Below, one piece after another: positions 1 to 42,354 of a DNA stretch of 42,354 nt. The notes beneath the pieces are model-generated. The model ran no database searches. It was not told where the DNA came from and worked only from the letters and a program-made list of their open reading frames with translations. The translations under genes and the position numbers were made by a program. Every line of letters starts with the position of its first letter. Within the stretch, counting starts at the first letter, position 1. Origin of the DNA: Thermoleophilia bacterium (lineage in GTDB: Bacteria > Actinomycetota > Thermoleophilia > UBA2241); contig JADGPQ010000003.1 in the NCBI GenBank assembly GCA_017882325.1, positions 1-42,354 on the forward strand. Direction: 5' to 3'.

Positions 1-977
1 CGCCGGCGGCGCACGCCGCCGAGGGCGCCGCGGAGCTCGCCCCCACGACGCTGACGGTCTCCCCTGCCCTCCAGACGATCACCTATCACGGCCGGGCCAC
101 GCTGAGCGGTAGCGTCTCGGTGGCCGATGCGCAGCTCGTCCTGCTGCAGCAGCCCGCCGGGGAGACCGACTGGACTGAGCTTCAGACGCTCACCGCCGGC
201 CCCGACGGCGCTTTCAAGCTCACGGTGGCTCCGTCGGTGAACACCGACTACAAGCTCGCCTTCGCCGGCGACCCCGAGCACGATGCGGCCGAGGCGACCG
301 TCACGGTACACGTCAGGCCGCGGGTCTTGACGAACTTCCCGGTGAGCCTGTGGCTCGGCGGAGCAGTCACGCTGCGCGGCTCAGTCGCCCCCGCTCACGT
401 CGAGGGTACCGTCGTGATCGAGCGCCTCGTCGAGGGCGCCTGGCAGACGCTGGCCACGACGCCTCTTCGCGCCACATCATCGGACTTCGTCTACCGCTGG
501 ACGCCCTCGACCTTCGGGTTCTTCCATTTGCGCGCGCGTGTAGATGCCGACGCCGATCACCTCGCCGGTGCGTCGGCGGCCAGCCGCGTGATCGTGAACC
601 GGCCCAATGCGCACAAGGTACCGTACAAGTTCGAGCACTACATCGTGATCGTGGTGCACGAGTACAGGCTGTACTACTACGAGCATGGCAAGATGGTGCG
701 CGCCTTCAACGTCGCCCTGGGGCGGCCCGGGTTCCCCACCCCCATCGGCCTCTTCCACATCTATACCAAGCGGCGGCCCGGCGGCGGCGCCCTTGGAGCG
801 TGCGTCATGTTCTACCACCAGCCGGGCGGGATCGCGATCCACGGCACCGATCAGCAGTATCTGCTCAAACGCTTCCCGCGTCCTTTCTCGCACGGCTGCG
901 CGCGGATGTACAACGCTCAGGCGCTCTGGCTCTACGCTCGCTGCCCGCTCGGCACGCCGGTGCACAACTTCCGCTGA
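1..977 (+). CDS. L,D-transpeptidase (YkuD) with N-terminal Ig-like repeats, 5' partial
   Basis: Secreted peptidoglycan cross-linking enzyme forming 3-3 (L,D) bonds, by family knowledge. The frame is open from base 3 to the stop. The ORF track's GTG at 120 is therefore not the true start, because the Ig-like repeat already begins before it. The first residues (PAAHAAEGAAE) look like the end of a signal peptide, so little is missing. Two Ig-like beta repeats are followed by a YkuD domain with the family signature: IAIHGT, then SHGCARM, which carries the catalytic His and Cys. The C-terminus, GTPVHNF, is typical of the family. It converges on the GNAT gene across a hairpin. Confident on family; substrate specificity not visible. 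Confidence 0.9.
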   Translation, partial: PAAHAAEGAAELAPTTLTVSPALQTITYHGRATLSGSVSVADAQLVLLQQPAGETDWTELQTLTAGPDGAFKLTVAPSVNTDYKLAFAGDPEHDAAEATVTVHVRPRVLTNFPVSLWLGGAVTLRGSVAPAHVEGTVVIERLVEGAWQTLATTPLRATSSDFVYRWTPSTFGFFHLRARVDADADHLAGASAASRVIVNRPNAHKVPYKFEHYIVIVVHEYRLYYYEHGKMVRAFNVALGRPGFPTPIGLFHIYTKRRPGGGALGACVMFYHQPGGIAIHGTDQQYLLKRFPRPFSHGCARMYNAQALWLYARCPLGTPVHNFR

Positions 978-1046
978 CCGCCACCCCGTCGGGCTGAGGG
1001 CGCCGGGGCGGGCTGGCCTGTCGCCATTGCTGCGCCAACGACGCCC

Positions 1047-1081
1047 ACGTGTACGGTCCGCATGCCCTCCTCCGTACACGT
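1047..1081. terminator. Perfect 10-bp inverted repeat between convergent genes
   Basis: ACGTGTACGG and CCGTACACGT are perfect inverted repeats separated by 15 nt, in the 157-bp gap between the L,D-transpeptidase and the GNAT gene. A bidirectional terminator is the simplest reading, but there is no T-tract. A protein-binding site is possible. Nothing else is visible in the gap. Confidence 0.45.
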
Positions 1082-1134
1082 TCTCACCACGTCTCCGCGC
1101 GCCACGGCACCGACGAGCTCCGGCTGCTGAGATG

Positions 1135-1608
1135 CTAGAGGCCCTGCTTCGAAGGTTCGCGCCGATGCGGCGCCGGCGCATGGTCTGAATCCCACGCGAG
1201 CGCCATGCCCGGGCCGCCAGGCGGCCGTGCCGCAAAACCGTACTGCTCGTAGAAACCGGCTTTGCCCTCGGCCGCAATCAGACCGACGAACGCATCGGGC
1301 GCGTGCTCCTCCAGGTAGCGCATCACCTCGCGCAGGACGATGTCGCTGACGCCCTTGCGCTGGTGCGCCGGCGCGACGATGAAGTCCTGCAGGTAGAAGC
1401 AGACGCCGCCGACCAGACGAGCGCAGGCCACGAGGTCGGCGCCCATCGTGACGACGACGCCGAACAGCGAGGCCGCGAGTCCGCGCGCCACGGCCACGTC
1501 GTCGTCCGGAAGGTCGGCCCAGCCTACCGCCGCGTTCAGAGCGCGGAGCTCCTCTACGGTTGGCGGCCGCTCACGCACTCGATAGGGCTCCGGGTAGAGG
1601 ACCGCCAC
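1135..1608 (-). CDS. GNAT family N-acetyltransferase
   Basis: Predicted cytoplasmic acetyl-CoA-dependent N-acetyltransferase of about 157 aa. The start YRVRERPPTVEELRAL is typical of small GNAT proteins. LQDFIVAPAHQRKGVSDIVL is the acetyl-CoA-binding motif A, followed by the late FYEQYGF motif common in GNATs. The track ORF (216 aa) runs back into rmlB in another frame. I chose GTG at 1608, just downstream of the rmlB stop at 1643. No convincing Shine-Dalgarno precedes it, and GGGAG directly after the rmlB stop suggests a CTG a little upstream could also be used. It is last in the rml operon. An acetylated amino-sugar substrate would fit the context, but nothing in the sequence shows it. Confidence 0.8.
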   Translation of the reverse strand: MAVLYPEPYRVRERPPTVEELRALNAAVGWADLPDDDVAVARGLAASLFGVVVTMGADLVACARLVGGVCFYLQDFIVAPAHQRKGVSDIVLREVMRYLEEHAPDAFVGLIAAEGKAGFYEQYGFAARPPGGPGMALAWDSDHAPAPHRREPSKQGL

Positions 1609-1642
1609 GACGGGCAGGCGGCGAACCAGCGCCGGCGCTCCC

Positions 1643-2644
1643 TTAGCCGAGCTCCGCGTAATGCCTCTCGTAGTAGTCGCGCCACTCCCCCGACTTGATC
1701 TTGCGCCACCAATCGGGGTTGTCACGGTACCAGGAGACCGTATGCTCCAGGCCGGTCTCGAACGGTGTGGCCGGGTGCCAGCCAAGGTCCTGGAGCTTGC
1801 CGCAGTCGATGGAGTAGCGGCGGTCGTGCCCGGGGCGGTCGGTCACGAAGCGGATCAGCTCCGGGCTCTTGCCGAGCAACTCGAGGATCTGGCGAGTGAG
1901 CGTGAGGTTCTTGACTTCGTTGCCGCCGCCGATGTTGTACACCTCACCGAGGGCGCCCCCGCGAAGCACGGCGTCGATGCCGGCGCAGTTGTCGTCCACG
2001 TACAGCCAGTCGCGCACGTTAAGACCGTCGCCGTACACCGGCAGCGCCTGGTCGTCGATGGCGTTGGTGATGAACAGCGGTATGATCTTCTCCGGATACT
2101 GCCACGGCCCATAGTTGTTGGAGCTGCGGGTGACGAGGACGGGCGCCCCGAACGTGTGGTAGTACGCCAGGACGAGGAGGTCCGCGCCGGCCTTGCTGGC
2201 GGAGTACGGGCTGGACGGCGCGAGGTCTGACTCCTCGGTGAACGAGCCCGTTTCCGTGGAGCCGTACACCTCGTCGGTAGAGATCTGCACGTACCGCGCG
2301 ATCCCCAGCTCGCGCACTGCCTCGAGCAGCGTGTGCGTCCCGAGCACGTCGGTGCTGATGAAGTCCTGCGGGCCGCTGATGGAGCGGTCGACGTGCGTCT
2401 CCGCCGCGAAGTTGACCACGGCGTCGGCGCCCTGCAAAGCCCCACGCACCGCGGCGGCGTCGCAGATGTCACCTTTGACGAACGTGTAGCGGGCATCGTC
2501 CTCGATGTCGCGAAGGTTCTCGAGGTTGCCGGCGTAGGTGAGCTTGTCGAGATTGACGACCTCGAGGTCGTCGTAGCGCCGCAACATGAAGCGCACGAAG
2601 TTGGAGCCGATGAAGCCGGCGCCGCCGGTCACTACGAGCCTCAC
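1643..2644 (-). CDS. rmlB: dTDP-glucose 4,6-dehydratase
   Basis: Second step of dTDP-L-rhamnose synthesis: dTDP-glucose to dTDP-4-keto-6-deoxyglucose, NAD-dependent, cytoplasmic. 333 aa, normal family length. An extended-SDR Rossmann motif GGAGFIGSNF lies at the N-terminus. STDEVYG and YSASKAGAD hold the catalytic Thr/Asp/Glu and Tyr-x3-Lys. Also seen are RSSNNYGP and NVRDWLYVDD, characteristic of RmlB. The start is GTG, fixed by AGGAGG 7 nt upstream. It follows rmlD by 30 bp in the operon order rmlA-C-D-B. Confidence 0.96.
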   Translation of the reverse strand: MRLVVTGGAGFIGSNFVRFMLRRYDDLEVVNLDKLTYAGNLENLRDIEDDARYTFVKGDICDAAAVRGALQGADAVVNFAAETHVDRSISGPQDFISTDVLGTHTLLEAVRELGIARYVQISTDEVYGSTETGSFTEESDLAPSSPYSASKAGADLLVLAYYHTFGAPVLVTRSSNNYGPWQYPEKIIPLFITNAIDDQALPVYGDGLNVRDWLYVDDNCAGIDAVLRGGALGEVYNIGGGNEVKNLTLTRQILELLGKSPELIRFVTDRPGHDRRYSIDCGKLQDLGWHPATPFETGLEHTVSWYRDNPDWWRKIKSGEWRDYYERHYAELG

Positions 2645-2674
2645 GATGTCGCCTCCTTGTCGCGCGCCGGCCGG

Positions 2675-3517
2675 TCAGCCGAGCGGAATGAGCCTGTCGA
2701 CCGCCTCGGCCACGCCGGCCGCCCAGTGCGGCAGCCGGGGGATCGGGCGCTCGCTGGTGAGTGCCGAGAAGGCCGGCCGGGGCGCCGGCCGACCCAGCTC
2801 GGCGGTCGTGGTCGGTACCACCTCGATGTCGATGCCGGCGAGCTGCACGACCTCGCGGGCCAGCTCGCACCATGAGCAGTAGCCGCTGCCGGCCATGTGG
2901 TAGAGGCCGGGGGCGACGCCCTGGCGCAGCGCCTCGTCGACGGCTGCGGCGAGGTGGCCGGCGTAGGTGGGCGAGCCGATCTGGTCATCAACGACCGTGA
3001 GGTGCTCACCCGCTTTGGCCTTCTGGGCCGCGCCGAGGATCGTCTTGACGAAATTCTTCCCCGTGTCGCTGTAAAGCCAGGCGGTGCGCACGACGATACC
3101 CCGCACCCAGCTCAACACCTCCTCTTCGCCGGCGAGCTTAGTCCGTGCATACACGCCCAGGGGGTGGGTGCGGTCGCTCTCCACGTATGGGCTGCCCTTG
3201 GCGCCGTCGAACACGTAGTCGGTGCTGAAGTACACGACGGTCGTGTGAGTGCCGCGCACGGCCTTGATCACGTTCCGCGTGCCTTCCACGTTGACGGCCT
3301 CGGCAAGGGCGGGATCGGCCTCGGCGCCATCCACGTCGGTGTACGCCGCCGTGTGGAGGACGATGTCGGGGGCGAAGCTGTGCACGGCCGCGTGAATGGC
3401 ATCCGCGTCGCGGATGTCGAGCGCGGCCTCCTGGCTGAGGAACACCTCGCCCTCGAGCGTCTTCGCGAAGGCCGTGGCCAGCTGGCCCCCGGCGCCCGTG
3501 ACGAACCAGCGCAGCAT
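2675..3517 (-). CDS. rmlD: dTDP-4-dehydrorhamnose reductase
   Basis: Final step of dTDP-L-rhamnose synthesis, reducing the 4-keto group with NAD(P)H. 280 aa, normal length. The N-terminal Rossmann motif is VTGAGGQLATAF. The STDYVFDGA and YARTKLAGE motifs carry the SDR active-site residues. The track ORF (427 aa from 3958) continues into rmlC in another frame; the real start is the ATG at 3517 (MLRWFVTGAGG), 17 bp after the rmlC stop. The Shine-Dalgarno is weak (GGCGAAG), which suggests translational coupling to rmlC. Confidence 0.95.
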   Translation of the reverse strand: MLRWFVTGAGGQLATAFAKTLEGEVFLSQEAALDIRDADAIHAAVHSFAPDIVLHTAAYTDVDGAEADPALAEAVNVEGTRNVIKAVRGTHTTVVYFSTDYVFDGAKGSPYVESDRTHPLGVYARTKLAGEEEVLSWVRGIVVRTAWLYSDTGKNFVKTILGAAQKAKAGEHLTVVDDQIGSPTYAGHLAAAVDEALRQGVAPGLYHMAGSGYCSWCELAREVVQLAGIDIEVVPTTTAELGRPAPRPAFSALTSERPIPRLPHWAAGVAEAVDRLIPLG

Positions 3518-3534
3518 CGCTTCGCCGGCTGCGC

Positions 3535-4023
3535 CTAGCGCAGCCGCACGCCCCAGTCGTATGGGATCGCGGGGGTGTCGTGCGGGAGTTCGCTCTGGTC
3601 CGGGTCGTCGTACTTGTAGACCTCGGTGGGCGCGTTGACGATGTACGCCTCCTCGGGGCTCACGCACTTCCAGCCGTGCCACACGCCGGCCGGCACGCGC
3701 ACCAGCAGCGGGTTGTGCTCGCCGAGGAAGAACTGGTCGAGCTGGCCGACGGTCGCGGAGAGCTCGTGCCCGGGCACGGCCGCGGGCCCGTCGGCGCCGC
3801 GGCCGTCGAACAGCACGAGCTTGATCATGCCTTTGACGCAGACGATGTTGTCCCACTGTTCGTCGTGCAGATGCCAGCCCTTGACGACGCCCGGAAGGGT
3901 CGTCGTCATGTAGAACTGGCCGAACTTCACGAACAGGTCGTCGTCGCTGCGCAGGCATTCCATGAGGCGACCGCGCTCGTCGGGGATCACCTTGAGCTTC
4001 TTGGTCATGACGCCGTCGATCAT
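3535..4023 (-). CDS. rmlC: dTDP-4-dehydrorhamnose 3,5-epimerase family protein (cupin), compact
   Basis: Predicted 3,5-epimerase of the dTDP-rhamnose pathway, cytoplasmic cupin fold. At 162 aa it is shorter than classical RmlC (about 180-200 aa). The first cupin motif reads GWHLHDEQWDN rather than the usual RGLHFQ, so it belongs to a divergent branch of the family; the conserved His is present. VPAGVWHGWK is the second cupin motif, and the C-terminal DTPAIPYDW matches RmlC ends. The ATG at 4023 is backed by AGGAGG at 7 nt; a second in-frame ATG lies five codons later. Its position between rmlA and rmlD supports the role strongly. Confidence 0.85.
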   Translation of the reverse strand: MIDGVMTKKLKVIPDERGRLMECLRSDDDLFVKFGQFYMTTTLPGVVKGWHLHDEQWDNIVCVKGMIKLVLFDGRGADGPAAVPGHELSATVGQLDQFFLGEHNPLLVRVPAGVWHGWKCVSPEEAYIVNAPTEVYKYDDPDQSELPHDTPAIPYDWGVRLR

Positions 4024-4052
4024 GGTGTGGTGCCTCCTTCCCCCGCCCGCGC

Positions 4053-5114
4053 CTACAGGATGCCGATCCGACTGGAGTCGCCCACCATGAAGCGGTAGGC
4101 CACGGGCAGCGCCTCGCTGTGGGCGATCACGCAGTCGCGCCCGATGAGGCTGTCGGACATGCGCGCGCCCAGGCGACAGATGCGGCTGCTCTCGAGGATG
4201 ATTGAGTTCTCGATCTCGGCCTGCTCCACGACGACACCGTCGCTGATGGCCGTGTACGGCCCGACGAAGGTGTCGCTCAGGCGGCAGCCGGCGCCGATCA
4301 CCACGGGTCCGCGTATCGTGCAGCGCTCGATAAGACTACCTTCGCCGACCTGCACAGGGCCCTCCAGCGTGGACTCGACGACCTCGCCGCGCACGTCGCC
4401 CTCGATGGTGCTGAGGATGAGCCGGTTGGCCTCGAGCATGTCGTCGAGCTTGCCCGTGTCTTTCCACCAGCCGGTGACGATGTGCGGCTCGACGCGCAGG
4501 CCGCGGTCGATCATGTGCTGGATGGCGTCGGTGATCTCGAGCTCTCCGCGAGTGGAGGGCGTGATGGCCTTCACGCTCTCGAAGACGGCCGGCGTGAACA
4601 GGTACACGCCCACCAGCGCGAGGTCGCTGCGGGGCTCCCTGGGCTTCTCGACGAGCTGCACGACGCGCCCGTCCCGCAGCTCGGCGATGCCATAGGAGCT
4701 CGGGTCCCTGACCTTCTGCAGAAGGATGAGCGCGTCCGGCTCGCTGCGCTCGAAGTCGCGCACGAACGGCGCGATGCCCTCCTTGAGAAGGTTGTCGCCG
4801 AGGTACATGACGAAGGGGCTGTCGCCGAGGTACCCCTCGGCGATGAGCACGGCGTGCGCCAGGCCCAGTGGGGCCTCCTGCGGCAGATATGTCACCTTGA
4901 GCCCGAAGCGGCTGCCATCGCCGACGGCGGCCTCGATCTCGGCGCGCGTCTCGCCGACGACGATGCCGACATCGTCGATGCCGGCCGCGTGCATGGCCTC
5001 GAGGCCGTAGAACAGCACGGGTTTGTTGGCCACGGGGACAAGCTGCTTGGCGGAGGTGTGGGTGATGGGGCGCAGGCGCGTGCCGGCGCCGCCGCTGAGG
5101 ACGAGTCCCTTCAC
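4053..5114 (-). CDS. rmlA: Glucose-1-phosphate thymidylyltransferase, long form with C-terminal beta-helix
   Basis: First step of dTDP-rhamnose synthesis, making dTDP-glucose from dTTP and glucose-1-phosphate. At 353 aa it exceeds the classical RmlA (about 290 aa). The N-terminal nucleotidyltransferase shows GGAGTRLRPIT with KQLVPVANKP, and the product-site motif YLGDNLL. Roughly residues 240-350 look like a left-handed beta-helix (VVESTLEGPVQVGEGSLIER and similar hexapeptides), as in archaeal-type and some actinobacterial enzymes. The start is GTG at 5114 with AAGGGA 7 nt upstream. The beta-helix could suggest bifunctionality, but acyl- or acetyltransferase activity is not shown. Confidence 0.93.
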   Translation of the reverse strand: MKGLVLSGGAGTRLRPITHTSAKQLVPVANKPVLFYGLEAMHAAGIDDVGIVVGETRAEIEAAVGDGSRFGLKVTYLPQEAPLGLAHAVLIAEGYLGDSPFVMYLGDNLLKEGIAPFVRDFERSEPDALILLQKVRDPSSYGIAELRDGRVVQLVEKPREPRSDLALVGVYLFTPAVFESVKAITPSTRGELEITDAIQHMIDRGLRVEPHIVTGWWKDTGKLDDMLEANRLILSTIEGDVRGEVVESTLEGPVQVGEGSLIERCTIRGPVVIGAGCRLSDTFVGPYTAISDGVVVEQAEIENSIILESSRICRLGARMSDSLIGRDCVIAHSEALPVAYRFMVGDSSRIGIL

Positions 5115-5139
5115 AAGCGATCCCTTCTCGGCGCCGGCC

Positions 5140-5415
5140 TCAGATAGTCTCGTCGTCGTCGAGCTCGGCGTCGCTCTCCGTGGAGAGCAGGTCGAGGACG
5201 TTGTTCTCGTCCACGGCCTTGCCGACGAACACTACGTTGGGCCCCGCCCAGAGTGTGACGCGCGCGCCCACGGGCAGCGGCAGCGCGCTCCCGCCGAGCA
5301 TGATGTTGGTGAGCGTCGAGCGCTCCACGTCGCGCAACACCTCACAGCCGTCTACGGCGAACGGCTCGGCGTCGCCGAACTGCAGACGAGGCTCTCTGCT
5401 GGCGTCGATGATCAC
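5140..5415 (-). CDS. Small hypothetical protein leading the rml operon
   Basis: 91 aa, not recognised. No signal peptide or membrane segment. It reads as a small beta-rich domain (LPVGARVTLWAGPNVVFVGKAV) followed by an acidic tail ending ELDDDETI. It lies 25 bp upstream of rmlA on the same strand and is probably the first gene of the operon. The GTG start has no Shine-Dalgarno but a TATACT box 7 nt upstream, so its mRNA is probably leaderless. Coding potential is supported by the operon position and GC-rich third positions. Function unknown. Confidence 0.65.
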   Translation of the reverse strand: MIIDASREPRLQFGDAEPFAVDGCEVLRDVERSTLTNIMLGGSALPLPVGARVTLWAGPNVVFVGKAVDENNVLDLLSTESDAELDDDETI

Positions 5416-5422
5416 GCGGCGG

Positions 5423-5428
5423 AGTATA
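5423..5428 (-). promoter_or_regulatory. -10 box of the rml operon, leaderless type
   Basis: Minus-strand TGCTATACT, an extended -10 (TGn plus TATACT), ends 7 nt before the GTG at 5415. Transcription would begin at or next to the start codon. No clear -35 is seen. The rest of the 160-bp divergent gap to the solute-binding-protein gene shows no other clear signal. Confidence 0.6.
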
Positions 5429-5574
5429 GCATCCCATGGCTCTGGCCTCCCTGCGGCATTCGTGGTTTAGTAGGAGCCAGGGTGTGGTCTACGTGTGGGG
5501 GGACCGGCTGCTCTCACTCATCGTCTCATCGTCGCCCTCGTGTGCACCGACGGGGCAGACCGGAAGGAGCGGAC

Positions 5575-7434
5575 ATGAGAGGCAAGTGGAGGCTGGGGCA
5601 CGGTCGTGCGCTCGTGATCGCAATGGCCGGACTCCTGGCCGCGGGGCTGGTGTGGGGTCTGGGCTCCGCGCTGGCCGGCAGCGAGAGCCCGTCGCCAGCC
5701 GCCGGCAAGACCGTCCTGCATCTCGGCTGGACCAACGACCCCGACAACCTGAACCCGTTCATCGGGTACGAGTCGTCGTCCTACGAGATCTGGGCGATCA
5801 ACTACGAGCTGCTCGTGGGCTTCCGTGCCAGCGACATGGCCAACGTCCCCGGCGTCGGCCTGGCGACGAAGTGGGAGACCTCGCCGGACGGCAAGGTCTG
5901 GACCTTCACGATCACCGACAAGTCCAAGTGGCAGGACGGCCAGCCCCTCACCGCGCGTGACGTGGCATTTACGTACAACTACGTCATCAATCCGGCCCAT
6001 CCGATGAGCATGTTCATCGACTACATGAAGTTCATCACCAAGGTGGAGGCCACGGACGACACGCACGTGGTGTTCACCTGCAGCAAGCCCAAGGCCAACA
6101 TGCTCGGGCTCTGGATCCCCATCCTGCCCGAGCACATCTGGAGCAAGATCAAACCGGCGGACGCCGAGAAGAGCTTCAAGAACCCGCCGCCGATCATCGG
6201 CTCCGGGCCCTTCCAGACCGTCGAAGTGAAGAAGGGCGCATTCGTGCGCCTGGTCGCCAACAAGGACTACTGGAGGGGCGCTCCCAAGGTCGACGAGGTC
6301 ATCTACCAGACGTACGAGAACCAGGACACGATGGCGCAGGACCTCAAGACCGGCGCCATCCAGTCCGGCTGGAACGTCCCGTCCGCGCAGTTCCCGACTC
6401 TGGACAAGGGGCCCGATCTGACCGGCATCCGCGCGGTCACGATCGGCTTCGACGAGCTCGGCTTCAACTGCGCCGACAAGAAGTTGTACCCGAAGTCGAC
6501 CGGCCATCCGGTGCTCACCGATCCGGCATTCCGCAGTGCCCTCCAGTGGGCCGTCGACAAGGCCAAGATCGTCTCGATCGGCTACAACGGCAACGCCGCG
6601 CCCGCCGACACGATCGTCACCCGCGGCTACTACTCGAAAGCCGCCGATTACCACTGGACGCCGCCGGTGGGCGACCCGAACACGTACGCCTTCGACCTCG
6701 AGAAGGCCAAGGCGGCGCTCGACGCCGCCGGCTACAAGGATACGAACGGCAACGGCATCCGTGAGTACAAGGGCAAGGACATCAAGCTGCGCCTGTACGC
6801 CCGCTCTGAGAGCCCCGAGAGCCAGAACTGCGGCAAGCTCCTCACCGGCTGGTTCGAGAGCATCGGCCTCGACATCAACTACCAGGTGATCGACGACGGC
6901 GCCCTCGGCGACAAGCAATACAACTACGACGGCAGCCAGTACGCTCCCGACTTCGACATGTTCATCTGGGGCTGGGGCGGCGACGTCGACCCGAACTTCA
7001 TCCTCTCGATCCTCACGACGAACTCCATCGAGGCCTGGAGCGACAGCGTCTGGTCCAATGCCGAGTACGACAAGCTGTTCCTCGAGCAGCAGTCGACCAT
7101 CGACGTGCAGAAGCGCATCGAGCTGGTCAAGCAGATGCAGCAGGTCGTCTACAAGGAGTCGCCGTACATCCCGCTGGTCTACCCGCTCGACCTCGAGGTG
7201 GCCGACACCACCAACTGGACCGGCTGGGTGCGCGCCAACCAGAACAAGGGCGCGTGGTGGTACAACACGCAGCCGGACACCTACATGGCCGTGCAGAAGG
7301 GCGCCGCGGTGGTGAGCACCACGAGCTCCAACACGGGCGTGATCGTGGCCGTCGTGGTGGCTGCGCTGGTCATCGTGCTCGCCGCCGTACTCCTGCTGCG
7401 CCGGCGCCGCGGGCGCTCGGAGGTCGAGGCCTGA
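5575..7434 (+). CDS. Peptide/nickel-type ABC transporter substrate-binding protein (SBP_bac_5) with C-terminal membrane anchor
   Basis: Extracytoplasmic binding protein of the DppA/OppA family, 619 aa. The ATG at 5575 has a strong Shine-Dalgarno (GGAAGGAG); the track start at 5023 is inside antisense rmlA. An N-terminal signal peptide (RALVIAMAGLLAAGLVWGLGSALAG) has no lipobox Cys. The SBP_bac_5 core starts at LHLGWTNDPDNLNPF and includes WTFTITDKSKWQDGQPLTARDV, the family hallmark. The extreme C-terminus is a hydrophobic helix (VIVAVVVAALVIVLAAVLLL) followed by RRRRGR, so the protein is anchored by its C-terminus rather than as a lipoprotein. No permease or ATPase gene lies beside it, so the ligand cannot be inferred. 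Confidence 0.92.
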   Translation: MRGKWRLGHGRALVIAMAGLLAAGLVWGLGSALAGSESPSPAAGKTVLHLGWTNDPDNLNPFIGYESSSYEIWAINYELLVGFRASDMANVPGVGLATKWETSPDGKVWTFTITDKSKWQDGQPLTARDVAFTYNYVINPAHPMSMFIDYMKFITKVEATDDTHVVFTCSKPKANMLGLWIPILPEHIWSKIKPADAEKSFKNPPPIIGSGPFQTVEVKKGAFVRLVANKDYWRGAPKVDEVIYQTYENQDTMAQDLKTGAIQSGWNVPSAQFPTLDKGPDLTGIRAVTIGFDELGFNCADKKLYPKSTGHPVLTDPAFRSALQWAVDKAKIVSIGYNGNAAPADTIVTRGYYSKAADYHWTPPVGDPNTYAFDLEKAKAALDAAGYKDTNGNGIREYKGKDIKLRLYARSESPESQNCGKLLTGWFESIGLDINYQVIDDGALGDKQYNYDGSQYAPDFDMFIWGWGGDVDPNFILSILTTNSIEAWSDSVWSNAEYDKLFLEQQSTIDVQKRIELVKQMQQVVYKESPYIPLVYPLDLEVADTTNWTGWVRANQNKGAWWYNTQPDTYMAVQKGAAVVSTTSSNTGVIVAVVVAALVIVLAAVLLLRRRRGRSEVEA

Positions 7435-7491
7435 GTGCGCGCCTGACGGGCGCTGGTCATCCGGGAGGGTGGCGTGGGCTGACAAGGAAAC

Positions 7492-7521
7492 GGGCGGGTG
7501 GCGCGCATGCGCCGCCCGCCC
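7492..7521. terminator. 13-bp GC hairpin terminator between convergent genes
   Basis: GGGCGGGTGGCGC, loop GCAT, then GCGCCGCCCGCCC: a 13-bp stem with one G-T wobble, followed by TTCTC on the plus strand. It sits between the solute-binding-protein stop and the HNH stop and probably serves both. Confidence 0.75.
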
Positions 7522-7531
7522 TTCTCGCGTC

Positions 7532-8035
7532 TCAGGACGCGAAGCTCAAATACGGACGCCAACTCTCGTGGATGTGGTCCACGTGCATGAAGACGAACGA
7601 TGCCGGCTCCGGCGGTCGTGGCTTGTCCTTGAGGCGCAGCCCAACCTGCTGAGGCGGGCGGTCGCCTTTCTTGCGGTTACACGGGGCGCACGAGGTGACC
7701 AGGTTGTCCCAGGTATCGGATCCGCCCTTGCAGCGCGGCACCACGTGGTCGACGGTGAGGTGACGGTCGCTGCCGCAGTACTGGCAGCGATGCCTGTCGC
7801 GGGCGAACACGGCGCGCCGCGAGATCCGCGAAGCGGCGGCGCGGCGCGGCACGTGCACGTAGTTCTGCAGGCGGATAACGTGGGGCACTTCGTAGGTGGC
7901 GCGCTCGCTGCGGAAGGCGGCGCCGGACTGCTCGAGCACCTCGGCCTTGCCCTTGAACAGCAGCACTAGGGCACGCCGCGCGCTGCACACATTGAGCGGC
8001 TCATAGGTGGTGTTGAGGACGAGCACCTTGCGCAT
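7532..8035 (-). CDS. HNH endonuclease family protein
   Basis: 167 aa. The start MRKVLVLNTTYEPLNV is the hallmark of a widely conserved actinobacterial/cyanobacterial HNH family. The HNH core is at about residues 84-125: CQYC, then LTVDHVVPRCKGG, W-x-N-L-V, and CAPCN with K-KG. This gives a four-Cys structural zinc site plus the metal-binding His. Predicted nucleic-acid nuclease; cellular role not established for this family. The track start at 8095 is too long. The ATG at 8035 matches the family N-terminus and has a TACTAT box 8 nt before it. Divergent from rarA, so a DNA-repair link is possible but only positional. Confidence 0.88.
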   Translation of the reverse strand: MRKVLVLNTTYEPLNVCSARRALVLLFKGKAEVLEQSGAAFRSERATYEVPHVIRLQNYVHVPRRAAASRISRRAVFARDRHRCQYCGSDRHLTVDHVVPRCKGGSDTWDNLVTSCAPCNRKKGDRPPQQVGLRLKDKPRPPEPASFVFMHVDHIHESWRPYLSFAS

Positions 8036-8043
8036 GGCTTCCG

Positions 8044-8049
8044 ATAGTA
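8044..8049 (-). promoter_or_regulatory. -10 box for the HNH gene, near-leaderless
   Basis: Minus-strand TACTAT, 8 nt before the ATG at 8035, with no good Shine-Dalgarno between them. It forms a divergent pair with the rarA box about 55 bp away. Confidence 0.5.
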
Positions 8050-8100
8050 GCAGAAAGGCGATGGGCAGTGGCGGGCGGCGGCTCGCGCCGGGCACGGAGA

Positions 8101-8106
8101 TATACT
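8101..8106 (+). promoter_or_regulatory. -10 box for rarA, leaderless type
   Basis: TATACT followed by exactly 6 nt (CTGGCG) and then GTG at 8113. There is no Shine-Dalgarno in the gap and no recognisable -35. This pattern decides the rarA start. Confidence 0.6.
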
Positions 8107-8112
8107 CTGGCG

Positions 8113-9510
8113 GTGGACCTCTTCTCGATGAGTGACGAGCAGGTTGCGGCCGAAGCGCCGCTGGCGGCGCGCGTGCGGCCGCGCAGCCTGGCGGAGTTCG
8201 TCGGCCAGGAGCACATCGTCGGGCCCGGCACGGTGCTGCGCGCCGCTATCGAGGGCGGCGAGCTGTTCAGCATGATCTTCTTCGGGCCGCCGGGGAGCGG
8301 CAAGACCACGCTGGCGCGCCTCATCGCCACCGAGACCGGCGCCCGGCTGGTGCAGCTGTCCGCGGTCAACTCGGGCACGGCGGACGTGCGCGCCGCGATC
8401 CAGGGCGCGCGCGAAGCGCGCGCCCTCAGCGCGGCCCGCACCATCCTCTTCATCGACGAGATCCACCGCTTCAACAAGGCCCAGCAGGACGCTCTGCTGC
8501 CGGCCATTGAAGACGCCGTAGTGACGCTCATCGGCGCGACCACCGAGAACCCCTACTTCGAGGTCAACTCGGCGCTGATCTCGCGCTGCCAGCTCTACCG
8601 GTTCGAGCCGCTGCCGCCGGAACTTGTGGAGCAGGTCGTGCAGACGGCGCTCGGCGACGCGGCACGCGGTCTGGGCGACAAGGGCGTCACGCTGGCCGAT
8701 GGCGGCCTCGGCTTCCTCGCCGAGATCTCGCGCGGCGACGCGCGCGTTGCCCTGAACGCCCTCGAGACCGCCTGGCGGTCGCGCGCCGCCGTCCGGCCGC
8801 CAGGAAGTGGGTCCGCTGTCAGCAGCTCTGGCGTCGCTCCGCCACAAGTGACCCTCACGGTGGACGACCTTCGTGACGCCGCCCAGAAGAGTCCTGTGTC
8901 GTACGACCGCGAGGACTCGCACTACGACACGATCTCGGCCTTCATCAAGTCCATGCGGGGGAGCGACCCCGACGCCGCCGTCTACTATATGGCCTCGATG
9001 CTTGCCGGTGGCGAGGACCCCAAGTTCATCGCTCGGCGCATGATCGTGTTCGCCAGCGAGGACGTGGGCAACGCCGACCCTCTGGCGCTGCAGGTCGCCA
9101 TCGCCGCTTCGCGCGCGGTCGAGTTCGTGGGCCTGCCCGAGTGCCGTATCAACCTCAGCCAGGCGGCGGCCTACCTGGCCCTCGCGCCCAAGAGCAACGC
9201 CGCGTACAAGGCCGTGGACGCGGCGCTCGACGACGTCAAGCGCGAGGGCAACCAGCCGCCGCCGCCCCATCTGCGGGACGCCGGCTACAAGGGGGCGAAG
9301 GCGCTCGGCCACGGCGTCGGCTACCAGTATCCCCACGGCCACGGGGGCTGGGTGGAACAACAGTATCTGCCCGACAAGCTCTCAGGCCGCCGCTACTACG
9401 TGCCGATACGCGGGGTAGAACGCGAGATGGCGTCCCGCCTCGAAGAAGTCAAGCGGCGGGCCGCGTCCGGGGAGGCAGACCAGGTGGACCAGGAGAAGAG
9501 GGATGGGTAG
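8113..9510 (+). CDS. rarA: Replication-associated recombination protein A (AAA+ ATPase)
   Basis: RarA/MgsA family clamp-loader-like ATPase acting at stalled forks. 465 aa, normal family length. Walker A GPPGSGKT lies at about residues 58-65, Walker B ILFIDEIHRF at about 111-120, and sensor 1 is GATTENPYFEVNSAL. The C-terminal region has YDTISAFIKSMRGSDPDAA and GYQYPHGHGGWVEQQYLP, both diagnostic for RarA. The track start (8068) would precede the promoter, so I use GTG 8113 (VDLFSMSDEQ). A short insertion near residues 230-245 (PPGSGSAVSSSGVAPP) looks like a species-specific linker. It overlaps the next gene by 8 bp. Confidence 0.96.
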   Translation: MDLFSMSDEQVAAEAPLAARVRPRSLAEFVGQEHIVGPGTVLRAAIEGGELFSMIFFGPPGSGKTTLARLIATETGARLVQLSAVNSGTADVRAAIQGAREARALSAARTILFIDEIHRFNKAQQDALLPAIEDAVVTLIGATTENPYFEVNSALISRCQLYRFEPLPPELVEQVVQTALGDAARGLGDKGVTLADGGLGFLAEISRGDARVALNALETAWRSRAAVRPPGSGSAVSSSGVAPPQVTLTVDDLRDAAQKSPVSYDREDSHYDTISAFIKSMRGSDPDAAVYYMASMLAGGEDPKFIARRMIVFASEDVGNADPLALQVAIAASRAVEFVGLPECRINLSQAAAYLALAPKSNAAYKAVDAALDDVKREGNQPPPPHLRDAGYKGAKALGHGVGYQYPHGHGGWVEQQYLPDKLSGRRYYVPIRGVEREMASRLEEVKRRAASGEADQVDQEKRDG

Positions 9511-9898
9511 AGCCTACATCGTCGTTCTGGCGTTCCTCTTCGTGGCGCTCATCGCGCTGGCCGTGGTGTGGTGGTACGCACGGCATGTCAAAGACGATCT
9601 CGATGAGTCCTCCCGCATCGTCACCGGGGCTCGCGGCGTTATCGAGCTGACGCCGGCCAGCATGGAGCAGCTGCGGCAGCTCAGCTCGGAGCCCATCCTC
9701 CTCAAGCAGGGCGAAGAAGGCGTGCGCGTGCAGATCGAGCACCGGCCGATGATGCCTCTCATGGCCTTCGTGGGAAAGGATGTGAGCGCCGCGCTCGGCG
9801 AGACGGCGGCAGAGATCACGGAGCGCTACGGCGTGACGTGGGTGGTGCTGGTCAACGTAGGGCAGGACGATCGCGTCACGCTGCAGCGGCTTGCGTGA
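9503..9898 (+). CDS. Small single-pass membrane protein, unknown function
   Basis: 131 aa, not recognised. One N-terminal membrane helix (AYIVVLAFLFVALIALAVVWWYA) is followed by a roughly 100-residue soluble alpha/beta domain (GVIELTPASMEQLRQL through GVTWVVLVNVGQDDRV), with no Cys and no obvious catalytic motif. The ATG overlaps the rarA stop region by 8 bp, so it is probably translationally coupled to rarA. The reading frame is supported by the continuous membrane-then-domain structure. Role unknown; the coupling suggests co-expression, not a proven functional link. Confidence 0.7.
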   Translation: MGRAYIVVLAFLFVALIALAVVWWYARHVKDDLDESSRIVTGARGVIELTPASMEQLRQLSSEPILLKQGEEGVRVQIEHRPMMPLMAFVGKDVSAALGETAAEITERYGVTWVVLVNVGQDDRVTLQRLA

Positions 9899-9930
9899 CC
9901 CCCGCGTGCAGGACTGGACTGCACCAGACC

Positions 9931-9948
9931 GTATACAGGGCTGTACAC
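9931..9948 (+). promoter_or_regulatory. Palindromic putative operator/promoter upstream of the YtxH-like gene
   Basis: GTATACAG-gg-CTGTACAC is an inverted repeat with one mismatch per arm. TACACT (9944-9949) could be the -10 box, so the palindrome would overlap the promoter as an operator does. It lies in the 147-bp gap before the YtxH-like gene, about 98 nt upstream of its ATG. No regulator is identified. Confidence 0.35.
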
Positions 9949-10045
9949 TGGTAAAGTCCAAGCCCCATTCTTCCGAAGAACACACAGCCGGCTCCGCGCG
10001 CCCGTGCGGCTGGCGAGACGCTGGGCACCGGTCAAGGAGGCAGCG

Positions 10046-11293
10046 ATGAAGCGGCTCATGAAGATTCTGCTCGGGCTCTCTATCGGAGCGGCGGTCGCCA
10101 TGCTGTTCGCTCCCAAGAGCGGCCGCGAACTGCGTGAACAACTGATGGGCGGTGCGACCGGCAAGCTCCTTCCGGCGGCGCCGGTCGAGTTCCCCGAGCC
10201 TGAGGGTGAGCGCCTCTGGGACTCCGGCATGGCCACGGCCGTGGCGGAACCGCCCGTCGTGGAGCCGGCCGTCGAGGAGACCGCGATCATCGAGGAGAGC
10301 GCGATCATCGAGGAGACCGCGATCGTCGAGGAAGTGGCCGTCGCTGAAGAGACTCCCGCGGCGGAAGAGGTCGTCGTCGAAGAAGTCGTGGTAGTCGAGG
10401 AGGTCGCCGCGGTGGAGCTCGAGGTCGCCGAGGACACCGCCTCCGAGGATCTGCGGGCGCGCATCGAGGAGACCCGCGCCGCCGTCGAGACCGACATCGC
10501 CCAGCCGTTCGCCCCGGCCGCCGGCGACGCTGCCGTTGAGGAAGCAGCGGCTGAGGAAGCCGTCGTCGAAGAGGCAGTGGCAGAGGAGGCCGCGCCCGAA
10601 GAGGCCGAAGCTGAGGAGGCCAAGGCTGAGAAAGCCGTCGTCGAGGAGCCCGTCCTCGAAGGCCCCGAGTTTCGTGAACCTGCTGCCCCGCCGGAGCCCG
10701 AGGCAGTCGTGGAGCCGCCGGCGGAAGAGCCACGCGCCTGGGAGATCGCCTACGACGCGGAAGACACCGCCGTCGCGGAAGACACCGCCGTCGCGGAAGA
10801 ACCGCGCGTGGAGGAGCCTCTCGCCGAAGGGTCCGTGTCCGAGGCGCCCGAGGCCGACGAGCCTGTCGCGGAGCAAGTTCCAGCGAGTAAGGCAGCCGAG
10901 GGTCTCGTCGCCGACATCGCTTCGAGTCAGGTAGCGGCCGTTGCCGAAGAGTCACCGGCTGAGGCCGTCGAGGGGGTCGAGGAGATCGAGGGCGCCGCGG
11001 AGGTGGAGGAGATTGAGGTCGTCCCCGTGGAGGAGGCTCCGATCGAGGAACCCGTGGCTGAGGAGCCCGCCGCGCGCGAGGGCGGTCCCATCGATCAGGC
11101 GGAGATGCGGCGCCGGATCGAAGAGACGCGCGCCCGTCTCAAGGCGAAGGCATTCGACGCCATGATGAGCGGCGAGTCGGCCCTGCTCTCGCGCGACAGC
11201 GGCACGAAGCCTGTACCCAAGGCCGACGACGTGAAGCTCGATGGCGAGCTCGAGAGCTCCATCGACGAGTCGCTGTCGCAGGAAGAGTACTGA
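10046..11293 (+). CDS. YtxH-like protein with long acidic Glu/Ala/Val low-complexity tail
   Basis: 415 aa. The N-terminus (MKILLGLSIGAAVAMLFAPKSGRELREQL) is a clear YtxH/GIG-type membrane segment with the APKSG-x-ELR hallmark. From about residue 64 to 350 it is almost entirely Glu, Ala, Val and Pro, with imperfect hexapeptide repeats such as ETAIIE and AEDTAV. Two related islands break the tail: LRARIEETRA near residue 136 and MRRRIEETRA near 354. The C-terminus is ordered-looking and acidic (SSIDESLSQEEY). Start by ATG with AAGGAGG. YtxH proteins have no settled biochemical function; the huge acidic tail is unusual for this family, which is commonly near 100 aa. Confidence 0.8.
   Translation: MKRLMKILLGLSIGAAVAMLFAPKSGRELREQLMGGATGKLLPAAPVEFPEPEGERLWDSGMATAVAEPPVVEPAVEETAIIEESAIIEETAIVEEVAVAEETPAAEEVVVEEVVVVEEVAAVELEVAEDTASEDLRARIEETRAAVETDIAQPFAPAAGDAAVEEAAAEEAVVEEAVAEEAAPEEAEAEEAKAEKAVVEEPVLEGPEFREPAAPPEPEAVVEPPAEEPRAWEIAYDAEDTAVAEDTAVAEEPRVEEPLAEGSVSEAPEADEPVAEQVPASKAAEGLVADIASSQVAAVAEESPAEAVEGVEEIEGAAEVEEIEVVPVEEAPIEEPVAEEPAAREGGPIDQAEMRRRIEETRARLKAKAFDAMMSGESALLSRDSGTKPVPKADDVKLDGELESSIDESLSQEEY
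10757..10800 (+). repeat. Exact 18-bp tandem repeat inside the acidic tail
   Basis: GCGGAAGACACCGCCGTC occurs twice in direct succession and a third time partially, encoding AEDTAV-AEDTAV-AEE. It shows recent slippage-type expansion in the low-complexity region of the YtxH-like gene. Confidence 0.85.
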
Positions 11294-11320
11294 GGCGCGC
11301 CGTCACACAGATCCGTTGAC

Positions 11321-11361
11321 GACGACGGGAGCGGGCGCCGCAGGCGCCCGCTCCCGTCGTC
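11321..11361. terminator. Perfect 19-bp hairpin, bidirectional terminator
   Basis: GACGACGGGAGCGGGCGCC, loop GCA, then the exact reverse complement. It lies in the 76-bp gap between the YtxH-like gene and the convergent M28-like gene. No long T-run, as is common in GC-rich actinobacteria. Confidence 0.85.
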
Positions 11362-11369
11362 TGTGCGGA

Positions 11370-13223
11370 TCACCGCTGGTCCGGCCGCCGCGGTCGTCGC
11401 TTGGCCTGCCGGCTCGCCCTGCGCCGCTCGCGGGGTGACTCCAGCCCGAGACCGGCCGCCCACTCTTCGTCACCTATGCGGTTCGGGCTCCGCCGGTCGA
11501 TGGCAGGCCAGGTGAGCGCGCCCGGCGCCAAGCCCCGCTCGTGCATAGTGTGCGCCAGGATGCCGGCGGTGGACAGGAACAGCACTGCCAGCAGCACCGC
11601 CGACGCGGGAATGGTGCGGTTCTCGAGCAGCAGGAAGAAGTACCACCAGACGTTCGATCCAAGCCCGAGCAGGGTCGCGTAGTAGATCAGTACCACCGGG
11701 ATCATGATCAGCCCGACATAGGCCGGTAAGACGGAGCGTGCCCAGCCGCCGGGCTTCGCCAAAGGCCAGATGATGGCCGCCGGCAGCACCAGCAACACCG
11801 CGTAGGGATTGATGAGCAGAGCCAGCACGGCGACCAGCACGAGCAACGCATGGGCGATGAAGATCGTCGCCCGCGGGTCGGTCGTCATGCCCCGTTCGAG
11901 GCGTCGCGCGACGGCCACGGCGTAGGCGTAGGCCAGGACGAGCAGGGCTGCGAGGATCACCACGCGCAGGTAGCGCGGGTTGGCGACGACGTGAGACCCG
12001 GGGGGAATGACGGCGCCCGGGCTGCGGGGAAGCTGGCCCAGCAGGTTGGCCAGATAGATGAGAGCGAGCAAGACGAGCCACGGCGCCAAATGCAGTGCCG
12101 AGCGCACCACGGCCGGGCGGAGCTTGACGCGCGCCCGTTGACAATGTGCGAACAGATCGACGGTCACGCCTGCAAGCGGAAGGAGAAACGCGGCCAGGAT
12201 AAGCGCGAGGGATCCGCCGGGCAGCGTGCGGCTGCGCGTAAGAAAGATCGTGCCGCCGCTGCGAGCCCCTGGGCTCGTCGTGCCGTCGATCGCCATGATC
12301 ATCCCCTGCACCGTGCTGCCGACCTTGGTGAGCGTCTCCGTGGAGACGCTGTCGAGGGTGTCGCTCTGCGGCGGCGCTAGGTCGCCCGCAGCCGAGACGG
12401 TGATGCCCGGAATGCCCCGCGCGACAAAAGGTCCTTGGCTGCCGGAGCTGGTCGGCACCGCCAGGCGCAGCACCTGAGCCGGCACCGTGGGAAGCAGCGC
12501 CTCCATGTTGGCGTTCACGCGCGCCGCCGGGGCCGTCAGCAGCCAGAGCCATGGCGGAGCCACCTTGGCCGCGGGGCTCCAGCCGTCCAGGCCGATGCCC
12601 GCGGGATCTCGCGTCGCCACCTCGCGGAGCGCGATCACGGCGTACAGGTCGTCGATCTGGTGGTCCTCCACGAAGCGCCGCGCCCCGAGCGCGCCGTAGG
12701 CGTCGCCGCTGGTGCAGACGAAGATGATGGGATGGTCGTGCGTGGTCACCGTGAACGACCGCGCCAGCCCGAGCAGCGCGGCGACTCCCGAGGCATTGTC
12801 GTTGGCGCCCTGCGTGGCTATCGGCGTGGCGTCGCGATTGGCGATCACGATGATCGTGCCCGCGGCGTCGCCCTTGGAGAGCGCCCAGACGTTCTGCAGG
12901 GCCACGTTCTTGCCGTTGATCGTCGCCGCGAAGCCGTCGATGTGCGTCTCGAGGCCGGCCTGCTTGAACTGCTGCACGACCCACAGCGCCAGCCGGTTGT
13001 CGGGGTCGGTGCCGGCCACGCGCAGTGGGTAGTCGGTGACGATGGTGCGGAGGTCAGCCGCCGCCTGCTCGCCGTCGAACGACACGGGCTCGAGGCTCAG
13101 TTTCGGGGTGTCGGGTCTGCCCAGCGTGAAAAGGGAGATCACGACGAGGATGAGCCCCACGACCCAGGCGGCTCGGTACACCTTGAGGTTGGGCAGGGCG
13201 GACCTCCTTGGGCGTGCGGGCAT
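11370..13223 (-). CDS. M28-family peptidase-like membrane protein, probably catalytically inactive
   Basis: About 617 aa. One N-terminal membrane helix, an extracytoplasmic M28-like domain (about residues 50-330), then several C-terminal membrane helices. The fold markers survive (NDNASGVAALLGLAR), but metal and catalytic positions do not. The usual A-H-x-D reads ANRD (128-131), the E-E pair reads GD in TSGD (171-174), and the late YH-x-x-DT reads PQSDT. Only the ND Asp of the site is clear. It is therefore probably a binding or structural protein. The start is uncertain. The ATG at 13223 overlaps its own TAGGAT box, while AGGAGG lies 6 nt before a CTG at 13196, giving LPNLKVYRAAW right before the helix. 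Confidence 0.8.
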   Translation of the reverse strand: MPARPRRSALPNLKVYRAAWVVGLILVVISLFTLGRPDTPKLSLEPVSFDGEQAAADLRTIVTDYPLRVAGTDPDNRLALWVVQQFKQAGLETHIDGFAATINGKNVALQNVWALSKGDAAGTIIVIANRDATPIATQGANDNASGVAALLGLARSFTVTTHDHPIIFVCTSGDAYGALGARRFVEDHQIDDLYAVIALREVATRDPAGIGLDGWSPAAKVAPPWLWLLTAPAARVNANMEALLPTVPAQVLRLAVPTSSGSQGPFVARGIPGITVSAAGDLAPPQSDTLDSVSTETLTKVGSTVQGMIMAIDGTTSPGARSGGTIFLTRSRTLPGGSLALILAAFLLPLAGVTVDLFAHCQRARVKLRPAVVRSALHLAPWLVLLALIYLANLLGQLPRSPGAVIPPGSHVVANPRYLRVVILAALLVLAYAYAVAVARRLERGMTTDPRATIFIAHALLVLVAVLALLINPYAVLLVLPAAIIWPLAKPGGWARSVLPAYVGLIMIPVVLIYYATLLGLGSNVWWYFFLLLENRTIPASAVLLAVLFLSTAGILAHTMHERGLAPGALTWPAIDRRSPNRIGDEEWAAGLGLESPRERRRASRQAKRRPRRPDQR

Positions 13224-13239
13224 CCTATCAGACAGCGGG

Positions 13240-13245
13240 TAAGAT
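13240..13245 (+). promoter_or_regulatory. -10 box of the two-component operon, leaderless type
   Basis: TAAGAT, exactly 6 nt (GGACCC) before the ATG at 13252, with no Shine-Dalgarno. On the opposite strand TAGGAT (13227-13222) serves the M28-like gene, so both divergent promoters fit in under 30 bp. Confidence 0.6.
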
Positions 13246-13251
13246 GGACCC

Positions 13252-13956
13252 ATGAGTACCCCCACTCGCATCCTCGTGGTCGAGGACGAGGCACGCATCG
13301 CCGAGGTGGTGCAGAGCTATTTGGAGCGCGAGGGGCACATGGTGGTGCGGGCGACGACTGGCGAGGACGCTCTCGAAGACTTCGCCCGTCGCCGTCCCGA
13401 TCTCGTCGTGCTCGACCTTGGCCTTCCCCGCATGGCCGGGGAGGACGTGTGCCGCCGCATCCGCGCCGCTTCCGATGTGCCCATCATCATGCTCACCGCC
13501 AAAGACGGCGAGGAGGATCTGGTCAAGGGCCTGCAGCTGGGCGCCGACGACTACCTCACCAAGCCGTTCAGCCCGCGCGAGCTCACGGCGCGCGTGCGCG
13601 CCCTTCTGCGCCGGGCGCGCAGCGATGACGAGCCCCAAGCCGATGTGCTGGAGCGTGCCGGCGGGCGGCTCGTCGTCGACAGCAGCCGCCGGCGCGCCAT
13701 CCTCGACGGCGCGCCCGTCGACCTCACCGAATCGGAGTTCCGCCTGTTGCAGACGCTCGCTCGCTTCCCGGGGCGCGTGTACACGCGCTTCGAGCTTGTC
13801 GAAAAGGTGCAGGGCTACCAGTTCGAGGCGTACGAGCGCACTATCGACGCGCACGTCAAGAACCTCCGCCGCAAGCTGGGCGAAGACGCGCGCGATCCGC
13901 GCTTGATCCTCACGGCCTACGGCCGCGGCTACGCGTTCGCCGAGGAGCAGATGTGA
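13252..13956 (+). CDS. OmpR/PhoB-family response regulator
   Basis: 234 aa DNA-binding response regulator. The receiver has the acidic pair E11-D12, phospho-acceptor Asp55 in VLDLGLP, and the Lys in YLTKPF. A winged-helix output domain follows from about residue 135, with LTESEFRLLQTLARFPGRVYTR and a recognition helix followed by RRKLGED and RGYAF. It is directly followed by a histidine kinase with a 4-bp overlap, so the pair is cognate. The target could include the divergent M28-like gene 29 bp away, a plausible inference from spacing only. Confidence 0.94.
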   Translation: MSTPTRILVVEDEARIAEVVQSYLEREGHMVVRATTGEDALEDFARRRPDLVVLDLGLPRMAGEDVCRRIRAASDVPIIMLTAKDGEEDLVKGLQLGADDYLTKPFSPRELTARVRALLRRARSDDEPQADVLERAGGRLVVDSSRRRAILDGAPVDLTESEFRLLQTLARFPGRVYTRFELVEKVQGYQFEAYERTIDAHVKNLRRKLGEDARDPRLILTAYGRGYAFAEEQM

Positions 13957-15362
13957 AGCGCGGCCTGCGGCTGCGCCTGGCTTTCACACATGCGCTCGTG
14001 GCGTTGCTCGCGATCGCGGTGGTGGCCGTGATCGTGTTCGTGGCGGGCGGCCGCCGCTTCGACAGTTACCTGAGTCAGGTGCAGCGCTCCCGCAACGAGG
14101 CGGTCGTGCGCACCCTCACCCAGACCTACAAGGCTCCCGACGGCTGGGACGCCGCGGCGATCTACGCACTCAGCCAGATCGCCGTTCTCAATAGCGTCGA
14201 CGTCGCCATGTACTCGCCCCAGGGGCAGCTGCTCTTCACTGTCCAGGGCCGACGCATGGGCAGCGGCATGATGGGCGGCGGTAGCGGGATGATGGGCGGG
14301 GCCGGCGCGTCCAGCGCTGCGCCCTCCCCTCAGGCCACATCGCTGAGCCGCGACCAGTTCGAGGTGCAGAGCTACCCGGTGGTGGTCAACGGTCAGAAGG
14401 TCGGCACGGCCGACATCTATGCGCCGCGCGACGCAAGGGCCGCCGCCGAGTCGGCGTACCAGACCGCACTCACCCGCAACCTGGTGATCGCGGCGCTCGT
14501 GGCAGCCGTGCTCGCCTTCCTCATCAGCCTGGTCGTCAGCCGCCGCATCACGGGGCCGCTCGAGGAGCTCACCGACGCGGCTGAAGATGTCTCTGCCGGC
14601 AATTTCGATGTGCGCGTCTCGCCACGCGCGAACGACGAGGTGGGCGCGCTCGCTTCCGCGTTCAACGCCATGGCCGACCGCTTGGCGCGCGACGAGCAGT
14701 GGCGCCGCGACATGACGGCCGATCTCTCGCACGAGCTGCGCACGCCGTTGGCGACCATACAGTCGCGCATAGAGGCCCTGGAGGACGGAGTGCTGCCGGC
14801 CACGCCGGAGAATCTGCGCGTGATCGGCGCCGAGGTCGAGCGCCTGGGGCGCCTGCTCAGCGCCCTCCGCAGCCTCAATGAGCTGGAGAGCGAGGATATG
14901 AGCGTCGAGCTCGACAGGCTCGATCTGGCCGACGTGGGACGCGACGCCATCGCCCACGCCGAGAGCGTCTTCGCCGCGAAGGGCGTTACGCTCGACGGCG
15001 ATCTGGCCCCGGCCACTGTCAAAGGCGACCGCGACCGTATGCTGCAGGTCGCCGCCAACCTGCTCGACAACGCCCTCAAGTTCACGCCTGTGGGCGGCCG
15101 CGTGGTGCTGGCCGTCGCCTCCAGCGACGGACCTCGGGCCACGCTCACGGTCACCGATAACGGCTCCGGCGTCGACCCCGTCGACTTGCCCTTCATCTTC
15201 GACCGCTTCTATCGCTCGCAGGCGGCCCGGGGCACTCAGGGCGTCGGCCTCGGCCTCGCGATCGCCAGCGGTCTCGTCGAGGCCCAGGGGGGCGTCATCG
15301 AGGCCGCCGACCGGCCGGAGGGCGGCGCCGTGTTCACGGTGCGGCTGCCGGCAGTCGGCTGA
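13953..15362 (+). CDS. Membrane sensor histidine kinase with Met/Gly-rich sensor loop
   Basis: 469 aa. First membrane helix near residues 7-30, an extracytoplasmic sensor of about 140 aa, a second helix (LVIAALVAAVLAFLISLVV), then HAMP, HisKA and HATPase. Phospho-acceptor His260 is in DLSHELRTPL; the N box is LLDNALKF, then DNGSGV and GVGLGLAI. The sensor carries GSGMMGG twice in tandem (about residues 103-116). Methionine-rich extracellular stretches often bind Cu(I) or Ag(I), so metal sensing is a reasonable hypothesis. GTG start inside the regulator's stop region (ATGTGA). Confidence 0.93.
   Translation: MKRGLRLRLAFTHALVALLAIAVVAVIVFVAGGRRFDSYLSQVQRSRNEAVVRTLTQTYKAPDGWDAAAIYALSQIAVLNSVDVAMYSPQGQLLFTVQGRRMGSGMMGGGSGMMGGAGASSAAPSPQATSLSRDQFEVQSYPVVVNGQKVGTADIYAPRDARAAAESAYQTALTRNLVIAALVAAVLAFLISLVVSRRITGPLEELTDAAEDVSAGNFDVRVSPRANDEVGALASAFNAMADRLARDEQWRRDMTADLSHELRTPLATIQSRIEALEDGVLPATPENLRVIGAEVERLGRLLSALRSLNELESEDMSVELDRLDLADVGRDAIAHAESVFAAKGVTLDGDLAPATVKGDRDRMLQVAANLLDNALKFTPVGGRVVLAVASSDGPRATLTVTDNGSGVDPVDLPFIFDRFYRSQAARGTQGVGLGLAIASGLVEAQGGVIEAADRPEGGAVFTVRLPAVG
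14259..14300 (+). repeat. 21-bp tandem repeat encoding GSGMMGG x2 in the sensor
   Basis: GGCAGCGGCATGATGGGCGGC is followed by a near-identical copy differing at synonymous positions. The protein repeat is exact while the DNA has drifted, which hints at selection on the Met/Gly sequence. Confidence 0.75.
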
Positions 15363-15365
15363 CCC

Positions 15366-16406
15366 ATGCGTGAGATCCTGCGCGAGGCGCTCGGCCTGCT
15401 CGAGAGCGGCGAGCCATTCGCTCTGGTCACGCTCGTCGCGCAGCAGGGCTCCACGCCGAGGGCCGCCGGCGCGCAGATGCTCGTGCGGCCGGACGGATCC
15501 ATCGCCGGGACCATCGGTGGCGGACTCCTTGAGGCGACGATGATGCGGGAGGCTGCGGAGGCCATAGCCGCCGGTCGGTCGCACTTGAGCGCCGTGGCGC
15601 TCACCGGCGAGTCGGTCTCCGGACCCGTCATGATCTGTGGGGGCAACGCGGCGGTGCTCGTTGCCTTCGTGCCGGCCGGCGATGTCGATCTGCAGGCGCT
15701 GCTGGGCGGCCTCGAGCAGGCGCGAGCGGACGAGCGCGCGGCGTGGCTGTACACGTTCTTCGCCGCGAGACCCGGGCCCACTGAGGTGAGCTACTGCCTG
15801 CTCCGGGACGGCGCCGATCCCGTGGGTGAGTTGCCGTGCGCGCCGGCGGTGCTGCACGCGCTGGCCGGCAAGCTCGCCGTGCACGGATCGGCCGAGCTGC
15901 CGGACGGCAGGTCGGTGTCCGTCGAGGCACTGCTGCCGCCGACGACGGCCGTGATCTGCGGCGCCGGGCACGTCGCCCAGGCACTGGCGCCGGTGGCCGC
16001 GGCCGTCGGCTTCGACGTCGTGGTCCTCGACGATCGTCCCGAGTTCGCTGTGGCTGAGCGCTTCCCGGCTGCCTCCCGCGTGGTCCGGCTCGAGACCTTC
16101 GACGACGCCTTCGCGGGACTCGCCATCACTCCGCGCAGTTTCATCGTCATCGTCACGCGCGGGCACGTCCACGACTTCTCGACGCTGAAGCAGGCACTGC
16201 GCACGCCGGCCGGCTATATCGGCCTCATGGGCAGCGCCTCCAAACGCGAGAAGATCTTCGGGGCACTCGCGGCGGAAGGCTACTCCGCCGCCCGAGAGCG
16301 GATCTACTCGCCGATAGGCGTCGCCATCGGGGCCGAGACCCCGGCGGAGTTGGCGGTCAGCATCACCGCGGAACTCATCCGCGAGCGGGCGGCGATGGTG
16401 GAGTGA
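15366..16406 (+). CDS. xdhC: XdhC-family molybdenum-cofactor maturation protein
   Basis: 346 aa. XdhC proteins bind molybdenum cofactor and assist its sulfuration and insertion into xanthine dehydrogenase-type enzymes (family knowledge). The N-terminal XdhC/CoxI domain has VAQQGSTPRAAGAQMLV and GTIGGGLLEA; the C-terminal Rossmann domain has ICGAGHVAQAL and IGLMGSASKREKIF. It starts 3 bp after the kinase stop and overlaps the next gene by 4 bp. No molybdenum hydroxylase subunit gene lies in the window, so its client enzyme is elsewhere or beyond it. Confidence 0.92.
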   Translation: MREILREALGLLESGEPFALVTLVAQQGSTPRAAGAQMLVRPDGSIAGTIGGGLLEATMMREAAEAIAAGRSHLSAVALTGESVSGPVMICGGNAAVLVAFVPAGDVDLQALLGGLEQARADERAAWLYTFFAARPGPTEVSYCLLRDGADPVGELPCAPAVLHALAGKLAVHGSAELPDGRSVSVEALLPPTTAVICGAGHVAQALAPVAAAVGFDVVVLDDRPEFAVAERFPAASRVVRLETFDDAFAGLAITPRSFIVIVTRGHVHDFSTLKQALRTPAGYIGLMGSASKREKIFGALAAEGYSAARERIYSPIGVAIGAETPAELAVSITAELIRERAAMVE

Positions 16407-17560
16407 ACGCCGCCGCCCTCCGCGCGATCATTTTGGCGGCGGGGCTGTCGTCACGCATGCGGGAGCTTAAGCCGTTGCTCCCGCTTGACGCGGTTCCCGC
16501 GGTCCTCTGGGTCGCGGACGCTTACCGCGATGTGGGGCTCGAGGCCGTCGTCGTGCTCGGCTTCGGCGCGGAGCGCGTCGCCCCCCTGCTCAACGCGAGA
16601 GGGGTGCACTACGTGGTCAACCGGGGTTTCGAGGACGGCATGTACTCGTCGCTCCGTTGCGGCGTGCGGGCTCTGCCACCGGACGCCCGCGCCTTCTTCG
16701 TCCATCCCGTGGACTGCGCGCTCGTGCGCAGCGAGACGCTGGGCCTGCTGGCGCGTAGCGTCGGGGAGACGGGGGCCAGCGTCGTGTATCCCGTACACGA
16801 GGCCGAGCGCGGGCATCCTCCGCTCGTGCCTGCGGCGCTGCGCGACACTATCCTCGCGTCGGAGCCTGTGGGCGGCCTCAGGGAGCTGCTCGCACGGCGG
16901 GAGGCCGGGGCCTGCGAGGTGCAGGTCGACGATCCCAACGTGCTCCTCGACATGGATGACGCCGATGCCTACGAACGCCTTGCGGTGCGGGCCGCCCGCG
17001 AGCGCGTCCCGGATCCGGCCGCGTGCCGCCGACTCCTCGCGCGACTCCAGACGCCGGCGCCCCTGGTCGCGCACTCCCTGGCGGTCGCGGGCGTCGCGCG
17101 CCGTCTCGGCGCGGCGCTCCGCACCTCGGGTGTATCTCTCGATCTGAGGCTGCTCGAGGCTGCGGCTCTGCTCCACGACATCGCCCGCGCGACACCCGCG
17201 CACGCCGAAGCGGGCGCCCTTGTGCTCGAAGCCGAGGGCTACCCGCGGGTCGCTGCCGTCGTGCGCAGCCACATGCAGCTCCCGGGCCCGCCTCCCGCGC
17301 TGCCCGGCGAGCGCGAGGTGCTGTATCTCGCCGACAAGCTGACGGTCGGCAGCCGAACCATCGACCTCGACGGCAAGCGCCGGCGCGCCGAAGCCTTGTT
17401 CGCGAGCGATCCCGCGGCGCTGGACGCGGCTCGGATGCGGCTGGAAGCGGCGCGCGCCATTGAAGCGCGTGTCGCGTTTCTGGTGGGCCGGCCGGTGTCT
17501 GCCCTCCTTGACGCCAGCGTTCCGGCAGAGAGCGCGGGCGCGCCCAGCTCGGCGCCGTGA
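16403..17560 (+). CDS. MobA/MocA-like nucleotidyltransferase fused to an HD domain
   Basis: 385 aa. The N-terminal half is a MobA-like NTP transferase: ILAAGLSSRM with a Lys in LKPLLP (residues 9-26), FFVHPVDCAL as the metal-binding segment, and GHPPLVP. The second half (from about 215) is an HD-type fold: H224 in VAHSLAVAGVARRL, LLHDIAR at 257-262, then VVRSHM and LYLADKL. The first domain suggests CTP/GTP transfer to molybdopterin, consistent with xdhC just upstream. The HD part suggests phosphohydrolase activity on a nucleotide or cofactor. Similar fusions are known next to molybdenum genes; the exact reaction is not established. GTG start overlapping the xdhC stop by 4 bp. Confidence 0.87.
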   Translation: MNAAALRAIILAAGLSSRMRELKPLLPLDAVPAVLWVADAYRDVGLEAVVVLGFGAERVAPLLNARGVHYVVNRGFEDGMYSSLRCGVRALPPDARAFFVHPVDCALVRSETLGLLARSVGETGASVVYPVHEAERGHPPLVPAALRDTILASEPVGGLRELLARREAGACEVQVDDPNVLLDMDDADAYERLAVRAARERVPDPAACRRLLARLQTPAPLVAHSLAVAGVARRLGAALRTSGVSLDLRLLEAAALLHDIARATPAHAEAGALVLEAEGYPRVAAVVRSHMQLPGPPPALPGEREVLYLADKLTVGSRTIDLDGKRRRAEALFASDPAALDAARMRLEAARAIEARVAFLVGRPVSALLDASVPAESAGAPSSAP

Positions 17561-18327
17561 GCGACCGCGCGCAGATCAGGGCACTCCTCGCCTGCGACCT
17601 GGACGGGAGCCTGCTTGCCGGGGACGGGTCGCCGGCGCCCGGCATCGTCGAGGCGCTCGCCGCTCTCGCGGCGCGCGGAGCGCGGCTCGTCGTCTGCACG
17701 GGCCGTCCACTCCACGGCGCCGTCAAGGCGACCGCGGCCCTTCACGCTGCCCCGGTCGGCTACGTGTGTTATCACGGCGCGCTGGTCGTGGACGCGACTA
17801 CGGGCGAATGGCTCAGACACGTGACGCTCCCCTGCGACGTCGTCTCCGGCATCATCGGCGAGGCTCACCTGCTGGGCCTGTCGGCGACACTCTACGAAGG
17901 CGATGAGCGCCGAGATGTCGTCTCAGAGCTCCCCACCGCGGGGGGCGGTCCCTTCGCCGCGGGTGGCATCACCCGTCTCGTGTTGTCCGGCGACCCGGCC
18001 GGCGTCGCGGCCGCTCTCCCCGCGATCGCCGCATCCTGGGGTCGCAGCACCCACGTCGAGCGCGCGGGCGGCGGGACCGTCGCCATCTTGCCCGCCTCCG
18101 CGGACAAGGGTGAAGGGCTGCGCCTGATCGCCGCGCGCTTCGGCGTCCCTCTCACGCACGTCGTCGCCTGCGGCGACTCCGCCGCCGACGAGACCCTTCT
18201 GAGGGCCGCCGGGGTCTCCATCGCCGTCGGCGACGCTCCTCGCTTGCTGCGAGCCGCCGCGCAGCTCGTCGTGAGTCAGGACGACCTCGCCGAGGCGCTA
18301 CAGCGCGCGGCGGAGTCGTTGGACTGA
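17557..18327 (+). CDS. HAD-superfamily phosphatase (Cof/HAD-IIB type)
   Basis: 256 aa. Motif I is ACDLDGSLL (nucleophile Asp and acid/base Asp), motif II VVCTGRP, motif III a Lys in ASADKGEGLRL, and motif IV CGDSAADETLL. The order and cap size fit HAD-IIB (Cof) hydrolases that dephosphorylate small sugar or cofactor phosphates. GTG start overlaps the preceding stop (GTGA), so it is coupled to the nucleotidyltransferase-HD gene. A nucleotide or cofactor phosphate may be the substrate; not determinable from sequence. Confidence 0.88.
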   Translation: MSDRAQIRALLACDLDGSLLAGDGSPAPGIVEALAALAARGARLVVCTGRPLHGAVKATAALHAAPVGYVCYHGALVVDATTGEWLRHVTLPCDVVSGIIGEAHLLGLSATLYEGDERRDVVSELPTAGGGPFAAGGITRLVLSGDPAGVAAALPAIAASWGRSTHVERAGGGTVAILPASADKGEGLRLIAARFGVPLTHVVACGDSAADETLLRAAGVSIAVGDAPRLLRAAAQLVVSQDDLAEALQRAAESLD

Positions 18328-18378
18328 CTCGCGGCGATTCCGGCGGCGGCGACGCGGCCTGCGCGACGACTGACGCGC

Positions 18379-18412
18379 GAAGGGCGGCGGGGCTTTCACC
18401 CCGCCGCCCTTC
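18379..18412. terminator. 14-bp perfect hairpin between convergent genes
   Basis: GAAGGGCGGCGGGG, loop CTTTCA, then CCCCGCCGCCCTTC, extendable by one outer C-G pair. It sits between the HAD gene and trpB2 and probably ends both transcripts. Confidence 0.8.
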
Positions 18413-18462
18413 GTCGTCACGGCGATCGTCACCTGCTCGGGCGACGATCCCTGGCCAGTCCT

Positions 18463-19827
18463 TCAATCCACCTTCGGCAGTCTCGCGATCGACGCGGCGA
18501 TCGCCTCCTCCGGGTGGTCGTAATCCTCGAGCTTGCCGCTGAGGTAGGCGTCGTATGCGCCCAGGTCGAGAAAGCCGTGGCCGGTGAGGTTGAACAGGAT
18601 GTTCCTGCTCTCACCTGCCTCCTTGGCCGCAAGGGCCTCGTCGATGGTGGTGAGGATCGCGTGCGCGCTCTCCGGCGCCGGCACGATCCCTTCGGTCTGC
18701 GCGAAGAGCTGTGCCGCCGCGAAGACCTTCGTCTGCGGAACCGCCACTGCCTCCATCAGCCCCAGGTCATACGCGTGGCTGATGAGCGGCGCCATGGCGT
18801 GGTAACGCAGGCCACCGGCGTGGATGCCGGCCGGCATGAAGTCGTGCCCGAGCGAATACATCTTGAACAGCGGCGTGCTCTGCGCCTCGTCGCCGAAGTC
18901 GTAAACGAACTTGCCCTTGGTCAACGTGGGGCAGGCGGTGGGCTCCACGGCCAGCAGACGGGTGTTCGTCTTGCCGGCGAGGTTCTCGCGCAGGAAGGGG
19001 AAGGCGATGCCAGCGAAGCTGGAACCGCCGCCAACGCAGCCGACGATGACGTCGGGGTAGGCGTCGGCGTCCTGACACTGCAGGAGCGCCTCCTCGCCGA
19101 TGATCGTCTGGTGCAGCAGCACGTGGTTGGTCACGCTGCCCAGCGAGTACTTGGAACCGGGGTGAGTGACGGCGTCTTCCACGGCCTCGCTGATGGCGAT
19201 GCCGAGGCTGCCGAGCGATTCCGGGTCCTCGGCCAGCACGGCGCGGCCGGCGTTGGTCTGGTCGCTGGGGCTGGGGATGACGTTGGCGCCCCAAAGCTGC
19301 ATCATGCTGCGCCGATAGGGCTTCTGGTGGTAGCTCACCTTGACCATGTAGACCATGCACTCGAGGCCGAACATCTGGCAGGCCATGCTGAGGGCGCTGC
19401 CCCATTGGCCGGCGCCGGTCTCTGTGGCGAGGCGCGTGGTGCCGTCGAGCTTGTTGTAGTACGCCTGCGCGACGGCGGTGTTGCTCTTGTGCGAGCCGGC
19501 CGGGCTGACGCCCTCGTACTTGAAGAAGATCTTGGCCGGCGTGTCCAGCGCCTTCTCGAGGCCGGTGGCGCGGATCAGCGGTGAGGGCCTCCACATGCGA
19601 TAGATCTGGTGGATCTCCTCGGGGATCTCGATGTAGCGCTCCGCCGAGACCTCCTGGGCGATGATGCTGGGCGGGAAGATCGGCGCCAGGTCATCGGGGC
19701 CGGCCGGCTGCAGGGTCGCAGGGTTGAGCGGCGGCGATGGCGGCGTGGGGAGGTCGGCGACGATGTTGTACCACGCCTTGGGGATCCTCTCCTCGTCAAG
19801 GACGAACTTCTTCTTGTACTCGCTCAT
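18463..19827 (-). CDS. trpB: Tryptophan synthase beta subunit, TrpB2 type
   Basis: 454 aa PLP enzyme joining indole and serine to give tryptophan. The PLP lysine is K114 in GSHKSNTA. The phosphate-binding loop is GCVGGGSS. The long N-terminus (about 60 aa before the core) and motifs such as MWRPSPLIRATGLEKAL place it in TrpB2, the form often found apart from trpA. It is standalone here, as TrpB2 frequently is, and may act with free indole. ATG with AGGAGG 6 nt upstream. The leader carries a putative Trp-codon leader peptide and hairpins, so tryptophan-responsive attenuation is likely. Confidence 0.94.
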   Translation of the reverse strand: MSEYKKKFVLDEERIPKAWYNIVADLPTPPSPPLNPATLQPAGPDDLAPIFPPSIIAQEVSAERYIEIPEEIHQIYRMWRPSPLIRATGLEKALDTPAKIFFKYEGVSPAGSHKSNTAVAQAYYNKLDGTTRLATETGAGQWGSALSMACQMFGLECMVYMVKVSYHQKPYRRSMMQLWGANVIPSPSDQTNAGRAVLAEDPESLGSLGIAISEAVEDAVTHPGSKYSLGSVTNHVLLHQTIIGEEALLQCQDADAYPDVIVGCVGGGSSFAGIAFPFLRENLAGKTNTRLLAVEPTACPTLTKGKFVYDFGDEAQSTPLFKMYSLGHDFMPAGIHAGGLRYHAMAPLISHAYDLGLMEAVAVPQTKVFAAAQLFAQTEGIVPAPESAHAILTTIDEALAAKEAGESRNILFNLTGHGFLDLGAYDAYLSGKLEDYDHPEEAIAASIARLPKVD

Positions 19828-19900
19828 GACCTACCTCCTCTCGAAACGCGATGGCGGTGCGGATGCACGACTGGTGACTCCCTGGGTAGGGGAACGGGAA

Positions 19901-19961
19901 GACCACGGTGGTGTGGTCGGGGTGCGGGCAGGGCCCGCGCGGGATGTCGAGAATGGGCGCG
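19901..19961 (-). promoter_or_regulatory. Hairpins of a putative trp attenuator upstream of trpB2
   Basis: In the minus-strand transcript three hairpins follow one another. The first (arms 19967-19972 and 19956-19961, GGCGCG/CGCGCC) begins inside the second Trp codon of the leader and loops out its stop codon. The second is GCGGGC-CCU-GCCCGC (19924-19938). The third is GACCAC-ACCACC-GUGGUC (19901-19918), followed by UUCCCGUUCCCC, terminator-like though not U-rich. A ribosome stalled at the Trp codons would block the first hairpin. Exact antiterminator pairing needs folding. Confidence 0.5.
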
Positions 19962-20030
19962 CTACGCGCGCCAGAGCCAGCGACGCCGGGGGCGCGAGGT
20001 GCTGCGGCTGTTGGCGTCGTTGGTCGTCAT
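19962..20030 (-). CDS. trpL: Putative trp leader peptide (22 aa, Trp-Leu-Trp)
   Basis: Too short for the ORF track. The minus strand from ATG 20030 reads MTTNDANSRSTSRPRRRWLWRA then TAG at 19964-19962. Two Trp codons fall within the last five codons, immediately before the stop and a hairpin, the usual arrangement of trp attenuator peptides. The ATG lies 10 nt after a TACAAT box, so the RNA starts only a few bases before it and has no room for a Shine-Dalgarno. trpB2 begins about 135 nt after the leader stop. That two Trp codons occur by chance in this position is possible, hence moderate confidence. The symbol is by analogy to trp leaders. Confidence 0.6.
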   Translation of the reverse strand: MTTNDANSRSTSRPRRRWLWRA

Positions 20031-20040
20031 CGTGGGCGGG

Positions 20041-20046
20041 ATTGTA
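20041..20046 (-). promoter_or_regulatory. -10 box of the trpL-trpB2 transcript
   Basis: Minus-strand TACAAT, a good -10 match, 10 nt before the leader-peptide ATG. A weak -35 (TTGCGT) lies 19 nt further upstream. The transcript then spans about 200 nt of leader before trpB2. Confidence 0.55.
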
Positions 20047-20108
20047 CCACGAGAGGGAAGTGAGGACGCAAGCGCAATCGTAGCAAGCGATCCGCGGCTC
20101 ACGCCGCC

Positions 20109-21797
20109 TCAGCCGGCGACGGGCTTCTCTGGAGCGGGCGCGGTCGGCGCAGGCGCACCGCCCGGCAGGATTGTTTCCCTCAGGGGATAGGGCGAGCCCG
20201 GGTGCGCGAACAGGAAGCCCTGTCCGTAGCTGATACCGAGCGCCAGGAGGGCATCGAGCTGCGCCTGGGTCTCGATGCCTTCCGCCACCAGGCCGATACC
20301 GGCCTGCTGGCAGAAGTCACGCAGCGTGCCGACCAGCTTCTGCTTCACCACGGAACTCTCCAGATGGCGCGTCAGGCTCATGTCGAGCTTGATGAAATCG
20401 GGTTCGATCTCCACCATCGTCTGCAGGCCGGCATAGCCGGCGCCGGCGTCGTCGATGGCGATGCGGAAGCCTTGATCGCGCAGCCGGTCGACCACGTGGC
20501 GCATGTGGACGAAATCGTCGATGACGCTGTTCTCGGTGATCTCCATGACGGTCTGGCCGCGCAGCACCTCGGGCGTGGCGTCGATGAACTCCTGCACGGA
20601 GATGTCGCCGTGGGAGCGCGAGAACAGGTCGATGGGCTCCATGTTGATGAAGCGAAGGCAGTCCGCCGGCAGGGTCGCGCTGCCGCGTGCCGCCATCATG
20701 CGACAGAGGCGGTCGAGCTCGGGGACGCGGTTCTCGGCTCGCGCGACCTCGAAGAGGGCGTCGGGGCGGTGGAGCTCGCTCTGCAAGGGCCCGCGGGCGA
20801 GGAGCTCGTAGCCGATCACCGAGTAATCGCTCAGGCTGACGATGGGCTGGTAGACGCAGGTGATCTGAGCCTCGTGGATCACACGCTCGAACTCCGCGCT
20901 CAGGCGATGCTGGACCAAGCTGCGCTCCTGCTGGATGCCGCGGGTGGCGCGCTCGATGGCTTCGAGCAGGGCGCGCTTAAAGCGCACTTTGGGCGACTGC
21001 CCGAGGCGCGAATAGCCCACGTAGAGGTCGACGTGCGCCATGAACTTGCTCTCCAGCTCGCCGGCGAGCAGGTCGAGCAGCTGTTCCTCGAGGCGGCCCT
21101 TGACGAGGCGCAGGTCGTCTTCATCCACGAAGCCGCGGTCGCGCGCCGGGGCGAGGATGACGAGGAAAGCATTGCCGAGGCTCGAGACGGAGACGAAGTC
21201 CTCGTTGCGGATGAGGCGGCCACGCGTCTCGGAGAGACGCCTGCCGATGATGCGGAAGACGTCGTCCACGGCCTCGAAGCCTTGCTGCTGCTCGAGCGCG
21301 TGCACGCCGTCCAGTGTGACGTAGAGGATGCCGAGCTGGCTGTGGTCGAACAGGCGGCGCTGCACCTCGACCTGGACGCTGGCCAAAGTCGGCAGGCCCG
21401 TGATCTCGTCGTAGTAGACGGACGCGTCGCGCAGCACTTCGCTGACGGTCTGCAGCAGGCGCTCGGTGCGGAACGGCTTGGTGACGTAGGCGGATGCGCC
21501 GGAGCGGTTGGCCTCCATCATGTTGGCCAGCTCGGTCTTGGCCGTGAGGAACACGACGGGGATGTCCTTCGTGTAGCCGAACTGCAGTTCGCGGCACACC
21601 TGGTAGCCGTCCATGCCCGGCATCATGACGTCCAGCAACACGAGATGGGGGTGCTGCGTGTAGGCGAGCTCGAGACCATGCTCTCCGCTGTTGGCGGCCA
21701 CGGTCTCGTACCCCTGCGACTCAAGGGCGTCGCAGACGGTTCCTGTAAGCTCGACGTCATCGTCGATCACGAGGATCCGGATCTTCTCGCCGGACAT
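20109..21797 (-). CDS. Response regulator with degenerate GGDEF and intact EAL domain (c-di-GMP phosphodiesterase)
   Basis: 562 aa. Receiver residues 5-120 with phospho-acceptor Asp56 (VLLDVMMPG) and Lys in YVTKPF. A GGDEF-like domain (about 125-260) reads SLGNAF where GGDEF should be, so no cyclase activity is expected. The EAL domain (about 300-540) keeps the E-x-L-x-R motif (ELLAR, 331-335), EITEN, IDDAGAGYAGL, IKLD, the VKQK Lys and VAEGIET. It should hydrolyse c-di-GMP under phosphorelay control. The ATG at 21797 has GGGAGGACC before it; the track start (22004) overlaps the divergent gene. No kinase is adjacent. Likely controls surface or motility behaviour, which suits the nearby polysaccharide genes. 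Confidence 0.9.
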   Translation of the reverse strand: MSGEKIRILVIDDDVELTGTVCDALESQGYETVAANSGEHGLELAYTQHPHLVLLDVMMPGMDGYQVCRELQFGYTKDIPVVFLTAKTELANMMEANRSGASAYVTKPFRTERLLQTVSEVLRDASVYYDEITGLPTLASVQVEVQRRLFDHSQLGILYVTLDGVHALEQQQGFEAVDDVFRIIGRRLSETRGRLIRNEDFVSVSSLGNAFLVILAPARDRGFVDEDDLRLVKGRLEEQLLDLLAGELESKFMAHVDLYVGYSRLGQSPKVRFKRALLEAIERATRGIQQERSLVQHRLSAEFERVIHEAQITCVYQPIVSLSDYSVIGYELLARGPLQSELHRPDALFEVARAENRVPELDRLCRMMAARGSATLPADCLRFINMEPIDLFSRSHGDISVQEFIDATPEVLRGQTVMEITENSVIDDFVHMRHVVDRLRDQGFRIAIDDAGAGYAGLQTMVEIEPDFIKLDMSLTRHLESSVVKQKLVGTLRDFCQQAGIGLVAEGIETQAQLDALLALGISYGQGFLFAHPGSPYPLRETILPGGAPAPTAPAPEKPVAG

Positions 21798-21917
21798 GGT
21801 CCTCCCGCCCGTGGCCCGCGCGGAGTGCGCCGCATACCCTCTATCGGCCGTCATCCGCGAAACGTTTACACAGTAGACTAGTCGGAGCACGGAAGCACGC
21901 GACGACGGGAGACGCAG

Positions 21918-22868
21918 ATGAAGGGGTACGGGCCCGCAGACTCTTTGCAGACGCCGCGCTTCGCGGGCATCTCCACGTTTCTGCGCCTGCCCCACACCAC
22001 GCATCTCGACGCTGTGGACGTGGCGTTCGTGGGCCTGCCCTTCGACACCGGCGTGAGTTTCCGCGCCGGGGCGCGCTTCGGGCCCAAGGCCATCCGCGAG
22101 GGGTCCCTGGCCCTACGCCCCGACTACAATCCCGCGCAGCGTGTCGCGGTCTTCGACCGTCTGTCGGCGATCGACTACGGGGATGCGTCCATCGTCCCCG
22201 GCTTCACCGACCGCTCCTACGACAAGATGTCCGCCGCGCTGCGCGTGGTCCACGAGGCCGGCGCGGTGCCCATCGGGTTCGGCGGCGACCACAGCGTGCT
22301 CCTCGCCGAGCTGAGGGCCGCGGCCGCCACGCACGGCCCCGTCGCGCTGATCCAGTTCGACGCGCACAGCGACACCTGGGACGAGTACTTCGGGGAGAAG
22401 TTCACGCACGGCACGGTGGTGCGACGCGCCACCGAGGAGGGGCTGGTCGACGCCGCGCGATCGACGATGATGGGCATGCGCGGCGGGCTCTTCGGCCCCG
22501 ACGACCTGGATGATGCGCGGGACCTGGGGTTCACGGTGATCTCTTGGGACGACCTCGCGCAGCTGGGGACCGGCGCGGTCGCGGCCGCCGTGGAACGTGC
22601 CGGCGGCAAGGCGTTCCTCACTTTCGACATCGACTTCCTCGACCCGGCGTTCGCGCCCGGCACCGGTACGCCCGAGTGCGGCGGCCCCTCGTCGATGCAG
22701 GCGCTGGCGCTGCTTCGCGCCTGCCGGGGCCTGCAGATCGTCGGCGCAGATGTTGTGGAAGTGCTCCCCGACCTCGACAGCTCGCACCTCACGGCGACGC
22801 TCGCCGCGACGGTCGCGTGGGAGATCCTGAGCCTCGTGGCCGTCACGCTTTCGGACGGCGCCGCGTGA
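21918..22868 (+). CDS. speB: Agmatinase (ureohydrolase family)
   Basis: 316 aa. Ureohydrolases use a binuclear manganese centre; all ligand motifs are present: GGDHS (His125), DAHSDT (Asp148, His150, Asp152) and DIDFLDPAFAPGTGTPE. Length and N-terminal PFDTGVSFRAGARFGP fit the agmatinase branch, converting agmatine to putrescine plus urea. A related guanidino substrate (guanidinobutyrate, guanidinopropionate) cannot be excluded. ATG with GGGAG upstream. It overlaps the next gene by 4 bp and is divergent from the EAL regulator across a 120-bp gap holding TAGACT (21874-21879) as a possible -10. Confidence 0.9.
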   Translation: MKGYGPADSLQTPRFAGISTFLRLPHTTHLDAVDVAFVGLPFDTGVSFRAGARFGPKAIREGSLALRPDYNPAQRVAVFDRLSAIDYGDASIVPGFTDRSYDKMSAALRVVHEAGAVPIGFGGDHSVLLAELRAAAATHGPVALIQFDAHSDTWDEYFGEKFTHGTVVRRATEEGLVDAARSTMMGMRGGLFGPDDLDDARDLGFTVISWDDLAQLGTGAVAAAVERAGGKAFLTFDIDFLDPAFAPGTGTPECGGPSSMQALALLRACRGLQIVGADVVEVLPDLDSSHLTATLAATVAWEILSLVAVTLSDGAA

Positions 22869-23695
22869 GTCTGCGCGTCGCCTGCGTGCAGATGAACACG
22901 CGCGGCGACGTGGCCGTCAACGTGCACGTCGCCAAAGCGCTGGTGGAGGAGGCCGCCGCTGCAGGCGCTCGCCTCGTGGCCCTCCCCGAGACGTGGGCGT
23001 ACAAGGGCGGCCGGGAGGGCATCCGCGCCAGTGCGGAGGCGGTGGAGGGACCGAGCAACGCCGCCTTGGCGCAGCTGGCGGCTCGGCTCGGCATCTTCGT
23101 GCTCGCCGGCTCGATCTACGAGCCCTCGCCCGAGCCAGGCCACGTGTTCAACACGTCGGCGCTGTGCGGCCCCGACGGCGCTCTGCTGGCGGTCTATCGC
23201 AAGATCCACTTGTTCGACCTCACCGCCGACACGACCGTGTACCGCGAATCGGAGGTCGTGACGCCCGGGTCGGACCTGGTCACGGTGGAGATCGACCTCG
23301 GGGCGCCGCCGCCGGTGACGCTCGGCCTCACGATCTGCTACGACCTGCGCTTCCCCGAGCTGTACCGCAGCCTAGCGCTTCGCCGCGCTCAGATCCTCTG
23401 CGTGCCGTCGGCGTTCACGGCGTTCACCGGCGCGGCCCACTGGGAGGTGCTGCTGCGCGCCCGCGCCGTCGAGAACGGCTGTTTCGTCATCGCCCCGGGG
23501 CAGGTGGGAGAGCATCTGCCGGGGCGCGAGTGCTTCGGCCACAGCATGATCGTCGACCCGTGGGGCACGGTGCTCGCCGAGGTGCATGACGGTGTGGGCT
23601 ACTGCGTGGCCGACCTCGACCTCGGGTGCGTCGCCGAGGTGCGCGCCCAGATCCCGTCGCTGCAGAACCGGCGGCCGGACGTCTACGACCTGTAG
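22865..23695 (+). CDS. Carbon-nitrogen hydrolase (nitrilase superfamily)
   Basis: 276 aa. The catalytic Glu-Lys-Cys triad is visible as E42 (ALPETW), K113 (YRKIHLF) and C158 (TICYDLRFPELY), all with normal spacing. The LFDL and FPELY motifs resemble omega-amidase / Nit-type amidases. Track ORF starts further upstream inside speB; the GTG at 22865 shares 4 bp with the speB stop and gives the family N-terminus SLRVACVQM. Coupling to the agmatinase suggests a role in polyamine or guanidino-compound breakdown, for example amide hydrolysis; N-carbamoylputrescine would more usually accompany agmatine deiminase. Confidence 0.9.
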   Translation: MSLRVACVQMNTRGDVAVNVHVAKALVEEAAAAGARLVALPETWAYKGGREGIRASAEAVEGPSNAALAQLAARLGIFVLAGSIYEPSPEPGHVFNTSALCGPDGALLAVYRKIHLFDLTADTTVYRESEVVTPGSDLVTVEIDLGAPPPVTLGLTICYDLRFPELYRSLALRRAQILCVPSAFTAFTGAAHWEVLLRARAVENGCFVIAPGQVGEHLPGRECFGHSMIVDPWGTVLAEVHDGVGYCVADLDLGCVAEVRAQIPSLQNRRPDVYDL

Positions 23696-23742
23696 AGGCG
23701 CGAGGGCTCCGCTTCGGGCGCGACTGGCGCGGGGCGCCGGCG

Positions 23743-24633
23743 TCAGGCGCGGGCGGCCGCCGCAGGCGCGCCGCGTTCAGCCAGACGGCGCCGCACAAAG
23801 GCCAGGACGATGCCGATCACGAGACCGGCAAGGGCGCCGGCGGCTACGTTGAGCGTCAGGCTCGGGCCGCTGGGCGAATCGGGCACGGCGGCCTCCTGCA
23901 GGATGCGCGGCTGCTCGACCTGCCGGGCGATGAACAGCATCAGTTCGGTCTTCTGGTTGGCCGACTGCAGCGCTTCCTGCTCGGTGGCCGCAGCCTGGAC
24001 GATGGCGACGTAGGGCGCCGAGGCGGCGGCCCTCTCGGCGGCAGAGCCGCCGCCACGGGCGATGGCGGCCAGGCCGACCTGCGCGGCGGTGCTGCGTGCC
24101 ACCGACGCGGCCTGCCCCTTCTTGCCCGTCGCAAGCTGCTGCTCGAGCAAGATGATCTTCTCGTCCACGCCGGGGCTGATGTGCGTCACCAGCACGGCGG
24201 CGAGGGCGTTGGCCGCCGCCGCCGCGCGTTTCTTGTTCGTGTCGGTGACGGTGATCACGACGATGTTGACAACCGAGGTCGAGGTCTTGACCGTCGAGGA
24301 TGGCGTCTCGACTGTGGTCTGCTTGCGCAGCTTCGAGGCACTGATCTTCATGCCGGTCTTCTTCGCCGCCTCGTTGAGGAGCGCCTGGCTGGAAAGCAGC
24401 TGGGTGGCCGCCTTTGAGTTGGAGTTGAGGCCGGCCATCGGGTTGCCGTTGGCGTCGGTGGTCTGGCCGATGTACACCGAGGACGTGGCGCTGTACTGCT
24501 TGGGGGCGGCGAGGGTGACTACACCGCCGACGACCGCGCCGAGGACCACCAGCCCAAGGATGACCCACCAGTTGCGCAGCAGCGTGGCGAACCAGGAGCC
24601 CACGTCGATGGTCGTGGCGTCGTCGGTGCTCAT
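23743..24633 (-). CDS. Wzz-type polysaccharide chain-length regulator / co-polymerase
   Basis: 296 aa. Two membrane helices flank an extracytoplasmic helical domain: N-terminal WWVILGLVVLGAVVGGVVTLA and C-terminal LNVAAGALAGLVIGIVLAFV. The KQYSATSSVYIG segment after the first helix is the Wzz signature. The middle is Ala/Lys/Gln-rich with coiled-coil character. No C-terminal tyrosine-kinase domain is attached. It is the last gene of the minus-strand polysaccharide cluster. The ATG has a good Shine-Dalgarno (TGGAGG) and a GATACT-like box about 40 nt upstream. Confidence 0.87.
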   Translation of the reverse strand: MSTDDATTIDVGSWFATLLRNWWVILGLVVLGAVVGGVVTLAAPKQYSATSSVYIGQTTDANGNPMAGLNSNSKAATQLLSSQALLNEAAKKTGMKISASKLRKQTTVETPSSTVKTSTSVVNIVVITVTDTNKKRAAAAANALAAVLVTHISPGVDEKIILLEQQLATGKKGQAASVARSTAAQVGLAAIARGGGSAAERAAASAPYVAIVQAAATEQEALQSANQKTELMLFIARQVEQPRILQEAAVPDSPSGPSLTLNVAAGALAGLVIGIVLAFVRRRLAERGAPAAAARA

Positions 24634-24708
24634 GCGTGCCTCCAGGATGCGATCATGCCCACATAGTATCGCAGGCGTCAGGCCATGTGCGGCCGCGGCG
24701 CCGCGTCG

Positions 24709-25962
24709 TCATCGCGGCACCCGGTGGTAGTCGGCGCGCACGCCGTCGAGGATCTCGAGGTACTGGTGCGCGAGCGTGCGCCGGTCGAAGTGTTCGAGCA
24801 CGTAGCGGCGGCCGTTGGCGCCCAGGCGGGCGCACTCGGCGCGGTCGCCGACGAGCTCGAGGACGGCTCCCGCCAGCTCGGCGTCGTTGCCGGGCTCGAA
24901 GGCGATGCCGCAGTCCGCTTCGGTGAGCAGCGCACGCGCTTCGCCCTCGAAGCCGAGCAGGATGGGCTTCTCCATGGCCGCGTCCTCGAAGAACTTGCTG
25001 GGCAGGATGGTGGAGAAGAGCTCCTGCCTGCGGAAGTGCACGAGGCAGGCGTCGCTGCTCGCAAGGTAGTCGGGCAGCTCGGTGCGCGGCACGAGGCCGG
25101 TGAACACCACATTGTCGAGGCCGCGGGCGCGCGCCTGGGTCTCGAGGTCGGCGCGCACCGCGCCGTCGCCGACAAGCAGGAAGGCGACTTCGTCGCGGCC
25201 CTGCTCCTTGAGCCGGCGCGCGGCGCCGAGCGCGACCTCCAGGCCGCTCGCCATTCCGATGGTGCCGGCGAAGGTCACGACGAACGTGTCTGCCATGAAG
25301 CCGAGGCGTGCGCGGAGCGCGGGGTCGGGCGGACGCGGCGTGAACAGGTCGGCGTCCACGCCATTGGTGACCACGTCGATCTTGGCCGGCGGCACGCCCT
25401 TGCGGATCATGTTCTGCCGGTAGCCCTCGCCGACGGTGACGATGTGGTCGGCTGCGTCGTAGAGGGCGTGCTCGAACCCCTCGAGCGCGCGGATGACGCG
25501 GCCTTCCTTGAGCGCTCCCACAGCGGTGATCGAGTCGGGCCAGATGTCGCGGATCTCGAGCACCAGAGGGGCGCCGTGCGCCCGCGAGACGGGCACGCCG
25601 GCGCAGCCGGCGAAGAACTGCGGCGAGGTCGCGATGACCACGTCGGCGCGGGGGCGCAGCGCAGCGCCGGCCGCGCCGGCCGCGGCCATGTACGAAAGGA
25701 AGTTGAGACCGCGGCGTACGCGACCGCGGTTGGCGGCGAGGTACGTCCACACGCGCGCCGTGCGGATGCCGTCGATCCATTCCTCCTGGTAAAGCCGATT
25801 GCGGTAGCCCGCGTACACGACGCCGGCCGGGACGTTTGGCGCGCCCGTGAGCACCGTCACGCGCTGCCCGAGGCGCGCCCATTCCTTCGCCATGGCGTGC
25901 ACGCGCGCCGCCGGGGCGTTGTTCTCGGGGACGAAGTAGTGGCTCAGGTAGAGGATGTGCAC
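24709..25962 (-). CDS. GT4 glycosyltransferase (WbuB-like)
   Basis: 417 aa retaining glycosyltransferase, GT-B fold, cytoplasmic. N-terminal MHILYLSHYFVPENNAPAARVH is typical of WbuB/FnlA-linked transferases. The second domain contains FAGTIGMASGLEVAL and the sugar-nucleotide site motif. The E-x7-E motif is shifted (FEDAAMEKPIL). Track ORF is longer because it fuses upstream frame; the real GTG at 25962 is 11 bp after the ATP-grasp stop. Donor and acceptor sugars are not determinable. Upstream gene order links it to PIG-L and ATP-grasp enzymes. Confidence 0.85.
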   Translation of the reverse strand: MHILYLSHYFVPENNAPAARVHAMAKEWARLGQRVTVLTGAPNVPAGVVYAGYRNRLYQEEWIDGIRTARVWTYLAANRGRVRRGLNFLSYMAAAGAAGAALRPRADVVIATSPQFFAGCAGVPVSRAHGAPLVLEIRDIWPDSITAVGALKEGRVIRALEGFEHALYDAADHIVTVGEGYRQNMIRKGVPPAKIDVVTNGVDADLFTPRPPDPALRARLGFMADTFVVTFAGTIGMASGLEVALGAARRLKEQGRDEVAFLLVGDGAVRADLETQARARGLDNVVFTGLVPRTELPDYLASSDACLVHFRRQELFSTILPSKFFEDAAMEKPILLGFEGEARALLTEADCGIAFEPGNDAELAGAVLELVGDRAECARLGANGRRYVLEHFDRRTLAHQYLEILDGVRADYHRVPR

Positions 25963-25972
25963 GGCCGCACCA

Positions 25973-26947
25973 TCACTCGTCCCAGAAGACCTGGTCGTAG
26001 TACCGTACGGAGCGGCGCGAGAAGCGAACCCTGGACTGGGCGAGGGCGACGCCTTCGGCGTCCAGCTCGCCCAGCGCGTACTTGATGCCGAGGTACGGGA
26101 TGATGAAGTCCTCCTGGTACACGAACGTGCTGACGCGCGGATTGATCTCGAGCAGCTTGCCGCCGATCCACTGCACGCTCTGGTAGTAGTCGAGCCCCAG
26201 GTGGCGGACGACCTTTCGCGTGAGCTCCACGAGGTCGGGCCGGTCGATGGTCTTGAACGCCATCGCCAGGCCGGTGAGGAACTCCTCGCGGGTGCGGGTC
26301 TGGTGGAAGACGATCTCGCCCTTGTCGGCAAACAGATCCACGGTGACCTCGGGGGCGTCGACGTACTCCATCAGCATGAGCTCGGGGAACGGTTCGACCC
26401 CACGGAACAGGCCCTCGAACTCGGGCAGCGTCATGTAGCGGTTGATGGGCCGTTCGTGCAGCAGCTCGTGCACGCGGTCGACCTCGGCGGAGAGGATGCG
26501 GAAGCCGCGCGAGCCCTTGGCCACCGGCGGTTTGAAGCACACCGGAACGCTCGGATAGCCGAGCTCGCGGGCTCCGTCCACGAACTCGTCGAGGGAACGC
26601 GGCAGGAGCATCTCAGGCTGGGGCACGGGGATCTCGGCGCACGCCTTGTGCATGAGCGCCTTGTCGCCGGCGGTCACGATGCCGCTCACGCCGTCGGCCA
26701 GCACTGTGGCGCCGAGCTCCTCGAACACGGCGCGCCGACGCGCCACGGTCTCGATCTCGTGGGACGACTGCACGAAGAGCAGGTCTGGCCGCACGTTCTC
26801 GATCACCGTCGCCAGCGCGGGGACGTAACCGGGCGAGGCGCCGGTGGGCACGAGGTCGAAGCCGTCACAAAGGAAGCGGCCGACGGCGTCCGGGCGCACG
26901 TCCACGCCGTGGATGATGATCTCGCGCTCGCCGTTGGCCTTGAGCAT
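25973..26947 (-). CDS. ATP-grasp ligase (CarB/PylC-like), start uncertain
   Basis: 324 aa from the only standard in-frame ATG, 26947. ATP-grasp motifs: VCFKPPVAKGSRGF (ATP lysine/loop), MEYVDAPEVTVDLF, and LLEINPRVST with the metal-binding Glu and Asn. However, the frame stays open upstream and encodes LKLALTAVGCPGASTLIRM, the first beta strand and glycine loop of the pre-ATP-grasp fold. There is no ATG, GTG or TTG there, but CTG at 27019 has GAGGT 6 nt upstream. The real protein probably starts at that CTG and overlaps the PIG-L stop. Such enzymes form an amide or peptide-like bond from a carboxylate. Substrate unknown. Confidence 0.82.
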   Translation of the reverse strand: MLKANGEREIIIHGVDVRPDAVGRFLCDGFDLVPTGASPGYVPALATVIENVRPDLLFVQSSHEIETVARRRAVFEELGATVLADGVSGIVTAGDKALMHKACAEIPVPQPEMLLPRSLDEFVDGARELGYPSVPVCFKPPVAKGSRGFRILSAEVDRVHELLHERPINRYMTLPEFEGLFRGVEPFPELMLMEYVDAPEVTVDLFADKGEIVFHQTRTREEFLTGLAMAFKTIDRPDLVELTRKVVRHLGLDYYQSVQWIGGKLLEINPRVSTFVYQEDFIIPYLGIKYALGELDAEGVALAQSRVRFSRRSVRYYDQVFWDE

Positions 26948-27006
26948 GCGGATGAGCGTGCTCGCGCCGGGGCAGCCGACGGCGGTGAGGGCGAGCTTGA
27001 GCGGCG

Positions 27007-27645
27007 CTAGAGGATCCAGCGGTAGACCTCGAACACCTCGGCGAACTCGCAGCCGATGTTGATGCCGCGCGTGAGGGCCACGTTGCGGATGTAGTCCTCG
27101 CGCGTGTAGTTGCGATGGCCCTGGCTCTCGTAGCAGGCCAGGGCCTCCACCTTCTTCTCGACGTGGCGCTCCTCGAGCCGCACGTAGGCCTGGTGTGCGA
27201 AGTTGAGGTTGTTCCAGGGGATCTCGTAGGCGAGGACTGTGGTGCGCTTGAAAGCGCGCAAGCCCTCCTCGGCGACCGTCTTGTGGTCCTGGTGGAGGTC
27301 GATCAGGGCGGGCAGCATCACGCAGTCGGGGTCGAGTTCCTGCTGGAGGACGATCATCTCCTCGAGGATGTCCTGGCGCACGGTCGGAAAGGTGCGCACC
27401 TCGAAGTCGTAGACCTTGAGGTCGGTCTCGGGGATGCCGAGAACGCCCGTCGCGGCGCGGACCTCGTGCTTGAGGACGTCTTTCGGAAAGCCCTCCGGGA
27501 CGCTCTTGGCGGCGGTGCTGAAAGCGGCATAGGTGACCTTGACGCCGTTCTCGATGAGGCGCGCCATGGTGCCTCCGCAGCCGAACTCACCATCGTCGGT
27601 GTGCGGCGCCAGGACGAGCACGTTGTCGAAGCGTTCGATGCTCAC
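27007..27645 (-). CDS. PIG-L / LmbE-family N-deacetylase
   Basis: 212 aa. LmbE enzymes are zinc-dependent deacetylases of GlcNAc-type conjugates. The metal motif APHTDDGEFGCGG is present, and HQDH supplies the third ligand. Length is normal. GTG start with GGGGAG 8 nt upstream. Placed among glycosyltransferases and an ATP-grasp ligase: N-deacetylation could expose an amine which the ligase then acylates, a speculation from gene order only. Confidence 0.88.
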   Translation of the reverse strand: MSIERFDNVLVLAPHTDDGEFGCGGTMARLIENGVKVTYAAFSTAAKSVPEGFPKDVLKHEVRAATGVLGIPETDLKVYDFEVRTFPTVRQDILEEMIVLQQELDPDCVMLPALIDLHQDHKTVAEEGLRAFKRTTVLAYEIPWNNLNFAHQAYVRLEERHVEKKVEALACYESQGHRNYTREDYIRNVALTRGINIGCEFAEVFEVYRWIL

Positions 27646-27703
27646 GTGAGGTACTCCCCTCGGTGAGGCGTTTCGTCTGTCGGGTCGAGCCGCGCCGGGG
27701 CGG

Positions 27704-28837
27704 CTACGTAAGCCCGGCGCAGAGCGAACCGTAGAAGTCTACCAAATCGCCCGCGACGACCTCCCAACAGAAGCGCCGTTGCACGGCGCGACGGCCGCGC
27801 ACGCCCATCTGAGGGAGCGTCTCGCGATTGGCCAGTAGGCGCCGCAGGCCGCGCAGGTGGCCGTCGACGCCGGGTTCGACGGCGAGACCGCATTCCTCGA
27901 GGCGCACGAGCTCGCCACGCCGCGGCAGGTTCGTCACCAGCGCCGCGAGACCCATGGCCATGCCCTCGAGCAGTTTGGTGGGGATCGTGGGGTACTTGTA
28001 CTGCACCGTGGGCACCGCGGGGATCCAGACCACGTCGGCGGCCGCGAGGTAGCGCGGCAGCTCGGCGGGTGGAACGCGGCCGAGCAGCTTCACGCGGTCG
28101 TCGAGCCCGGCGGCGAGGCGGCTGCGTGTCTCGTCCTCCATGTCGGGCGAGGCGAACGTGCCGCCGAGGTAGAGCACGGCCTCGTCGGCGGCCAGCTGCT
28201 CCATGACGTCGAGCATCAAGGCGCAGCCGCGGCCGCGAGACAGGCTGCCGACGTAGGCGAGCTTGAGGCGCGGATCGGCTGCCAGGTCTGGCAGCGGCTC
28301 CGCGCCGTCGAACCGTTCGAAGCGTGGGTAGTTGGGCAGCACGAGGCGGAGCTTCGGCGTGCTGCCCAGCGCGTCGAGCTGCTCGTCGGTGACCACCACC
28401 ACGCCGCTGCCCAGCGCCGCGAGGCCCTTCTGGGCGGTGGCGGTGGCCTGGGAGGCAAACGGCCGCGCCTTTTCAGGGATGTAGTGCTTGCCCGCCACCG
28501 CCTCGGGCACGTACTCATGCATGTCGTAGACGAGGCGCGGGATGAACGCTTTGACGGCGGGGAACAGCGTCAGCAGCTCGGGGTCGTGCACATGCAGTAC
28601 GTGCGGCCGCAGCGCGCGCAGGGAATGGGCGATCTCGATCGAGTCCAGGAACCGCGTGCTGCGGCCGCGCTCGGGCAGCGGCGCCAGAAGCACGCCGTGC
28701 TCGTCGCGACCACGCTCGGCGCCCGGCGCCAGGTACAGGACGGCGTAGCCGGCCTCGGCCAACGTGCGGCACTCGCGCTCGTGGATGCGAGGGTCGTCGG
28801 GCTTGTGGACGACGGAGAGGTGGACGACGCGGATCAC
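27704..28837 (-). CDS. GT4 glycosyltransferase
   Basis: 377 aa. N-terminal VIRVVHLSVVHKPDDPRIHERECRTLAEAG is a common start for GT4 surface-polysaccharide transferases. HVHDPELL and YDMHEYVPE follow. The second Rossmann domain shows LKLAYVGSLSRGRGCALM and the donor-site TIPTKLLEGMAMG. The ORF in the track runs upstream into another frame; the GTG at 28837 overlaps the deacetylase-like stop by 4 bp. Donor not predictable. Confidence 0.87.
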   Translation of the reverse strand: MIRVVHLSVVHKPDDPRIHERECRTLAEAGYAVLYLAPGAERGRDEHGVLLAPLPERGRSTRFLDSIEIAHSLRALRPHVLHVHDPELLTLFPAVKAFIPRLVYDMHEYVPEAVAGKHYIPEKARPFASQATATAQKGLAALGSGVVVVTDEQLDALGSTPKLRLVLPNYPRFERFDGAEPLPDLAADPRLKLAYVGSLSRGRGCALMLDVMEQLAADEAVLYLGGTFASPDMEDETRSRLAAGLDDRVKLLGRVPPAELPRYLAAADVVWIPAVPTVQYKYPTIPTKLLEGMAMGLAALVTNLPRRGELVRLEECGLAVEPGVDGHLRGLRRLLANRETLPQMGVRGRRAVQRRFCWEVVAGDLVDFYGSLCAGLT

Positions 28838-30354
28838 GTGGCGCGCCCGTCGAGCCCCGGGGCGGGTAACCCGTTCATCCCCGTGGCCTCTCGCCAGCGG
28901 GTCACCACCGCGCCCGCGGAGGTCGCCCAGGCGCCCTCCCTTAGCGCCCGGTCCACGAGGCGCCAGTACACTCCGTCGTACCCGCGTGACACGCGGCGGT
29001 CGAAACGGTTGTTGTGCCACAGGATGCTCACCGCGCCGCCGCTGCGTGCGACGTTGTCGAGCACCGCGGCCGCCGCGCGCTCCGCGCCGGCCGCGTCGAG
29101 ACCGCGGTAGTGCGGCTCCTGCAGGGTGCCGTCCATGACCGTGAGCGGCAGCTCCACCAGGTCGAGCGGGCGCTCCTCGCCGAGGTGGTACGGCCGGAAC
29201 GGGAACGAGCACCCGCAGCGGAAGCCCTCGTGCTCGGCGAACGCGAGGCTGCTGTCGTAGCTGAAGCCAGCCTGCTCGAGGAGGGGCAGCGTCTCGTGGT
29301 AGAGGCAGCGCAGGTAGTGATAGCGGATGCCGCGCACCTCCGTGCCCGCCTGCCCGGCCAGCAGGCTGCGGTCGTCGCTGAGCGGAGCGAGGCCCAGGCG
29401 GTCGCTGTCGTTGCCGTGCAGACCGATCTCGCGGCCGTGGCGCCGCAGAAGCGCAAGGGCCTGCGGCCTGAGCTTGCGGTAGGTCTCGGGCTGGTTGCCG
29501 TCGGAATGGTGCGTGTGGCGGGCGATGACGAAGAACGTGGAGGAGATGCCGCGGGCGTCCTCACCGCCGAGGAGCTGAGGAAACGTCCAGAAGGGATCGG
29601 TGCGCCGCGGCAGGTGGCGGGTGAACCAGTCGCCGAGATCGCCGAGCTCGCGGCGCAAGACGGCGCCGTTGCCGTGACGTACGGCGCGCGCGCTGCGGTA
29701 GCCCGTCGCGGCAAAGCCGCGCGCGGTCCAGCGCCACAGGTTGTCGAGATCGTGAGTGAGGGCGACGGCGTGGCCTGCCCCAGCCTTTCCGGTGTCCCAC
29801 ATCCAGCCGGCCGCCGGCTGCGGCTCGAGGCCGAGCGCGACGAGGCGCGGCGCGAGCACGGCGCGCAGCAGTGCCACATAGACGTCGACGGCCGGGGCGT
29901 CGATGCGGAGGGCGGGGTTGACGGCGAACATGCTGGCCGCGTACGGAAGGCGGCCATGCTTGTCACGCTCGCCGGTCGTGCGTTCGTCCCAGCAGGCCAG
30001 AAGGGCGAAGGCCGAGGCGACAAGGTCGAACGGGACGGCGAAGCCGGCGCCGGGATCGGCCGGAAAGGCGGCCACGGCGGAGCCGTGGCCGCACTCGCGT
30101 GTCGCGAAGGCGTCGGCCGGCAGCGCCCTCTCGGCCGCAAAGATCTCCAGCGCCGCGGCGCTGCAAGGGATGGTCGGCACGCCCTCGACCGGCGCCGCGG
30201 CGTAGGCGAGCGCGGCGCCAGCGGACAGCGCCGGGTCGCGCGTCAGTGCGGCACGACGCCCCAGCGGCGCCAGCATCGTGTCGAGGGCCCACCTGGCGCG
30301 CGGCAGAAAGCCGTCTGGCGCGTCGACGAAGACCTCGAGGTCGGACAGGCTCAT
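28834..30354 (-). CDS. Polysaccharide deacetylase-like (NodB-type) protein
   Basis: 506 aa, cytoplasmic by sequence (no signal peptide). An N-terminal domain (about 190 aa, VFVDAPDGFLPRARWALDTML) resembles a widespread DUF found before polysaccharide deacetylases in surface-glycan loci. The catalytic half has ALTHDLDNLWR (metal-binding Asp), HGNDSD (metal-binding His, with one spacer residue unusual), and a closing VSILWHNN. The metal site is nearly complete, but HGN replaces the usual H-x-x-x-H spacing, so activity is probable but not certain. Tightly packed between the ATP-grasp pair and a GT4 gene. Confidence 0.8.
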   Translation of the reverse strand: MSLSDLEVFVDAPDGFLPRARWALDTMLAPLGRRAALTRDPALSAGAALAYAAAPVEGVPTIPCSAAALEIFAAERALPADAFATRECGHGSAVAAFPADPGAGFAVPFDLVASAFALLACWDERTTGERDKHGRLPYAASMFAVNPALRIDAPAVDVYVALLRAVLAPRLVALGLEPQPAAGWMWDTGKAGAGHAVALTHDLDNLWRWTARGFAATGYRSARAVRHGNGAVLRRELGDLGDWFTRHLPRRTDPFWTFPQLLGGEDARGISSTFFVIARHTHHSDGNQPETYRKLRPQALALLRRHGREIGLHGNDSDRLGLAPLSDDRSLLAGQAGTEVRGIRYHYLRCLYHETLPLLEQAGFSYDSSLAFAEHEGFRCGCSFPFRPYHLGEERPLDLVELPLTVMDGTLQEPHYRGLDAAGAERAAAAVLDNVARSGGAVSILWHNNRFDRRVSRGYDGVYWRLVDRALREGAWATSAGAVVTRWREATGMNGLPAPGLDGRAT

Positions 30355-30373
30355 GCGGTCGTGGCCCCCACCG

Positions 30374-31588
30374 TCAGACGTCGGCCCGGGCGCGCGGCTG
30401 CCTGGTGACTACCTGCCGCGCGACGGCGTAGGCGTTCAGCAGGCCGGGCAGAGGATCGCGCAGGGAGTGCAAGCCATCGATGCGCGTGCCGCGCAGTGAG
30501 CGCACATACTCGCCGGCGTGCCGCTGCCTCTTCGCGATCTCGAGCAGCGCGAGGGGCACGTCCTTGTTCGCGACGATCCACTTGACGCCGTCGGCTTGGC
30601 GTGGCGCCATGAACGGCTCGCCGATGGCGTCGCGGTAGGCGGCCAGTGAAAGGTTCACGCCGCAGGCGGCCGCGAGTCCGTGCCACTTCCAGTGCCGGGC
30701 GTTGACCTCCATGAGGCAGTAGCGCCCGTCGCGCGGGTCGCGCTTGAACTCCACCTGGCTGACGCCGTGGAAGCGCAGCTCTTGCAGCAGGCGCAGCGCG
30801 GCCTCGGCGAGGTCGGCGTCCCAGGCGCTCACGCCGGCGAGGCAGCTGCCGCCGGCGTGCGGGTACTGGCGCAGCTTGTGGCCGGTGAACACGGCCAGCG
30901 GCCGCGAGCCGGCATCGAGGTACGACCCGACCGTCCAGAGCTCGGTCTCGCCGCCGGGGATCCTCTCCTGCAAGATCAAGGTACCGAGATCGTCGACCTT
31001 GTCATAGATGCGCTGCAAGTCGGCGGGCGACTCCACGTCGAGGATGTGGCGGTGAAAGCGCAGCTTGAACGCCAGAGACTCGACGGGCTTGAGCACGGCC
31101 GGGAAAGGCATCTCGCCGGCGGCGGCCTCGAGCTCCGCGCCGGAGCTCACGAAGACGGTCTTCGGCGTGTCGACGCCGGCGCGCCATGCAGTCTCCATCT
31201 GGGCGCGCTTGTCGTGCACCCGCTGCATCGCGTCCCAGCGGGAAAAGGGGACGATGAACCAGGGCTCGAGTCGCTCGGCGTGGCGCGAGAGCGGCCAGAT
31301 GTACTCGTCGTGGCTGGGGAAGACGACGGCACGTTGTGGCAGCCGCGCGCCGAGCTCCTCGAGCCAGGTGACGAGGGCCTCCTCGTCGGCGAGCGGGTCG
31401 GGGCAGACCATGCCGCTGGCGTAGCGCGAGCGCAGGCCGAGGGCGCCGGGGTCGGCGTCGAGGGCCAGCACCGGCACGCCGTGGCGACCGAGGTCGCGGA
31501 CGATGTCGAGGCCGCAGGCGTAGCTCACCTGGAAGACGGCGGCGGGGGCCTGCGCGGCCGCCGTCTCGACGAAGCGCGAGAACCTCAA
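30374..31588 (-). CDS. ATP-grasp carboligase (COG3919-like), copy 1
   Basis: 404 aa predicted ATP-dependent carboligase. Motifs: AVLKPVESLAFKLRFHRHI (ATP site), QERIPGGETELWTVGSYLDA, VEFKRDPRDGRYCLMEVNARHWKWH (metal-binding Glu/Asn). The start is TTG at 31588 sharing 4 bp (TTGA) with the stop of copy 2, with GGCGAGG upstream. The track ORF starts too early. Closely similar to copy 2 over its whole length. Family members sit in capsule/exopolysaccharide clusters and are thought to join an amine to a carboxylate; none is identified here. Confidence 0.85.
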   Translation of the reverse strand: MRFSRFVETAAAQAPAAVFQVSYACGLDIVRDLGRHGVPVLALDADPGALGLRSRYASGMVCPDPLADEEALVTWLEELGARLPQRAVVFPSHDEYIWPLSRHAERLEPWFIVPFSRWDAMQRVHDKRAQMETAWRAGVDTPKTVFVSSGAELEAAAGEMPFPAVLKPVESLAFKLRFHRHILDVESPADLQRIYDKVDDLGTLILQERIPGGETELWTVGSYLDAGSRPLAVFTGHKLRQYPHAGGSCLAGVSAWDADLAEAALRLLQELRFHGVSQVEFKRDPRDGRYCLMEVNARHWKWHGLAAACGVNLSLAAYRDAIGEPFMAPRQADGVKWIVANKDVPLALLEIAKRQRHAGEYVRSLRGTRIDGLHSLRDPLPGLLNAYAVARQVVTRQPRARADV

Positions 31589-32805
31589 GGCGCCTCGCCT
31601 TCGTGCGGGCGCCCCTTGCGCGTGATCATGGTGCGCAGCTGCCTCGCGGTAAGCAGCGCTCCCGGCAGAGGGTCCTTGAGCGAGTACAGGCCGTCGACCC
31701 TGACGCCCCGGTACGATCTCAGCCACGGGCCGAGCTTCTCGTCGCCCCTGCGCCAGCGGGAGAACGCGTCGCGCGCGTCCGTGAGCGACACTACCCACTT
31801 GAGACCGTCACTCTGGCGTCGCGCCACGTAGGGGTCGCCGATGGCATCGCGGTAGGCGGCCAGCGAGAGGTTCACGCCGCAGGCGGTGGCCAGGCTGTGC
31901 CACATCCAGTGACGCGCGTTGACCTCCATGAGGCGATACCGGCCGTCGCGGGGGTCGCGCTTGAACTCGACCTGGCTGACGCCGTGGTAGCCGAGCTCGT
32001 GCAGCAGGCGCAGACCTGCCTCCGCGAGCTCGGGCACCCAAAGGCTCGCCGCCATGCTCACGTGGCCGAAGCGCGGGGGGTGCTGGCGCAGCTTGTGACC
32101 GGTGAACTGCGCCAGCGGTCGCGACCGGGCGTCCAGATACGACCCCAGGGTATACAGCTCCTCGTCGCCGCCCGGGACGATGTCCTGCAACATCAGCGTG
32201 CCGCAGTCCCGCACCTTGTCGTAGACGCGCAGCAGCTCGTCGCGCGAGCCGATCTCGAGCACGTGCCGGCGAAAGCGGATCTTGAAGGCCAGCGACTCGA
32301 CCGGCTTGAAGATCGCCGGGAAGCCGATCTCGTCGGCGCCGCGGGCGAGGTCGTCGTCGCCGTCCACGAACACGGTCTTCGGGATGTCTACTCCGACGCG
32401 CTTGGCGGTCTCGAGTTGCTCGCGCTTGTCGTGTAGCCGCTGCATCGTCTCCCAGCGGGAGAACGGGATGAGGTACCAGCGCTCCAGGCGCTTCGCGCTC
32501 TTGGAGATGGGCCAGATGTATTGGTCGTGCGTCGGGAAGAGCACGGCGCGCCGCGGCAGGCGAGGCCCCAACTGTTCGAGGAACATGATGAAAGCTTCCT
32601 CGTCTTCGCGCGGGTCTGGGCATACCATCCCAGCGGCGAGCCGCGAGTGCAGGCCCAAGGCGCGCGGATTGTCGTCCACGGCGAGCAGCGGGACGTCGTC
32701 GGCGGCGAGGTCGCGGATGATGTCGAGCCCATTGGCCCAGGAGACTTGTAGCACGACGGCCGGATGACGCTGTTCCGCTGCTTTCACAAACTTGTCGAAG
32801 CGCAT
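31585..32805 (-). CDS. ATP-grasp carboligase (COG3919-like), copy 2
   Basis: 406 aa paralogue of the next gene. N-terminal QVSWANGLDIIRDLAADDVPLLAVDDNPRALGLHSRL aligns with the copy 1 N-terminus; AIFKPVESLAFKIRFRRHV and VEFKRDPRDGRYRLMEVNARHWMWHSLA match copy 1 nearly word for word. Both keep the ATP-binding Lys and the Glu/Asn pair, so neither is an obvious pseudoenzyme. The ATG at 32805 has AAAGG upstream and lies 10 bp after the GT4 stop. Probably tandem gene duplication with specialisation on two substrates or two halves of one linkage. Confidence 0.86.
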   Translation of the reverse strand: MRFDKFVKAAEQRHPAVVLQVSWANGLDIIRDLAADDVPLLAVDDNPRALGLHSRLAAGMVCPDPREDEEAFIMFLEQLGPRLPRRAVLFPTHDQYIWPISKSAKRLERWYLIPFSRWETMQRLHDKREQLETAKRVGVDIPKTVFVDGDDDLARGADEIGFPAIFKPVESLAFKIRFRRHVLEIGSRDELLRVYDKVRDCGTLMLQDIVPGGDEELYTLGSYLDARSRPLAQFTGHKLRQHPPRFGHVSMAASLWVPELAEAGLRLLHELGYHGVSQVEFKRDPRDGRYRLMEVNARHWMWHSLATACGVNLSLAAYRDAIGDPYVARRQSDGLKWVVSLTDARDAFSRWRRGDEKLGPWLRSYRGVRVDGLYSLKDPLPGALLTARQLRTMITRKGRPHEGEAP

Positions 32806-32815
32806 GGTGGACCTT

Positions 32816-33991
32816 TCAGGGCGCCGGGCGCAGGACCTTTTCGTAGACGCCCAGCGTGAGCTGCGCGTTGCGATCCCAGCTCAGGGCCAGTGCGGCCGCC
32901 TTGCCGGCTTCGCCCACGGCGGCCGCGGCCACGGGGTCGTCCAGCACCCTCGCGATGATACCCGTGAGTGCATCGGCGTCGCGAACCGGCACAAGGTAGC
33001 CGCTCTCACCGTCTGCGATGAAATCCTCGGGACCTTCGCCCTTTCCGGCGATGACCGGCGTGTTCTGGGCCATGGCCTCGGTGTATACGAGGCCGAACGC
33101 CTCGTCCCAGCTGGGCAGGGCGAAGACATCGGCGCGGGCCATGAGCGCGAGCACGCGCTGGTGCGGTACGCGGCCGAGGAAGTGGACGGCATCGGCGACG
33201 CCGTCGGCTTCGGCCTGGGCGGCAAGCGCGCCGCGCAGCGGGCCGTCGCCGACGATCGCGAGGTTTACGCGACGGCCGCCCGCGCGCAGCCGCCCGACGG
33301 TCGCGACCAGCTCGCGCAGGCCTTTGCGTTCGATCAGGTAGCCGACCGTGAGTACCAGCGGCGCGCCCGGCAGGTAGTCGGCCGCCGGCTCGACTTCGCG
33401 CCCGAGCCCCGTGGTGCCGTTCAGCACCACGGTCAGGCGCTCGGGCGCGGCGACCCCGGCGAGCAGTCGCGCGACGGCGCTCGAGTTGGCCATCACCGCG
33501 TCGGCGTGCGCGAGCACGGCCTTGGCGCGGCGTTCGACGGCGCCGCCCAGACGAAAGTGCTGGTACACGTCGGCGCCGTGCACGGTGACGACGTACGGTA
33601 CACCGAGGTCCGCGGCCAGCCGCTGGGCGAGGGCGCCGTCGGGCAGCGCCTGGTGGGCGTGCAGCAGGTCATAGCCGCCGCTGCGGAGCGACGGCAAGCG
33701 GCGCACCCTGTAGTAGGCGAGGTCGCCAAGGCGGGCGAAGAAGTGGCGCCTCGGGATCTGTGGCACGCGGGGGTACTCGGCGACGACTCCGTCGCGCACG
33801 GCCTCCCGCGGCTTCTGGCCACGTCGCTTCTGGCGCGGGTCGCGCCACAGGATGCGCGGCACCCACGGCGTCGGGGAGAGCACCTGGGCCTCGACGCCCA
33901 GCTTGCGCAGCGCGAGGACCTGCTCGTGCACGAAAAGGTGTCGTTCCACGCCGGGAGACGGGTAGAGGTGCGAGACGACGAGGACTCTCAC
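32816..33991 (-). CDS. GT4 glycosyltransferase
   Basis: 391 aa. N-terminal VRVLVVSHLYPSPGVERHLFVHEQV, then VVTVHGADVYQ and, in the second domain, LTVGYLIERKGLRELV, VGDGPLR and FALPSWDEAFGLVYTEAMAQ, with the classic E-x7-E donor motif. The 977-aa ORF of the track is a fusion with an antisense-like upstream frame and is rejected. True GTG at 33991 overlaps the polymerase stop by 4 bp. The YEKVLRPAP C-terminus is normal. Confidence 0.9.
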   Translation of the reverse strand: MRVLVVSHLYPSPGVERHLFVHEQVLALRKLGVEAQVLSPTPWVPRILWRDPRQKRRGQKPREAVRDGVVAEYPRVPQIPRRHFFARLGDLAYYRVRRLPSLRSGGYDLLHAHQALPDGALAQRLAADLGVPYVVTVHGADVYQHFRLGGAVERRAKAVLAHADAVMANSSAVARLLAGVAAPERLTVVLNGTTGLGREVEPAADYLPGAPLVLTVGYLIERKGLRELVATVGRLRAGGRRVNLAIVGDGPLRGALAAQAEADGVADAVHFLGRVPHQRVLALMARADVFALPSWDEAFGLVYTEAMAQNTPVIAGKGEGPEDFIADGESGYLVPVRDADALTGIIARVLDDPVAAAAVGEAGKAAALALSWDRNAQLTLGVYEKVLRPAP

Positions 33992-35526
33992 GCGCCGGCA
34001 CCCGCGCCTTCGACGCCCCGGCCGGACTCGGGCAGCGCCGGGGCTCGCTCGGCCGCCGCCAGTCGCGACCGCGAGATGACGGCCAGGCCCAGCCCGTAGA
34101 GGATCCATACCGGGGCGAAGCCGACTGAGCTGCTGGGGCCTACGGCGCCGATAGTCCATCCCAGCAAGGCGAGCACCGTCCCGCTGGCCAGGTATCTGGT
34201 GAAGGCGTCGGGATCGCGCCGCGCGATGGGCCACAGAGTGAGGAGGAGCAGCAGAAAGAAGACCAGGTGCAGGGCGAAGCCCACCAGCCCGCCGTCCGCG
34301 TAGGTCTCGAACCACCAGTTGTGCAGGTTGGAGATGCCGAGGGCGTTGATACCCGACGAGATGATGCCCTCCGCCTGTCCGGGGCCGACGCCGAGGAGGA
34401 AGCTCCCGCCGGCGATCTCCAGTCCGCGGCTGGTCAGGTTCGTGCGAATGTCGCCCGAGCCCTTGCCGGCCTGCGCCTGGCTGAGCAGCGCTTCCAGGCG
34501 AAACTGGCGCAGCATGTCGCTCTGTGAGTTGTTGAACAAGAGGTAGGCGGCGGCGACCACGAGCACGATGGCCACGGTGGCGCCCAGGAGCTTGCCGGTG
34601 CGCGCCGAGAGGCGAGCGCCCAAGTGCCGGAACAGGAAGGCGGCGGCCACCGTGGAGACCCCGGCGGCCACGAGGCTCGAGCGTGAGCCGGTGCGCACGA
34701 AGGCGGCTGCGCCGACCAGGATGAAAAGCGCGTCCAGCGCGAGCCACGACGCCTTGCGCGTAAAGAAGAACGCACAGAGCATGAACGGCCAGCAGAAAGC
34801 CAGATACGTGGCGAGGTCGTTCTGATTGACGAAGACGCTGGTGACGGCGTAGGGCTGGGAGGTCACCGCGTTGCTGAGGCGCGAGGTCGGCAGGCGGATG
34901 CCGAAGCGCGCCTCGAGCAGAGTGAAGCCGACGACGAAGCCGTACGCAAGAATCAGTGCGTAGCCGAGCCAGCGGAGGCGACGGCGGCTGCCTCCGGCGG
35001 CCGCCGTCGCCAGTACGAGCGCGACCATGGTAACGACGATAGCGATGTAGTTGAAGGCGATGGCCTTCGACGGGGACCAGGCGATCCCCACGAAAAGCCA
35101 CGCCAACCACAGCGCGAGTGGCGACAACACGTCCGTCGCGGCGAAGGGCAGCGGAGCGCGCCGCACGACAAGATACGTCACCCCCACCGCGACCACCAAG
35201 GCCAGAACGATGCGGAACAGGAATACCTGGGGGAAGCCGGGGATGGCGAACGATGGGCCGAGAAGGGCTGCCGCGGGCAGCACCACGAGGCCCACCGCGA
35301 GGAACGCGCCGACTTCGACACGGGCGAGGCGCCCCCGATACAGGAGGACCAGCGCTACCACGGCGAGCACGACCAGCAGAACCAGTCCCTGGAGCGGTCG
35401 GCGCGTGAGGGCTACAGCGAAGAGGACGGTGAGGCCTGCACCGGCGGCGATGAGCCCGACGTCGGCGCGGGTGAAGCGACGTCTCGTGGGGGCTGCAGCC
35501 GTTGGTGGTCCGGCGCCGGCGCTCAT
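33988..35526 (-). CDS. O-antigen ligase / Wzy-like polymerase (WaaL/Wzy superfamily)
   Basis: 512 aa integral membrane protein with roughly 10-12 hydrophobic helices. A long extracytoplasmic loop holds FRLEALLSQAQAGKGSGDIRTNLT, with FLLGVGPGQAEG and ISNLHNWWFETYADGGLVGF. The latter, with HN in the middle, is the Wzy_C signature. It would polymerise or ligate repeat units outside the membrane. ATG at 35526 with TAGGAT exactly 6 nt upstream and no Shine-Dalgarno, so this gene begins a leaderless transcript that runs down to the Wzz gene. Confidence 0.88.
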   Translation of the reverse strand: MSAGAGPPTAAAPTRRRFTRADVGLIAAGAGLTVLFAVALTRRPLQGLVLLVVLAVVALVLLYRGRLARVEVGAFLAVGLVVLPAAALLGPSFAIPGFPQVFLFRIVLALVVAVGVTYLVVRRAPLPFAATDVLSPLALWLAWLFVGIAWSPSKAIAFNYIAIVVTMVALVLATAAAGGSRRRLRWLGYALILAYGFVVGFTLLEARFGIRLPTSRLSNAVTSQPYAVTSVFVNQNDLATYLAFCWPFMLCAFFFTRKASWLALDALFILVGAAAFVRTGSRSSLVAAGVSTVAAAFLFRHLGARLSARTGKLLGATVAIVLVVAAAYLLFNNSQSDMLRQFRLEALLSQAQAGKGSGDIRTNLTSRGLEIAGGSFLLGVGPGQAEGIISSGINALGISNLHNWWFETYADGGLVGFALHLVFFLLLLLTLWPIARRDPDAFTRYLASGTVLALLGWTIGAVGPSSSVGFAPVWILYGLGLAVISRSRLAAAERAPALPESGRGVEGAGAGA

Positions 35527-35532
35527 GCTTGC

Positions 35533-35538
35533 ATCCTA
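35533..35538 (-). promoter_or_regulatory. -10 box of the main polysaccharide operon, leaderless type
   Basis: Minus-strand TAGGAT then GCAAGC then ATG (35526). It lies right after the stop of the preceding GT gene (35539), so it restarts transcription inside the cluster. Confidence 0.55.
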
Positions 35539-36798
35539 TCAGCGCGCTCGTGGATGATCGCACGGCCGGAGGTGGCCGCCGACTGCCCCGCCGCCCAGGC
35601 CGTCGAGCAGCGCCGCGAGCTCCGCAGTGAGGCGCCCCAACTCGTAGCGCTCCAGGGACGCCGGGTCGGCGAGAGGGGCGCTGCCGTCGCGGGCTGCGCG
35701 CACGAAGGCGGCGAGCGCCTCCGCCATCTGGTCGTCGGGCAGCACGCACGTGCCGCCGCCTACCTCGGCGAACAGTGATCGGGCGGCGGAGCCGGCCGGC
35801 GAGATGGCGAAGACCGGCCGGCCGGCCTGAAGGTATTCGAAGACCTTACTCGACATGCTCTCCGGGCGGCGACCGTTCACGAGCAGCAGGCCGCCGGCCG
35901 CGCGCTGGCACCCCAGGGCGCGGGTGAGCGGCACGAGCGGCTCGACGCGCACGCGGTCGCCGAGGCCGAGTCGGTCGGCGTCGGGCCTCACGCGGCTCTC
36001 GTCAACGCCGACGAAGAGCGCCTTCACGTCGGGCGGTAGGGCCGCGAGGGCGGTGAGAAACGCGCTCACCTGCTGTTCGCGCCCGTACAACCGTCCGGTG
36101 TGCACAAGCCAGAAGCCGGCGCCGAGAGACACGTCGTCCGGCGTCTCGGCGCGGTCGAAGCCGTTGGGCAGCACGTGAGCGCGCCCTGCGATCCACGGAT
36201 GGCGGGCCACCAGGTCGTCGACGATCGGCTGGTTGACCGCCGTGACGGCAGCGGCGCGGTGCAGCGCCCATGCCTCGAGGCGGGCGTGGGCGGCCCTATG
36301 CGCCGCGGTGGGATACGTGCGGAACTGATAGGTGGACCAGGGGTCGCGGTAGTCGGCCAGCCAAGGGAGGCCTGTCATGCGCGCCAGCGTGGCCGCCACG
36401 AGGTGCACGCTGGGCCTCGGCGAGCTCGAGAAGATGGTGTCGAAACGCTCGCCATGCAGCAGCGCGCGCCCTTTGAGCACAGCCGGCCCGACCCAGGTGA
36501 CGTAGGGATCGGGCACGCTGACCCAGCTGTTGACGCGAGTGCTGCGCTTGCCGCCGCCGAGCAGCTGCTTCGGCCACGGCACAGGAGCGCGGACGACGCG
36601 GACGGCGGGCGGCTCTGCCGCCGGCCCGGCGGCCTTCGCCGCCAGCACCGTCGGCTCCCAGCCGTGTTCGGGCAGGTGGCGCAGAAAGCGCACCACGCGC
36701 GTGGTGCCGGCGCTCGCCATGGGCGGGTACGGATTGGCGACGACGAGCAGTCTCTGGAGGGGCGAGCCGGCCTCGCCTGGCTCTTTGCCTCTGTCCAC
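35539..36798 (-). CDS. GT4 glycosyltransferase
   Basis: 419 aa. N-terminal LQRLLVVANPYPPMASAGTTRVVRFLRHL, then WLADYRDPWS (a hallmark of GT4 transferases), VLPNGFD, LVHTGRLYGREQQ and KVFEYLQAGRPVFAI near the donor site. GTG at 36798 has no clear Shine-Dalgarno; a start nearer LLVVANP is possible. A TAGAAT box on the same strand about 80 nt upstream may drive it. It precedes the polymerase gene by 12 bp. Confidence 0.87.
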   Translation of the reverse strand: MDRGKEPGEAGSPLQRLLVVANPYPPMASAGTTRVVRFLRHLPEHGWEPTVLAAKAAGPAAEPPAVRVVRAPVPWPKQLLGGGKRSTRVNSWVSVPDPYVTWVGPAVLKGRALLHGERFDTIFSSSPRPSVHLVAATLARMTGLPWLADYRDPWSTYQFRTYPTAAHRAAHARLEAWALHRAAAVTAVNQPIVDDLVARHPWIAGRAHVLPNGFDRAETPDDVSLGAGFWLVHTGRLYGREQQVSAFLTALAALPPDVKALFVGVDESRVRPDADRLGLGDRVRVEPLVPLTRALGCQRAAGGLLLVNGRRPESMSSKVFEYLQAGRPVFAISPAGSAARSLFAEVGGGTCVLPDDQMAEALAAFVRAARDGSAPLADPASLERYELGRLTAELAALLDGLGGGAVGGHLRPCDHPRAR

Positions 36799-36880
36799 GC
36801 GTCGACGTGCTTGCAGGTCCGTGGTTCCTCCGGAGCCGGTGGGAGCGGTCTCGCGCGGCGGCGGCCGCCGTCGGGTGGCT

Positions 36881-36886
36881 ATTCTA
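36881..36886 (-). promoter_or_regulatory. Possible -10 box for the GT4 gene at 36798
   Basis: Minus-strand TAGAAT in the 160-bp gap between two minus-strand genes. It would give a 5' leader of about 75 nt, unlike the leaderless boxes elsewhere in the window. Confidence 0.35.
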
Positions 36887-36935
36887 CCAGAGGGGCGTGA
36901 CCGTCAGCCTCGCGTCGGCGGCTCGGCGGCGCACG

Positions 36936-36956
36936 GTGCGGCTCGGCCAGCCGCAC
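36936..36956 (-). terminator. 8-bp hairpin just after the unknown Rossmann gene
   Basis: GTGCGGCT, loop CGGCC, AGCCGCAC, beginning 3 bp beyond the stop of the minus-strand gene. No U-tract. Suggests that gene is its own transcription unit. Confidence 0.5.
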
Positions 36957-36958
36957 GG

Positions 36959-38077
36959 TCAGCGCCGCGGAGCGCCGAGGTCCTTGGGCAACTGCTCGGC
37001 GTGCGCTTCGGACGCGGCGAGCTGCTCCGCTGCCAGCGGTGACGAGCCGCGGCGCCGGGCGCGGGTCATGACCTCGCCGACCTTGAGCCCGGCGGTGTGC
37101 AGCTCGATGAGCGGCTGCGGCAGGAGGTGGTGGCGCGCGCCGTCGTCGGGCCAGCTGCGCAGGCCGGCGCTGGCCAGGCTGCGCCGGTCGACTTCACCGG
37201 CGAGGCCGACCACGGCGAGGTGGGGGGCGGCGGCCGCAAGGGTGGCCGCGTCGATCCAGCCGCCGGGCCCGACTGTGCGAGCGTCCGGCTGGGCGGGGCA
37301 CAGCACCAGGGCGTCGGCCTCGGCGAGACGGCCGCGAGCGGCCGCGTCTCCGAGGCCGTCCCCGACCTTCTCGCCCCCGTAAAGGCTGACGCGGCCGGCA
37401 CCCTCGGGTGCCGCGACGAGTACGCGGGCGCCGGCTTGGGCCAGGCCGCGCGCGACCTTGGCATACGCCGCTCCGTCGCCGGCCACGAGCACAGTGGCGC
37501 CCACGACCTCGACGCCCAGCCGGAGAAGTCCCCAAACGGCCTCCATGGCGAGGTAGCGGAAGAGGTCGATGTCGTCCTCGTCCACGCCGGCCACGGCGAT
37601 GGCTCCTCTGCGGCACGTGGCGACGTCCACGTCGGCGGTGCGCCAATGAACGACGCCGCGCATGAGGGTCACCGCGGCCGTGTCGGCGACATTGCGCACG
37701 ATCGCCTCGTCGATTGGGCGCACCCCGGGGAGGTCGGTCACGATGTCCACGCCGGCGAGCGGCGCCTGCAGGCGCGTCGGCAGGACGTGCACACGGTCCT
37801 GGATGCTGCCGAGCCGGGCGAGATACTCCGTCTGCTGCTCCGCCTCCTTGCGCGACGCCTGTACGCTGTCGCGGGCCACGGCGTACACCTCGTCCGCTCC
37901 CGCCAGAGCGGCGATCGCCGGCGTGATGCGGCGGTAGCCCACGCCGGCCTCGGTGAGCACGCGGAGACCGTGCAAGTCCAGCCTGTGCCGCTCGATGGAA
38001 CGCCGGATGAGGCGCAGCACGTGGAGCCCGGGAAAGGCCTCGTCGCAGGCGAAGCGCGGATCGGGGAGGTCGTTCAT
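36959..38077 (-). CDS. Two-domain Rossmann-like protein of unknown function
   Basis: 372 aa, no signal peptide or membrane helix. Not recognised. The N-terminal half (about 35-150) reads like a nucleotide- or SAM-type alpha/beta fold: LRVLTEAGVGYRRITPAIAALAGADEVYAVARD. The second half (from about 190) starts with a Rossmann strand-loop-helix, VVGATVLVAGDGAAYAKVARGLAQAGARVLV, without a strict GxGxxG. The overall layout (substrate domain plus nucleotide domain) recalls 2-hydroxyacid dehydrogenase or SAH-hydrolase architecture, but no catalytic residues are assignable. ATG 38077 with TAAGAT 6 nt upstream, so leaderless. It has its own terminator, and sits next to glycan genes. Confidence 0.75.
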   Translation of the reverse strand: MNDLPDPRFACDEAFPGLHVLRLIRRSIERHRLDLHGLRVLTEAGVGYRRITPAIAALAGADEVYAVARDSVQASRKEAEQQTEYLARLGSIQDRVHVLPTRLQAPLAGVDIVTDLPGVRPIDEAIVRNVADTAAVTLMRGVVHWRTADVDVATCRRGAIAVAGVDEDDIDLFRYLAMEAVWGLLRLGVEVVGATVLVAGDGAAYAKVARGLAQAGARVLVAAPEGAGRVSLYGGEKVGDGLGDAAARGRLAEADALVLCPAQPDARTVGPGGWIDAATLAAAAPHLAVVGLAGEVDRRSLASAGLRSWPDDGARHHLLPQPLIELHTAGLKVGEVMTRARRRGSSPLAAEQLAASEAHAEQLPKDLGAPRR

Positions 38078-38083
38078 GTGCTC

Positions 38084-38089
38084 ATCTTA
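38084..38089 (-). promoter_or_regulatory. -10 box for the unknown Rossmann gene, leaderless type
   Basis: Minus-strand TAAGAT, exactly 6 nt (GAGCAC) before the ATG at 38077. Same hexamer and spacing as the two-component operon box. Confidence 0.6.
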
Positions 38090-38213
38090 CTTCTCCCTGC
38101 GCCGGCGAGTTCTGCGGAGCCGGGCCCGGACCTCGAGGGAGTGCTCCGAACCGGGAGCGGCGCGCGAGCGTCACACCGTGGGGATCCGGGTCGGCGCGCC
38201 TGGGGCTCTGGTC

Positions 38214-38219
38214 TATACT
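38214..38219 (+). promoter_or_regulatory. -10 box of the secreted glucosaminidase-like gene
   Basis: TATACT about 35 nt before the GTG at 38254. The transcript has a normal leader containing AAAGGA, unlike the leaderless genes. No -35 recognised. Confidence 0.5.
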
Positions 38220-38253
38220 GAAACCTCGCGCCGGCAGAGAAAGGACCGCCCTC

Positions 38254-39207
38254 GTGCGCATCACGTTCCGTCCCACGACGGCACTCGCTTTCGTCGTCAG
38301 CATCTGTGTGCTGCTGGCCGCCGTGGCCGGCGCCTTCGCGCCGGCGGCGGCGGCGGCCCCCGGCGCCGTCCAGATCGACGACTTCCTCGCGGTTCACGGT
38401 TCGCCGATGACCGGCACGGGCGCTACCTTCGTGGCCGAGGGCCGGGCGCACGGCGTCGACCCGGCCTTCCTCGTCGCCATCGCGGGCGCCGAGACGAGCT
38501 TCGGCGAGTTCCTGTACTCCGAGAATGGCGACCAGTGCACGTACAACGCCTTCAACTGGTTCTTCGGCCCCACATGGCCGCAGAGCGACTTCGGGTCGTG
38601 GGACGAGGCCATCGCGCGTGTGGCCGAGGGTCTCTCCGGTCCGCTGTACTACGGCGTCGGCCTCTACTCCGTGGACACCATCGCACCACGCTACTGCCCG
38701 GACGGCACGGGCAACTGGGTCAGCAACGTCACGTCCTTCATGACCCAGCTTGGCGGGAACTCCGCCGATACCCGTCTTGCCGATGGGTCCGCGCTGCCGC
38801 CGGACACGCAGCCCGGGCTCGTTGCGCTCGACGGCTCGGTGACGCTGGCCGGCGGTGCGCGCGAGGTCGGAAGAGACGTCAGGGTGCGCTTCACGATCAC
38901 CAACACCGGCGGCCGCCCCATCGCCCTCGAGGGCATCAGGCTGGCGGTGCGCGGCCCTACCGGCGTCAGGGCCGACCTGGTCTCCGACCGGGCGGTCACG
39001 CTGGCGCCGAGCCAGCGGCTCGCCGTCTCCGCGTCGTGGCCCCTCGACACGGTCGGCGCGTGGCACGGCTGGATCGAAGTGGTGCAGAACGGCGAGCCGA
39101 GCCTCGTCGGCGAGCAGCAGGCTTTCGCCTTCCGCGTCAGCCTGCCGCGCGACCTGGTCGTGCGCCGCTGGATCATGGCCGATTCGAGCCTCAGCTCGCC
39201 GGATTGA
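38254..39207 (+). CDS. Secreted glucosaminidase/lysozyme-like protein with C-terminal beta-sandwich domain
   Basis: 317 aa. Signal peptide (ALAFVVSICVLLAAVAGAFAPAAAAA). A lysozyme-like domain follows: FLVAIAGAETSFGEFLYS places a catalytic-type Glu, then NAFNWFFGPTWPQSDFGSWDEAI and the late YCPDGTGNWVSNV, typical of glucosaminidase/transglycosylase folds. From about residue 190 a beta-rich domain (VRFTITNTGGRPIALEGIRL) resembles CARDB-type modules. GTG with AAAGGA at 9 nt. It probably cleaves peptidoglycan or related glycan outside the cell and may remodel the wall during polymer export. Plus-strand insertion within a minus-strand cluster. Confidence 0.82.
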   Translation: MRITFRPTTALAFVVSICVLLAAVAGAFAPAAAAAPGAVQIDDFLAVHGSPMTGTGATFVAEGRAHGVDPAFLVAIAGAETSFGEFLYSENGDQCTYNAFNWFFGPTWPQSDFGSWDEAIARVAEGLSGPLYYGVGLYSVDTIAPRYCPDGTGNWVSNVTSFMTQLGGNSADTRLADGSALPPDTQPGLVALDGSVTLAGGAREVGRDVRVRFTITNTGGRPIALEGIRLAVRGPTGVRADLVSDRAVTLAPSQRLAVSASWPLDTVGAWHGWIEVVQNGEPSLVGEQQAFAFRVSLPRDLVVRRWIMADSSLSSPD

Positions 39208-39235
39208 CGCTCCTCACGGCCCGGACGCACCATCC

Positions 39236-40819
39236 TCACTGACGCGGCGTGACCTCGTAGATGTTGGAGGTCGGCGTCTTGGAGATTGGCCGCACGTCGT
39301 AGTGCTGCGCGAGGATCCCCAAGATCTGCAGGCGGTTCCGGTGATCGTTGCCGCCGCCCATGAAGGCGCCGTAGAATCCGTCGTCCCCTATGCGCGACGA
39401 CCAGGACTGCGGGCGCGCCAGCACCTGCGTCTGGGTGCCCGCGAACACCGGCGTGTCGCCCGGCACCGCCCAGAGAAAGCGTGGGAGCTCGCCGGGGCCC
39501 ACGTTGTCCATCAGGATGGCGCTCGCCGAGCGCAGCCGGTCGAGCGGCACGCGCTGCTGGCTGCCGAAGAGCAGCGGCGTCGCGAGGGTCGTGGGCAGGA
39601 GAACGAGCAGGCAGAACGCGGCCACCAGCAGTGGCCGCCAGCGCGGCCAAGGGGCGAACGCGAGCAGCGGTAGGAACGCGAAGAAGGGCCAGGCCATCGC
39701 CAGGTAGCGGCTGCTGAGCAGCGGCGGCCGACTGAGGAAGGCGAGGTTCTGCAGGCAGACGCCGCCGGCCGTCACGACGAGGAAGAAGAGGACGGTCCAC
39801 CATCCGGGGCGGGCGCCGCGCACGGCGGCGACGACGGCGCGGCGCGAGCGCGGCACGAGGAGGGCAACAACGACTGCCGCGAGCACGGCGAAGGCCACGG
39901 GTGCCCCTACGGGCCGGGGCAGCCCGGCGGCCCTCCCGAGCGTCTGGCCGATCGAGGCGGCTTTCTCGTACAACACCTGACTAGTGAAGCCGCCTATGCG
40001 AGAGCCCTCACGCCCGAAGGCGTGTACGAAGCCGGGCGTGAGGGCAGCGGCCAGCACGACGCCGGCGGCGATGCCGGCGACGGCCGGCGCCCACGGCCGG
40101 CGCTGCTCCGTGCGCCGCGAGATCAGGTGCGCGGCGACAGCGAAAACCACGCCGCCGAGCAGCAGCAGGATCGTCTGGTAGTGCGTCATGAGCGCCGCGC
40201 AGGCGGCGGCGGCGAGCCAGACTGTGTCCGGCCAGCGTCGCCGCTCCCCCGGCGCCGTGACCCGCACCAGACCCCAGACAAACAGCACGGTGAACAGCGC
40301 CACGAGGTCGTATTGGCGCGTGAGTATCGAGATGCTCACCACCGCTGGGCTCAGCGCCCACGCGAGCACCACGAGCGACGACTCCAGCCGCTCGAAGCCG
40401 AGGGCGCGCGCCAGCCCGAACAGGGCGAGCATCGTCAGCGGGGCGAAGACGAGATTGAGCGCCGGCCCAGCCCAGTGGTGCATGCCCGTAAGCATCAGCC
40501 ACAGGTGGAGCAGGTAGAAGTACAGCGGCGGGTGAACGTCGTAGGCCGCCAGGTCCGGGCCGATGTGGGCGAGGTCGCCGAGCTTGTCCGACTGCCAGTA
40601 GTACTGCCAGGCGCTGGCCGGCACCCAACGGCCGCTGAGGCCGCTCTGCATGGCCTTCTCGAAGGCCCCGAGGCGGCCCGAGGCCGTGGCGTAGGACCAC
40701 GCCTCGTCGTGCTGGACGTTGGGATTGGCGCCCATCGCGTCGACGCGCACGCCGAGTCCGACGAGCACGGCCACGACCAGCGCGACCACGGCGAGCCTAT
40801 CGAGGCGTCTGCCGCTCAC
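39236..40819 (-). CDS. GT-C membrane glycosyltransferase (ArnT/PMT-like, GT39/GT83)
   Basis: 527 aa with about 10-12 membrane helices. The N-terminal VQHDEAWSY and YDVHPPLYFYLLHLWL are hallmarks of polyprenyl-phosphate-sugar-using transferases, with the catalytic Asp of HDEA. The C-terminal tail (about 390-527) is a soluble extracytoplasmic domain ending IYEVTPRQ. It would transfer a lipid-linked sugar outside the membrane onto a polymer or protein. GTG start with weak Shine-Dalgarno, 18 bp after the MBOAT stop, so co-transcribed. Confidence 0.86.
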   Translation of the reverse strand: MSGRRLDRLAVVALVVAVLVGLGVRVDAMGANPNVQHDEAWSYATASGRLGAFEKAMQSGLSGRWVPASAWQYYWQSDKLGDLAHIGPDLAAYDVHPPLYFYLLHLWLMLTGMHHWAGPALNLVFAPLTMLALFGLARALGFERLESSLVVLAWALSPAVVSISILTRQYDLVALFTVLFVWGLVRVTAPGERRRWPDTVWLAAAACAALMTHYQTILLLLGGVVFAVAAHLISRRTEQRRPWAPAVAGIAAGVVLAAALTPGFVHAFGREGSRIGGFTSQVLYEKAASIGQTLGRAAGLPRPVGAPVAFAVLAAVVVALLVPRSRRAVVAAVRGARPGWWTVLFFLVVTAGGVCLQNLAFLSRPPLLSSRYLAMAWPFFAFLPLLAFAPWPRWRPLLVAAFCLLVLLPTTLATPLLFGSQQRVPLDRLRSASAILMDNVGPGELPRFLWAVPGDTPVFAGTQTQVLARPQSWSSRIGDDGFYGAFMGGGNDHRNRLQILGILAQHYDVRPISKTPTSNIYEVTPRQ

Positions 40820-40837
40820 CGGCTCAGCGCATCACAT

Positions 40838-42226
40838 TCAGAACTGGAAATAGAGGAACGGGCTCGGCTTGCTGAGCGCCAGCAATGAGGCCCCCAGCAA
40901 CAGCCCGAGCACGAGCGCGTAGCGCAGTTTGGGCTGCGGTTTGATCTCCCAGGTGTTGGGGAGGAAGTTCACCCACACGAGGCCGCCGATGATGAACCCC
41001 GCGAGCACCGGCGCCAGCGTCCCGCCTCCGCTCACGCCCTTGAGGCCGAACATCGCCGCGAGCACGTCCAGGGCCGAGCGCATGGACGTGGCGCGGAAGA
41101 ACACCCAGGCCAGCGTGGCGGCCAGGAAGGTCAGCAGGCGGTTGAGCCACACCCAGGACGGCGTGAACCCCTTCTTGCGCGCCACCACGTGCACCGCCTG
41201 GAAGACGCCCCACAGCAGTCCCCAGAACACGAAAGTCCAGGCCGGGCCGTGCCACAGGCCGGCAAGCAGGAAGGTGATGAGCAGGTTGCGTACTGTCATG
41301 AAGGTCGTGCCGCGTGAGCCGCCCAGCGGGATGAAGAGGTAGTCGCGGAGCCACGACGACAGGGACATGTGCCAGCGCCGCCAGAAGTCCGACGGGTTGA
41401 CCGCCTTGTAGGGAGAGTCGAAGTTCTGCGGGAAGCGCAGGCCGATCATGAAGGCCACGCCCACCGCCATGTCGGAGTACCCGCTGAAGTCGAAGTACAG
41501 CTGAAGTGTGTAGCCCAGGGCGGCGCCCCAGCCCGACAGCAGTCCGAGGTGGCCGTGGCGCGCAAACAGATCGTTGACGTAGGGCGCCATCATGTCGGCG
41601 ACCAACATCTTTTTGGCGAGGCCCATGACGAGGAAGAAGAGGCCGGTGCCGATGAGGCTGAGCCGGAACCTCTGCTGGGCGTGCTCGAGCTGCTCGCCCA
41701 CGTGGCCGTAGCGAATGATGGGCCCGGCCAGCAGGTAGGGGAACAGCGTCGCCCAGGCGAGGTAGTGGATCACGGACTTGGCCGGGGGGATCATCCCCCG
41801 GTAGACGTCGACCGCGTACGAGATGGCGGCGAACGTGTAGAAGGACACGCCGACCGGCAGCAGCACCCGCAACCGGGGCAGTGGCTCGCCCATCCCCATG
41901 AGCTTGAAGAGGCCGTCCATGGAGCCGAAGAAGAAGCCGCGGTACTTGAAGTAGGCGAGCAGCCCGATGTTGACGGCGACGGCGGCGGTGAGCAGCAGCT
42001 TGCGCCGTCGCGGGCCCTTGCTGCGCACGAGCGCCCACCCCGCGGCCCAGTCTGTAAGGGTGGTGACGAGGAGCAGCGGGATGTAGCGCCAGTCCCACAG
42101 CCCGTAGAAGACGCACGACGCGACGATCAGGAAGGTGAGGCGGGCGTAGCCGCGCGGGATCAGCCAGTAGAGAAGGACGACGACCGGCAGAAAGAAGAAG
42201 AGGAAGCCGAAGCTGTTGATGAACAC
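40838..42226 (-). CDS. MBOAT-family O-acyltransferase (AlgI-like)
   Basis: 462 aa multi-pass membrane protein. Catalytic-type histidines: H286 in FWRRWHMSLSSWLRDYLFIPLGG and H326 in GLWHGPAW, both standard for AlgI/MBOAT. Also FYTFAAISYAVDVYRG and QLYFDFSGYSDMA. It would move an acyl group, usually acetyl, across the membrane for polysaccharide O-acylation. An SGNH-type partner begins just upstream on the same strand (right edge), the usual arrangement. The ATG at 42226 starts the family N-terminus MFINSFGFLFFFLPV. Confidence 0.93.
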   Translation of the reverse strand: MFINSFGFLFFFLPVVVLLYWLIPRGYARLTFLIVASCVFYGLWDWRYIPLLLVTTLTDWAAGWALVRSKGPRRRKLLLTAAVAVNIGLLAYFKYRGFFFGSMDGLFKLMGMGEPLPRLRVLLPVGVSFYTFAAISYAVDVYRGMIPPAKSVIHYLAWATLFPYLLAGPIIRYGHVGEQLEHAQQRFRLSLIGTGLFFLVMGLAKKMLVADMMAPYVNDLFARHGHLGLLSGWGAALGYTLQLYFDFSGYSDMAVGVAFMIGLRFPQNFDSPYKAVNPSDFWRRWHMSLSSWLRDYLFIPLGGSRGTTFMTVRNLLITFLLAGLWHGPAWTFVFWGLLWGVFQAVHVVARKKGFTPSWVWLNRLLTFLAATLAWVFFRATSMRSALDVLAAMFGLKGVSGGGTLAPVLAGFIIGGLVWVNFLPNTWEIKPQPKLRYALVLGLLLGASLLALSKPSPFLYFQF

Positions 42227-42258
42227 GGCTTCCCCTCAGTCCCCGGCGGCCGCTCGCG

Positions 42259-42354
42259 TCACTTGGGGATGCCCCCCGTCTGCTTGAGCACGTAGTCGAT
42301 GGCGCGGCGCGTGTTGACCGTGGTCATGTGCACGCCGTCGTCGAACTGCTTGGG
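42259..42354 (-). CDS. C-terminal end of a probable SGNH/AlgJ-like acyltransferase partner, partial
   Basis: Not in the ORF track. The minus strand from the right edge reads PKQFDDGVHMTTVNTRRAID and continues to a TGA at 42261-42259 (32 codons). The DGVH segment resembles the C-terminal Asp-x-x-His of SGNH hydrolases, and its place immediately before the MBOAT gene fits an AlgJ/AlgX-like partner. The rest lies outside the window, so the call is tentative. Confidence 0.55.
   Translation of the reverse strand, partial: PKQFDDGVHMTTVNTRRAIDYVLKQTGGIPK

Follow-up and report, generated by a model that had tools for sequence, protein, structure and literature searches.

What do two adjacent, closely similar ATP-grasp ligases, a third ATP-grasp enzyme and two deacetylases do in a polysaccharide operon? 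The DNA analysed here (the window, 42,354 nucleotides) is a single contig from a Thermoleophilia-type draft genome of 3.0 Mb; among named relatives the nearest, assembled from lake metagenomes, show 82–92 % protein identity. The original prediction, made from the letters alone, was that such an operon points to a glycan with amide-linked substituents. We consider it probable that the enzymes first N-deacetylate sugars of a Wzy-polymerised cell-surface polymer and then attach a new substituent to them by ATP-dependent amide ligation.

Layout of the operon

The operon lies on the minus strand, with its genes in the order GT4a, Wzy, GT4b, AG1, AG2, PDA, GT4c, PIG-L, AG3, GT4d and Wzz:

35539–36798, minus strand: GT4a glycosyltransferase (Glyco_trans_4_4, 59.5 bits)
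33988–35526, minus strand: Wzy polymerase or O-antigen ligase-like membrane protein (Wzy_C, 50.7 bits; TuaE model, 67.8 bits, below cut-off)
32816–33991, minus strand: GT4b glycosyltransferase (Glycos_transf_1, 121.5 bits; TuaC model, 130 bits, below cut-off)
31585–32805, minus strand: AG1, COG3919-like ATP-grasp ligase, first copy, 406 aa (CPSase_L_D2, 33.4 bits; AlphaFold2 ATP-grasp fold)
30374–31588, minus strand: AG2, tandem paralogue of AG1, 404 aa, TTG start (61 % identity to AG1; CPSase_L_D2, 28.9 bits)
28834–30354, minus strand: PDA, VimE-like CE4 deacetylase with N-terminal DUF7033 (37.5 bits)
27704–28837, minus strand: GT4c glycosyltransferase (Glyco_trans_1_4)
27007–27645, minus strand: PIG-L N-deacetylase (PF02585, 58.1 bits)
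25973–27019, minus strand: AG3, ATP-grasp ligase of the PRK12767/ATPgrasp_Ter group (PF15632, 51.9 bits)
24709–25986, minus strand: GT4d glycosyltransferase, probably starting near 25962 although the start is not fixed (Glyco_trans_4_4, 75 bits)
23743–24633, minus strand: Wzz-type chain-length protein (PF02706, 45.7 bits)

The stop codon of one gene overlaps the start codon of the next at Wzy/GT4b, at AG1/AG2 (where the TTG start of AG2 and the stop of AG1 form TTGA) and at PDA/GT4c (where they form GTGA). The presence of Wzy, Wzz and four GT4 proteins, all components of a Wzy-dependent locus, points to a Wzy-type polysaccharide locus, and the two deacetylases and four GT4 transferases named in the original prediction were all located. 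A Wzx flippase had no match in the window or in the fragmentary host assembly (328 contigs, 92 % complete). Three relatives (L034, L042 and L043) have a Wzx-type flippase of about 605 aa between GT4a and a conserved unknown gene, a position at which there are only 160 bases here (36799–36958), through either a real loss or an assembly gap. The 372 aa protein that flanks the operon at 36959–38077 is conserved across the family (63–78 % identity) and has no Pfam or NCBIfam matches; upstream of the operon and on the same strand are genes for an MBOAT acyltransferase and a PMT-type mannosyltransferase (39236–42226). DegT aminotransferases, sought as a clue to the sugar, do occur, but none is inside the operon and they are therefore uninformative as to sugar identity.

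The ATP-grasp enzymes and their deacetylase partners

The adjacent paralogues foreseen at 30374–32805 are both present as ORFs, with 61 % identity across 400 aa (E 2.4e-165), and a search of the genome assembly with AG1 finds two matches only, AG1 and AG2. Both contain the near-identical motifs that had been noticed, of which VEFKRDPRDGRY is exact except for its last residues (RYRLMEVNARHW in one and RYCLMEVNARHW in the other). The ATP and metal residues, which were also expected to be kept, are putatively K127, K167, E280, N296 and R298, assigned by position rather than from a ligand-bound structure; these are invariant across 25 relatives, as is E294 in 24 of the 25, and the two lysines and acidic/Asn metal ligands fall in alignment columns conserved in AG1, AG2 and AG3. 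Across both copies dN/dS is 0.14–0.23 (0.19–0.20 for AG2), which suggests purifying selection on each, and for this reason both look functional. Fixed differences between the AG1 and AG2 groups are few, with none at putative catalytic residues, and we therefore claim no difference in specificity.

In the profile libraries used, which contain no COG3919 model, the ligases match CPSase_L_D2 above its cut-off and PRK12767-type models far below theirs; as a literature search term, 'COG3919' had no match. Sequence searches of the PDB with the ligases gave weak superfamily matches only. The structure prediction that had been proposed as a check gave a confident AlphaFold2 model of AG1 (pLDDT 92.8) with an ATP-grasp fold, and a fold search with it matched hundreds of ATP-grasp structures in the PDB (best E 8e-17), which places AG1 and AG2 in the ATP-grasp superfamily. 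The nearest structures are biotin carboxylase, PurK, DdlB and an L-amino acid ligase, each with about 15 % identity.

PDA has a score of 121 bits against the VimE model NF053580, the cut-off of which is 440, and since this equivalog cut-off is not reached we regard it as a VimE-like protein and not as VimE. It has no match to a Pfam deacetylase (Polysacc_deac_1 included) and none in a sequence search of the PDB. Its AlphaFold2 model (pLDDT 91.2) has a CE4 fold, the best PDB matches being the polysaccharide deacetylases 3rxz, 3s6o and 1z7a, and residues D202, D204, H313, H346 and H447 are invariant; the predicted NodB-type fold together with the metal and catalytic Asp and His residues argues for a CE4 polysaccharide deacetylase. 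In several relatives PDA is fused to GT4c in ORFs of 780–943 aa without stops, including a second family (Miltoncostaeales-type) in which the single ORF is about 780–790 aa long and one genome of the window's own family with a fusion of 943 aa. What looked like an AG–PDA fusion in G068 (L040) is an assembly gap and was discarded, since the join crosses an unknown base (X) and shifts into non-homologous sequence.

The third ATP-grasp enzyme was correctly called as different and as adjoining PIG-L. AG3 belongs with ATPgrasp_Ter, and in profile comparison with AG1 and AG2 it gives a superfamily-level match only (20 % identity, 99 % probability); its invariant residues are K120, K163, E218, E291, N293 and R295. 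Its frame has no ATG, GTG or TTG upstream of 26947 and the gene apparently begins with the CTG at 27019, a position at which the close relative L032 has GTG. PIG-L keeps the His-Asp-Asp motif, with H15, D17, D18 and H121 invariant, and at 56.6 bits against the bacillithiol BshB1 model (cut-off 182.5) it does not reach the BshB threshold. Among AG loci PIG-L and AG3 co-occur (Fisher p 1e-5, uncorrected for relatedness), and they form a second deacetylase–ligase pair.

Conservation among relatives and history of the tandem

An AG homologue is present in 104 of 249 Thermoleophilia genomes. When 40 neighbourhoods were searched with the window proteins, the whole operon was found in the window's family; a second family, with members labelled Miltoncostaeales, has a core of Wzy, GT4b, AG, PDA, GT4c, GT4d and Wzz without PIG-L or AG3, and a third has AG, PDA, PIG-L and AG3 near one another in other orders. 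The order and strand of AG and PDA are conserved while the remainder of the locus varies between families, and the constant element is one COG3919 gene directly before a VimE-like CE4 deacetylase with DUF7033. The locus set comprises 79 named loci, 72 with enough flank and 44 with full flanks. PDA follows AG within 300 bases and in the same orientation in 41 of the 72, a count in which five AG–AG–PDA tandem loci were scored as near and not immediate, and it is somewhere nearby in 35 of the 44, the other nine having no nearby deacetylase; these counts are not independent, since the loci are related and come partly from the genomes of the 249-genome survey. In a sample of the phylum DUF7033 occurs in 10 of 297 genomes, eight of them Thermoleophilia, and in all eight (8/8) AG is just upstream of the DUF7033 gene.

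The neighbourhood search that had been suggested as a check thus bore out the pairing with a deacetylase, which recurs, but not the two-copy feature as a defining one: most relatives are single-copy and the duplication is found in one family, in which three genera retain both copies and others one. The AG2 group (8 rows, support 100/95) is nested inside the window's family in a 45-protein tree, while the sequences on the AG1 side do not form a single resolved clade; that the gene was duplicated near the base of this family and then lost in some members is likely, though not proved. Since the tandem is confined to one family, we regard it as a recent, lineage-specific elaboration.

Several other arrangements were seen. 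The second family has a Bac_transf sugar transferase gene and a PylC-like_N ATP-grasp gene before Wzz (L062, 14050–15697), the latter apparently a second ligase in that operon too, and in other Thermoleophilia the neighbourhood includes ATP-grasps whose C-terminal domain is of the L-amino acid ligase type. AG homologues without a nearby deacetylase include those of Deinococcus and Levilinea; in Levilinea (Chloroflexota; L148, 10001–16200, and L139) three such ATP-grasp genes are clustered, together with a gene for an ABC-type ATPase and further genes of polysaccharide type. A contig labelled Holophagaceae (L083) carries a closely similar AG homologue (50 %) but no other gene of the operon, by transfer or misbinning. 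Four lake metagenome records labelled Bifidobacterium breve (L095, L097, L117 and L143) contain typical Thermoleophilia operons, and these labels look wrong.

Proposed function and comparison with known systems

A deacetylase with a ligase is the pairing expected for swapping an N-acetyl group for another amide, and the idea of amide substitution gains support from gene context, because each ATP-grasp type travels with a deacetylase, the VimE-like CE4 enzyme with AG1/AG2 and PIG-L with AG3. We propose that the product is a Wzy-polymerised surface polysaccharide whose amino sugars would be re-acylated inside the cell. PDA would strip the N-acetyl group from an amino sugar bound to a nucleotide or a lipid, AG1 and AG2 would use ATP to activate a carboxylate as an acyl phosphate and join it to the freed amine as a new amide, and GT4c, fused to PDA in relatives, would probably transfer the modified sugar. 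The PIG-L and AG3 pair would act on another sugar or position, and the tandem ligases would most likely serve two donors or carry out two additions in succession. The scheme is supported by the observed gene content and conservation, by active-site residues and folds, and by linkage; we infer the reaction, its order and its substrates, and it is a guess that an amino acid or short peptide supplies the carboxylate.

Amides of uronic acids are common in bacterial polysaccharides, and the ATP-grasps could instead activate the carboxylate of a glycan uronic acid and join it to ammonia, an amino acid or an amino alcohol, so that the sugar is the acid partner and the deacetylases act elsewhere in the pathway. 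The resemblance of Wzy and GT4b to the teichuronic acid TuaE and TuaC models, below cut-off, is in keeping with this, and the linking sugar of Porphyromonas gingivalis is a uronamide (PMC7468200). However, profile searches identified no uronic-acid pathway gene in the operon, and this reading, which we think unlikely, does not explain why each ligase is so closely paired with a deacetylase. Less likely still, the ATP-grasp genes could serve to make a small peptide or some other precursor that has no connection with the deacetylated sugar, and be neighbours only through sharing a large polysaccharide locus: ATP-grasp ligases do use many substrates, and there are AG homologues with no deacetylase around them, but the AG–PDA order persists between families whose loci otherwise differ, and the stop/start overlaps suggest coupling. 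That the AG enzymes are carboxylases, adding a carbamate by N-carboxylation of an amine as PurK or biotin carboxylase would, is very improbable: biotin carboxylases and PurK do rank above L-amino acid ligase and DdlB in the fold search, but these top matches are superfamily-level (TM about 0.6, 14–18 % identity), the fold comparison identifies the superfamily but does not separate ligase from carboxylase, and sugar carbamates would be expected to be unstable unless further processed.

For deacetylation followed by amide ligation, a close parallel is the Wbp/Vim pathway of P. gingivalis and Tannerella forsythia, and the combination of enzymes, which the original prediction could not name, resembles that pathway with an ATP-grasp in the place of VimA. 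In P. gingivalis, VimE has been proposed to take off the acetyl group at C-2 and VimA to attach Ser or Gly; when VimA was swapped the amino acid changed with it, so that VimA decides between the two (PMC7468200). Both systems have a VimE-like CE4 deacetylase with DUF7033 adjoining the proposed acylating enzyme within a polysaccharide locus. They differ in that the acylating enzyme is an ATP-grasp ligase here and the GNAT/FemAB-type VimA there, the VimE score here is far below cut-off, and Wbp genes are absent from the operon, as in profile searches is any VimA-type acyltransferase. G356, an actinobacterium outside the Thermoleophilia, has a GNAT-type (Acetyltransf_6) gene before its VimE-like gene with a one-base overlap, apparently a VimA–VimE arrangement, and in Thermoleophilia an ATP-grasp occupies the slot of this GNAT; the replacement idea has as its basis this one non-Thermoleophilia locus and one paper. 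The G356 GNAT protein, as a single divergent query, has no match in six Thermoleophilia genomes, the GNAT of L161 matches no named NCBIfam VimA model, and in G281, the other non-Thermoleophilia locus, no GNAT-type gene adjoins the VimE-like gene.

It is possible, and we suggest it tentatively, that deacetylation followed by ATP-dependent ligation is a general route by which Thermoleophilia make aminoacylated or peptidylated exopolysaccharide, with an ATP-grasp ligase having replaced VimA beside a VimE-like deacetylase and the tandem adding two different or successive residues. If so, a rarely cultured class of lake and soil bacteria makes amide-substituted surface polysaccharides by a route undescribed in the literature we found, an ATP-grasp can substitute for VimA, and an abundant ligase group without an assigned role gains a function; its enzymes would be on offer for installing amides on amino sugars, and the pairing of deacetylase and ATP-grasp could serve as a rule for predicting such glycans from genomes.

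Other known systems share parts of this scheme. In the Clostridioides difficile type B flagellin cluster (CDR20291_0244–0247) the ATP-grasp gene CDR20291_0245 is required for a peptidylamido sugar of a surface glycan (PMC5207246), although this ATP-grasp is of another family (PF13535), the glycan is flagellin-linked and the description of the cluster reports no deacetylase. Mycothiol and bacillithiol biosynthesis likewise use a GT4 and a PIG-L deacetylase followed by amide ligation, of cysteine in that case; there the ligase is MshC or BshC, while the operon has an ATP-grasp ligase and a setting of polymer synthesis with Wzy and Wzz. COG3919-like genes in Priestia megaterium pBM600 and in Cytobacillus adjoin PIG-L and GT4; the Priestia gene belongs to the same COG3919/PRK12767 carboxylate-amine ligase group, but at 30 % identity and without a CE4 deacetylase, Wzy or a tandem copy. 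ATP-grasp aminoacyl ligases had earlier been tied to modified surface sugars by gene-neighbourhood work (PMC4000134), and it is because of these parallels taken together (VimE/VimA, G356, C. difficile, that neighbourhood work, and Priestia and Cytobacillus) that we favour deacetylation and amide ligation as the function of the operon.
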